A DNA stretch of 64,000 nt from Bemisia tabaci (lineage: Eukaryota > Arthropoda > Insecta > Hemiptera > Aleyrodidae), in contig NC_092795.1 of assembly GCF_918797505.1 (NCBI RefSeq), forward strand, positions 1,736,001 to 1,800,000, given 5' to 3'. A program made the translations under genes and the position numbers. The notes below the pieces were generated by a model. It ran no database searches. It had not been told where the DNA came from and saw nothing but the letters and a program-made list of their open reading frames with translations. This document shows, piece by piece, positions 1 through 64,000 of the stretch; within the stretch, counting starts at the first letter, position 1, and every line of letters starts with the position of its first letter.

Positions 1-3000
1 ATTCCATGATTTTTTTCCTATGTTGGAAGATTATTTGATGAACGTTTCAAACAATGGAATTGACCACTTTCCCTCTTGAAAAATAAATTATGCGTAGCAA
101 TTTTGTAATACCACAATCAGGCTACATGGTTTCTGAATTCAGCTATGGATGTGAGCCGTTCAACTCAGGTGAATAAGTAAGTAATTACTGATTTGTCTAT
201 CACTAAAAAAGTTTATCATTAATGCTAAAAACATACTATTTAAAAGGGAGTATTCAAACTTCAAAATTAATTCTAAGGATTCTAGTAGAAATTCTGCGAA
301 TACTATGTGAGGAAGAGGGGACGTTTTTCTTCAGTGATAATCTGTAAAATCCATAACTAATACTTCTGTACTCTCTGAAACCATCAAGAATGAGACATCT
401 CGAAGTGCATTAGAATAAGTGCTTCTTAGCCACACCTTATTACAGCGTGGATAACCAATACCTACTTAGTTACCTCCGCATTTTTATTTATCTCTGCAAT
501 TTGGCGGAAAATCTCACCAAGTGAATTCAGAACTGGACGTATTTATGCTAAATGGAACAATGTGCAAGTGGAAAGATGGGGTGTGCTCGTTAGTTGAGGG
601 CCATAAGAATGAATGGGAATTTAAAAATGCCAGTGACATCAGCGGCAACGATCAAGCCCAGGCAAGCCAGGGAGATGGGTGGCGGAACTCTTTAACTCAT
701 GAGCCCTGTCCACAACGCTCTTGTGACATACCCACGGCTCATGTGTTAGCGCTTAACTCCTTATGATTTAATGTAGAATCCCGCTTTAACATTTTCTCAA
801 AAGGTACTATAGCCACTTTTACATTGTTTCTTATGCAGTTTGTACAGGCACAACCCATCTTCAAACATGCACGAAGTTCCTTTTAGCATAAATACGTCCG
901 ACTTTTGGTAGATATTTGCCTGTTAAAATGAATTGGAGGCGTAGAGCTTTTAGGACATCTCAATCAAGGCAGGATGTTCCTAATTCATTGAGTTTTTTTT
1001 GACAAAACGAAGAAATTTGCATCAGACAATGAAGCTTCGCCCAAAGAGAGGCATCGATTAGGTACATTCTCTGAAGTTCAACTGTAATGTATTTCTGTGA
1101 ATAATTATTGAAAAACTAAGAAAATTTGAGGAGAGAAGAAAATACTTACCTTTGGGGAAGTCCAATAGCAAAATCTTACAGGAAATGGATGGGCCTGGGG
1201 TGCTTCAGAAGTTTGGAATTGAGACTTTTCTGAGCTTAAAACTTGTACAATAATACTTTCAGAAAATTAGGTCTTGAGAAGTATTCAATGAGCAAATGAA
1301 TCACATAAGTCATGTTCAAAAATTTAAGTATATCATGGGTAAAGCTTGACACAGGGACATGAACAATAATCACCACGTTAATTTAAACTCAAACCGGAAC
1401 GTAAACAGGTAAAAGATAACCGTCAGTCATGAGGAAAAAACAATCATTTTTTGCAGACTGTATGAACAGTACAAGTATGTTCTCTTTGGAGGTCCCGCTT
1501 AAAAGTTTTGGGGTGCTTTGCTTACGTCATTCAGTACTTAGCTATGATTGGCTATAAATGAGGGGGTGAAGTGCGATGTAAGCTGGTCCTCAAACATGAT
1601 TGGCTAACTTGTTAGACGTCTTAGGTCATCCTTCCTCCAGTTCACTATTCTTGCCAATACCTTTCCGCATTGTTATTGTTTTGTGAGTCAGTTTATTTAA
1701 AAAGTCCGTAAATTGAATTAATTTTAAGTTCATATAAGTTTAACTTTAGTTTCTCCGTCTGCAGAATATCGGAGATTATAAAGTGTAGCCTTTCATGTGT
1801 TAAAAAAGACGTTTTCCCGTCTATTATGAGACAGAATTTCATGTTATTTCTGTCCAAAGATTACGAACTACCTTGAGAGGATGGCTGTCCTTGCCATTTA
1901 AATCCTCAATAATAATAATCTGAAACATTTAGGCTGATCAGAAATGAAGTGACCGCGTTTTTTTTTAGACTGATTTTTGCTCCTCATCATCGAAGGAGTC
2001 ATTAAGGTGAGTCTTGCTCCAAAGAACTCAACTTTTCGTAGACATGAGACCAACCTTGATGTGTCGAGGGAGTGATCTCCAAAGTAAACTAACCTCTGTT
2101 TTTCCTGCAGTATCACAACCCATAAAACTCCTCTAATCAAAATTTTTTACCCACAGTAAATTGACCAGATTTCCCACGCAATTATTTCAAAGCCCTAAAC
2201 AGTTGGAAGAGGTTTACACTCCGACGAAGATTTTTATTTGTTGGTTGATTGAACGCAAATTTATTTATTCATTTTAGAAGAAAAAATGTTTACAAGAGAA
2301 AAAAATTCTTACATACATTCTTTACAAATTCCTATCCCATGTATCTGTTGTCTAAAACTTTGTAGAATACCATGTTGCGAGCACTTTTGTCATAGTGCGC
2401 TTTCTCTCAACCATTTCATTCCATGAGATATTGCGTAAGTAGTGCCGGGATTTGGTGACACCCAAGGCGGAATTGAAACTCCAACCATGCCAGAAGAAAG
2501 GCAAGAACTTTCACCCTTTAAGCTCCATTTTACTTTCTTATCCATGTTATCTGAAGATCAAGGTAGTGCTTGCATGCTTACCTTGTCCGTGTACTAGGAT
2601 CAGATGCGCTCTCTCTGTCAGTGTATAATCTCTTGTTAAATATGCACATTGCTGGAAGGCGACAGTGAAACTGTCTCTTTAGTTTAAATAGTTCTACAGG
2701 AAGGAAAATTCAGGTAAAGGCTTCTAAAAATTTGGAGTCAAAGTGTCGGATTCACTAACTATGACACTGAGATTGTAGGGAAGCAGAGGTTCCATCAGGC
2801 AGCAGCAAGTTTTCCAGCGCAAAACATATAGATTCGATTGGGAGACTGATGTCACCCCAATTTATACTCAATCAAGGTTCATTCCCAGTCTAACCTAGGC
2901 TCGAAGACCATTGTTGTGACCTAGCTATCGCTGCTGTAGTTTGCTGACTTCTAGACTGGTCATGAGAAAGACTTGATCACTGCTGGATGCTCCAATGTTT

Positions 3001-3091
3001 AAATATGAAGATTCTACAAAATTTTTATTTGCCAAGCATTTTTATCTGTTTGATGTAATGTAATTCAATTTCATTTTGCTTTTTCTGCAGG
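1..3091. other. Non-coding region upstream of the PP2C gene
   Basis: Apart from the candidate promoter near 1550, no coding exon could be supported. Short open frames at 521-766 (+) and 1898-2140 (-) show no family resemblance, no splice support and no compositional signal of coding. Confidence 0.5.
1500..2010 (+). promoter_or_regulatory. Candidate promoter / 5' non-coding exon of the PP2C gene
   Basis: The acceptor at 3089-3090 requires an upstream exon. At 1545-1560 an ATTGGC box (inverted CCAAT) directly precedes TATAAAT, and another ATTGGC follows near 1600. Two plausible donors follow: GTGAGT at 1683 and the better AAG/GTGAGT at 2006/2007. This is inference from motifs only. RNA 5' ends would be needed to choose between them. 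Confidence 0.3.
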
Positions 3092-6000
3092 ATGGGGCAA
3101 ACGTTGGCAGAGCCTGTAACAGAGAAGGAATCGGAGTGTTGTCAGAACAATCAATTCAAAGTCGGATCAAGTTGTATGCAAGGATGGCGTGTGAATATGG
3201 AAGATGCGCATACCCACATCCTCTCCTTACCAGATGATACAGGAACAGCATTTTTTGGTGTCTACGACGGCCACGGAGGTAAGTAATCATGCCATGCTAT
3301 GTTTGGACAACTACCATCTTCAAGTCTGTTTATCCCATTTAAGTTATATCCAAAATCATTGTTTTCTCACATAATTAGGTAGGTAAGTCCAAAATAATTT
3401 GAAGTTGTCTTGGTCTCAGTGACTTGCAGCTTCTCCGCTTGATATACGTTATGCTGTTGGTTGCTGCCATAAAATTTTCAGCTTGTTGAAATGATGAGAA
3501 GAATAATATATGTTGAAGGAAGATGGTTAAGAATATTAGCTCCTACATAAATTGATTATACCTAAACAGCCTGAAATAATCCAAGCTGTGGTAGATGTAT
3601 TTGCAGTAAAATTATGTGAATGCTGAGTAGAAAATAAAGGGTCAACAGATTCACACAAAACCAAAAATATAAAATTAGGATCTAAATCAACTATTTTTGG
3701 ATCAAATTAGTAAGTAATCCAAACCACGGTTTGCGACAATTTGGAAAACCTGGAAAGTCGGGGAATTTATGGCAACCTAGATCAGCCAGGAAAGGACTCT
3801 ACAACAAAACGGCCAAATTGGCCTAAACACGGAATCCTACAATTTTCCTAGGGATGAAAGAGGGTCTTGCCAGACACTTAAAACTGGTCTTATTTTTTGC
3901 CTTGTATCCCGGGGAAAAGGGGAGAGAGGGGGTCAAAGTCAAAACCTGTAAAGTAGCATAACTTCTCAATGGTACGTCGTAAAAAGATGATCTTGGTGTC
4001 AAAATTTCCCGAAAAATGAGAGCTATCAGAATATATGTATAAAATTGATACTATTTCAAAATTTGACCTACTTTTGGGGGCATTATGCAAAGTCCCCCTT
4101 TCATAATTCGTTTTTCGAGATTTTCGGTCGTTAAGTTTGCACAGAGCAAAACAAAAATAATCTTAAATAAAAGTAGAGCGGTTAAGGTTTAAAATAAGCC
4201 CAAGTTCATCTTGGGGAAACAATTAGAAGCGGAGTTATGAGACTTCAAAGGTGGCGCGGCGCGCGGGAACCTTGTATGTTCCGAATCTCAAGGTCACCTG
4301 CGCCCTCGGGATTGCTCGTAAGTGGCGAGTTTTTGTATTTTTATGCTTCTGTAGATTGTATTCAAAGTGAATCATTTAATAGAGATGGAATATTCGGAAT
4401 TTATGGATAGTTCGGAAATTACGGCTACACACACGCGCGCACGCAGCAGTTCCCCTCTTTTTTCCTCACCTAACTTGTAAATCCTTTTTTGAATTCAGGA
4501 TCTTTGGTGGCACAGTATGCAGGAAAGCATTTACACAAGTTCATTCTCAAAAGACCGGAATACAGTGAGAGGAAAATACCGGAAGCCTTGAAATATGTAA
4601 GTTTGTAATGTAATTTTTTTTCATACCTATATTGCTGAATGAGATGTGTTATATTACCTGGGAACAGTCCCCTTTTTTACCATACAATACATGTAGCTGT
4701 ATTATGGATAGTTAGCACAGCATTGTTTGGTCGCAAAAGGGATTAGATGCACTTATTTTAATCCTAGTCAACGAAATAGTTCATCTAAGTTAAATCTTAT
4801 CTTAAAGTGATGGAGTTCTCGTAGTTTTCACTTGACTATGTAATCATGCAGTATTATCACAATGGTAAAACTTTCTAGGTTATCCAATATGATTATTAGG
4901 GACCAAGCTCAAAACAGCGAGGTCTCAAAATGTCTTTGAAAAAATTAAGGCAATATCATTAACCCACAATATCTACCTCTGTCAGATGAGCTTAGTCGCC
5001 ACAGTATTTGGTAGAAAAAACTGATGGAGGTGATCAAACTGCCACGAAAACTACCCCCTTCTCCATGACTCCATGCGGAATGACGCTTGCTTTTATGGGA
5101 ACATCAATAATGAGATTGAGCAAATCGGCTTGCGATCTTAAACTTGGTGTTGAACCTAAATTTCCACGACGAAAGATGACAGTGATGATTTCAGCCCACT
5201 AACTGCAATTTGACGTTGTTATATCACTCATGCAATGTTTTCCTTATCTAAGATTAATTTTCGATGGTTCCAATGTAACCAATAAAACATGACCAAATTC
5301 AAACTTTGCGTTAGTTATCTATTGTATTATACAGCAGGTTTTGCAATTGGTAAATACAGTGTGTTTTATAACAATAGCCAAGTTTGAATGCACACCGCTC
5401 ACTCTAAAGTATCATGCTGATGAACAAAATATCAAGGCTCAGCCTTGTATTCTTCGACCACGGATTCCACAGCCATATTCGTGTGAGGTGTTTGTTCATC
5501 GTCAATAAGCAGGCAACTTAAACCTTTTGCAGCTACTCTAATTTTTAATCAATTTTTCTCTCAGCTAACACAAAAAAAAGTTAGATAATAACTGAAAATT
5601 TGGTTCTCATGATACATTAGACTGGTGCAATAAAAGCAAATAGTATAACTGACTCATTCTAGAATTAGTGAATTTGATGGCAGAAAAATATTAATCTTCA
5701 ATGATAACTGCAAATTGGCTGAATACAGCGAGTCAAAAATACCAATGCTGCATTTCTCTTAATCAAGTATACAGTAGGACTTTGATCTATCGAATTTCAC
5801 GGGGACCGATGTATCGATCCATTAAATCGTTCAATCTGTTAATTTGAATCAGCTTGAAGTCCTTGAAGGGACCAGGCGATGGATCTGTCAAATTGCAATC
5901 CAATGAATTGAGGTCTTAACGTTCATTCAGTGACATTCAATTAATTTTCTCCTTGGAGTGCTACAATGATTTACTTACCTAATTCATGTTTTCCCTCAGG

Positions 6001-9000
6001 GTTTTCTGGATGTGGATGCAGCCATGTTAGAAGATGATGATGTAAAAGAAGAACTCTCAGGAAGCACTGCTGTCACGATTCTCATCAAAGATGGGACCCT
6101 TTATTGTGTAAGTGATTCCCTGTACATCATTATTTCACGCTCATACCTTGTTCTCTGCTCGGTTAATTATTTTTTTTTCTTTATTATTACTCATTGGTTC
6201 ATTACCATACTATAGGTTACTCAATTCATCGCTCCTCCAACATAAGAGCGTATCTTCATTTTCATGTGAGCCACAAAAACATGGAGTCATATTTACAACT
6301 GGGCTTACGTTAAAATGAAGGTACATCCTTACGTTGGAGGAGCGATATATTATGACAGTAGAAAATGTGTACAGAACCCTGCCCAGACCTTATGGGAAAT
6401 GGCTCTCTTTACAGTCTGATAAAACTTGGATTTGTTGTTCAGCTAGTCATTCTGATCTGGAGTTCTCAAGGGGCGAAAGAGATCCCTGGAGAGGTTTTCG
6501 AGATATTCGCCGTTTTATGTGCGAGAATTGAGGTTTTGCTGGCTGAACCATTGTGCGATGCTCCTTGTGCCCTTCCCTTCCAGTCCACTCCGGCCGCTCT
6601 CCACCTCCTCGCCACCCATATCGGAGGCTCGGACTCCGATGCTCAAGAGGCTACGCTCATCATCGCCGAGCCGGGTGATCTTTATCACCGTGAACGTCGG
6701 AGTCCGAGCCTCGGGTATGGGTGGCGGGGAAGCGGAGAGCGGCAGGAGTGGACTGAAAGGGAAGGGCACAAGAAGCACCGCACAATGGTACGGCCAGTGA
6801 AACCTGAATTTACGCACTTAAAAAGGCGAATATCTCAAAAACAGCTCGTGGGATCTCTTTCGGCCCATGAGAACTTTTGATCAGAATGACTAGCTGAGCA
6901 ACATATCAAAGTTTCATCAGATTGTAGAGAGAGCCATTTCCCATAAGGTCTGTGCGGAGTTCTTTGACGTAAAATATACTTCAGTAATTTAATATATTCA
7001 TAATAAATATTTGTGTCCACTCGTCAGAAAAGAGGCCTCAGTTGTCAGAAGTAAATGTCAAAAAATTAATATTTCAGTTCTTAACTGAAAATGCTCTTCA
7101 AACAGTTGAAGTGTAAAACCTTAAAATCGAACCAAAACTTTGTAAAACAATATCAATTATGTGCAACTACTAAGTCAAAGTGCAACCTTCAGTACTAATG
7201 TTTGGTTCTGTTTTAGGCTAATGTTGGAGATTCCAGAGCTGTTGCCTGCGTGAAAGGCAAAGTTGTAGTCTTAAGCGAGGACCATAAGCCCTCAAACGAA
7301 AAAGAAATGGCACGCATTCAACAAGCTGGAGGTTGGGTAGAATTTAACCGGGTCAATGGCAACTTAGCATTGTCACGTGCTCTAGGAGATTTTGTCTTCA
7401 AGCGAAATGGCAAAAAGAAAGTTGAAGAGCAAATAGTCATTGGTATGTTTCACTTTCACTTTTTAAAGTATTTTTCTGTAGCTGAAATTCTTCTTTCAGT
7501 AAAAAGTTCTGTTTTGTATTTTTTTTGTCAGGAACATTAATGCGTTTTAAATTATTTAAATTAGAATTGATGTAATGGTTTGATTCGATCCAACATTTTG
7601 AAGTAGATCACAAGTGGCAGAAGGTAACCAACACGATTACGTCGTTTTCAAATCTGTGCAACTTTTTCTTTGCTTTGAAAAATACTCAATATGTATTTAC
7701 AGCACTATAATTTACATGTCATTTTCATTTACATTTTCCTTTAAAATTAACAATTTTATGGAAAAAAATACAAAAGTTACTAACTATTGTAAGTCATTCT
7801 TACAGATAAAGATGAAGATGCACAATTGTCACAACATTGTAATTGCACCAGTTCCCTCCCGCTAAATGCAATCCAATTATGGGCTGCTTCAAAGAACTAA
7901 AACAATCCTTTCCGTAAAGGGCTTTTTTTCTAGCCTTCTTGCTTTTCTTTTGTCTTATGAAAAAAGAGAATGAAATGCATAAATGAAATTGATAAATAAT
8001 GGTCCTAGTAGCACCCAAGCTGAAAATTTTTTTGAACAAATCCTCTGCCTTTGTTGAATTATTAACAATTATCTGTCAGATTCTCAGTGATTATTGGGGT
8101 GAATTAGAACTTGCAAATGTGTTCAACTACTTTAGCAAAGGACCATTTTTTCACGTAATACAAAACAGCAGCATTAGCCGGTCACTACATGTTTTGCGAA
8201 GTTACACATCAAACTATTGCTAAAGGACTTTGAAGGTTGAAAGTTGGAGGGAAAAGGGTGCAAATTAGCACTGGACACCAGTATATACTGTTCTCTTGTG
8301 GAGTAATGTGAGCTTACTGCTTTTTTTTTTTTAATGGATGTCATTTTTTGTGCCCTCACCACATTCTACCAACTTCTTTTTTTTCAAATAGGACGATTTT
8401 TTTCTATTCTAGTAGAATCATCAAGTTCATTTGAATTGGATTAGCAGAATTTTGAAAGAATTTAACTCTAAAAATATGGTTGTTTACGTTTCCCCTTTCT
8501 GCACTAAGATGGCAGTTTTCAAACCCTTCAATTTAGTTTGCTAAATTTCACTTGTAAGCTCATTTAATAGGCATATTTAATGTGATTAGAATAATCATTG
8601 TTATTTTTAATTAATTTTAATTTTCTTTCTTTCCTTTCCTAGCTGTGCCGGATGTAGAAGTTAGGGAAATAACACCTGACTGGGAATTCATTGTCATGGC
8701 ATGTGATGGAATTTGGGATGTTCTTTCAAATGAGGTCAGTATATCATACTTAAAATCATTTGACTCCTGAAAAATTTTCAAACCTTACCCTAATTGAGTG
8801 GCTTGCATCAAAAACTGTCCAACTCAATTGTTCATGAAGTTTAAAGAGCTTTTAGACAAGACAAAAAATTGAAGGGGTAGTGAAGTGATATTTTTCTTTT
8901 CAAAACCACACTATTAACAGTTTCCACATATCCATAACTTTTTAAATAATAATTCAAACACCTTAAAAATTTGCATGGAGCACCGGAAGTATCATCTTTT

Positions 9001-9867
9001 TAAGTTTGCCAAATGTTTTTGCATTACACTAATCATTGTGGAGGCAAGGGGCCTCAAAAAATCAAACTTTTTCTCTTTGATTCTACTTTTCTTCGTGCAG
9101 ACTTATCTTACCAACTTATCATTCAAATTCACCCAAAATTTACTTTTCAATGAATCTAACCTGAAATTCCAATCCAACTAATCAAAATTCTCATGGTTTC
9201 TCTCTGAATGAATCAGATTTTGATAAAGATATTAAAAATGTTTTCACTTTTCTCTTTGTGACAGCTTAATTTTAGGTAACAAAATTATATTTTCCCAATG
9301 ACAGAGTTCTCAAGCCAGGATATCACAACTTGGCATATAATTTTAACTTGTAGATATTTCAGCAAATCCAAGATGGTGGATGTCATGGTTGAATGAACTC
9401 AAATGGAATGTCCATGTTCGGTTAGGTTTGTAGGTGATATCGTAGATTTTCTGTCTTAATTTACTTTTTCAAAAGATGACTAATCATTGCACTGTGAAAA
9501 TTTATATCAGAATGTCATTACTTTCAAAACTGATAAAAGAAGAAGCAAAGTGTTTAGAACATCGAAATGGAGATACATGTTGTTGTATCTTTTGCAGTCA
9601 GTATGTGTTTATTGAAAATTGAAAATGTTGATTTTGCAGGAGGTAGTGGAATTTGTAAGGGTACGAATCAGTCTTGGAATGGAGCCGGAAGATATTTGCG
9701 AAGATCTTATGACGAGATGCCTGGCACCAGACTGCACAATGGGAGGACTTGGTTGTGATAATATGACTGTAGTAATAATCTGTTGCCTCCATGGCAGACC
9801 GTACAAAGAGCTCCAAGACAAATGCTACGTAGTCCACAATGCAACTAAATCAACTGCAGACTCATAA
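3092..9867 (+). CDS. PP2C-family metal-dependent Ser/Thr protein phosphatase (CG17746-like)
   Basis: Six coding exons: 3092-3278, 4499-4596, 6000-6107, 7217-7442, 8643-8734 and 9640-9867. They total 939 nt (312 aa plus stop). All junctions are GT-AG and phase is continuous. The product is a single PP2C/PPM domain, which removes phosphate from Ser/Thr using two Mn/Mg ions. Visible motifs are GWRxNMED (R33, E37), VYDGHGG (D59, G60), GDSRA (136-139), ACDGIWDV (D228) and GCDNMTVV (D277), so the metal-binding set is complete. Length and sequence match Drosophila CG17746 and the PPM1A/Ptc2-3 group from memory of the family. The MGQ start leaves Gly2 exposed, so N-myristoylation is possible but not shown. 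The exon opens one base before the ATG right after a TTTCTGCAG acceptor, so a non-coding 5' exon must lie upstream. Substrate is unknown. Confidence 0.95.
5771..5915. repeat. Decayed pogo/Tigger-like repeat end in PP2C intron 2
   Basis: Begins CAGTAGGACTTTGATCTATC and carries CGGGGACCGATGTATCGATC, the type of end seen in non-autonomous pogo/Tigger elements (CAGT... with repeated short 'strand-boundary' words). A related sequence is at 60360-60480. The family assignment is from general resemblance only. Confidence 0.35.
6228..6346. mobile_element. Small MITE, family 1, in PP2C intron 3
   Basis: A near-complete palindrome of about 119 bp. The left arm starts ATCGCTCCTCCAACATAAG and the right arm ends with its inverse, CTTACGTTGGAGGAGCGAT. 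The inner parts of the arms carry GAGCC and GGGCTTACGT. The same inner layout recurs at 10985-11086, so the two belong to one family. No transposase is present, so it would be non-autonomous. Confidence 0.7.
6370..6963. mobile_element. Long foldback element in PP2C intron 3
   Basis: About 590 bp that pairs with itself almost end to end. The left arm (GACCTTATGGGAAATGGCTC, then AGCTAGTCATTCTGATC, then AAAGAGATCCC) is matched in inverse order by the right arm (GGGATCTCTTTC, GATCAGAATGACTAGCT, GAGCCATTTCCCATAAGGTC). The centre is a GC-rich palindrome around 6560-6780. The long overlapping open frames on both strands here are a by-product of the palindrome. Confidence 0.8.
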
Positions 9868-10460
9868 AAATAAAATTTCAGGAAGTGTTGAAACAGGATT
9901 CACCGACCATCAGGTATTTCTTTCATTTTACTACCCAAAAAAATTGAATTTTCCCCCTCACCATGATAGACTATTAATTTGACGATTACAGTGAAAAAGC
10001 TGGCCGCAGAAAAAAGTAGATGAGCACCATATGTTACTACATGAAAGTATTAACTACATGCCCTTCATCTGATCTCCCATATCATGTTTTACATGTTTTA
10101 AGTTAAATGAGTTTCTGTTCGGTTTCTCCTTTTGTTACCAGTTCACCTTTTTTCCTAAAAAAAATGTGTAATGTTTGAACGTGATAACTCCTATATTATT
10201 ACTTACCAATAGTATAAATAAAATTGAAGAAATGCCTGAAAATCTTAGATCATTTGACTGGCATGTCACCGCAGGTGAAGATATTGTCAGGGCTATAAAT
10301 ATCTCCCTCGTTAAAATTCTTGCCAGTCATCTACATTGATACTGCTGATCATGGGTAATTTTCTGTGTATTTAATTGTAATCAAAAGTTGCTTTTTATGG
10401 GGTCGTAAATTTCTGAAATAATGTATAGTACCAACCCTAAAGTGCCATACAATAAAAAAA
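9868..10460 (+). terminator. 3' UTR and poly(A) signals of the PP2C gene
   Basis: AATAAA hexamers lie at 9869-9874 (almost on the stop codon), 10217-10222 and 10451-10456. The later two are more likely cleavage signals. The end of the transcript is inferred. Confidence 0.45.
10294..10355 (+). promoter_or_regulatory. Candidate TATA/Inr core promoter downstream of PP2C
   Basis: TATAAATA at 10294-10301 is followed about 30 bp later by CCAGTCATC, the usual TATA-to-initiator distance in insects. An ATG at 10351 is followed at once by a GGTAATT donor-like site. No downstream exon in the right phase could be assigned, so this may be chance. Confidence 0.22.
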
Positions 10461-10984
10461 TCATTATTTTTTAAGGAAATCGTCTGTATTTGTTGTTCGC
10501 TGAAGTTTGTAATTACCATGTTACTATTTTAATTTTAATTCAACTGCATTTAAGCCATATTCATGATGAAAAGAAGTGAATTGTATTTTTACAGTGCAGT
10601 AATATTTTATCTAGCAGAGAAAGCAGATGCATGTAGACTTTTGTCAGTCAAACAGCAGGCTTCAGATTTTTTCTCATTTTCAAACTACCAAGTAAATCGG
10701 TTATGCTGTATCTTATTACAGCTAAGCCAAAGAAAACAGTATCCAGACATTCATGAGTTGTCTATTTTCTTCCACTACTAATTACCTAATTACCTGGAGA
10801 TTTTGTGAATCTTTTTCTTTGAATTTTCTTTGAAATCTAAGCTAGTGTATCAGAAAAGTTCAAGGATTTTTTTTTTATTTTACCTTTGCTCTGAAATGTA
10901 TATTTTGGTGGAGAAAATGTTAAATGTTCATATGCTGCCTTTCCTCAGTTAACAGAGTTATATTCCTCATATTTCATCGTCTCT

Positions 10985-11086
10985 CTGATGTAAGGGCATA
11001 TGTCAATCTCCTTTTGAGCCGTGTTCTCCGTATCACTCCATGCCTTTCAGGGCTTACGTGGAAATAGAGACGTGTCCTTACATCAG
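10985..11086. mobile_element. Small MITE, family 1, downstream of PP2C
   Basis: About 102 bp with inverted ends CTGATGTAAGG and CCTTACATCAG. The centre has GAGCC and GGGCTTACGT as in the copy at 6228-6346, but the outermost bases differ. It is non-coding. Confidence 0.65.
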
Positions 11087-11442
11087 AAGGGCAACGAATT
11101 ATGCTGTAAGTGAATGAACAAGCAGATTAGCTCCCTCCTTTTTGCATTTATATGTTATTGTTTCTATCTGATTTATAGACCATTGAGTATATGAAATTTA
11201 CTGCTGAGGTTATAGTGGCTAATTGTGATCGAAATTCTTAAACTTTTCTTGAAATATCCTTAGCTTGAAAAATTTAAGTGCTCTGTGTATGTATTAATAT
11301 CCCAATACTTACATTTTTTCTTCAATAGGATTTCAGGTCAATGAAAATTTTTGCATCAAAAGCATCTCTCTATCTATTTAATGAAAAGTCATCTGGTCTC
11401 GCTAGTATGAATGAAAAATAATGCCTGTTTTCCTTGATCTAA

Positions 11443-11467
11443 AACACCAAAAAAAAAAAAAAAAAAA
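11443..11467. repeat. Poly-A tract
   Basis: An almost unbroken run of about 20 A residues followed by AG-rich sequence. It may be a retroelement tail or simple repeat. No element body was recognised upstream. Confidence 0.5.
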
Positions 11468-11672
11468 GAAAAGAAAACAAAAGGGTTTTTTATCTGAAGA
11501 GTTGAAAATAACTTCTTTGTATCCTTTCTGCCAATTCAGGCCATTGAAACAGATCTGAAACTGAAATTAAGCTTTATTTGCGTATATGATCATTATGAAC
11601 AGTCAAGACATTCAGAATCGTTAATGTAAATGTGTTTTTAAGTCCATGTAATCATTGTTTTTTTTATTTATC

Positions 11673-11897
11673 ATGGTAAGGAACACTTCTAAGTATCAAC
11701 GACACACATATGTGACTAGTTCAGTTACTGGATCAAACCAGCGCAAGCAACACAACATTCAATGTTTTAAAAGATGTACAGATGCGTTAGGATATGAGTC
11801 CCAAGATTTTTCTACTCTTGCAGAGTCTCATGAAAGACAGCTGTTAGAGAGCCTTCTATACGTTATTTTTTTATTGGCAATTATTTGTGCATTGTAA
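11673..11897 (+). CDS. Unrecognised 74-residue candidate protein with a hydrophobic C-terminal tail
   Basis: An open frame from ATG 11673 to TAA 11897. The first 57 or so residues are polar and Ser/Thr/Gln-rich with three Cys. The last 15 or so (LLYVIFLLAIICAL) form one hydrophobic segment ending at the stop, as in tail-anchored membrane proteins. AATAAA lies at 11901-11906, just after the stop. The last codons also overlap a good donor (GTAAGT), so it could be an exon of something larger. No family is recognised and no upstream exon was found. It may be a chance frame. Confidence 0.22.
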   Translation: MVRNTSKYQRHTYVTSSVTGSNQRKQHNIQCFKRCTDALGYESQDFSTLAESHERQLLESLLYVIFLLAIICAL

Positions 11898-12589
11898 GTA
11901 AATAAAGGCGTTAAAACTGTGTAAATTTAAACTGTACAGAACTAATTGTATTAGCCTAATAAGTAGTCAAAATCAAAATGATCATTTTGTTCTTGAGGTT
12001 CTTTGTATGCTGATGTTCTGTGAACTGAAGTATCATTTACCTTGTGTCTCTCTCTTGAGATTCAAATTGCAGATTTAAGATTAGTATTCTAATTTTCTTT
12101 TTTTATGAGTGTAAATTATCAGCGACTATTGTAAGCCTTTTTTTCGTAATTCACAAGTCAGAAATTCTGTATTCTCAATAAAGGAATAACCAGAGAGAGA
12201 TGGAATATGAAAGAAACTGTTGTAACCACTCTCAGAAGTTGTTTTGAAATTATGTCATGCAACAGAAGCGGAGAGAGTACGGACCTGCACGACAAGGCCG
12301 AAAGCAGGTAAAAGAGGATCTAGCTCAACCTATCGTTGGGCAAAATCAGATGCTTTCTACTTTTTTGGACATTTTTTGATAATTTTGGTAGGCAGTAATG
12401 TTGCCAAAAAATGCTGTTTTGGTTGTCTGTAAGGAGGCATTAAATGAAACATAGTGTTTAGAAAAGAGGGCATGAAAATTCCAAATGTCAGCGTGATAAT
12501 ATTTGCTCAAACTTTTGCAGCAAGGAATCACTATTTTTGGTTCATCCTCAAAGGCTTCTAACTGCATAGGAAAACTATTCGCACAGTTT

Positions 12590-13170
12590 TGTTTCTACAA
12601 TGATCCAGAAGTAGTGCTTCTTTTTTGCAACTTCATGAATGCTGCCTTGTTATGGAAAAACGCTGTATGAAAATTTCCTCCGACAAAATGTTTTATTTTC
12701 AAGGAGAGTTACTAATATTTCCTCTTGAAATTTTTAGACAATTTGTATCTAATTGTAAATAAAATTCTCTGATTAATTCGAGGGAAAATATTCACAGATT
12801 TTTCTGAGTATTCATATTTTATCAAAGGACTAGGTGGCTCCGCCTCCTGGCCGCTATGTGGCCCAACCTTCGGTGCGCTGCGCGTCTCCAATGGCCACGA
12901 TGCGGCTGGCAAAATCGTCAAAATCGCCTGGACGAAACAAATTGAAATTGCCTAGAGTAAATTAAGAATAAAAAAAAGATACCTCATCAACAACTAAGAG
13001 CAACTAAAAAACAGACTTAGAATTGGCCTCCCTGACTCTAGCCCATCGACCGGCTTAATCCCCTTCCTCAACCCATCCACCGAGTGTCTTAAAAGTGATT
13101 TTATTAGAATAGAGAGGATATTTGGCAACGTCTGAAGGCTCATACAACGTTTTTTCTTTGCACGGCAGAA
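12590..13170. repeat. Decayed interspersed repeat with a GC-rich insert
   Basis: The outer parts (12640-12830 and 13105-13175) match a repeat seen whole at 35445-35655. Shared words are TTTCCTCTTGAAATTTT, ATATTTGGCAACGTCT and GCACGGCAGAAT. Between them, about 12830-13090 is a much more GC-rich stretch absent from the other copy, with CCGCCTCCTGGCCGCTATGT near its left edge. The insert looks like a later, unidentified insertion. Confidence 0.5.
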
Positions 13171-14565
13171 TGGCTCCTCACTTCAACCTTGCATTGCGTC
13201 ATTACCAGCTTAGAATCATTTAATGGCAGGCACAAGTCACAAGTCTTAAGCTTAATTTACTCCCTCAATGGAATTTGTGACATCTCTTTAGGAACTCAAT
13301 CACTTATTAACTTGCATTTTAAATTGCCCTCCAGTAGAAAGACACCTTACCCAGTTTCTGAAGCAAATTTTTCCAGGGAAGTGAGTTTTCTCTAAATTAA
13401 CCATAAATATCATGGTACTTTAATGGAAACATCCAGTATCCCATAGCACAAGTTGCGACCAGATCTTTTTTTTTTCTTTGACAAAGGGTACATATATGCA
13501 TTTTACTACCATGTTATTAAATTCAAAACTTAGTAAATCAAATTATTTAAATGCTTCATCTCACAACTGCATATTTTGAACTTCAAACATTTAGCTTGAA
13601 TTATTGATGATTTTAGGAGTATTTTTGCCCTTAAATGTTGGGATGTTTATTTTTTAAGTAATGGGAACAAAATCACATCTTAAAATTTTGTGGTTTGAAG
13701 GTCTCTTTTCGATCTGACAGAAATGCAAAAATTACCCCTCATGAAACTTAAAGAATGAAATTTACCACTGAAAGATTGTGGATTTTCATGTAATGTCATG
13801 AATTTTTTTATAACTCCTACGATAGACTCAGTATATCACAAAACTAAAGGATACAGTAAAATTTTAATTTTGGAAGAAGAAAACATCATTAGTTAAGTTT
13901 CAAAGTTTCTTATCGAATTCTCAGACATTTGTTGCGGATTGCCTACGCAGCCCCTGAAAAATTGATGAAATTGTATTAAAAAAATGGAATTTCATTTTGC
14001 GATTTTGCCTGGGGATCACCGTGTTTGCAAATCGATGTAGATTCCAGGGATTCTTTTGTTTTCTCTGAATCATTTTGTGCATTTATCAAAATTACTGCAT
14101 TTTCTACAAGGCATACTTAATTTTGCTGTTCTGCTTCTCTTGTTAAACCTAAAATAAAGAAAGCCCATAACGAAGCTGATAAAGTTGGAGGTAAATTTTC
14201 TAAATTTTTATTTCAGAGGAATTGAAAACTCATCTAGTCAAAGAAGAGTGCCTAAAATGTATGAATTTAACATGACTGTAGCTAGTGAAATGAAACGCCA
14301 TGTCGATTTATTTTTTGTTGAAAAGTTTTACTTTTATTTTTTAGTAAAACAATTAAACTAAACTCTGAATCAAAACAATTGAGTAAGTTTTCGAAGTTGA
14401 CTTTTATATATTGCGAAGTGAGTTCTAATTAGTATTGTGTCAGCACATTGTACAAAGTGGCTGCCTTCAAGCTGTCTGAGTTCATTTTTAGACCTCGGCA
14501 GCCTACAGTTCTTGTCTCATACTCATAGTCCTGTCAACCTGTTTCAAAAAAGGGCTTCAGCTAGA
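13170..14565. other. AT-rich intergenic sequence
   Basis: No gene, RNA gene or clear repeat was recognised. Open frames are short and do not resemble known families. Confidence 0.45.
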
Positions 14566-15369
14566 AAATTTTGCAATAAACTTTCTGGCATATGTTTCCT
14601 ATGTATTTGTTAATGGTAAATCCGAATCTGAACTTTGCTACCTTCGATTTTTGCTGTTAAAGCCGTCATCTTGAAAAAACGTTGCCAAAGCTCATTTTTT
14701 GTCCAAAAATCATTAATAACTCGTCCTTGTGCGTGGACGGCAAAATGAGCTCTTTGCAAAATGACAGTACGTAAAATGTTTGTTTAGTCACATGTATCAA
14801 AGTTTTGATAATATGCGTTTACCATCCACCAGAGCGCGCTTAAAATAGCGGGCAATTTGAAAAAAATGCAATTTTTTGTGGTTCTCTCATATATCTTTTT
14901 TCTTAACGGGTTTTCGGCAAAAATGGTTTTTACAAAAATTTAAGTAGGCAAAAAATGCTACTAGAAGCACGCTTAGTTTTTGGACTAGTGATTGTTTCAA
15001 CAAAAGCGCTTGAAGTCGGAGACTCATATGGCCGAAATAGGCTGCAAAGCTGCATCACAGTTCTACCTTTTGAGGACCGGTTTATGGTTTCCATAACGTT
15101 TAATTTTGCCTTAAGGCTTTAAATCTCCTATATAATTATTAAAATTAGAGATTTCGCCCCTTTTGGCATCTCTTCCCCCTCCCCAATTAGATGACGAGGT
15201 AAAACCATTTTCCTTGCATTTTTATCTAGAAAAACGCTGTAACGTTCATTGACATTTTTTCAAGATGGCGGCTTTAGCGGCAAAAATCGAAGGTAACAAA
15301 GTTCAGATCCGGATTGAACGTTAAAAAACACATAGAAAACATATGCTAGAAAGTGTTTCGCAAAATTTT
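14565..15369. mobile_element. Foldback element of about 805 bp with terminal inverted repeats of about 130 bp
   Basis: The left end AAAATTTTGCAATAAACTTT and the right end AAGTGTTTCGCAAAATTTT are inverse. The arms continue through GCATATGTTTCCTATG / CATAGAAAACATATGC and GCTACCTTCGATTTTTGC / GCAAAAATCGAAGGTAAC to the words around 14700 and 15250. No transposase frame is present. Confidence 0.8.
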
Positions 15370-16569
15370 CCAGGTAAAATTATAGATTGCCTGGACTATC
15401 ATTGTATCCGCGCAGTTAATGGCTTAGTTTGATTTAACAGTTTTGCAGCTAAAATATGTTTCTTCATTTTCTACTTCCATTGATTGCCACTTATCTTTGT
15501 TGATGGGACAGCTAGTTCTTTCTATATTATCTTGTGAAATCTTTGACCCTTTCTCCATGGCTTTGACAAAAAATTGGAATTAACGATACTTGTTGAAGAT
15601 CCTGGCAATGTGATCGAGCGAAAAGGTGGCTCCTCCATAATCTTCATGTTGGTTAAATAGATCCTGGACTTGGACTAAAATTGTTATGAGCTCCCACGAC
15701 CACTTAAATCTTGGATTTCTTCATCCTTTTGGCTGTTTGTTTTAGATACATTTGTTCCTAATTTTCAGCACTCACTGTTTCACAATCAATTCGCTTTATT
15801 TCAAAGTTGTCACAAACAACTTGCAGCTACTTAATTTGAAAATGGATGATAGATTTAAAAGTACAGTAGCTGTATTTTTACCTTCAATGAACAAAACTTC
15901 CAAATAAATAAAAAAAAATTTACAGAACTTTATTTTATTCTTTTTTTTATTTTTTATTTTATTATTAATATATTTTTTTTGCCCCTTTATTAAACCAAAT
16001 TCAATGTTTGCTCTATCTGTGAATTTTGTCATCTTTAGTTGCCAAAAAATAATCTGGATTGAGTTTAACAGAAAGGCAATAATTCACATTTAAAAGAAAA
16101 AAGCCAGACTGGAATGGTTTTGAATTCAACTAGTCGTAGATTTTCTCGTGAAAAAGTTGAATTGTAGAAAAAGTATTTTGAATGAAAAAACAAGTCACAA
16201 GACTTTGTTCATAACATTGAAATTTGGTGAAACTCGCTGTGTTTCTTTTAAACTGATTGTATAATTGGGTCAATGAGCAATTTCAGAAACAAAAATGGTG
16301 TGTCCTAAATGTTCCTTGTAATTACAGTATTCTTTATTTTTTTCTTATTGTTTTGTTAGCTCCATTGAAGGAAGAATAATTTCTCTTGTAGACCTTGTGA
16401 CAAGCCATAGTTCTCGGGGTATTTGTTTAGCATCTGTCTTTTTTTGCCTTTTTCCCCATTTAAGATCTCTTTTCACTCTACAAAATTTTCACCTCTTTCA
16501 CTTTCCCTTCAAGGGGAAAAATTTCGTACAAATTAGTACCTAGTAATCAATCAGCAATCTTTTCCCCCA

Positions 16570-16992
16570 AGGCCTTGTCTCCACGGGCCGTTTCACGGGA
16601 TTTGTCCCAGGGAAAAATCCCACTTACGAAGTTGGGAAAAATATTGAGTTAATCAATATTTTTCCCGGTACCAAGTATGGTCCTTTACCCCTAGGACTTA
16701 CGGGGAGAGGAAGAAGAAACGAAAACGAATTGTGCGATATTTTATTTATTACTCCATTGTTAATGTTTTTTTAGTTAAAATAATGTGTCTAATTGTCAAT
16801 TGAGTGCAATTATTATTTTAATCCCGGTTAAATAATCGACTTTAACTAATTTATCTTCCCGCGCTAACTAGTCGCAGGACCGTATGAGCCCCGTCCCGTG
16901 GAGACGGTAACTGGGAAAAATCCCAGAAGTTTCCTTCCTGAGATTCGAACTTGGGACAAATCCTATGAAAACGTCCCGTGGAGACAAGGCCT
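16570..16992. mobile_element. MITE of about 423 bp with AGGCCTTGTCTCCACGGG ends
   Basis: Terminal inverted repeats of about 38 bp: AGGCCTTGTCTCCACGGG on the left and CCCGTGGAGACAAGGCCT on the right, both continuing into a GGGACAAATCC motif. A second internal inverted pair (GGGAAAAATATTGA / TCAATATTTTTCCC) lies at 16634-16664. It is non-coding. The superfamily is not assigned. Confidence 0.85.
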
Positions 16993-16999
16993 AATGATG

Positions 17000-18830
17000 A
17001 ACCAAAACGCAACATTGCTTGAAATTTTCAGAGAATTTTTTACCACAGCAGATTTCAGGAAACTTTGTCGATTAGTTTTCTTATTAAACACTTTTGAAGG
17101 AAAGAACATCGCATTGTCGCCAAAGCTGGTCTTCGATTTCAATCGCAGTCATGGGTATTTTGCTTCTTAATTATGTTCGCGTAGGAACAATAATGACTAT
17201 TTATTTTTTAGCCCTGGTCGAGCCTGAACTTGATATTTTTTTTCTGCTAAGCTAGTCGTGACAGAAAGAGTGTTGAGAGGATATATGCTGTAAATTATTG
17301 AACTAGTTGCAAAAATGTTAAACAATTTTAAACTTGTGCAGCGATATTAGAAAACAAGTTTTAAGTCACTTTAAATCTAACAAAAAAACAGAGATGTTGA
17401 CTGCATTCAACAGGAGTTCTCTTTTTTTTATTTATAATTTAGGTGAAAAAGACCGACTGCAGGAATGGGTCCTTCACAACCATATGTTTATAATGTGTAA
17501 AATGCCATCATTCATATTAAAGTGTTGTGTTAAGAGAGCTAAATTTAAGTTACCTGATGTCTCCATACTAATTTTGTAATAATCTAAGTAAAACTCTTTT
17601 ATGTAATTTAAAATACGCTGTAAATAGCTATTTAGTGAATTTTTGTTCTAAGTTTTGATCAGTATCTTTTTTTTTTTGTAAAAAAAAAAAATGAAAAAAA
17701 ATAATCTAGTTTTGTTACCAAGCAAGTTCTAATGAAGTTTCCAGGCAAGTTTTTTTCAACTAGGAGTTGATTACATGGAGCATTAACATTAATTCAATTT
17801 GTTTTAGGAACAAAGTATGCGCAAAGCAATTTTTCAATGTTTTCACCTCATGCTTGCTTTTTCATACTAATTTTTTCAAAGTTTCAATTTTAAAGTTCTG
17901 ATTTCAAAGGGACGAAATCTTTATGACAAAAAATGTTGACAGTGATGTGTAATTTAAAGACACTGCTAGAAAAAGGTAGGGAATGAACCTAATTCATTGA
18001 TGAGTTCCTTGACCCTGCATCATTTTTGGGGAAACCTTGTATTTTTTGCATTATTTTTGAAAGTCCTGACTTACCAAGGCATTTTATTTCTAGGCCTTCC
18101 TAGTGACCAGCAACCCTGTCCGAAGTTGATTTTAGTCTCTTCAGAGTAATTTTGGTGTCTCCCAAAATTTATAAAATTTCCTCACAAATATCATCCTAAA
18201 AAACAAGATCTCAAAATCATTGGTTTTTTTTTCTTTCTTTCTTTCAAATTTTCCATTTTCATCGTACCATGTTGCTCATGCTCAAACTTTCTCAGTTGTT
18301 TCACTGAATGCAAACTTTTTTCCCCGGATAATTTAATACTGACTTTGATTCAATACCCCTTAAAAATATTCAACAGCTATCTTAAAATCGACGAAAACTG
18401 AAACACCTTTTTTCTTTTTTTTTCAAAATTCAATGTAGAAAAAGTAATTACCAAATTAAAGTTCTTGACCAACTTGGTTTTGAAAACTTTGAGATCGTAA
18501 GTTACTAGCTGCTCTCTCATTGATGGGTCGTTGAAAATCAAGCCTTCCTTTCGAGGTTAATATAAAAAAGTAATGTTTCAGGTCAACATGAAAGATTACT
18601 TTCTTCCGATCAATCATTTAAAATTTACCGAATTGACTGATGCAGTCCTGGGGCATTTTTTGAGTTTGATTACTCATCAGTGTACCTTTCGGACTATTCA
18701 TTTTAATCTTTTCTTGGGATTTAAGTAGACTTTTTTTTTATATATTCATAACTCACAGCCTCAAGAGCTGCGAGAGGAAGCTTTGGAAGGCGCTGCAATT
18801 GCTCCTTTCTAGTTGAAGTGACTGGTTCTC
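17000..18830. other. AT-rich intergenic sequence
   Basis: Homopolymer-rich sequence (T and A runs near 17670-17700) with no supported gene. The 81-residue frame at 17334-17579 lacks any family signal. Confidence 0.45.
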
Positions 18831-18834
18831 TACC

Positions 18835-19156
18835 TATAAAAGTACCCAGGCAGGAGTTGAGTTCTGTCCTCAAAATGTGCAGACAACTGAAGCAACGGTA
18901 TTTTTCTTCTACTGATTATGAAATATGTATCTTTGGATAAAAGAACTCTACTTTTCAACCACCTTTTTACCTCTGTAAAAGTAATTACATTACTATTCAA
19001 AAAATTGTTTTTGTTTTTTTGGTAGCTTTATATACCATTCTTACTTCCAACAATTTTTTTAATCACTGGCTGCAGGCCATCCGCAAACAAAACACACACT
19101 ATTCCAGCATTATGCCCCACTAAAACGGAAGAAGAAAATTTATGGAGATTAGGAAG
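18835..19156 (+). other. Candidate start of a small TATA-driven gene
   Basis: TATAAAAG at 18835-18842 is followed 33 bp later by AAAATG at 18873-18877. From that ATG a 23-nt frame reaches a donor at 18898, CG/GTATTT. A good acceptor (GGCTGCAG) at 19074-19075 opens a second stretch, 19076-19156, that stays open in the matching phase and ends at a donor, AAG/GTAGTT. The joined peptide is about 34 residues and not recognised. A third exon could start at 19449, but this is speculative. Confidence 0.25.
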
Positions 19157-19762
19157 GTAGTTTCATTGATTTTTACCCTAGAACCTTGTAAAGTCATGAG
19201 TCATCAAGGGTTTTGTACTTGTTTTGGCTGAGATTGCCGATTTTTTTATCGAGTCTGAGTCGAGTATGTTTCTTTTACAGTAGACACTAGAAATTTCCCT
19301 CACTAACAGTTGGTATTCTTTAGTATTACTAAAGACCGATTTTGTGTTTTTAGTGTAACATAATTTTTACTTTTTAGATTTTTGTTTTGTCAATATTGTG
19401 CCTCAATATATTTATTTGACATAAAATTCTTGAGTGTTCTCTTTTCAGTATCAAATGCTTTAAGCCACCAAACTTGCAAGTTTGGTACAGTTCCAAAATT
19501 CCATGACCTCTCCTAATTCACAAAAAATCACAATCTTTGTATTATGAAATTCCTGTTTTTCCTCCTTTTTTATTGGAAGTACGGTTCCAACTTCAATAGC
19601 TGAGAGAATTATGAGTATATTATGTATTATTATTCAAAAAATTTCCCATTGAGAAAAGTTGGTTCTTTTACAATGAATTTGTTCCACTTATTAATCCTTT
19701 AAAAAAGCTGAACGCAGAGAATTGCATTTAGCCTCACAGAAAGTGTAAGAAAAGTAGAGGGT

Positions 19763-19876
19763 TCCAATGAATTCATGTTGATGGTTAACGTACAATACCG
19801 CCTATCTGCAAACTGACGATTTTGCACGACGTTGAGAAACCTTTGCCATTTTTGTAATTTTAAGGTTAGATTTGCA
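19763..19876 (-). repeat. Repeat family 2, copy 1
   Basis: About 110 bp that recurs in inverted orientation at 23228-23330 inside HDAC1 copy A. Shared words are CCTATCTGCAAACTGACGAT and GCCATTTTTGTAATTTT. Read on the coding-like strand, both copies give the peptide words LKLQKW and NRQFADR. See the findings. Confidence 0.55.
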
Positions 19877-20049
19877 ATTTTTTTCATACATTACAGCGTC
19901 ATTGAAGCGCTCTCCTACAGAATTGGAAAAAAATTAATATCATCAGCTTGCATATTTTACACTGTAGAATGCGGGAAAGTCGCTAACTCATTTTTGCCAG
20001 ATTTGTCAGTTAGGCGGTGTAGTTTGTTACCTGTCGTACTGTTGATGTA

Positions 20050-22287
20050 GTAAGGTACGAGAAAGAAACCGCTATCATGTATGAAAATCAATACAAAATT
20101 TAATCTTTAAAAGATGAGAGAAATATGCAATACACAAAATGTACAATGAAGACACACATTGAAACATTGCAGACTAGTCTTTAAAAATTAAGATTCAAAG
20201 GTAGTAAACACAGACGACGATTGAAAGAATTCTTATTGATAAGAGGGTATAAAATCTCAAGGCCAGGAAACGTAAAAGAAACTTAATTGGAGGCCTCCAC
20301 CCTCCTTTATATCCTTCAGCAAAGTTGGCCTAAATATTTACAATATACAAGGAATTCGAGAGGGAAAATTGTTGCTTTGAAAAATGAGCAAACAACATTT
20401 GTAGATTTCCTAGTTAAATCTGCCCTGGAAACTTTTTTTCCAAGAACACAAGAAATGTTACAGGGGTGAATCACAGATTTTACCAACTCATCATTGGATA
20501 CAAAAACACTCTCTAAAAAAGGACGAAAACTTTCCGTGGCTTTGTCTCCACTAGACATTTTTACAAATTTAATTGTTACAAGCTCCTCGCGCAAACTTCA
20601 TTTCAGCTCAAAAGAATAAATTAAACAAAATACAAAGAAAAGCGAGGAACAAGACTCCAAAGAGTTGCAGCTGCGTCCATTTGTAGCAAAAATAATTTGT
20701 TGTCAAAAAACAGCTGTGGATACAAAGTAACATTACTTGATTTCCGAAAGAACATACAAATTGTTGCGAGTAAACATTAATTTTGCATTTCATCTACATA
20801 CAAGTGATTCTTCTCTAAATTTTCTGAATAAACAGTGCATAGTTTTCATCAGCATATTATTAACCCTTAAGTTCTGAATGTTCGATGCAATTGGAGGTTT
20901 GGAGGAGGCAAATAACACGCAACAAAATTAAAAATAACTAAAACGCTGTTCAGACACATCTTGTTTTGCAAGACAGTTGCTACAAATTGCAAACAAATGA
21001 CACAAATGTACCTTTTTAAAATATGTGAGGAGTGGATAGAAGTAAAGTTCATGATACCGAAACAATTTTCTCAAAAATCCTGAAATGCTCTATTCTCACT
21101 GCAGGCTCAGTTTTACAACAGCATTGACAGATTGTGTAAGGTTTTTGCAGAAAAATTGACTTCACCTACTGATATTTGGCAACACTCAAGTGAGATAGGA
21201 ATGTTATACACTGCCAGGCAGAGTTACAAATTGCTATAGCAAAAAATATGCGTCTTCCACAAAGTCATCGGTGACAGAACACCGATTCTAAGTTACTTAA
21301 GTTAAGAGATACAAAATTAAGAAAATTATGTTACTTCCATATCAGGAGATCAAAATTACATCAAATAAGCGTAAGAAAAAACTTCAGCATTTGCTTACTT
21401 TACAACCTAACAATTAACAGAATCGGTTCATTTTTTTTTATGTAAAAGAACGATAACAAAATAACCAGAATTTATTCAACAGCCTTGGGCTGATGAATAA
21501 GTTGTAGAGACTAGTGTATAGGTTGGTGAATATTATGTAATCGAACATACTCCCTTCATTACAACTCTATTGCTTGAGTCACACTATCAAAGCTAGCCAT
21601 CAAAATATTAGGTCAGGTGTTGTGATTAGCTCATTCGATGACTTGGACCATAACAGCACTTGACCTTGACATTTTGATCGAGTATTTTGATAGTGTACAC
21701 AGGCTTATGGATATAGTATAAAACAATACGACAGAAAATTAATGAAGTGACAATCATCATGCGCAAGATAATGATGCTCGACGCCAAGAGCCACATTCTG
21801 TTACGTTGCATTGATCAATTTTCAAAGGTTATTAACGTTATCTCAAGACTGATAAAGGACTCGATGATTGACCAGATAAAATAGGCTGTAAAAAAGGTAA
21901 AAAATTGAAAACTTGAACCCAACGAGTTATTTACATTATTCGTTTGAATTTATTTTCGGCAGTTCAGTTTTTCCGATGGCCGATGAGAATATCTCTTATA
22001 AACTAAGATTACACCAGTGTAAAATATCCTCATGGTTCTATTTAAAACAAAACATGTTAAACAAAGAATGCAATGAATAGAAAAAGGAACGTGTCAAGAT
22101 TCAAATGAGTAATTCGAAAAATTTGAGGAGAAAAAAAGAGAGCCAATTCTTCAGTTCTTGGCTAAGCAAAACAAACTAACGTCAGAGTTTCCCCATCATG
22201 CTATGGTTTTTTAATGAACAAAAACAGCTCAACCGGACACAGAAAGTTTCTGAACATCCCACAGAAGACCGAGTTGTGCTACCACAT
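20050..22287 (-). other. Probable 3' UTR and downstream flank of HDAC1 copy A
   Basis: No other gene is supported here. Poly(A) hexamers on the minus strand (TTTATT on +) occur at 21949-21954 and 21471-21476, so the 3' UTR may be about 340 to 820 nt. The exact end is unknown. Confidence 0.35.
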
Positions 22288-25200
22288 TTAAGGATTCTTG
22301 CCTTCAGTTTTGATTCCTTCTTCGATTTTGCCACCAGCATCTCCCTTTGCTTGTTCTAAACGTGGTTTTTTACTGGACGGCGTGGATCCATTTTTATATG
22401 ACCTGAAAGAAAAACAGAGAAACATTGTCAGTGTCAAGAAACTAATCAATTCAAAGGGTGTTAAAATATAAAGAAAATCTTGTAATTTGCGACTAGGTGG
22501 TCTATTAGAGTGGCAAATGAGGGGCAAAGCTTGAAGTGAAGTTAAGGCAACAACAGATTTGATAAATTAATGATCAACCGGCATTTACAAAATTTAAAAA
22601 AAAGAATGATAGAAAGAGAGGGAAAAATATAAATCAAATAGTAAAAAAAGGTGAGCAATTAATAAATCAATGTGTTGTCGGGAAGATGAACATTTTTTAG
22701 ACTGTTCACTGAATGAAACGTACCCGTAGTTGGACAGTGGAGAGCCTAGGAAGCATAGTTAATAATGAAATTGAGGGTGTAAAAAATTTGAGAAAAAAAT
22801 AAATCAATCAATAAAGGAAAATAAATAATTGAAACTTGCTACCAATTCACTATATGCAAGAGCTAGCACAAGAATAGCGGTAATCTCCAGAAACAGTGGT
22901 TAAAGCGGTCATATTTTGCCATTCACTTTGTGTGATTTCTTAACCTGATGAGATAGCATATTAAAGGCTAAAGAACAATACCGCTTGGCTGAGGATTTTG
23001 GCGAAAATAATTTAGCACCTTTGCCGCATTCTACAATATAAATTCGCAACCTGATGTTTTGATTTTTTCCGATTCCATGTGGAAGCACTGTAATAAAAGT
23101 ATAAAAAAAACTTCAGAACTAACATCGGACTTACAGTTAATTTTCCTCCCTTTTTTTCTCTTTTGTGTGGTCTTTGAGCTCTGTTCCTGTATTGTACTTA
23201 AATACATCAATTATAAATAAATCAAACTTCAAAATTACAAAAATGGCGAAGTCTTTTCTTCATGCTGAAAAATCGTCAGTTTGCGGATAGGCAGCATTGT
23301 TCCTTAGCCATCAATGTAGAATCCATGCACACAAAATGGCAGAAAATATGTTTACCCATTAATTTAAACCTACCTCTGATCTTTCCTGTTTCCACTTTCA
23401 TCATCGCTGTCGCTGAATTCGTTTTCGTGGGAGATGCGTTTATCTTGATCTCGCTGTGGCTTCCTTTCATTCGGATCGACTTTGTCCTCGTCATCATTCT
23501 CGTCCTTGATGGCATCCTCTGGGATCGCTTGGACTTGAACTCCAGGAGCATGGGGTAACATCCGTAGATTTTCAAACAAGCGTGTCCTATAAGAAAACAT
23601 CCGATAAAAGCCCGACATAATTAGTATCATCAAGCTACATTTCAAAGCAGACATGTTAAAGTTTGGTGTCTTAAGATTAACGAATTTGAACTCAAATCTG
23701 GGTACTTAATAATTTCTTTTCAGTCTTGACTATCTAAATTCACTCTCACTATTGAAATTGAAATAAGCTACTTGTCCACAAATTTGAGAAGCGAGAGTAG
23801 AAAAGTAAAATGAATTCTATTGTTAATCTTCAAACTGTGAAGGTATGCTTTTTTTGAGGGAGATTTACATTTTTCTGATTTTCAAGATTGGCGGGAAATT
23901 AGAAGATAATACTCTTTTCCTCACTTCAGCTGATTTTCGAGAAAACCTCTTGCGCCAATTGGAAAGAGAGAGGTTCGATGATTACCTCAGTGTTGATTCT
24001 TGTTGTTTCAAGTTATATCAATGAAAGAAGGCAAAGTAATACCTTCCTCACTCTTACTTTTCGTTTTTCCCTGAAAAATTGTTTAGTTCTTATTGAATAA
24101 TGCATTTGCATTCAAGAGGTAGATGAAAAATCTTTGAGTGTCCTACTTTAATAGTGGTTAAAAAGCAACTGCCTGGTGGACTGCCAAAGTTTCAATAAAT
24201 AATCTAAATTTGATTAAATGGGTGCAATAAAAATTGAGCTCACTTGATTTTTTCTAAATACTCTTGAGTGTTCTGATTTGCCATGTTGGAAGGGCTAATA
24301 TGGAGTTTAAAATCTGGGCCGAAGTATTCAAAATAGTCATTGTAAGGTAGCTCATTAGCGATCTCAACTCCAAGAGCCACGGATGTTTCATAGGTCCAAC
24401 AGCGAGAAACATTACGAATAGTATAACCTCCACCACCAACCATCATGAATGGTAGATTGTACTTCTTCACAAACTCTACACACTTTCCATGACCTGAAAA
24501 ATAGTTGGAGGAATAATTGAAACTTAAATGGAAAATGGTAAATCTGATGAGCCAGAGAAAAATTATACCTGTAAGGCCCTAAGTATCTTCTAAAAAACTA
24601 CATAAGATAAAAAAAAAATGCATTTTTAATGTACTCAACCTAGCTTTTTTCAACTTATCTAGGTACCTTGTTTTCGTTTCAAAAAACTGATTGTTGGGAA
24701 TGATTCAGGTTTATAAGAAAAGTAATACACAGGAAAATTGAAGAGAAAAAGTTTAGTAGAGGCAAAAACATCAAGAAACAACTGTGATGGAAACAAACAG
24801 TAGACAAGGTAAGCTGTGGAAAAATTTCTCCTTGTTTCTCCTGCTAAGATCCAAAGTGAGGGAAAATTTGCAATTAGGCTGAGAATGACAATCCGTTTAG
24901 TCCAAAATACGAGATGGTTTTGAGTATTTCAAAGAAAAATATATTCCTCATGGCGCACACCATACCTTTGACAGTCAAGTTGAAACAACCAAGCCGATCT
25001 CCAGTTAAAGAATCAGCGCCGCATTGCAGGACTACAGCACTAGGTTGGAACGTTTCCATAACTTTTGAGATAATCGGTACAAAAATTGATTCATAGCTCT
25101 CATCATCCATGCCATCTCGTAATGGAATATTAACAGCATAGTACTTGCCTTTTCCAGCACCAATATCCTATTGCAATTAAGAACTTGTTATCAAAACAGA

Positions 25201-28200
25201 TGTGCAAATGAACCTAACATAGCATGAGTTACCACCGAGAACTTTTGTAGCTATTAGTTACTATTATGGGATGAGAAGAAGGCAAATCTTGATTACAATC
25301 ATTCAGAGAATAAAACAACACATAGTTTCCTATGAAATGTTTCAAGAATATTTGACTCATGAGGGAAAGAAGTCACCGAGAGCTTTCAGAGATGGTAATG
25401 ATGGATTTGCCGTCAATAAAACTAGATGTGTTCATTTTTTAATTCATAAAACTTTGTGAAAATTAATAATTCGTGAGCCAATGATTATTCTAGATACCCA
25501 GTTGAACATTATTGTCATAAGCAATGATCGATTTGTTGCAATTCATTAACTTGGACTTCACTTTCATCTTGATGAATGAAATGACCCTGTAGGTCAAAGC
25601 AATTTTCTTTAATCTAATTGCATTTACATACCCAAAAGCTTACGGATGTTGAAAAATTGAGAGACTCTTTGTCTACAACTGTCCATACAAAAAGTTGCTA
25701 AATCAAACATATTAATGGTTGAGTAATTGAGAACATAGGAAAAATATTCACCCTGAGATCACCAGTTCCAGGAAAATATTCGCCATACTTGTGGAATGAT
25801 ACAGTCATGACACGATCCGTAGTGTAGAATGCTTCCTCAACACCGTCTCCGTGATGCACATCTATGTCTATGTATAAAACTCTTTGGTGATATTTTAATA
25901 GTTCCAAGATACCTGGAAAACAGAAATAATTCATTGAGTGAAAGAAAAAATCATGTGGGAGTGAAAGAATACCACTTGTAGACCTGCAGTTGTAGGGATG
26001 AAAAAAATACCCTTCGTTGCGATCCATGGATTTGGAGGACATTGGGCAGATCTTGAGATGTGAGGCAATTTTTAAAAGTGATTACCTTTGCTCCTCTCTC
26101 CTTCCTTTGTGACTAGGGAAATTAAGGTCACTTGAAAATGTTGCAGCGTGATCTCAAAAAAACGATTAGGACTATGGAACTTGTTGCACCTTCTTGTCAT
26201 AGAGAATAAATTTCAATGCAACTGCATACTTGATTTATTTCTTGAATAATGACTGTTTTCCCCTTCACTTACACCGAATGAAACCATGACTTTGACTTTT
26301 TTGGAGGGCTAATTTCAAGACCATTAGAGTCTCAGCATTCTATATTAATCTACTTAAAACATGTCCAGCCAATACTGGTTTAAAATTTGTCACTTAAAAC
26401 ATCCTGTTGGCACTAAAGAATTCCTGACAGGGATGCAAAAATTTCTTGGCTTACCCCAAAATTTGATGTTCTGCTATAATTGCGCCTCTACATAACACAA
26501 AACACTTAGAATTTCCTTACCCAAGAGCAGAGCGCTTGAATGCTTCCAGCACATAAGACAGCCTTCGCGTTTTTACATAAGTTGTCTATGAAACCAATCG
26601 AGATGGGTAAAAAAAAAGCCTTCTCTAATTTTCAGACCTTTCCCCAATTCTCATACACGCGGCCACAAAATCATGATAGCATGATAAAGAACATTCTGCA
26701 CTCCTCTTATCGCCAACTAAATTTAAAGCATGATATGTCATAAAAGGTTATCATATACCTGATAAAAGAGAAAGATCTATGAAAGTAATCTCTCAAAACA
26801 AACCTAAAACGATATCGTTGACATAACAAAATCCGGATGCTTCTGATTTTTTGGCATGATGGAGACCTCCACCCCAGTTAATGCATATTTCTGAGGCTTG
26901 CTTGTTTAATTTCACCGCTGCAGCAACTGATCCACCAGCAGATAATTGACAAAATTCGTACAAACCATCAAAGACAGGGCAGTCCTCTCCAACATTGACT
27001 GTTCACAGAGAGACGAAACATTTATTAGAAAACAGCAAAAAATTGTTCGTTTTCATTGATTAACTGGAAGATTTTTGGACAGAGTGAGCAAAAAATACTT
27101 ATTCTTTCCATAAAAGAGGAAGGAAGTAAAAATAGATTGATGAAAAGTTAAAAATAAAAAAAAACTCAACACTTATAGTAGTCGAATTAACTATCCATAC
27201 AACTGATCACTAACTAAGGGTATGTTGAATTTCTCTTTGTCAGAGTACTTACATCTCTGCATCTGTTTATTGTATTCTGAAATGTTGTCTGGCCGAATAC
27301 TACGCAGAAACCGTATGTATTCATCACTATGAAATTTGGTCATTTCTTCAGCAGTAGCTTTGTGAGGTCTCTGTAAAACATACAAGAAAAAAATAAAATA
27401 GTGCATTGCCCATCCATTTTACTGCCAGTCAGCAGACTGTGAAGCTAATCTTACAGGCCTTTTCAAAAACCATTGAGGTTATTAATGGAAGAGGTGAATG
27501 TATGAAATAGAGTCATTTTAAATAACAGGCATAATTTTTGTTGCATACTTTGCACCTCCCTCTCGAAAAGAAAGTGAGTGAAACAAGAACGAAAGCGGAA
27601 AATTCTAGATGAAGTCAGAGGAAGACATTATTCTTGATGTCCAAATTTTTTACAAATTAGTATCAGCCATTTTCCTTCGAAACCTGGAAGAGCAAATACT
27701 TGTTTAAGATTTTTTTAGGTTCTTTATCCTTTCAGGGAACTACAACCTTGAATAGGAGCTGTTATTCATAAAAGAAGTAAATTATAAGATTTTTTTTTTA
27801 CAAAAATGTAGAAAATTGAAGTTGAAGACTTTTTCAACTTCATCAAGTTTTTTCAAGTTCTTTCTCATTCCCATCTCCCACTTGGCTGATAACTGAGAAA
27901 TTAAGGAAACCAGTCCGGAAAATTTTTTAGTACAAAAATAACAAACAAACTTCAGAGAGTAAGACTTTGGAGAGTAAGACAGATTAAGTGCAGTAATGAT
28001 TATCGGAGGAAAAAATGAATATTTTAATCAAACCACATGTATATTATCAGCTGAAATTGTTTGATCATAGGTGGAATCATGACAAAAAAAAACAGCTTAA
28101 ATGAATTTCCTCACATAGACTTCCATCTTCCTATAGAGGCCATAATTTAGCAGCAAATTGTGGGTCATCCTTATGCGATGGGGCTTCATGGGATGGCCTT

Positions 28201-29277
28201 GTCCATAATAGTAATTTCCAATATCACCTGGATAGCAAAAAATTAAAATGTAAGAGCAGGTAGAAAACGTCAACTTATACTGCATTAAGTATTAGCCAGC
28301 CTGGGTCCTTTGATTATCCTACTATGCCTGCATCTTAACCCTGAAACAATACTTTATGCCAGTCGATGGCCCTGCCCCCTGGCCGTAATTTTTTGTGCTG
28401 TAGACGAGTGCTAATGGTAAGTTCAGTAATTATTAGTCTTGGGAATGAATTATATGATGTTTGAAATTCCTTGTTCTAGGCATATGAACCACTGATAATT
28501 CTACAGGGTAGTGTGTATGAATCAATTAATGAATGAATAAATAAGGGACTTGCTCGCATGTCATGAGGTAGTCAAAACCTCGCTAGAGGTTGGAAAAATC
28601 CTAAAAATAAAAGAAAAGAAAAAAAACCTCCTCATTTAAGTCCTGTCTAATAAGGAAGAGCTCTAGGCGGCAAGCTGAGATATCGTTAGATGTTCACACA
28701 TGACGTACTCGTATTGGATTCATCAGAGATCAAGCATGCTAAAATGTTGGTTATGTGCTTTTCAGTCCATGCAAACTTACAATCCTCTATAGCATAGGTC
28801 AAGCAGTGAAATAACTATCAATCATCAGTCAGCAAATACTCAAAGCTTGAGCAATAGAAGTATGTATTTAGAGGGAAAACTTTGTTGCACCTATAAAATT
28901 ACACAAGGCAGGCTGAAACCCGCCACCACCTCATGTGTTGCTTGCAATTTTAATGAGGCTATCTCCCCAAGATTTTAGCTTTGGAAGTTAGAGAGCTGTA
29001 AATTTGGGAGGATTCCACTTCTTTTTCGAGATTAAAATCTGCCAAATGAAAACTTGGCACGCCACCGGCCCTTCTTTGGTTTGTCTGATGAGAAGTTATC
29101 AAACTTAAAAAGACTATAGGAGGCTCTCATAATTGTCTATAGATTGGGAACTGATTCCGATCGTGAGTGAATATATGATTTGCAAAGCTGAATGAACGCG
29201 TGGTTAAATATGTAAGTAGAAGAAATCTTACAATCATAGTAGTAGCAAACGCGCTTCTTGCTGTGAGGGGCAGTCAT
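22288..29277 (-). CDS. HDAC1: Class I histone deacetylase HDAC1/Rpd3, copy A
   Basis: Nine coding exons in transcript order: 29277-29232, 28227-28115, 27370-27253, 26998-26804, 25912-25752, 25167-24966, 24493-24244, 23586-23374 and 22402-22288. They total 1413 nt (470 aa plus stop). The enzyme removes acetyl groups from histone lysines with a Zn ion, as the core of Sin3, NuRD and CoREST complexes. Catalytic features match human HDAC1 minus one in numbering: HH at 139-140, D175 and H177 in [10 protein letters not shown]263 in [10 protein letters not shown]302 in GGGGYT. The inositol-phosphate contacts K30 and R305 are present. The acidic tail keeps the CK2-type EFSDSDDE block, and IKTE near the end fits a SUMO site. 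Residue 16 is Cys where copy B has Ser and human has Gly. The last intron of copy B is absent here. Exon 4 uses a weaker GTTTGT donor. Confidence 0.96.
23228..23330 (+). repeat. Repeat family 2, copy 2, in the last intron of HDAC1 copy A
   Basis: Inverse of the copy at 19763-19876, about 80% alike by eye. It lies just downstream of exon 8 in the sense of copy A. Confidence 0.55.
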
Positions 29278-29799
29278 TGTGAGATTCAACTGATTGAAGT
29301 GCTTCACTTGCACTGGTTACAGTATTGAGAACTATAGTGACAGAATTTCCGAGAAAATTATACTTAATCACTGTGATAATAGATTGTTCTTATCAATGTT
29401 AGGGTAAAAATTCATTTAAAGTTTTTTGGTGCAGAACAGAAACAGGAGAAGGAAATCCGAAATAGACCAATAGACTGTCATTGTTTACAATGGAGTATAG
29501 GCAACACGCAATACGATTTTCGTTTCACTTTAAAATTCTAATCGATGACGTTATGTGATAACCTTCCATGTCTTTGCTTTGATGGGCAAGCGTCACTCAC
29601 CCAGCGCTCTCTGTTGTCGATGGAAGGAATGATCCGACGTTGTCTTGTCGATTGTCACTCGAAAAATTTTGTTTTGAATTTCATTCTAACTTAAATTTGA
29701 GTTTACTTGCATTTTTAGTTGAGTGCAATTATTAAGTGCATGCCATAAGGCTTTAAAGTGAATTTGGACTCTTATCACGGCCAGTATTTCGCAGTAAAA
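29278..29799. promoter_or_regulatory. Shared divergent promoter of the two HDAC1 genes
   Basis: The 522 bp between the two start codons must hold both 5' UTRs and both promoters unless further non-coding exons exist. A TGACGTTA (CRE-like) word lies near 29545-29555. The palindrome CATTGTTTACAATG lies near 29479-29492. A less AT-rich block with CGACGTT and TCGATTGTCACTCG follows at about 29580-29660. No TATA box is obvious on either side, which fits a housekeeping promoter. Factor binding is inferred only. Confidence 0.6.
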
Positions 29800-32700
29800 A
29801 TGCAAACACCTCACAGCAAAAAGCGTGTTTGCTACTACTATGACAGTAAGTAACCCTATTCTTCCTTCGCTGTGGCTCTCTTTTTGAACTTAAAAGCGGA
29901 AGTCTTATCTTCTGCTTTTAATTTCACAAGTATTTGCTTTTCAATTATGAAATGTGTCCTTCCTTTGACAGGAATAACAATTTGTCAGATTTGATTGGCA
30001 TTGAGAGTCAGCGACTACACCTCAGACGGTCAGTGCAGCGGCCGCCACTCCGTCATTTGAATGTTTAGAATATGTAATCATAAAAAATTCCAAGAGACTC
30101 AGTTCACTCCACACTTTAATAACATGAGTGCTACTGTCCCTTTTAAAACCTGCTCTAAGGAAAAGAAATTCATAAATTCTTCTGAATATTTAAAGTTACA
30201 TCTAGCACTAAGACATTAAGCGCATAGACTCATTTGTTTAGGATAGTCTGAGAATTAGATTTCAGTCATAAAAATGTATTGTTCTCAGAATATAGTACCA
30301 TCAAAAATTGATTATAGCTATTTTAAGTGCGCTTGTTTTATTTTCCCTTTCTCTGAATTTCCTCTAATGGTCCCCTCTTTTTTTCTTAGGTGACATCGGA
30401 AACTACTATTACGGCCAAGGCCATCCAATGAAACCACATAGGATAAGGATGACCCATAATCTCCTCCTGAACTATGGTCTATACCGGAAAATGGAAGTTT
30501 ATGTGAGTATGACGCGTTTTTAGTTAATTAAGTGAGACCACTCCTTTTCAACCTTCCATTTTGCCTCCTGTCAGTCAATACTAATCCAGAGAAATGGGAG
30601 GTACAAAAGAGAGAAGCATAAAATTCATGAAGGCAGAGAAAATTCACCGAGTCCATATTTTTTCTTAATATTCCAAAAATTTCATGTGTTACTTTATTTA
30701 CTGGTTGAGAATTGATATTTATCCTAATACCTCGTGAAGCCTGAGGCAAAACCACCCTGCATCTCAAGGTGTCCTCTCCCCCTTTTAAGGTGATTCGTCA
30801 AGCTCAAAAGAAGTAGTCAAACCGGCATGCGATATTTCTCATCTTTTAGGTAAAAAATCTCGGGAGATTTTGAATATTTAGCTAAACAAAGGACGATAGC
30901 CCCTCTGCAGGAGCCTAAATAATCAGTCTGAACCTTAACATTGGCAAAATTCAGAGAAATGAAAGCAGAATAGTGTGTGGAAAAAAATCTCGCATTCCAT
31001 TCAGCTATCGATTTCTGTATCGAATACAAGTTTTTTTTCTGAATACTATTCTGCTTTCATTTCTCTGAATTTTGCCAATTTTTGGGGTTGGAATGATTCT
31101 ATAGGCTTGGGCGCAGGGGCTATCGTCCTTTTTTTGCTAAAAATTCTAAACAAGCCGAGAACTTTGACCTAATCGATGCGATATATTGCATGCCAGTTCG
31201 ACCACGTCACTTGAGCTTGACGAATCACCTTGATAGCTTTGTATTTTTTGTAGAAAATGGGAGAAACTCCTCTCTTAGCTGTGATAAACCTTGGATGATC
31301 CAATTTCTCTGGATTCTCCTGCGAACAGATGCCCTCTGTTTTAGGAGAACTGTGTCTTTTTTAAATTGATGCTCCTCCTTGTGCTAGAATGAACTTGTAT
31401 TCGTAAGAAATACAAGGTAATCCAAAAGTCTCACACCACCTATACAACCTCAAGGGTTCTTGCCGTTTTTCACAGTGATCCCATGAAAATTTGTTGAGAA
31501 GAAAAGTAGTTTCCTTTGACCTAGGAGCACTCACTAAATTTCAAGTCGTTATCCTAAATTTGTCCGAAAGTTACAGAGGTAATGGCATTGCAGGACTTTT
31601 GGATCACCTTGTGAAATTTTATACATTTTTTATTCAATTATTTTCTAAAATCACCGTGATCTATCAACTAAACCCTATCATAGGGAAAGAATGAGAATGA
31701 AGTTGTCTGATGGTCTCTATATCCTCCAAAATTCTTGGAACAAAAATAATTGCGTTAGAAAAAGTACCATGAGTATTTTCAGTAGCTAACTAATTATCAT
31801 TCATTTACAGAGGCCACATAAAGCCACAGCTGAAGAGATGACTAAATTTCATAGTGATGAGTATATCAGATTTCTTCGCAGTATTCGACCAGATAACATG
31901 GCTGAGTACAACAAACAAATGCAAAGATGTAAGTTGATTCTACCTCTTATCTTTCCATCTCTCCTCATTCTCAAACATGCCGTGCGAGGCTTTTTTCCTG
32001 TCCTCTTATCTAGCTTCAGAAAGAGTGATATCAAAATATTTTTGCTCTTGCATAATCTCCCGTACTAAGGAAGAACTCTGTATGAACCCTCAGGTGTTGC
32101 CAAATTTCCCTTTATGAAATACACATTTTCAAGGAAATCTGTCAATATTTTTCTTCCAATTTATCCGAGCATTTTATCTGCAATTTACTTAATCAAAAGC
32201 ATCTGAAAATTTCAAAGACTCTCAATAATTTTCTTCACGATAAATATGTTATCACAAAAAATGTGGCAACCTTAAAATGTTTGTATGGCGTTTTTCAATG
32301 GCAGGGTAGCAATAGAGAAGAGTGGGCCATTAATTTTAATTGTCAAGAATAAGCTTTTAACCTTCGCAGGCTATTGCTATCGCATTCATTTGGACTATAG
32401 TCAATGAACAAACACATGAAGCTTTTGCTGCCACCAAGAATCAATACTTGAGTGAATCAATGAACTGTCAAATATTTTTTTAAAACTATCCAAGCTTCTA
32501 TCATTTACATATTACGTGTCATCTAAATTTTAAGAACATATGTTTCCCTTAATTTTTCAAGGAAGTTTACCCCTGGTGGACCTCGATGGTTAACCCTGAT
32601 GAGATCATAAACCCCCAACAAATTCCAATCTAACGGACTTCATTCTCAGCCACAAACCTCAAACTATAACTGAACCCTCCATCTCATAAATAGTTTTTAT

Positions 32701-35700
32701 TCTCACTCAAAGAATTTGCTCGGCATAGATTAGGAAAAAATCAGTAATTTAAAACCGATAGTCACTTGTAAAACTTATCAAATCATCGCTCTCCTGACAT
32801 GAATGTTCATTCGGATTTTTGTCCAAAAAATAATGCAAACAGGATGGATAGGAAACAGGAAATCGGGGAAAAATCAGAGAATGCAACTCGACTGGGAAAA
32901 GTCAGGGAATTTTTTTTGGAGCCGGGTTCTACATAAAAATCGGATCCACAACAGGCCAGCTGATCAGAATTGTGCCAACCCGATAGCGCTTTCAAGCGGT
33001 CAAAAAACCCAGGGAATTTCATTGGAAGAATGATAAAATGAAATGTTGGTAGCCTTCTCATTTTCTGTTCGAAATCGCAGGAAAAATAGCGTGTTTTGAG
33101 ATGGAAAGCGAGTAATTGTTTAGGATTGAACGCATCCGCTGGAAATTCCCCTCATATTTTGCAATACTGAGATGAATTGCTCGTGATTTCTCACCTTGAA
33201 CAAGCAAAAACCAAGCAAGCAACTGTTCGAATTCCGGAGTAGGTATGTGGTATCAGCAAAGTAAAAGGTTTTTGCACATTTTTTTCACAACGGAACAATT
33301 ATCCGAAAGAAGCAAGAAACTATCTATCAAAACATAGTCAAGTCGCACATTGTGCCCATATATGGAAATCTCAGAAAGTTATTCCGTCTGTTAGGTACTT
33401 ATTAAATTATGGAAAGTATGTTAACATTGACGCAAAGTCTGAAAACAAGTGACTCTCAGGGAAATTCAGGCTTTGTCTGGCAGTAACTGACTCCTTTTTC
33501 ATTGAAGGTAGCAGATTTAACCCTAAGAGCCTCTTATTTTCAAACAGATTGATAATGTGATCAATTACTCCATGGAATCCCAATATTTTTACCATTCACT
33601 CATTGAAATTTTTCCCCTATTTCAGTCAATGTCGGGGAAGATTGCCCTGTTTTCGATGGCCTATATGAATTTTGTCAATTATCTGCCGGTGGATCAGTAG
33701 CAGCAGCCGTCAAATTGAACAAACAGGCATCAGAAATCTGTATCAACTGGGGTGGTGGACTCCATCATGCAAAAAAATCAGAAGCGTCAGGCTTTTGTTA
33801 CGTCAATGATATCGTCCTCGGTGAGCTTCTTTAACTAATTAACCACTTTGCAGTAATCGTAAATAACTGTTTGAATTATTCCCAGCCTCCCTATTTTGAA
33901 GAACCTTAATTTTTTCAAATTTCAAAAAAATTATTTTCTCTCCTTTTCTTTTTTCCTGCTTTAATTTTGCTAGTTTTCATGTGTTTGCAGGTTCCAATAG
34001 TCAGATAGCCAAGAAAAGCCGGCCCTCCTATGAAATTCATTATTCTTAATATAAAATTTTTTATTTCAGGTATCCTAGAATTACTGAAGTATCATCAGAG
34101 AGTACTGTACATTGATATTGACGTTCATCATGGTGATGGTGTAGAAGAAGCGTTCTATACTACTGATCGTGTCATGACCGTATCTTTCCATAAGTATGGT
34201 GAATATTTTCCTGGCACTGGAGATCTCAGGGTATGAGTTATTTCTCTAACTTTATTTAAATTTTATTGCAGTTCATATTTAATAACAACTTTGTATACAG
34301 GAAACAAAACTAAGCCTGATGGATCAGAAATGGCTCAGTCTATTTTCATCTGGTAGAATATCCAGTTTGTTTTTCTAGGTTATTGTAGAAATTAAAGTTC
34401 TGTCTACTGTTGACTGTAAAACTGTGTATGATGCTTGCAAATGCTGCTACCAACGCAGAGCCAATCACTTTATTCCTGAGCTACTGTAACTGGTCTCCAA
34501 ATTTTTTAACAAAGCAAGGTCTGTAACCATTGGCGCATCCAGAAAAAAATTTAGGTTAAAAGAATGTTTTGGGGTAAAATTATCGGCAAGCTTAGGTCTT
34601 AATCACTACCAGTTCCCATAATTTTCAATTCAATGCTTATGTATAAGAAAACACTCCAAGATGGTCAATGTGCACAAATCGTGGCAAATGCTTGATTCAA
34701 GTAAAAATATAAATATAACGATAGCAAAATTTAAATATCCTGATCACGATTTTGGTGTTTCTAAGCCTCTGCTCCTAATTTATTTTTAGCATAGAAAATG
34801 CAACTATGTTGCCGGAGACTTCCACATAATATTAGCAGAACATAATGGGTAATCACTGAAATCGTAAAAAAATTAAAATATTTTTCCTAGAATGAAATAT
34901 AGGGTAATGACAATTTTGCAATGTTTCAAACGTGATTAAGTTGTTTCTAAATTAGGTTATCAAGAAGATTTGTCATGTTGTTGCACAGCCCCACTTCGTC
35001 AGTAAGGATATGATGGAGTAAATGGATTTTCTAATTTTTGGCTTGATTTTTTAATTTAGGACATCGGCGCTGGCAAAGGGAAATACTACGCTGTTAATAT
35101 TCCTTTAAGAGACGGAATGGATGATGAGAGCTATGAATCTATTTTCGTTCCGATCATCTCTAAAGTTATGGAAACATTTCAACCAAGTGCCGTTGTTTTA
35201 CAATGTGGTGCTGACTCTCTAACAGGAGACCGTCTGGGTTGCTTCAATCTCACTGTGAAAGGTATCAATGATTATTTTCATGTTTTATACCAACAGGGTT
35301 TTTTTTTTTGTTTTTTGACCAAAGTTTGGTGAACACTTGTGGCTGAGAACCATGCTTACTTTGTATGATGGCAGTGCGTTTGATTCTTAACATCTTTCTA
35401 GCCAGATTGTGTCTGGAACATAACCGGCCAAGGGAATATGCTGTATGAACATTTGAGTGTCACCAAATTTCCTCTGATTAATTGTTCATTTTTGAAGAGT
35501 GATATGAATATTTTCTCTTGAAATTTTCAGATAATTTAGATTTGACTGGGTGGAAAATATATGCAAATTTTCCGGAAAATTCATGCTGTATCGAAAAAAT
35601 TTGGCAACGTCTAAAGGCTCACACAACATTCTTCCTTGGCACGGCAGAATATTTTGCAAGTTTCTGCAAAAAGTAGTTTTTTTTTCTGACCTCAACTGAC

Positions 35701-38700
35701 AAAATCATCATCGTTAAGTCAACTCCAGGATTGCTGTAGTAAAATTTGTTCTAAGAATAAGATTTAAATAATAATTTTTTTTGGATAAATTCTTTATTAC
35801 GTATAAAAATTGGACTGCATTTTGCAATTTGGAACTATAAATTCTGGCTCCTCTGGAAAAACATGTATGTGCATAGGGAAACTAATGGCACATACGTTGT
35901 TTTTAAACCGGGCTAGAATCCATAGGTCCAAATTGCAAAATGTGGTTGAATTTTGATGGGATGGTCTTAAATCACTGTAATACCATAAAAGTCATAACAC
36001 AGGAAGTAGTTATATCAGAGTATTACTGTACTACTCTAGAAAGAGGTAACAAAGTTGGCAAGCGAAGATAGTCAGTAGAATATCTATAAATCCAATCAAA
36101 CACAGTAACACAATGAGGTGACAAGGCAGCTAGAGGGCATGAAAACTAATATTAACTATGTAAGATTGGCAGGATGAGATGGTGGAACAAAACACTCCAA
36201 GAGATATTAATGTTTTGATTTTTTCAGGCCATGGAAAGTGTGTAGAATTTGTGAAGAAGTACAATTTACCGTTCTTGATGGTCGGCGGAGGAGGCTACAC
36301 AATCAGAAACGTATCTCGCTGTTGGACTTACGAAACATCTGTTGCGTTGGGTGTTGAAATAGCCAATGAACTTCCTTACAACGACTATTTCGAGTATTTT
36401 GGTCCTGATTTCAAACTGCACATCAGTCCGTCAAATATGGCCAATCAAAACACTCAAGAGTACCTAGAAAAAATTAAGTAAGTTGAGTTGTTGTTTATTT
36501 TTCACATTTTCATGTTTCCCTCTTTGATAATTTTGGGGAATTTTTTTTCTTTCTCTCTTTGGTTTCTAGCTACTCATATTTTTGTTTCAGCTGTCAATAT
36601 TTTTTTTCTTCATCTCCAGCATTCCTAGTTTTGGAAGTCTGTTTGCATGTGAGAGGAGCTTACATCTGGTTTAGAAAAGGCATCGAAATATAAGAAGATC
36701 AAAGGATCTTCCTCTCTCTAATTAATATACATCCCTGTCCTCAGAAAGTGAGATCGCTGTTCAGAAAATTCAAAATTGAGGTATTAGCGCTACTGCTTAG
36801 GAGAGTTGCTCAAACATTTTGGCACATAAAAAATGCCCAACCATGTCAAAAGAAGTCATAAGTATGACAGTTTGTTCTTTGTAGTGCGGAATAAGTCGTT
36901 TTCAGAAAATACTATTTAAAAGTTTTCATCCAACATATTTCAGGCTCTTTCTTGTTGGATTGATATAAAAATATTCATCCCTCATCACCCCCATAATGGA
37001 TTTAACTTCCTAAAGCTGATTCTTCATAATACTTTAAAGTCCTTTCTTCCGAAAACTCCACAGTCATACCTATTTATAACGAACTCACTTTTGATGAGAT
37101 TCCGCCTGTAATGAAATAATTTCGAATCCTTGTATATTTTTATAAGCGGCCCATAGAAAAAAGCCTGGTTTTAACTAATTCTAGGACCTGGATGTTCACT
37201 TCTAATAAAGTATTTGCTGACGAAAAACGGCAATTTTTTCTGAATACTAAGGAACAAAATTCATTGAAAAATATGTGAAGAAAATTCTAACTGTCAGAAG
37301 AGATATTTATAGCAATAATAATAAAGGACCTTTAGTACTAGCAGTGGCTAACAACACCCCCCCCCCGGCCGATGATATACCCTCGGGTGATTCCGGCACG
37401 TCTCAGAGTACTGATACCTAGTTGTGTATTAAGTTGCAGTTAAGTCTTAATAATAAGAATGACATGTAAATAATAAGTCTTGTAAAGTGTATGATAACTA
37501 TGTATTTTTCTGAGATAAAAAAAAAAAAAAAAAAAATAATTCATTGAAACCTAGGGTGTTTTGGTTTTTTGTCAACAAAGAAATCCGAGTATGCAGTCCC
37601 AATTTTTTTACCAATTGTGGTAGAAATCTTTTTCATAAAAAATCTGCTATTGTGCTCCAAGACCCCTTTTCCTATAGGTGATGTTATGTATTCAATTTAT
37701 TGGTGTCCTGATGGAATCTTAAAATCCTGTTTCAGGACTCGCCTCTTTGAAAATCTCCGCATGTTACCTCATGCCCCTGGTGTACAAGTTCAAGCAATCC
37801 CGGAGGACGCCATCCCAGATGATATTGAAGATGAGGACAAAGTTAATCCTGATGAAAGAAAGCCGCAAAGAGACGAAGATAAAAGGATCACTGCTGACAA
37901 TGAATTTAGTGATAGCGATGATGAAAGTGGAAACAGGAAAGATCACAGGTACCACTATGCTTTCAGACTGATTTCATAAAATCAAAACATTCTATTTTAA
38001 CGCAACCGTTTTGCTTGCTTTCACTGTATCCTAAAGAACTTTTCCAGACCTTTGTGAAGTTTAATTGGCGTTCCTGTCGAATTCAGCTTTAGTAAAATCA
38101 GCTTTAGTTTCCAGTTTGACACAAAGCTTACCCATCCAATCTTCCAGTGAATGAAGATGATAATTACAACTGATTACAATATTTGTAACATTGAAGTTAA
38201 AGATTTAAAATTAAAAATTAAATTAGGTGAAATGGCTAGTCTAAAGTGTAAATGAATGTTGCAGGGCTGAAAAGTGAACTTGGGTTTTTTTTTAAATTTT
38301 TGTTCAATGGTTCAGTAGTGGAGAAAGTAATAATCGAGCAGTTTTCCCTGAAAACATTAAAAAAAAACCCCAAAAAATTGGATTCTTTCCCTGCTAAAAC
38401 ACGATAAGAAGCATCATTCTGAAAATGAATCAAGAAGCACCTCCTCGCATGATTATGAAGGTTTGTCATAGACACTTAGATATCTGTCCATTTGCAGAGA
38501 TGATGAAACTTCTATCGTAATTGGCAAACAAGGATGGCAATAATCATAAGTTAAGTCTTCCTCCCCCCCCCCCCAAAAAAAATACTGTTTTTTTCTTCTT
38601 TCTTTTTAAATAGAGGTGGTCTCATTTCTTACTAAACTAGAGAGACTTTTTACTGTGAATCTATCTTTAAATCGCGTTTTCCTCATCTCTTTCAGATCAT

Positions 38701-39668
38701 TCAAGAGCGGTCCATCAACGCCAAACAGCAAGAGGCCTAGATTAGAGCAAGTCAAACCGGATGGTGACACCAAAGTAGAAGAACCTGTGAAAACAGAAGT
38801 TAAAGGTAGGAAGCAATTAGCAGATTTTTTTTCCATCTCTGGCCTAATTTGTCTTAATTCCTGAATTTTACTAATGACAGGAAAAAGACTTGAGCTTTTG
38901 AGCAAGCCTCTGAAACCAATCCATGACATACGCAGCATCAGCTGAGAAATAATACCTCCTTTTTGTGACTGCTCACAGAAAAATGTGGGGTTTTCAGAAT
39001 TAACATCTCAAGATTAAGGCTTTTTTATCATGGCACCACCATGTAAAGGAATTTTTCCGGATATTCTGGCATGGAAACATTGAAAAGGGTCAAGGCAAAT
39101 TGTAGTTGTGATGGCTTTAAATGAACAGACTTTCGGATGTCATTTTAAAGAGATGCTGTATACATACAAAGTTTTTCTCATCCATTTTCAGGACTCAAAT
39201 CATCAGATTCAATTTCAATGCATTAAAGAAACTGAAGTACTCTAAAATTATTCTTAGGAACACTGAAAAGTGTTTTCTATTGTTTACTGAAATCCAATCA
39301 CTCTAAGTAACACTAAGTTTTTGCATGTGTAGATATGCCTAAAGAGCCTATTTTCCCCCAATCCATCCTTTTTAAAAGGCAGCATGCAAGGCTTTGGAAT
39401 GTTGTTGTGCTTGTGTCAAATTATTTTCAAAAATTCCTCTCAAAAATTTTGATTCCTGAGATGATGACAGTTTTGCAAAAATCTCAGGAAATTTTGATGG
39501 CATTAACTATCTGGCTAAATACCAGATAGCGCAATTATCTTGCATTCCGTATATCTGGCCCAACTCTAAATTTATTATATTCTATAATAAAATATTATAT
39601 CTAGTGTATCAAAGTAGACATCATTAAGTTCTTAATTTTTATCTCATCTTTCTTTTGCAGATTCATAA
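29800..39668 (+). CDS. HDAC1: Class I histone deacetylase HDAC1/Rpd3, copy B
   Basis: Ten coding exons: 29800-29845, 30390-30502, 31811-31928, 33626-33820, 34070-34230, 35060-35261, 36228-36477, 37736-37948, 38696-38805 and 39661-39668. They total 1416 nt (471 aa plus stop). The first eight exons have exactly the lengths and phases of copy A. All catalytic residues are present (H139, H140, D175, H177, D263, Y302), with K30 and R305 of the inositol-phosphate pocket, so it should be an active nuclear deacetylase. The tail has the CK2-type EFSDSDDE block, a KRPRL basic word, and ends VKTEVKDS, close in form to the human HDAC1 end with its sumoylated VKEE. The final intron leaves an 8-nt last coding exon (two codons and a stop). 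Introns carry many mobile elements. Confidence 0.96.
30787..31231. mobile_element. Foldback MITE of about 445 bp in intron 2 of HDAC1 copy B
   Basis: Ends AAGGTGATTCGTCAAGCTCAA and its exact inverse at 31211-31231. Arms continue inward for about 190 bp with matching words (GGACGATAGCCCCT / AGGGGCTATCGTCC, and AAAATTCAGAGAAATGAAAG / CTTTCATTTCTCTGAATTTT). It is non-coding. Confidence 0.9.
31412..31612. mobile_element. MITE of about 200 bp in intron 2 of HDAC1 copy B
   Basis: Inverted ends ACAAGGTAATCCAAAAGTC and GACTTTTGGATCACCTTGT. The inside is non-coding. A related inner word, TCAAAGGAAACGACTTTT, is seen near 49300, next to a GATGATCCAAAAACCT end at 49213. Confidence 0.75.
32090..32310. 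repeat. Decayed copy of the GGCAACGTCT / CACGGCAGAAT repeat family
   Basis: Lies in intron 3 of HDAC1 copy B. It keeps GTTGCCAAATTTCC, CAAGGAAATCTGTCAATATTTTTC and the closing GGCAGGGTAGC in the order seen at 35445-35655. It is degraded. Confidence 0.4.
32811..33060. repeat. Repeat with GGGAAAAGTCAGGGAATTTT words
   Basis: Carries several CAGGGAATTT-type words in intron 3 of copy B, with a related short piece near 3740-3790 (AAAGTCGGGGAATTTATGGCAACC) in the PP2C gene. It looks like an interspersed non-coding repeat. The class is unknown. Confidence 0.4.
35445..35655. repeat. Best-preserved copy of the CACGGCAGAAT repeat family
   Basis: Lies in intron 6 of HDAC1 copy B. Words include ACATTTGAGTGTCACCAAAT at the left, ATTTGGCAACGTCTAAAGG in the middle and TTGGCACGGCAGAAT at the right. 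Copies or fragments are at 12590-13170, 32090-32310, 43450-43560, 43930-43950 and 58240-58340. Confidence 0.55.
35810..35956. mobile_element. MITE family 3 copy in intron 6 of HDAC1 copy B
   Basis: Inverted ends TTGGACTGCATTTTGCAATTT and AAATTGCAAAATGTGGTT, with the inner inverted words GGAACTATAAATTC and TATGTGC / GCACATA. Other copies are at 43582-43965, 48447-48590 and 61420-61565. Confidence 0.75.
37320..37540 (+). mobile_element. 3' end of an A-tailed retroelement in intron 7 of HDAC1 copy B
   Basis: A GC-richer body (GGCCGATGATATACCCTCGG and on) follows a 10-C run at 37357-37366. A TAATAAT-rich stretch and a run of about 20 A at 37519-37538 close it. This is the expected look of a truncated LINE or SINE 3' end. 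No reverse transcriptase frame is present. Confidence 0.5.
38563..38582. repeat. Poly-C/poly-A tract
   Basis: Twelve C residues followed by eight A residues in intron 8 of HDAC1 copy B. It is one of six poly-C runs on the + strand in the right-hand part of the window. Confidence 0.7.
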
Positions 39669-41780
39669 CATCTCTGAATTTGAAGTCTGAAGATAATCTC
39701 AATTATTTTAATGTGTTGTATCCTATCATCAAACAAGAAATCAGAAACCTCGCAAAAACTGCTCACGACCTACGAACCAGTAGATTGCTACAATAAGTTA
39801 AGAAACCTCTGCCTGACGAAGTTTTCTGTTCCAATCGACTTCCGGCACTATTTATTATTGTAATCTCCTGAATTCGATCATTCAGCGTTAAACATCCTTG
39901 TTCCTAAGCCCTCTCTCCCAAATAGCGTCAATTTGCAATCATGTTTTTACACTTTTGTTACTGAATTATCTGTATGTTCTATTGATCTCCTACGATTTTA
40001 ATTTTTCGTTCCCAGTCCTTACATGTTGTCACGTCTTAAATGTGACTTTCGTTCTCCTATAAAATTCACTGGTCTTGATATGTTTACTTATTTTTTTTTT
40101 CTTAGTGTACAATGGTTAAGTGTAACCGAGAGTAACATTTACCATCCAATCTCATGAAAGGGCTCCTTTTCTTTGTAAACCTAGGCCTCGATGTTTTTAA
40201 GAATTATTTTCTCTTCACCTCTATAAATTCAATCTTATTTTATGACCTTAATTGTGATTCCTACATCATCTCCTGTTTAATTAAGCGTATTTTATTGATG
40301 TTATGATCGACGACTATGACTGATTGCACCTTTCATTCTGAAAAATTGTCATCAATGACCGTAATTTTTTTTCTGTCATTAGATTTTGCAGACTCATTTT
40401 GTGTCTCAATGGTAGAGTCAAACCAGAAAACATAATATCACCTCATTATACTTCCCTCATGGGCCTACTGCGATCATAATTTTTCCAAGGAGGGAATAGC
40501 TCTCGTCTAGAGTGTTTGATGTGTGACAGAGGGCAAAAAAAATTGAACGTTAAACGATTTCAAGTTATGTCACGCCCTGAACAGCATTGAAAACTGCCAT
40601 TTTTAGCATCAAAAGTGCTAAATCGAAGCTTTACCAGCATCGGTTTTTTTTTTTTTTTTTAGATGATAGGAGGATGTTTGAAAAAGTAAATTTAAGTACT
40701 TTTAGATTGCATGGCAGGCATTTAAATAGAGAAGGGTAATTCTGTAGGTCAAAGTTTTTGCACTGTATTCATTGAATCTCCCAATTTAAAAACGATCGCG
40801 ACCAATCTCGGAAAAATTAACTTTTTCAGGAGACGAGAAGAACTGCATAACAGCCAAGAAAAGAGTGTTTTTACGCCAAAAAAAAATGGACATCGTTAAA
40901 AATCCCAGTTGGGTCGTTTTCAAACTGTGAGATTCTATTGATAAAAGACCTCTTACCTCAGGCCCCTTAGGTGTACAGTCAACGTTCTTTCTTCAAAACA
41001 ACCTCTTTTTTGACCAGCAGTTTGACCTTTCCGATCACTGTGGAGAAATAGTGTTCTGCGTGCGCAAAGTAAATAAGTAATCAAACAGAATTTATCTTTT
41101 CGTCTATATCTGTAAAAATCGAAAAATAATTTATAATGATTCCTCGATATTTGATGGAATTTTCCACAGCATGTGATTAGTAATTAAACTGATTATGAGT
41201 TCATCCCTTCAGCCAGAATTTTGGTCATATATTTGACCAAATCGTGCAGTGAGGATGTTCGTGCACTTGGATTGTTGAATGAGCGCGTGTTTGTGTGTAC
41301 ATACCGAGAATCTGAGTGTCTTAGTTCAATTTTTTGTCGATTAGCGTCAATAGCCATCAAAAGCGGATGTTAATTTGCTTGCATATCTATTTTTCTTCCC
41401 TTCGATGTAATCCCTGTTTTCCAGTTCATTTCAGTCCAGCAAGGATTGAAAATTGTAAATTTTTTAAACTAGTTTCGTTTATATTTTTATATAACAATGA
41501 ATTTCAAGCTAAAGTATTATCAGAAAGTTCAAGTTGATTGGTTACTATAAAATCTATGTCGCTATGATTTTTGTATAAAATTCCAGTAAAATCTTGGTCA
41601 TCCATAAAATTTGTGAAAGTTGGCCTTAGCCCAGAAAAGCTAATGCCTAAGTAGCAGAGTAAATGTAACATGAAGTGTTGGATTTGTTTGTAACACACTT
41701 CACAACGACTAATTTAAGAAATTTCAGAATGTGATAAAGAAATCAATTTGAATAAGTAATAAATTTAATAAACATTACTT
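39669..41780 (+). terminator. 3' UTR of HDAC1 copy B with poly(A) signals
   Basis: Two overlapping-type AATAAA hexamers at 41758-41763 and 41767-41772 follow about 2.1 kb of sequence without a supported gene. A long 3' UTR is likely but its end is inferred. It contains no clear repeat apart from a T run near 40644. Confidence 0.45.
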
Positions 41781-42502
41781 TTGTTCATTTCAATTCATTC
41801 TGTTTGAAGGACGCAGTAAAACTTTCCACGTCCAACTCACCAGTGAGTAATCAGCGATTTTGGTTTTTGTCAGTTCACGCTTCTCTTTCTGCTCATAAAT
41901 GCGGAAAACTATTCAATTCAAATGGAGCACTAAGTCACTCTCGCTGTGTTTTATCGTAGAAGAAATTTACTGTGTGCTGACTTTTTTTTCGACGAGATAG
42001 AAGTGCCATGTATCAGACGTGGAGCAAAATGGTGATTCAATTAAGCTTCAGTTAGTCCAACGTATGGGTTGTTTTTGATGGCTAGTTTCACCTACGTTTA
42101 TAGTGGTTTTTTGCCAGAAGTTTGAATTTTGTATTCATTATGTAAAATAAAAACGCCAACTGCTCTCTTAAGAGTTAATTTATAAGTTTTTGTTAGTTTC
42201 AACATATTCTGCAAGAAAATTTGATGAGACACGTCTTTAAGAGGTCTAATTCTTCTTTGTGTTGCTGTTCTGGAAAATTTGCCACCATGCACTAAGGTCC
42301 CTATTCTCTAGACAGTCACTCATATGTTGAAATATATAAAAGAAATTGGAAATGTTGTTGATGCAGCATGATTTATTTAAATCGCATCGATGAGAGATAC
42401 AATTGAAGAACAATTTTTCATCAAAAGTTTTTAAACATTTTAAATCCCTAACAAAATTCTATTTATTAATGATCCTTCATACATTTTAAAAAGCATATCG
42501 TT

Positions 42503-42600
42503 GGCCAAAGTGCGAAACCACATATCTCCGTTTGCGCCGTTGCAGACTTCCTGTCGTACTTCATCGTTTCATTGGAAAACTTGTCAACTAATTACTTTTG
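42503..42600. repeat. Partial copy of MITE family 4
   Basis: GGCCAAAGTGCGAAACCACA followed by CCGTTGCAGACTTCCTGTCG, as at 51988 and 53551. Only the left half is present. Confidence 0.55.
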
Positions 42601-42667
42601 GATCTTTCCACAAGATGTCTGACTTAAATGACTAAAAGATAAAGAAATTTTACAGTTTTTTTCAGCC

Positions 42668-42907
42668 ATGAGAAATGTGAAAGGTAAAATACAGATTACC
42701 ATCAATCTAGGGAGATCTAACGATAAGAATGCGATAAGGTATTTTGCCCGGTTGTTTTTAATACACATAAAATACAGAGAAGAGATTAGTTTACTAGATG
42801 ATTCAGCTCTATTTAAGATTAAAGGAAAACTACAGAGGACTGAAAGCCAGGATACGAAAATTAGTTTGCAATGGCCAATTGAGCCAAAAAATTGTCAACT
42901 AGGTTAA
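42668..42907 (+). other. Unrecognised 79-residue open frame
   Basis: Starts with a true ATG just after TTTTTTTCAGCC, which also looks like a splice acceptor. The frame is rich in Lys, Ile and Arg and has no recognised domain, signal peptide or membrane segment. It adjoins a partial MITE. Probably chance, but kept because it is the only sizeable ATG-led frame in this gap. Confidence 0.12.
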
Positions 42908-43449
42908 GAAAGTGTTAAGCACTTATGGGACTCAAAGGAGAATCATAAAATAAAAACGAAAATCGCAAAGCTAATCAGTATTGTATTCAACTGCGCTCAA
43001 AAGTGAATGTTGCTCATGAAACTTTGGTGGTTTAAAAAAAAAGCCTATCAACAGGAGATTTGAAAATAAAAACTTAAATGCAATTTATTTCATACAAACT
43101 GACTATGGTAGACGCACGTGTCAGACAGTAAGTTGGAATTCTTTAGCCAACATGCGTTAAAAATCAGCATAAAGCTGAAAATCTCAATACAGGAGGAAAG
43201 AGCTCATATGAGTACAATTTTCCCTCAGAGAGATACGCTGGTTGGTGCAACACTAGTAACGGGTAATAAGGCTTATGCAGAGCTGTTTGGATAATAGCTC
43301 ACTAGATGGCGCAAGTTTACTTGCTGCCAGCGACCGCTTGCCCAAGTCTCGAGCTGGCTTTCACAACACCTCCGAGCCTGGTAGCAGAAGATTCAAGAGG
43401 CTGCGCTGCACTGAGGATGCACTGATAATTTAAACTGAAATATCTCAAA

Positions 43450-43965
43450 AATTCAAGGAAACTTGTTCATCACATTTCTCAAAAGATTAAATTTTATTGG
43501 GGGAGATTTAGCAATGTTTGAATGTTAAAACAGCATTTTCCTTGGTATGGCAGTACGGGTATACGACCTCTATCCATCAATTGGACTACATTTTGCAGTT
43601 CTGAAATACAATTTATGGCTCAGTTAAGAAACAACGTATGTGCTATTAGTTTCCTTGTGTATATAGGTGTTTTTAGGACCCAGATATTGTAGTTCCTTAT
43701 TCTGCCGTGCTAAGCAAGAACGCCGTAAATCCATCAAGATTTTCCTGCGGTTTTTGGAACTTAACACTACAATAAATAAAAAATATTTTACCCATGCACT
43801 TCAAATTTTCAGGTTAACTTCTTGATAGTATTAGCAAAAGAATTCTGTAAAAACATTGTCCCTAGGTACACAAGTTTTTCTGCGATGATAGATTGTTTCC
43901 ATAAAATTTAAAATGGCGTTTACGGCGTTTTTGCGTTGCACGGCAGAATTGCAAAATGTAGTCCA
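43450..43965. repeat. Composite of MITE family 3 and the CACGGCAGAAT repeat
   Basis: Family 3 left end TTGGACTACATTTTGCAGTT is at 43581-43600 and the inverse right end ATTGCAAAATGTAGTCCAAT is at 43948-43967. Between and beside them lie CACGGCAGAAT-type words in both orientations (43695 and 43938). It looks like one element nested in, or fused with, the other. Confidence 0.55.
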
Positions 43966-43999
43966 ATTCTTCAATGATCACATCTCACATCTTGATAAG

Positions 44000-46570
44000 A
44001 GCAGCATAAATTGGACGGGTTTAAGCGGAGTTAACCTAACTACAAAAGATGTTGCCTGATTTTCTCTGATATTTTTTTTTAGACAGAAAACCAGGCAACA
44101 CTGAAACTTGATATTACAGGAGTAATAGGGCGATGTGAAATTTTGTGTGTATTTAAGGGTTATTTCACAGAAAATTTAAGGGCGTTAGGTAGTTTAGTTC
44201 AATGTTAAAAAAACATAAGAGTAAATTAGGTGATGTGAATGAAATTAGGCTGATTCTGTTTAAGCCCGCCCAATTAAGTGTAGACTACTTAATTACATGC
44301 TCTATCAACAAGAAGAGTTCCTTTGCCAGTTATAAGCTCTTCTGCATCCGACACAAACATCAAAAGGAAGCTTCCGCTTTGGTATAACAAGGCACCTTGG
44401 CATTGAGGAATAACTTTATCATCCAAAATTATTATAATTTGTACAAATTACAAATGAACATATGGCAAACAGAAAGAGTAAATAATAATAATTTGACTCA
44501 AAGATGATTAACAAAATTAAAGGAGATTTGGTGGGATACTTTAAATTTGGCATAATTCAGAGAGGTAAAATCTTACTTACTACATAGACACAGAAAGAGA
44601 ATGGTAATAAGTATAAAATATTTCCCTCAATGTGCGGCCGTTTGTCGTCTTAACTAAATTTACTTCAACAATGTTAAACTTTAGAACCACCCATTTCCAT
44701 CTCAATGCTTCAAAATTTCTGAACATTTTATCTTCTTCAGAGGCAAACAAACTAAAATTACAGCTTGAAATTTTTTCCTGTTTTCATTCACCTTATTGAA
44801 CAGGGTCATTCTGTAGAAATTTCAAATGGAAACGTTCCAAGTTCCTACAGCGAAGTTAAAACATCGAGATAAGTAGGCTTGGAGTTGAATCATCAATTCC
44901 CATTTTTTTCCATACTGTTATGCATGGATTAATAAATAAATACTTTTTATCACTTCTTTTAAAACATAGCAACTTGCTTTGGTAATGTATCATGACAAAG
45001 AGTTTTCCTGCAAAGAGCTTTGATGAGATTTATAAATGGACTACATCAATCCGGAAAAAAAAATCACTTTTTTTAAATCAATTTGTTAAAACGGCCTTAG
45101 TAAAATAGCAATGGAGTTAGCCCCTTTCAATAAACTCAATTTGGACAATATTAAAGTTCAGTATACTAAAAAATTAAAAATGCAGGACTGTAATCATCAA
45201 ACATGAATCCAACAACATCTAAATTTTCTGTTGTCTCATACAACCCCCCCCCCCCCCCCCCAAGAGAAAACAACGGAATTACGTAATGAGTCTTTACTGC
45301 AGTGGTGATATGTATATTCCTATAATCTGACTTTTTCTCTCCCTCTCTATCATTAAATATTTTATCAGATTTTTTTCTGTTTCTTCTGTTTTTATTTTCT
45401 TTTTGCACCATGAATTTAAATAATACATGCCTTTTTGTACCTGAGCAGTGTCAAAAATTTGAAGATTTCGGAAATAGGCATGCTCAGTTCATATTCAGAG
45501 CAAATCTTCATTTTAATTAAAATATCAGCCAGTAAGATTGGAAATACTACAAATACATCCCATTTTGTCAACATTACAATCTCACCTACTATGAACTTAA
45601 TTATTATACATCAAGATAAGACTGTAACAAATCTAAATCTTGTCTTCGGAGCAGATTTCTCTCAAGATACACTTAAAATTAATTGAATGTGTCTTGTAGG
45701 ATTAAATTAAAAACTAATGATTAGAAATTTCCCTATCACAATAAGCCAGGTGACAACTATATTAATAGATTCATTCAGAAGAATGATGAGTCAAGTTTCA
45801 CTATTTTTAACAAGTTCTTAGATGAGAAAAAATAATGATCCATCATCATCACTAAGCATATGCCTTCCTATTGTGTGAGTTGATATTCACAACTTCACAA
45901 ACCTAGCACTGAGACTAGATATTATCACAAAATGCAACCACGGAATTAGTTGATCCTTAATTTATACGGAACATTTGTCACAATTCAGAGATGATCACAT
46001 CCAAGCAGTCAATGCAAGCCTTAAGAAATTAAGTGCGATGCCTATCATAATAATTGAATGTAATGTGAGTTTTGCTGACCTATCGACAAACGGCAGTAAA
46101 ATTGTGCTGCTGATAGCTAGCATAGCACAGTGCTGATGATAAGATATTACAATTTCATGGGAGAAATTTTTTTTTGTAAATTTTTGGTGCAAATCCTTAC
46201 ATTACTCAAGATATGAACAAACTCGTAAGGCCAAAATCACAAGAAAAAAAAAGTGATCGTCGATGGGTTAAATAATCCTCAATTTATATAACCCAAATTA
46301 CAAAAAGAGTGACTCTCATTTACCGTTTTTTATCATTATCAGGATGAAAATAGAGATTAAAAATGACTTCTGACCCGCTGTACAGTTCATTCTTAATTAA
46401 TGGTAAGTCTCTTTTAAGATCATAAGTTTTCCTCGTACAAGCAACCTACAACTATTGTATACATATTTAAAAACAAGCAGAGGTATTATCAACTAACAGT
46501 TTTGTGCATCAACGTGTGGGTCAAGCTCAAAATTCAACTTAAGTCTGGGATCTAACTAAAACTTAAGTGG
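44000..46570. other. AT-rich intergenic sequence
   Basis: No gene was supported. It contains an 18-C run at 45244-45261. Short frames have no family resemblance. Confidence 0.45.
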
Positions 46571-46579
46571 TTAAAGTGT

Positions 46580-47200
46580 GACATATCGGGTGTCCCAAAG
46601 TTTTCTTACTGACCTAGGTTTAAATTAATAAGGTTTTTGATGGATAATAGGTCACTCTAGAGCCATGACGAACAAGTATGGCTACTATATCTTTGACCGA
46701 ATCTGTGAATAGGGGTCTCATCTTCTAGGAGCAGATTTTTCTTAACTTTTCTCAAATGCACAAAGGAAGAGAAACTAGAAATTTTGGCGCAAGTTTGATC
46801 TTGAAAGCTCAAAAATTGAAGGAGTTATCGAAGGGTGAAACTCCCCAAACATGTACCTCATTTGCAGTGTTTAAAAATCAATGCTCCTATTCTATTTTTT
46901 TAAAAGAAAAAATCAGCATCATTCCTTCAAGTTTTCACAGAACTTTTTCCTTCAGAGTTTCATGGCAGTTTTTAAGGATTGATGCTGAGTGGTTTTCCAT
47001 GTTAAAAATAACTTAGGACAGGAGGTAAACCAATGTCGGAGGTGCAACATCGTAAACCATGATACTCCGTTCGGGAGTTTTACTGTTGATATGAGTCCTG
47101 AGTTTCAAGACAAAAATTTTTAGGTTGCAAGAAAATGTGGTTTGAAATTTTGATTACAGTTGGGGAAAATTTCCTCTTAAGAGATAAGGTCTCTTGGGGA
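46580..47200. repeat. Possible decayed transposon (GGGTGTCCCAAAG end)
   Basis: Begins TATCGGGTGTCCCAAAGTTT, a type of end common in insect DNA transposons. It contains a locally duplicated AAGATAAG / TCTCTT block near 47170-47230. The other end was not found, so this is weak. Confidence 0.25.
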
Positions 47201-48446
47201 AAATTTTCGCCCGAAAGATAAGATATCTCTTCACAGATCCAGTCATATTTCACTTATTCCTGCAAACGAAGGTCAAGAAAAAACGTTTGGCACAGCCATT
47301 GTGTTAAGAGTAACAGAACAATGAGAAAACAAGTTCTTGGAGACTGAACCAATCCACATTAGATGTTGCCACAGTAATGCTTCCAAATTTTAATTTTGCT
47401 TTTCACAGGGTTGCAAATCAGCATCACTCAAATATATCCTCAAATATATTTCCTTGCAATTCAAAGTAAAGATGGGAAAATGACGGGATTTTTACTCTGT
47501 TTTCTTGAATCAAAGATGAATTACAAATATACCAAAAAACTGCATCAGACAAAGCCTGACATGGATTGATTCATTCTGTACAGATTTAATAAAATCTAAA
47601 GATGAAAAATAAATTGATAAAATTACACATATACACTTACAAGTTCAAGCCTTTTGGTAGTCCTTTAGTTTTACTCACAGCCATCAAACGTTTCGTTTTC
47701 ACTATAAAATAATTAACTAGTCAGCCAAACAGCAGCAGCATTTCTGGGGGAAAATGGAATGTGAGTTAGTGAATAAAAAATTGGTAAACTTGAAAATAAC
47801 TATTACTACATTCATGGGTATTCTTCACTTTCTCATGTATTACTTACTTTTATTCACGGGTGCAGGAAGTTTTTAGCCTTCTTGTTAAAGTAACAATTGA
47901 ACATGCTACCGAACAACCATTTGACAACCATGTTTGTTAACCATATGTTTTCTCTCGTATAAATTTCTGTCTAACCTGAGAAATAAAATCTCTGATCTCC
48001 AATTTCCGCGCGTTATATTCATTTAAATTAAATAAATCATATCACTTCTCATTTTTCAAATTGGCCTTCCCATTTTAAAAACCCCTTAGTTCCCTAAATT
48101 TTCATAGCTCAGATCTTTTTTTGTCCTTGAGTCTCAAATTGCTACAATTTCACTAAAAACAAAGCACGCAAATTTCGGCGCAATTCAACAAAATATATGT
48201 GAATTTCACCACAGTTTTTGAAAATACACAATTTTGATGCTATCGCAAACTAACCATCCAAACTTCCACGGCCTTTTCATTTTTCATTCGAGTGACCATG
48301 CCATTTTGATCATAGGATCAGGAATTTTCTGCACCCTTGCTTATATTTTCTTCCATCAAAACGTAAAAAATCTGATAATGCAACCGTTTAAACCGCAAAA
48401 TAAATGTGATAAAATTCAAAATGGAAGACTCAGACTCACTGGCCTA

Positions 48447-48590
48447 AATAGACCACATTTTGCGATTAGGAACTATAAATTCCAGCTCAGTTTAAAAACA
48501 ACATAAGTACCATTAGTTTCCCTATGCACACAAGAGTTTTTCTGGATGAGCAAGAAATTATAGTTCTTAATTGCAAATTGAAGTCCAAAT
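48447..48590. mobile_element. MITE family 3 copy
   Basis: Left TAGACCACATTTTGCGATTAG and inner GGAACTATAAATTCCAGCTC. Right TTAATTGCAAATTGAAGTCC is inverse to the left. It lies just 3' of TMEM62. Confidence 0.65.
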
Positions 48591-48722
48591 GATCTTCGCA
48601 CTAAGATGACTAAATTAACAGTTTAACTGAACAGATCAAAGAGATGGCTGCCAGAGGACAAGGTGTGTAATTAAGGATCAGTTTGTAGATAATCTGTAGC
48701 CACAATTCTGTTGGGAGATAAA

Positions 48723-51700
48723 CTAATTTTTACAGAGTGGATAAATTGATACAAACCTTATAACTCTATCCGAGAGAAAAACAGTTCTTGTCCACAGCCA
48801 AAGAGCCAAAAAAATAGGCCACGTCCTTAACGGATTCAAGAAAAGCGCCAAGTAACCTGAAAAAACATCCTCAAATGTTTCAGGAATATTGAAAAAAAGG
48901 CATGATTTCTGACGACTCTAAATTGGAATAAACAGTAAGGGATCTTGGAGTCAGATTCGCTTCACTCCTTGATTTTTTTCAAGTGAAATGTTACTGATAT
49001 ATTATTCAAGGCACACTAGCCCAAGCTACATCTCCTTAAAAGGAGATACATTACACATACATAACACATTTACTTTTATTTAAGTGCTAGTTTATTAGTG
49101 CAGCACTTAAATATATATTTCAATCAATCTTCTGTAAAATAAAAATTGAAAAAAATATTAATAAATCAATGTGCGACTGTCGAAAATTGAAAAAAGGATC
49201 TAGATATATACAGGATGATCCAAAAACCTGACCCCACCAGCACCAGGTATCACCTCTGCAACTTTTGAACACATTGAGATGAACATTAGGGCTCTTAGGT
49301 CAAAGGAAACGACTTTTTAGACCCCCTACTTATGAGTTCAATGCATCAAAAGACGATTCTATGACTGGCGCAACTGGCACATTCTCTGCGCTCTACCTCT
49401 CCATTTACCAAAATAAGCATAGATGGAACATCTTCACAAGAATATAGAGGATAAATTACAGCATAGCTTACCATAAGCGAGAGAAAAAGAATACGCTAAT
49501 GATGTTTGCAGAAGAAGAAGTAAGAAGAACAGCGTATGTCGGTTAAATATTAAATGAAAGGTGCGAGACAATAAGTTTCTCCTAGCTCTTGTTGGTGGAT
49601 TCAGTCTAGTATCCAAAGAATAACCTATGATCACCGTCATTGGAACGTGGAACATGAAGAGCTGGAACAAGCAACAAAAAGATAACAATAAGATAGAAAA
49701 ACTTGCAGGTTCATTTTTCCAGTGGCGAGGCGTGAATGATCAATTATCGATATTTCCCCATTTGAAGCTATGGTAAAGGATCGATATTTACGTGTTCATG
49801 GCAAAAACCCTGTTTCTTGATCCTTTTCCATAGGTTTATGATCAATTGATACATTGCAAAGCTTGCCACACCGCATCTTTTGGTAAATTGCATCTTATTC
49901 AAACAAATTCCGCTTTTAACCAAAATCTCTTCCTTACTTCAAGATTACTTAAGCCATTTTTAAAATTATTTTGAATTCACTTAAAAGTTGGAACTGAATT
50001 CCTTTTTTTAACCACCCTGTTACAAAGCTAGGAGTCCCGAGACGCTGATTCAGGCACACATTGCCAAAAATAAACTAAAGTTGTAGTTCGTATTAGTGCC
50101 ATCAGAATGTATATGACAGAGGCTTTTTTATGAGAGAATAAAATGACTAGAGGTAGATGATTACAGGTTATGGGAATAACCCATAGGAGGTGCTAGCATC
50201 GCAGCAATCACTAAAACTCATGGTTTGAAGCATTTTCCTTTGACTGAGAGGAAAAAATTTGCAAAATACGTTATCAGTTTCATCACTGTAAAATTTTTTA
50301 TACAAAAGAGAGGAATCAGGACAAGCTGGCTGGCGCCAGCTAAAAATGTTAACCTACATCTATGCGGCATATAATGCACATAAGAGGCAGTTCCCCCTTA
50401 ATTTTTTTTTCCTCTTCCGCCCAGTAAACATGCATGAAAAAAACCTGTTGTCGACAGAAAAATTCCCATGATCTACTAAAACCACAGAACACTACATGTC
50501 ACTCTTGACTTAGCAGAGGGTTGTTTATAGACCCTTACAAGAGGACTAAAAGAGAAAATATATTCACCTGATTGAAGCCATAAGCATACGTGAAACCTCC
50601 TGGTAGATATGTATGATTGACTAGAATGCCCCAGGCAAAGATAACTCCAATATGCCCTTCCACAATTTCACCAACACACCACGGGCCTGGAAACAGAGAA
50701 AGACCAAGAATAAAAGTAATTAATTATTACATGAGTAACATTTTCGGACCGATCAAATAATTCGCTTTCTTGACAAGCGTTGTAGAGACTAACTGGGGAC
50801 AATGGGTCATTTATGCTAGTCACAGAATCGTGTTTAGATAAATTAAGCTTATGGATTACAAAAATTAATCAAATCCAGCCAGATGCCAAAGTACCTTCAA
50901 TATTAACGAAGATATTGCTGATCAAAAAACTGGATGTATGGCGTCATCCGAAAGGGTAATGTTTACTATGGTTTCATCCGGTGGTGATTTTTCAGATTGG
51001 CAACAATGTCTTTCCTCCCTTGAACTCCATTAAAAACATCGATTTCAGGTGCCTTGCCAAGAATAAATTGTTTCACATACATTTAAATGGAGCAAAAAAC
51101 AGAGTTGCCAACTTTCAAACATCTGTTACTGGTTTCATCTGTTTTAGCATCGTTCTGATTTTTTGTGCATCTCTATTTAACAAATGTTAGAAGATCTAAA
51201 TTATTTCAAAACTGCTATTTCCCATAACTCTAATAGAAGGTGAACAAGATTCTATTTAAAAGCATATGTGTACAAGATTTTTAGTTACATCCACAGCCCA
51301 CAATGAAATACCATTTTCCAAATTTTTTGGCACCCCTAAGTAAGACGATAAAGCTGCGATTTTACTCCCTCCCCTCCTCTCTCTCTCCTGCGATACCTCA
51401 GAATGGTAAAAGTATAGCTACAATTCTTCTGCTCCAGGCTATATACACCTTATTTTCTGTGCTCAAGTAGGTAAAACAATGGGTAGCAATCTTACCGAAA
51501 GCAAGGAAAAGGGGATAAAATATGAGAGGGAAAAAGAACTGATCAATATTTCCCAATAGCCACAGTCTTCTGATCCAGTTTTTGAAAAATACAACACCAA
51601 CGATTGGTTTCTTCATGTTACCATCTGAAAGAAAATATTAACACCTTAATGAGAGAATGTTTTTCTTCATAGACTAAAATCATCTACACAAACAAACATG

Positions 51701-54700
51701 ATCATCCTATCCTTTTTCAAAACAATTGCATCAGCGCATTTGCTTTTAGTAGATATACTAAAAATATTACGTTATTGATGGCGTTAAAAAGTTCCAGAAC
51801 TGATGCTGTAATTATGAAACTAGGATGGCTTAAGGAGATCTTGGTCTCATTTTAAAGCTTACGTCAGTCGTAATTGATTGGGATCAAAATAATTTCATTA
51901 GCGCAAAACTTGCCGAAGTTATGGCAAACAAATGAGCTATAGCAATGATGAGATTAGTGAATGAATATCACCACATTTGACATTCTGATGGCCTACGTAC
52001 AAAACTGCATGTTTCCTTTTGCAACGTTGCAGACTTCCTGTATTAACTCTTTTAAAAACTAACTTGCGTAATTTCTTGAAAATCTCCGTGATATTTCCTC
52101 TCTGTTGACACAATATTCTGTAAACCTTTCAAGCTATAAAGTTCGCTCGTTTCCCTTCGAGAAATAAAACCGGATCGGAAATTTTGAAACACTTCAATGG
52201 CAATATGTGGTTTTGCACTTTGACCGTTGATTAACTGTCTTAAGTTAGGATAACAGTTAGGCACTAAAAAGAATCCAGCTGAAAGAGTACAGCACTTAAA
52301 ATTGCTTCGCTTCTTTTCCTTCATTTATTGAAAATAAATCTATGGGGAAAGCCCTGATTACTATCACTGACTTTATTCATAGAGGCACACTTTCTGGAGG
52401 ATTAAAAGAGAATTCCTCAGTCCTTACTTTTGATTTTGTGGTCTATAAACCGCACCAGACAGAGAGGTATGATACTACTGACGATCATAATGCCAAACAT
52501 CACTTGAAACTGTAACAGAAAGGTGAAAAAAAAATTGAATTCGCTAAAAAATCAAGAGACATAATTATGACTGTTGGAGCAGATTTATTGTAGTTTATAA
52601 AACTAGTCAAATCACCTAAAAAAAATAGTTGATACATATTTGGACTGAGTTAAGCAGAAAGGAACCAACCCACATTTTGGGAAAAATTGAGTTATGAGTG
52701 GTTTTGAACTCAACCACTGCTCTACTATCTATCGCCAAAAATTCAAAGTTTTTGATGGAGCAAATTTTGCAGAAATTGAACTTGAATTTCATCTTTTACA
52801 TTGAGTCTTATGCAGGAGCCAAACTTTCAACCTCTTTTTCTCGGTTCGACCGAGATGTGGCTTGGTTCCTTTCTGTTTAACTCCGTCCATTTATCGTATT
52901 AACATTCTTACATAAAATGACCTGAAATTTAAAACATGAAAAAGGGGAAAATCTTACGTCACTTCTTCATGAAGTAAGCTAATTAGTGGTTTATTGTCGA
53001 TTTCTCTTATTTAGGGCTGTTCATTACCCTGTCAAAATTGCTATCTTCTTGCTGACATCACCAATAACAATAGTTGTTTCCTCTGAAATCTTTTAAATGC
53101 ATAAACTAATGAAGAGATTATTGCGCAACGTTTGACATGAACAAACACATTCATGAAGAAAACCATCATCCAGATACGGAGATCAATTGCAGATATTACC
53201 ATTAGATACAGCAGATCCCATTTTAATATGATGCAACTTACAGCAACAAACAACAACACAAGGCAACATACTTACAGCTGATGAGAAATTTGCCATGAGC
53301 AAGAGCCGAGCAAAAAATCCAAACTTATTTCGAGGCTTGTCGAGAGCAAATGACTGGGACACTGACTGATCTCTACCCTTTGAGTCAATTGCATGCACCT
53401 GGAGAAGTTAGAGCAAAATGCACGACCAAAAATTAGAAAAATGAAGTCTTAAGCGACCATAATAATGAATGTAAAAATCATGTAACATAAGTGGAGTGCA
53501 ACTGGAGTAACATTTCACAGGTTTGCATTGATAATGGCTGCATTAATTATGGATGGCCAAAGTGTGAAACCCTGTATGTCCCTTTACAACGTTGCTGGCT
53601 TCCTGTCATATTTTATTTTTTCACTGGAAGACTAGTCAACGTAATTTCTTGAAAACTTCCTCAATTTTTTTCTCAGTTACCAGAATACTCTGTGTAGACT
53701 TCAATCAATTAAATTGGCTTGTTATTCTTCGAAAAACTGAAATAGAAGCGGAAATTTTTGAACACTGCGATGGAGATATGCGATATTACACTTTAGACAT
53801 CAATATGGACTGCGGAAGGCACCATACGGTCGGAAGTATACACGCTACGGAAAGGATATTTTCAGGCGCCATCGTAACTTTTTTATAGCAATTAAATGGA
53901 AGTTTAGAATGTGCAATTTTAAACTTGTATTTTGAAAAATACGAAAAACTTTCTGTCAACCACATCTAAGAAAGCTCATGGTAGAGAATTGTGGAAAAGC
54001 TAAATCGATCTCAAGATATAACTAAGACAAAATATGAAAATTTGAGGAGTCAAAGCTTAACTTAATAATAACTTACATGTATATCATGAAGACCACTGCT
54101 GAAATCATTGGGATTCCATTCTGCAACGTACAAAGGACCTTCAACATGATCACACATTGTCCATTTAGAAGCACTGTCAAATTTCATTTTAACCTCTTTT
54201 ACATCACTTTCTGAAAAAACCAAAATCCTGTAACAAAAAAAGCATTCTTTACGAAATGATACTTTTTTCAGGGTAAAAAAGACTTCAATTTTTTAAGTGC
54301 TTATTTTATTTTACTTTTGTACTAACAAACTTTATCTTTATCTTTAACATTCAAAGATTTGCAAGGTTCTGTAAAAATTTTAAGGTGCTCTTCTTGCAAT
54401 TGTGAAAGTGCTCTGGGTTTGTGATGATAGTTGTATTATTTCCGGGTCCAGCAATTTTGGTTTACATTCTTTTTATTCATAAATTCATTTTGGGCAAATT
54501 CACTTTTCGCGATTTGAAAAAAATAAAATTAACAAATAAAAAGGACTCTCAAGAATCATCTTCGAAATTTTTTGAGATTCAAACGCCAAAGAAAATTTAT
54601 TTTGGAATTCAATATATCAGGAGATACTTCAACAGGTTCAGATTAAGTAACATGAAAAATGAATTAAGAGAGGAATAAATCCAAGACTTAAAAAATATAC

Positions 54701-57700
54701 ACACCAAGTCTTTTAAGAAATGCTTTTTATAAAACGTGAAATTAAGAATCTCACCGGACATGCGATGAATTCCGCAAGACTTCTATGGGCTCTTTATTTC
54801 CAATCATGTAGTTAACATTTTTGGGATTGGTGACTAAGATAACTGGCCACTGACTTAAATGCACATCCGTGAATGAGAGAAATCCATGATCAATTGCAGC
54901 TACACGGAACCTATAATCAATACAATGGGAGCCGTCAGAAACAGTCATAAAAATGGGAAGTATATGAAAACCAACATAATCGGAGAACATCTGACAGCAA
55001 GGCTTTTCAAATTTTTGTAAATAATTTTAAAACTTTTCACAAAAACAGAAAACTCTTCTTAAGTGATGGAAAAAGCTTATAATGGACGATGCCATAAAAA
55101 AGAAGAGAATAACTTACAAAAACTACTTACATCCGATTCTCCTTCCAGTCAATCAATTCAAGCTCTAGGAAACCCGTCTTTTGCAAAGCATACATATTGT
55201 GAACAGCTCCACCCATATTGTGTAAATGACCACACAGAAAAGCTAAAGATGCAGGGTCATCTCCGATGAATTCTCGCAGCTGATGGTTAGAAAAGATAAA
55301 TGAAAATATATTTTGGTTAGTTTTCCATTAAAAACATAAAACAAAATCAGAAATTTTGAAACACTGAGTTGAAAACACGTTTTTTTTTAATCCCAAAAAA
55401 GAGTTGCTAGCAGTTTAGGTCATTCAAGTGCCAATCCAGGGAAAAAAGCTGCGTTCAAACAATTTACGGCTTCCAACATGGCATTTTAAGACAATCACTC
55501 ACAACTTGCTTTTCCTTAGAAGGATGTCTTCTAAACTCCGAACATCAACAATATGACTAATTTGATTCATCACAGGGAAATTAATAATTAAATTTTGCGT
55601 ACTGTGACACTTTTCTATTTCTTTTTCTATGGATCGTAACATATTGAACAATATCACTAAACTTGCTGATTTTGCTTGGAACAAATTTCATTATACTGAC
55701 GCTGGACAAGGAGACAATATCTCAGACCTGACACAGCACACACAGATACAACACTTAAAGTGATGAGATGCAGTACATGCATTGATCTGTAAATGGATAC
55801 CTTAAAATCAGACGGAGAAATTATACAGGATGTTGGGTAGTGGCCAAACCAGATGGTATAGTGTTTTTCATCGACATCAGCTTTTTTCTTCAATTGCTGC
55901 AATAATTCTATGTCAGCTTGTTTCAATACACCAATAAAATTGAAAGGTCTCTTTGGTCCAGGCTCGATACAAGCGTCCAATCCAATAAAAGAGTATACTT
56001 CACCTTGTGAGCCGTGGACCTGGTAAATATAAGACCTTTGATGATCTTTTCCTTGTACTGAGTGTGAGCGGTAGAAATTATTTTTTGAGTTCAAATCCAG
56101 GACATTGAAGTTATCTGAATGAGGAAAATAGAAAAAAAAAATAAGAAATTAGAAGGTATGCAACAGAATTTGACAAGAGGGTATATCCCCTACAAGATTA
56201 ATGGAGAAAAACAGTTATATCATGCAAAATTTGTTGAAGAGGGAACTCTTCTAAAATTTCATTTGCTTCCCTGAAGTGATGAAACTCAATCCTAAATTGT
56301 TGCCCCCGAGCTGAGTTTAGACCCAGTCCAGCAGACTGATTGTTGATATTTTGTGTTTGGTCGGTAGACATAGATGAAATAGGTGAAAAGGTGGGGAGTG
56401 ATTGGTCGGCTATATCTTATCGCTGCTTTAATGTGCCTTTGTCAGGTGGAATGTACGACATACTGTTGGAAACTCAAGAGGTGCCTTTAGTTTGTCATGA
56501 GTTCCACCCGACATAGGCACGATAAAGCAGGGATAAGACATAACCGACCAATCACGCTCCGCCTTTTAACCTATGTCATCTCTGTCAACCCGACAAACAC
56601 AAAATTTCAACAATCAGCTGCAGATGGTTTATTTTTTTACCACTATTCGTCAAACTGTGCCATTTTATCAAAGAAGTTTTACTCGAGTTAAATCTGGTTT
56701 ATCAAAATAGTGTTGTACAAGTTCGATCAATGTTTGCATATCTGAATCCAGCCTTCAAATTGTTAAACGAAATATTTTGGGCAAAAAAATATTTGCACAG
56801 TTCTGGGGACAGCATATTGTATATTTTTCTTACATTGGTAGAGGGAGAAAAAGGGGCAGGGTCCCTAGCCTCATAGCAGCCATTCGTCTACAAAGCTGCC
56901 AAACGACAGAGGAATTTCGATTTTTCGAAGTACTTCCCAGGGTACCTAATTTTTATTCATTTTTTTTTTATTTTTTTATTTTTTTGTTATTTCAAAGCAT
57001 TCATAGTAAGTTCAACAGGACAAATTCTTGTTGGAGGCAGAAAATCTTTGAACATGGCGCATAAGAGTTGAAATCATCCTTACCTTTTAACACTTATTGA
57101 TTGAATGCACACATCTTTGGATGTTTATTCAACTTCTCGACCAGCGCACATGTTGTTAAATTAGTAAGGCTTTGGGTTACTTTGGGTGGATAGCATTTTG
57201 AAGTGTAGGTAAACAAATTTAAAGGTATGAACTCTCTTGTGGCTAAATTATGCTTTCATCAGATAGAACACAGCATCCTACATGATCATGATACTATAGA
57301 AAGCAGAAATTAAGATGCTCACTAAGAGAAAATTACGAATCCTTACCATGATTTCCACGAATATCTAACCAAACAGTATTCTTTGTGACATTAGTTTCTT
57401 TGAGAATATCTCTGTAAATTATCCATTCCTGTTCATATTGCCCTGATCCCATGTTATCAGACGATTTTGCATCGGTTAGATCACCTGGAAAGAAAATGGA
57501 AAAATTGTAAATTATCGAATGGAAAAATAAAAGTATCTAAAAAGCTATAAAAATCAGCTTTTCCGCCTATCAAAAAACCAAAGTCTACTTGAACTGAATT
57601 AAATCTGACTATAAAATAACTTCAGAGTTTAGCGATTAACAGTTTTTCTCAGTGTATCATCTATTTCGACTCTTTGAAAAGTAGGTGTCAGACATTGAAG

Positions 57701-59575
57701 GCAGAGATTAATCTTTATGAAACTTATTCTAGTTATTAGCTGCTAATTTACATTCATTGTTGATGACTGATTTGACTCCGATCAATTTTGGCTTTTCGGT
57801 AGACGGAATGTTTGAATTTCCTGAAAAAATTTGCAGCATGATAGTCAGATATTCAATTCTTTCTTTTAAGTTTATATTTGCTGCTTCTCCAAGCATGTTT
57901 AAATATGAATTTCCTGAGTCTAATGTAACACTAAATGCTAGGATCCTATTGAAAAATTGCTTTTGGAGATTTTCTGCATGTTCAATGCAAATGTCTTGTG
58001 GTGCTTCAGTTCTTAAACTGAGGATCTTCTTCATAGAAGGTTAGGGTGCAAAAGTGGCCTTTGAAAATAAAATCATTACCGTTTGCTGCCAGGCTAAGGA
58101 AAAACGCCTTAGGAGCATTCAGGCGTTACCATTTCTCCTTCAATAAAGAATGAATTTACTGGGAAAATTCTGAATGTTTTTCTTACAATTTTTCAGAGAA
58201 TTTTGCTCACAATTGAATTAAAATATCTGAAAATTTCGAGGAAAAATATGCAAAACCCTCTTCAAAAATACATGATTTATTCAGGGAAATTTGGCAACTC
58301 TTGACTGTTCATGCAGTGTTTTTCCTCAGCACAGCAGTATAGGCTTCTATGGTTTGATGCATTAGCTTTATGATTTCGAACAATCTTCAAAAAAAGAGGT
58401 TCACATTGAAAACATGTCTGCATTCTATCTTAAAATTACTGTTTCTGAATTACATTAGTTTTTAATCAAAATACTATAAGGAGACCATCGATAGGAGACC
58501 ATCGATAGAAACCAATCTTTGGGCACATACACATTGCAGATTAGACCCCTTCCTTTCTTTTTCTTGAAAAGTTGAAATTTTTATCACACTGCTTACTAAA
58601 TGTGCAACAATCATCAACGAAATGGATTTCAAAGTCACAAAACGACAATTCAGTTTTCAAGTCAACAAAGCTTAATCCTCGAGGTGAAATCAGACTTTTG
58701 CTGCCATATTTTTTGACAAGGGACTGCTGTAAAGATTACTGATAAAGATAAAAAATTGATTAGGAGGTAGTTTGATAGTTCGTAGGTGCAATATGGACAT
58801 TTAAGAAATTATACATTACAGAGGATTCTTTGAGGAGGAAAATTCTTACCCGATGCAATGACTACTTTGGGCTTAATAGCCTTCACGGTGACAGAACAAA
58901 ACTCTTTAAAATTTGATATGCGTGACTCATCATGGAAAATGCTCAAATGGATGTCAGTAACCTGAAACAGAGGAGATAAATATTTGGATACACATTGCTG
59001 GTGAAAATATGAAACTCCTCAGGTAAGTATTTCAGTTTTGGGGTTGCAAATTTTATGTCCTGTTGGAACTCCTTAGAGTATTAATGATAATTATAAGAAG
59101 GTATATTAAGTTTTATATCATTTTTCTTTGCTCACTGGTGAACAATCAAAGCAGAGCATGTTCTACATCCTGGACGGTGAAAATATGAGAAATTCTGTCA
59201 TTGGCTAGAAATTGTGTAACCTCAACTTTAACAACCTCTGCAGAAAGATTTTGAGGATTTTTTAAATAGTTTTTCTATGAAATATTTCCAAATGAAACGG
59301 TTTTAGGTATCAAATGCAAGCTAAGTTCACTATGGCTCCAGGAGAATTGTTAGGTATATTTGAGAGCTACTGACCTGCACGAACCACAGAAGATGATCCA
59401 TACCAGCTCCCATTGAAATTTCATTTTTCAGAGCACTTAATCGTTGCTTTTCAACACTCCTAGCACTTGATTCCTCCAAGGAGTAGATAGCAATTATGCT
59501 CAATATATTGGCGATGAAAATAGATGATATGACCACCATAGAGAGAGCAATATAACACGTCCCCGAGACTTGCAT
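48723..59575 (-). CDS. TMEM62: TMEM62-like membrane metallophosphoesterase
   Basis: Thirteen coding exons in transcript order: 59575-59375, 58961-58850, 57484-57347, 56114-55801, 55279-55131, 54910-54755, 54227-54077, 53398-53276, 52509-52428, 51624-51496, 50686-50568, 49661-49472 and 48856-48723. They total 1998 nt (665 aa plus stop; human TMEM62 is about 643). An N-terminal hydrophobic anchor (about 8-32) is followed by a calcineurin-like phosphoesterase domain with every metal motif: DIH (70-72), GDLTDA (105-110), GNHD (148-151), GHYP (241-244) and GHLH (272-275). Then comes a beta-rich middle part and several C-terminal membrane segments, including GPWCVGEI and LNPLRTW as in TMEM62. Substrate and role are not known. 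The last exon is uncertain: reading on past 48757 gives a stop at 48723, but a GTTTGT donor there could lead to an exon near 47640-47700. Confidence 0.9.
49200..49400. repeat. Fragment with a GATGATCCAAAAACCT end
   Basis: Lies between TMEM62 exons 12 and 13. It shares the inner word TCAAAGGAAACGACTTTT-type sequence and the WGATCCAAAA end with the MITE at 31412-31612. The second end is not clear. Confidence 0.35.
51988..52226. mobile_element. MITE family 4 copy in a TMEM62 intron
   Basis: About 240 bp with inverted ends (GGCCTACGTACAAAACTGCA / CAATATGTGGTTTTGCACTT) and the conserved inner word CAACGTTGCAGACTTCCTGT. It sits between TMEM62 exons 9 and 10. Confidence 0.65.
53551..53802. mobile_element. 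MITE family 4 copy in a TMEM62 intron
   Basis: About 250 bp with ends GGCCAAAGTGTGAAACC and GATATGCGATATTACACTTT (inverse) and the shared word CAACGTTGCTGGCTTCCTGT. It sits between TMEM62 exons 7 and 8. Confidence 0.65.
56331..56621. mobile_element. Foldback MITE of about 290 bp in a TMEM62 intron
   Basis: Ends GCAGACTGATTGTTGATATT and AAATTTCAACAATCAGCTGC. Arms match inward through GATTGGTCGG / CCGACCAATC and TTATCGCTGCTTTA / TAAAGCAGGGATAA. It is non-coding and lies between TMEM62 exons 3 and 4. Confidence 0.85.
58240..58340. repeat. Decayed fragment of the CACGGCAGAAT repeat family
   Basis: Lies between TMEM62 exons 2 and 3. Keeps CAGGGAAATTTGGCAACTCT and the closing CAGCACAGCAGTAT. Confidence 0.4.
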
Positions 59576-60100
59576 GTTATCTAGAGTTCAGAGATATCTC
59601 AAAAAGCAGGTATGTATCAGACTCTGTCGTAAAGAACAATTCCTTCATTGTGAGAGGGTCTAAAAGCCAAGCGGAGGAAAGTGTTTACATTTTCACCGGT
59701 TGGCATACAAGCTTCTCTTTGGACTAAATTCAGTAACTGTCAAGATTGTACACTTTTACAGAGATTACAGCATTAAAAACTTCTAAACCTAGAGTATTCG
59801 GAAAATGAAAGTTAATGCTGTTAGTGACCCTAAAGACCCAAACTACGATCTGATCATAACAAAAGAATAAAATTAGATGAGAAGAACGAACTTATCAAAC
59901 TGAAAATGTAACTTCCACGACTGACAAGCAATTACAAGTTGGAGATGATGTAAGGAATCGATATCTCCAAATTTTGTTATCCTAAACAGATAATAAACGC
60001 GTTACATGTTCAAGGTGAGTATAAAAAACAAAACACGTAATTAAAACTAACCTCAAATGCTTGGAAAATTCACAAACAAAACAAAACAAAGAATCAAAAC
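59576..60100 (-). promoter_or_regulatory. Probable 5' flank of TMEM62
   Basis: The first coding exon begins at 59575, and the sequence upstream on the minus strand should hold the 5' UTR and promoter. No TATA box or strong initiator was recognised, so only position supports this. Confidence 0.3.
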
Positions 60101-60359
60101 AGTGCTGTCAAATAGTACAAAAAATTTTAAAAACATTTACTTATCCAACCAGGTTCCTTTGCTACCTTTGACTTGATATCACCGTGAAACCAAAGGATTT
60201 CCAATTTTTCATAGACATAAGCCTTGAATTTAATTTAATTTTCCATTGAGATTTCATAAACACTTTAATGAAATTTCGGGTGAAATTTCTAATTCTTGTT
60301 TTTTAGGAAATTTTCCATCTCTCAATCTTACGGGTTTATACGCTTCGCCATCTATATTA

Positions 60360-60480
60360 CAGTGAAAGCTCGTTAAGACGAAAAATGAAGGGACCGAAAA
60401 TAATTTCGTCATAAGCGGCTTTTCGTCTTAACCGCTTTTCGCTTAAGACGAAATTTTTCGGCATAAGCGGCAACTGCGCA
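60360..60480. repeat. Pogo/Tigger-like repeat fragment
   Basis: Begins ACAGTGAAAGCTCGTTAAGA and repeats the words CGTCTTAA and GCTTAAGACG in alternating orientation, typical of non-autonomous pogo/Tigger ends. The class is assigned by general resemblance. Confidence 0.45.
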
Positions 60481-60825
60481 ACAAACTTAGGGCATTCAGC
60501 CCCAAAATTTGGAAGCAGTTTTAATATCCGGACAGCTTTCAAAATCCACACAAACTAAAATTAAAGATTATTTTAAGTGAATGGTAGATCATTTTAAGCT
60601 TTCAACTGAAATGACTTAAACGTGCGCTACTTAGAGGGGAATCGCGGTCTAAGCTTGCCTTAGAGGGCGAGGAGGGGGGCAGACGTCAAGCCCAGTCTGG
60701 CGCAAGCTTTTTTTTAAAGATCCATAAATTCCATTAATTTTTCCGGACCCTTCCTTTTTTTTTGCAAATCGAACCCACCTACTTACAGTTAAATCACTGC
60801 ATAGACCTGTAACACGGCGACCTCT

Positions 60826-60941
60826 CCCCCCCCCCCCCCCCCCCCGGTCCAGATTACCTTTTTCCCCGGAATTCATTACATAGGTGATAGACAAGCCATA
60901 CCTCCCCGAGTTGATCGAACATACCCCCCCCCCCCCCCCCC
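60826..60941. repeat. Two poly-C tracts
   Basis: Runs of about 20 C (60826-60845) and 18 C (60924-60941), separated by about 78 bp. A further 16-C run is at 61712-61727. Confidence 0.8.
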
Positions 60942-61009
60942 ACGAATGGAAGCGCTAGCCTTTTTACCCAAAAATAAATCTGTACAAACATGAACGCAAT
61001 ATTATTTGA

Positions 61010-61190
61010 GGGACTAGGAGGACAAGGCGCACAAGTGCAATTTTTGAAAAAAAACCTGAAAAAAGTACCTATATTATATTAATGTGTAATATTTATGGGG
61101 GGTGGGGTTGACAAGTATTATAGCCACAACGTGTGGCATTTATGTACATGAATTATAAATAAATAAATAAATATAAATAAAAATAAAAAA
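61010..61190 (+). mobile_element. 3' end of a LINE-like element
   Basis: A GTGGGGTTGACAAG body followed by TATAAATAAATAAATAAAT and more AAATA repeats at about 61155-61185. This fits the short-repeat tail of a truncated non-LTR element. No coding part is present. Confidence 0.4.
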
Positions 61191-61419
61191 ATTGAGATAT
61201 TAATGATTTCAAGTAAAACTAGTCGTAGTGTATATTCTATGAAAAATTCCCTCCCAAATTCCGAATTTTTCAGCAACAAAAAAGCCAATTTGAACTTTAT
61301 CTTACCACCATAAGAATCGATGTAATTTGGAAACCTCGTACCTACAGATATTTCTCAAAATATCAAAAACTGCACTTATGCGCCTATTGTTCTCCTAGCC
61401 CCTCATTTGAATTTTCATA

Positions 61420-61565
61420 AATTGGACTACATTTTGCAATTAGTCAGAACTAAAATTTCTTGCTCGGTTTATCATAATGACCACTAGTTTCCCTGTGCAC
61501 ATAGGTGATTTTACAAATGAGCCAGAAATGAATTGTACTTCCTAATCGCAAAACGCAGTTCAAAT
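61420..61565. mobile_element. MITE family 3 copy
   Basis: Left AATTGGACTACATTTTGCAA and right TAATCGCAAAACGCAGTTCA (inverse), with the inner CACTAGTTTCCCTGTGCACA as in the other copies. Confidence 0.65.
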
Positions 61566-61783
61566 ATACAATTGGTTGAAGTGAAGAGGAAAAAGAGAAA
61601 AAAAATGCGTACATTTATCTCTGATTGCAACGTTGTTGTGCTCAGCTCACAATTTATTTTTCTATGAGAAAACCAGCCATTAGTTTTTATATAAGTTTTT
61701 GTGCATTCCCTCCCCCCCCCCCCCCCATCGAGAGGCTCACAGAATAATCAGAGGCATTTTTACTTAGTATTTTCAAAATATGA

Positions 61784-61841
61784 AATATTTTAAAATGTGG
61801 TACTGGAATCAAAAATAAAATATTTTAAAATGTGGTACTGG
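61784..61841 (+). repeat. Short tandem duplication
   Basis: A 23-bp word containing TTTTAAAATGTGGTACTGG occurs twice, at 61784-61806 and 61819-61841, a 35-bp period. Confidence 0.8.
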
Positions 61842-61999
61842 TATTATGAATTTTTTCGACTATGGACAGCCATTGACTTGCATGTTTTGTAAATTAATAG
61901 CGCAATTCATTTTAGTGCATCCTATTCTTGTGGCAAAACAGAGCAGATAACTTCCGAAGATGACTTCCGGCAGACAATCTGCGTTCAAATTCTAAAAGA

Positions 62000-62460
62000 G
62001 CGGATCGAACTCAGAGGATTTCGACGTTTCCACCACCGGATGTTGATGATTTTGCTCACATAATCGGGCGGCGTGCAGTGAAAAGTGAATGCGAACAGGG
62101 TTCTTGCTATCTGGGGAAGGGGTGACAGACATCCTGTCGTCTCTCTGTTTGAATTCGGGCGGCACGCGCTGATAGTCCGTTCTCGGAGGAAAGGAAAAAG
62201 CGAAAAGCGACGGAGACGCAACACACACACCGACGCGACGCGACGCCAACACGGGCAGGATACAGGGATACAGTCTGCCGGTGCAGTCACCCTTGCGCGG
62301 GCCAATCACAATCAGTGTTGATCTGGAGAAGTCGACTCCGCGCCCCCACTCCACGCCGATCGTGTCATGCACTTTTTCGGTTTCGGTTAGTTAGTGTTCG
62401 CTCGAGTTGGTCCTCACGTCTCGCGTCCGGTCGGAGTGAGGCCCTCGTGGCTGCAAGTAA
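62000..62460 (+). promoter_or_regulatory. CpG-rich promoter / 5' region of an unseen gene
   Basis: GC and CpG content jump sharply compared with the rest of the window (for example GACGCGACGCGACGCC near 62232). A CCAAT word lies at 62301-62305 and a GTTAGTTAGTGTTCGCTCG stretch at 62384-62402. This looks like the start region of a gene running to the right into the gap. No coding exon was recognised. Strand is inferred from the following sequence only. Confidence 0.4.
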
Positions 62461-62519
62461 TTTTCCTTTCATGAAAGGTTTTAAGACTCTTGAACTCTTA
62501 CATTGCATCTCGTCATTTT

Positions 62520-62962
62520 CCTCGTTTGTTTCGCGAGAACTCTTCGGTGTGCGTGTGTGGAAACGATCGTGCGAATTAGTTCTTTGCTTGAATTGAGTCC
62601 TTCATCCTCTCGAAAGTTACCAACTTGTGCCCGGTGTCGGAGTGAATTGACTGAAGGCAACTGGTCCCCAAAATTTCCATACATTTTCGTATTTTAATTT
62701 CGTTTCGTCGTCTTCGGCAGTTATTTTCGCCGTCCGTGGCTCGGTGCCCCGTGTGTTTCGCGAAAACTCCTCAGCAATGTACATGAAAACGATCGTGTCT
62801 ATCAATGTGTCATTGGATTGCATGATGACCGCCATAGTGAGTTTTTTCTCGAAACTTTCAGTGATTCGTGCCTGGCGTTTGAGTGAACTGAATTTTCAGC
62901 AATTGATACTTGATAAATCCATAATTTGCATCCATTTTCGTAGTTTCCGGTGTCTCGGTGTT
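62520..62962 (+). repeat. Imperfect tandem duplication of about 225 bp units
   Basis: Unit 1 (about 62520-62748) and unit 2 (about 62749-62962) align along their length. Paired words are GTTTCGCGAGAACTC / GTTTCGCGAAAACTC, GGAAACGATCGTG / GAAAACGATCGTG, GTGAATTGA / GTGAACTGA and ACATTTTCGTATTTT / CCATTTTCGTAGTTT. A weaker third start follows at about 62963. It is part of the 5' region of the unseen gene. Confidence 0.6.
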
Positions 62963-63933
62963 CCCTCGTGGATTTCCTCGTGTTCGCGTATTTCTATGTG
63001 TGTGTTCGCGGTATTTCCTGGACTTACAGTATCGGCCTCGCGTTTGAAGTGTGTCGGCGTCTTCTCAATCTACTTACCACGATTAATTTAATTAATTGTT
63101 CCATACCTTTGAAAGAGTCTGGTATCTGGTCGTAGCTTCCTTTGATGTGTGTATATCTTGGCGTTCGTCTGGATTCAGGTCAGAACTATTTAGCACATTA
63201 CTTACCTAGATTCTGCTCAGATTTGGTGTCATGTTTTCAAAATTGTGTGTTACTCATAGTTTACTCACCTCTTTCTCGTCTTCCTTCACCTATCCATTTC
63301 CGTCCTGTCTTCCTTTACGTTTATTTTGCTTCACTTTTAAAGTTCAAATTATCTTTCTGTAAATTCTAAAAGCAAGTTCATAGGTGACTCCTGATGTTAA
63401 GTTCTTTAGCTAGGTGCTTCTAATCCGGAAGCAACTGTTCCTATCCCACTTTTCTAGGCCTGCAGATAAATATCTCGTACGAGCAGGCATTGCAATTACC
63501 TACTGAGAAAATCATTTTTAGGTGTTTGACTTAAACAAAATTACATAATTAGGTATCTACAAAGATCTGTCCTCCGAAATTTCTCGTCTCTTTTTAGCAC
63601 CTCTTATTCTTGCACATTCATATAAGCTCAACAGATTATTGTTCTGATCTGATATTAATTCCAACGCCACCGAGCGAATTGTAGGTATGTATTTACGAGA
63701 ATGAGAGGGTTCCAGACTTCTGATTAAACTGCTTTGAGTCGAGGTCTGTTAACTTTCTAATTTTACAGGTGGAAATTTTGGGTTTTTTCAATCTTTCTTT
63801 TCACATTATTTAACGGAAATTATTCCACTCTAAAGAACTTGATGCCTCTAATTTTCGGACTAGTCGGCGATTTACTATTATCATGATCATTTTTCCAACA
63901 CGTTTCTAAAATATGTACTCAGGTATAGCATAA
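62963..63933 (+). other. Probable intron or UTR sequence of the gene running into the gap
   Basis: T-rich and with no recognised coding exon or repeat. Short frames have no family signal. Confidence 0.3.
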
Positions 63934-64000
63934 NNNNNNNNNNNNNNNNNNNNNNNNNNNNNNNNNNNNNNNNNNNNNNNNNNNNNNNNNNNNNNNNNNN
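63934..64000. other. Assembly gap (N run)
   Basis: All bases from 63934 to the end of the window are N. Confidence 1.

Follow-up and report, generated by a model that had tools for sequence, protein, structure and literature searches.

The median number of HDAC1 genes is one in insects and two in chordates, according to a survey of 1451 species (PMC10707265). In Nilaparvata, class I deacetylases are represented by HDAC1 (NlHDAC1) and HDAC3; the HDAC tree of the same source takes in 19 species, Bemisia tabaci among them (PMC6303786). HDAC1 and HDAC2 can stand in for one another in the mouse brain, where HDAC2 has a unique role as well (PMC4773893, accessible part). Additional HDAC1 genes have been described for the pea aphid, for which the available text of PMC6209921 lists three putative HDAC1 homologues whose expression in bacteriocytes is raised at day 3 of a nutritional stress, and expanded gene families for histone deacetylation are reported from the pea aphid genome (PMC3335499). 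Tandem duplicates can also form divergent neighbours: in Drosophila, 94 of 2,199 divergent pairs less than 1 kb apart (4.3%) are tandem duplicates (PMC2670823, accessible part). Among the papers listed in searches on histone deacetylase, HDAC1 or Rpd3 in Bemisia or whiteflies and on duplication or copy number (subscription papers fell mostly outside the scope), no title or opening of an abstract deals with the gene pair described here, and in the accessible part of a paper on chromatin remodelling in Bemisia (PMC9163341) both mentions of histone deacetylase concern Arabidopsis. We do not claim that the pair is unpublished or unannotated.

Results

The window (i.e., the whole 64-kb stretch of Bemisia tabaci DNA that was analysed) contains two complete HDAC1/Rpd3 genes in head-to-head orientation within positions 22288-39668, copy A on the minus and copy B on the plus strand. 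Their start codons are located at 29277 (minus) and 29800 (plus), leaving a gap of 522 bp, which is the distance between start codons and not between transcription start sites. A divergent pair of exactly this span and spacing had been claimed in a previous reading of the sequence alone (hereafter, the sequence-only reading). The features of the locus are as follows.

22288..29277, minus strand: HDAC1 copy A, 9 coding exons, 470 aa (exon reconstruction; PF00850, 309 bits)
29277-29232, 28227-28115, 27370-27253, 26998-26804, 25912-25752, minus strand: copy A, exons 1-5
25167-24966, 24493-24244, 23586-23374, 22402-22288, minus strand: copy A, exons 6-9
22288..23543, minus strand: C-terminal tail of copy A (residue 377 on), exons 8-9 with intron 8
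29278..29799, no strand: intergenic region of 522 bp, candidate bidirectional promoter (CpG and motif scan; putative function)
29800..39668, plus strand: HDAC1 copy B, 10 coding exons, 471 aa, last exon uncertain (PF00850, 310 bits)
29800-29845, 30390-30502, 31811-31928, 33626-33820, 34070-34230, plus strand: copy B, exons 1-5
35060-35261, 36228-36477, 37736-37948, 38696-38805, 39661-39668, plus strand: copy B, exons 6-10
37779..39668, plus strand: C-terminal tail of copy B (residue 377 on), exons 8-10 with introns
about 59000-53200, minus strand: TMEM62 gene, neighbour of the pair (approximate exons joined)
3059 to 9867, plus strand: exons of a PP2C phosphatase gene (Pfam, 230 bits), on the flank opposite to TMEM62

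In a search with the joined TMEM62 exons, the best match was a Bemisia tabaci protein (98% over the whole query) and the next one reached 55%, which assigns the window to B. tabaci or a very near relative. The start coordinates of the tails were derived from the exon lengths. Coding exons 1-8 have the same lengths in A and B (46, 113, 118, 195, 161, 202, 250 and 213 nt) and matching phases; this equality, pointed out in the sequence-only reading, was reproduced by exon reconstruction in both copies, with GT..AG at every intron. None of the eight corresponding introns has the same length in A and B. Exon 9 of copy A comprises 115 nt, and the stop ends at 22288. For the 3' end of copy B there are two options: either exon 9 (110 nt) is followed by a last exon of 8 nt at 39661-39668, which has a good acceptor and is implied by the end coordinate given in the earlier reading, or exon 9 is read through to a stop at 38864. 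The reconstruction revealed no stop or frameshift inside either copy, and tblastn with both proteins detected no third HDAC1 copy in the 64-kb window (36 hits, all starting within 22288-39668). Scans of the window for tandem repeats and tRNAs gave nothing further. When contigs of prokaryote genomes were scanned for whitefly DNA present as contamination, there were 19 pattern matches and no relative.

Both proteins cover positions 1-296 of the 298 positions of the Hist_deacetyl family (PF00850), with the scores listed above. A comparison with human and yeast enzymes was run on copy B only, which matches the sequence of the human HDAC1 structure 4bkx over query residues 2-465 and, among the best 60 of 136 matches, scores 871 bits with human HDAC1, 864 with full-length HDAC2, 629 with yeast RPD3, 586 with HDAC3 and 347-365 with HDAC8 entries; by these scores, copy B is nearer to HDAC1/2 than to HDAC3 or HDAC8. 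Human residue numbering was transferred through the core alignment. The residues of zinc binding and catalysis (H140, H141, D176, H178, D264 and Y303) are kept in A and in B (6/6), as are those of the inositol-phosphate site (K31, R270 and R306; 3/3), so that the statement of the sequence-only reading that all these residues are retained applies to all nine positions checked in both copies. The acidic stretch EFSDSDDE, aligning to EFSDSEEE of human HDAC1, is present in both as well. Furthermore, seven surface residues of human HDAC1 whose mutation alters activity or complex binding, according to the available text of PMC12448893, are kept in both copies and identical between them (7/7), bringing the functional residues checked to 16/16 in each. 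The seven surface residues are consistent with the predicted deacetylase activity and corepressor-complex assembly of A and B.

The two proteins are identical at 438 of 470 aligned residues and at 370 of the 376 residues of the catalytic core (98.4%). Adjacent, inverted genes for near-identical proteins can signal misassembly, i.e., haplotypes or a misjoined duplicate of a single gene. However, nucleotide identity in aligned codons is 79.4%, and 101 of 154 fourfold-degenerate sites differ between A and B (0.656, as compared to 0.714 expected at saturation for this composition). When the two inverted halves of the region (18001-29538 against 29539-45000) were compared by blastn at E up to 1e-3, eight blocks appeared, one for each of coding exons 1-8, with E values of 3e-10 to 9e-68, and the similarity of the halves is therefore not due to chance; seven of these exon pairs were also seen as inverted arms with 80-84% complementarity. 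At the same threshold no homology of introns or promoter was found, and the ninth exons did not match. Such copies are not alleles, and the only N run of the window is located at its end (63934-64000). A haplotype or assembly duplicate is rejected at the sequence level by the near-saturated silent sites and the unalignable introns, and its probability is close to nil. Because of this divergence, a re-assembly with a single copy, named in the sequence-only reading as a result that would speak against it, is untenable.

As standard estimators of dS failed or indicated saturation (LWL85 gave 1.5 for the core; NG86 was undefined), a Goldman-Yang style codon model was coded for this analysis and fitted by maximum likelihood. 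For the core, dS was about 3.6 and omega about 0.002; the fit loses 3.7 log units when the distance is set to 0.6 times its best value and 3.1 when it is tripled, which favours dS above about 2 under this model, although such values mean little beyond "near saturation". The high identity of the core proteins might also be explained by a recent duplication, in which either gene conversion or strong constraint kept the copies alike or one of them is a young pseudogene. Near-saturated silent sites contradict this, and neither copy has a stop or frameshift. The core identity is even along its length (0.72-0.88 in 60-nt bins), and the longest identical run of 32 nt is not significant (permutation p 0.09); recent conversion is therefore not supported, and no clear conversion tract was revealed by these two analyses. 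We regard a recent duplication in any of these forms as contradicted and as extremely improbable. As judged from the codons, extreme purifying selection has acted on both copies since an old duplication. With omega so low and silent sites so close to saturation, the presence of both copies is hard to explain unless both were needed for most of that time, although a low omega is no proof of a present-day need for both. The claim that both copies are intact and maintained is strongly supported by the contrast between near-saturated synonymous sites and a 98.4% identical core.

A tree of both proteins, which the earlier reading had proposed as a check, was calculated for 27 sequences: A, B and 25 others picked from 131 HDAC matches listed, spanning insects and outgroups and including no other whitefly. 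A and B form a clade of their own, apart from the 25 other HDAC1 proteins, with ultrafast bootstrap values of 92 (core) and 100 (full length). Since support falls below 60 at 8 of the 24 nodes labelled in the core tree, only the A+B grouping is relied on. Two derived residues are common to A and B, namely V52 (I in 25/25 other proteins) and Q355 (present in 0/25). An alternative would be a pair of old paralogues predating the insect orders, one of which was lost in most insects, and the near-saturated dS indeed sets no firm upper age limit from silent sites. Nevertheless, the two whitefly copies join each other rather than any of the psyllid, aphid, fly, beetle or crustacean proteins; on this clade and on V52 and Q355 we set such paralogy aside as very improbable. 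From the A+B clade, the duplication postdates the split of the whitefly lineage from psyllids and aphids. A divergent pea aphid Rpd3-like protein (P0078; core identity 86.2% to A and 87.0% to B) groups with the aphid copy P0012 with support of 100, which means that the extra aphid copy stems from a duplication separate from that of the whitefly pair. The protein database used was clustered at 90%, and the lack of a whitefly HDAC1 among the best 120 matches listed is uninformative with respect to annotation.

In the full tree, branches after the A/B split average about 0.085 as compared to a stem of 0.133, and in the core tree 0.006 as compared to 0.004. Under a constant clock, and counting backwards along the whitefly branch, the duplication would crudely be placed at about 2/5 (full) to 3/5 (core) of its length, an estimate to be read with the faster evolution of A (0.107 in the full tree, as compared to 0.064 for B) and the unrooted stem in mind. 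Duplicates often accelerate in evolution.

The six core differences between A and B are at positions 2, 3, 16, 83, 84 and 295. Copy A has C at position 16 (S in 20 of the 25 other proteins, C in one), a unique I at position 83 (M in 24, a gap in one) and M at position 295 (L in 19, M in 6), and copy B has A at position 84 (S in 13, A in one). In the C-terminal tail, 26 of 94 aligned residues differ. The copies could share the core chemistry and be specialised at the protein level, with the tails or a few core changes (C16, I83 and M295 in A, A84 in B) steering them to different complexes or signals. The accumulation of differences in the tail as compared to the core (6/376) and the unequal branches of A and B in the full tree fit this idea. 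On the other hand, omega of the tail, the less constrained part, is 0.012, which still indicates constraint; the surface residues described in the accessible part of PMC12448893 are identical in both copies, and no change that would sort them to different complexes is visible there. Moreover, C16, M295 and A84 are each found in at least one of the 25 other proteins, which leaves I83 as the only unique change. Specialisation of this kind is unlikely to be the main explanation, although it deserves consideration.

The CpG observed/expected ratio of the intergenic region is 0.97, corresponding to the 91st percentile of 522-bp windows (8.5% of such windows have an equal or higher value). The ratio is 0.54 for the body of A and 0.56 for that of B, a relative contrast only, as these values are modestly below the window mean of 0.64. 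Elsewhere in the window, the ratio reaches 1.29 at 62000-63400, and the TMEM62 span is with 0.57 about as poor as the bodies of A and B. No TATAAA, TATATA or TATAWA was found on either strand of the 522-bp gap. The gap contains one CCAAT (29467) and one ATCGAT overlapping one TGACGT (29541-29551), but single matches to such short motifs are expected by chance in 522 bp and are no evidence. The short distance and the CpG ratio of 0.97 are at most suggestive of transcription of both genes from a shared region. The CpG contrast would suit a broadly active bidirectional promoter that is unmethylated in the germline, with methylated gene bodies; this reading of unmethylated promoters and methylated bodies follows general insect methylation biology.

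Discussion

The most probable explanation is an ancient inverted duplication of HDAC1/Rpd3 in the whitefly lineage, with both copies functional and kept either by sharing the dose or by partitioning roles. A single insect HDAC1/Rpd3 gene would have been duplicated in inverted orientation, giving rise to head-to-head genes around one intergenic region. Both genes would code for active class I deacetylase subunits, and the products may enter the same corepressor complexes of the NuRD, CoREST and SIN3 types. The CpG-rich, TATA-less region between the genes may serve the two of them as a bidirectional housekeeping promoter, as suggested by distance, CpG content and lack of TATA motifs, and A and B would then be co-expressed. 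Two routes to retention can be envisaged: the total HDAC1 dose could be split between A and B, or expression or the diverged tails could partition roles, as in vertebrate HDAC1 and HDAC2. Dose sharing and expression partitioning appear most likely as reasons for keeping two copies, followed by tail specialisation.

Whiteflies are haplodiploid, symbiont-bearing insects. One may go further and propose that whiteflies as a group possess an invertebrate counterpart of vertebrate HDAC1/HDAC2, in which a single bidirectional promoter obligately co-expresses two deacetylases. The arrangement would have been conserved throughout the family for perhaps 100 million years, a crude figure based on the proportion of branch lengths and an assumed split date, and the tails would have distinct roles (e.g., in bacteriocytes, or in sex- and ploidy-dependent chromatin), but this broader proposal is rather improbable. 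As HDAC1 is typically single in insects, a pair kept intact until its silent sites are nearly saturated represents a clean natural experiment on the persistence of duplicated chromatin enzymes. In practical terms, two HDAC1 genes would need to be hit in Bemisia, or one may mask the effect of the other.

The interpretation given in the sequence-only reading, a duplicated, intact and maintained pair that is unusual for insects, can be upheld in its first part. Its unusualness holds only as a tendency: the median count of one in the available text of PMC10707265 speaks for it, and the pair is not unique, as seen from the three putative pea aphid homologues (PMC6209921, accessible text) and from P0078. 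Each element is known already. What is notable is their combination in a gene that is typically single-copy in insects, namely a head-to-head arrangement, a core that is nearly identical and silent sites that are close to saturation; the pair adds a new example to familiar phenomena and does not represent a novel type.

In its enzymes, the locus resembles the usual insect Rpd3/HDAC1, the cores of A and B being 96.0% and 96.8% identical to HDAC1 of D. suzukii (P0005); the usual insect has one such gene, whereas the whitefly locus has two in inverted orientation. Like the pea aphid, Bemisia is a sternorrhynchan with extra HDAC1 genes. As head-to-head neighbours with start codons less than 1 kb apart, A and B resemble other divergently paired tandem duplicates, although the Drosophila example in the accessible part of PMC2670823 concerns odorant-binding proteins, and the whitefly genes code for a core chromatin enzyme and are close to saturation at silent sites. 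A close parallel is vertebrate HDAC1/HDAC2, as in both cases two near-identical class I deacetylases stem from one ancestral HDAC1, and copy B aligns to the human HDAC1 and HDAC2 structure sequences over the whole core. Human HDAC1 and HDAC2 sit on different chromosomes, whereas the whitefly copies are adjacent and head-to-head and arose independently in their own lineage. The pair is best read as an ancient counterpart, in the whitefly lineage, of vertebrate HDAC1/HDAC2, with copies that diverge mainly in the tail and presumably in regulation.

Inverted repeats and neighbouring genes of the HDAC1/Rpd3 pair

The introns of copy B, the plus-strand member of the head-to-head pair, contain two sets of inverted repeats, and further genes are found in the window:

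3059-9867, plus strand, PP2C-type phosphatase gene
30782-31236, copy B intron 2, nested imperfect inverted repeats (arms 108-126 nt, complementarity 78-79%)
35803-35957, copy B intron 6, second, short inverted repeat (arms 70 nt, complementarity 74%)
53183-59018, minus strand, TMEM62 gene, by which the species is recognised as Bemisia tabaci or a very near relative

The nested repeats of intron 2 resemble a decayed palindromic mobile element. Within the PP2C gene, long open frames are present on both strands at 6456-6880; as their translations are alike, an inverted repeat or mobile element is suggested at this position as well. At the far end, positions 62000-63400 are rich in GC (0.46) and in CpG (observed/expected 1.29) and are possibly a promoter for a gene outside the window, which is closed by a run of N (63934-64000).

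Database proteins related to the HDAC1 copies

The top bit score among the matches listed belongs to P0001, a Myotis brandtii protein of 668 aa named 'HDAC2'; despite this score, its identity is 75-77% and spans 71-75% of the query. Its gene model is probably repeated or fused. P0078, an Rpd3-like protein of the pea aphid, forms a long branch next to the conserved aphid copy (P0012) in the tree of 27 HDAC sequences and is a fast-evolving HDAC1 duplicate of independent origin.
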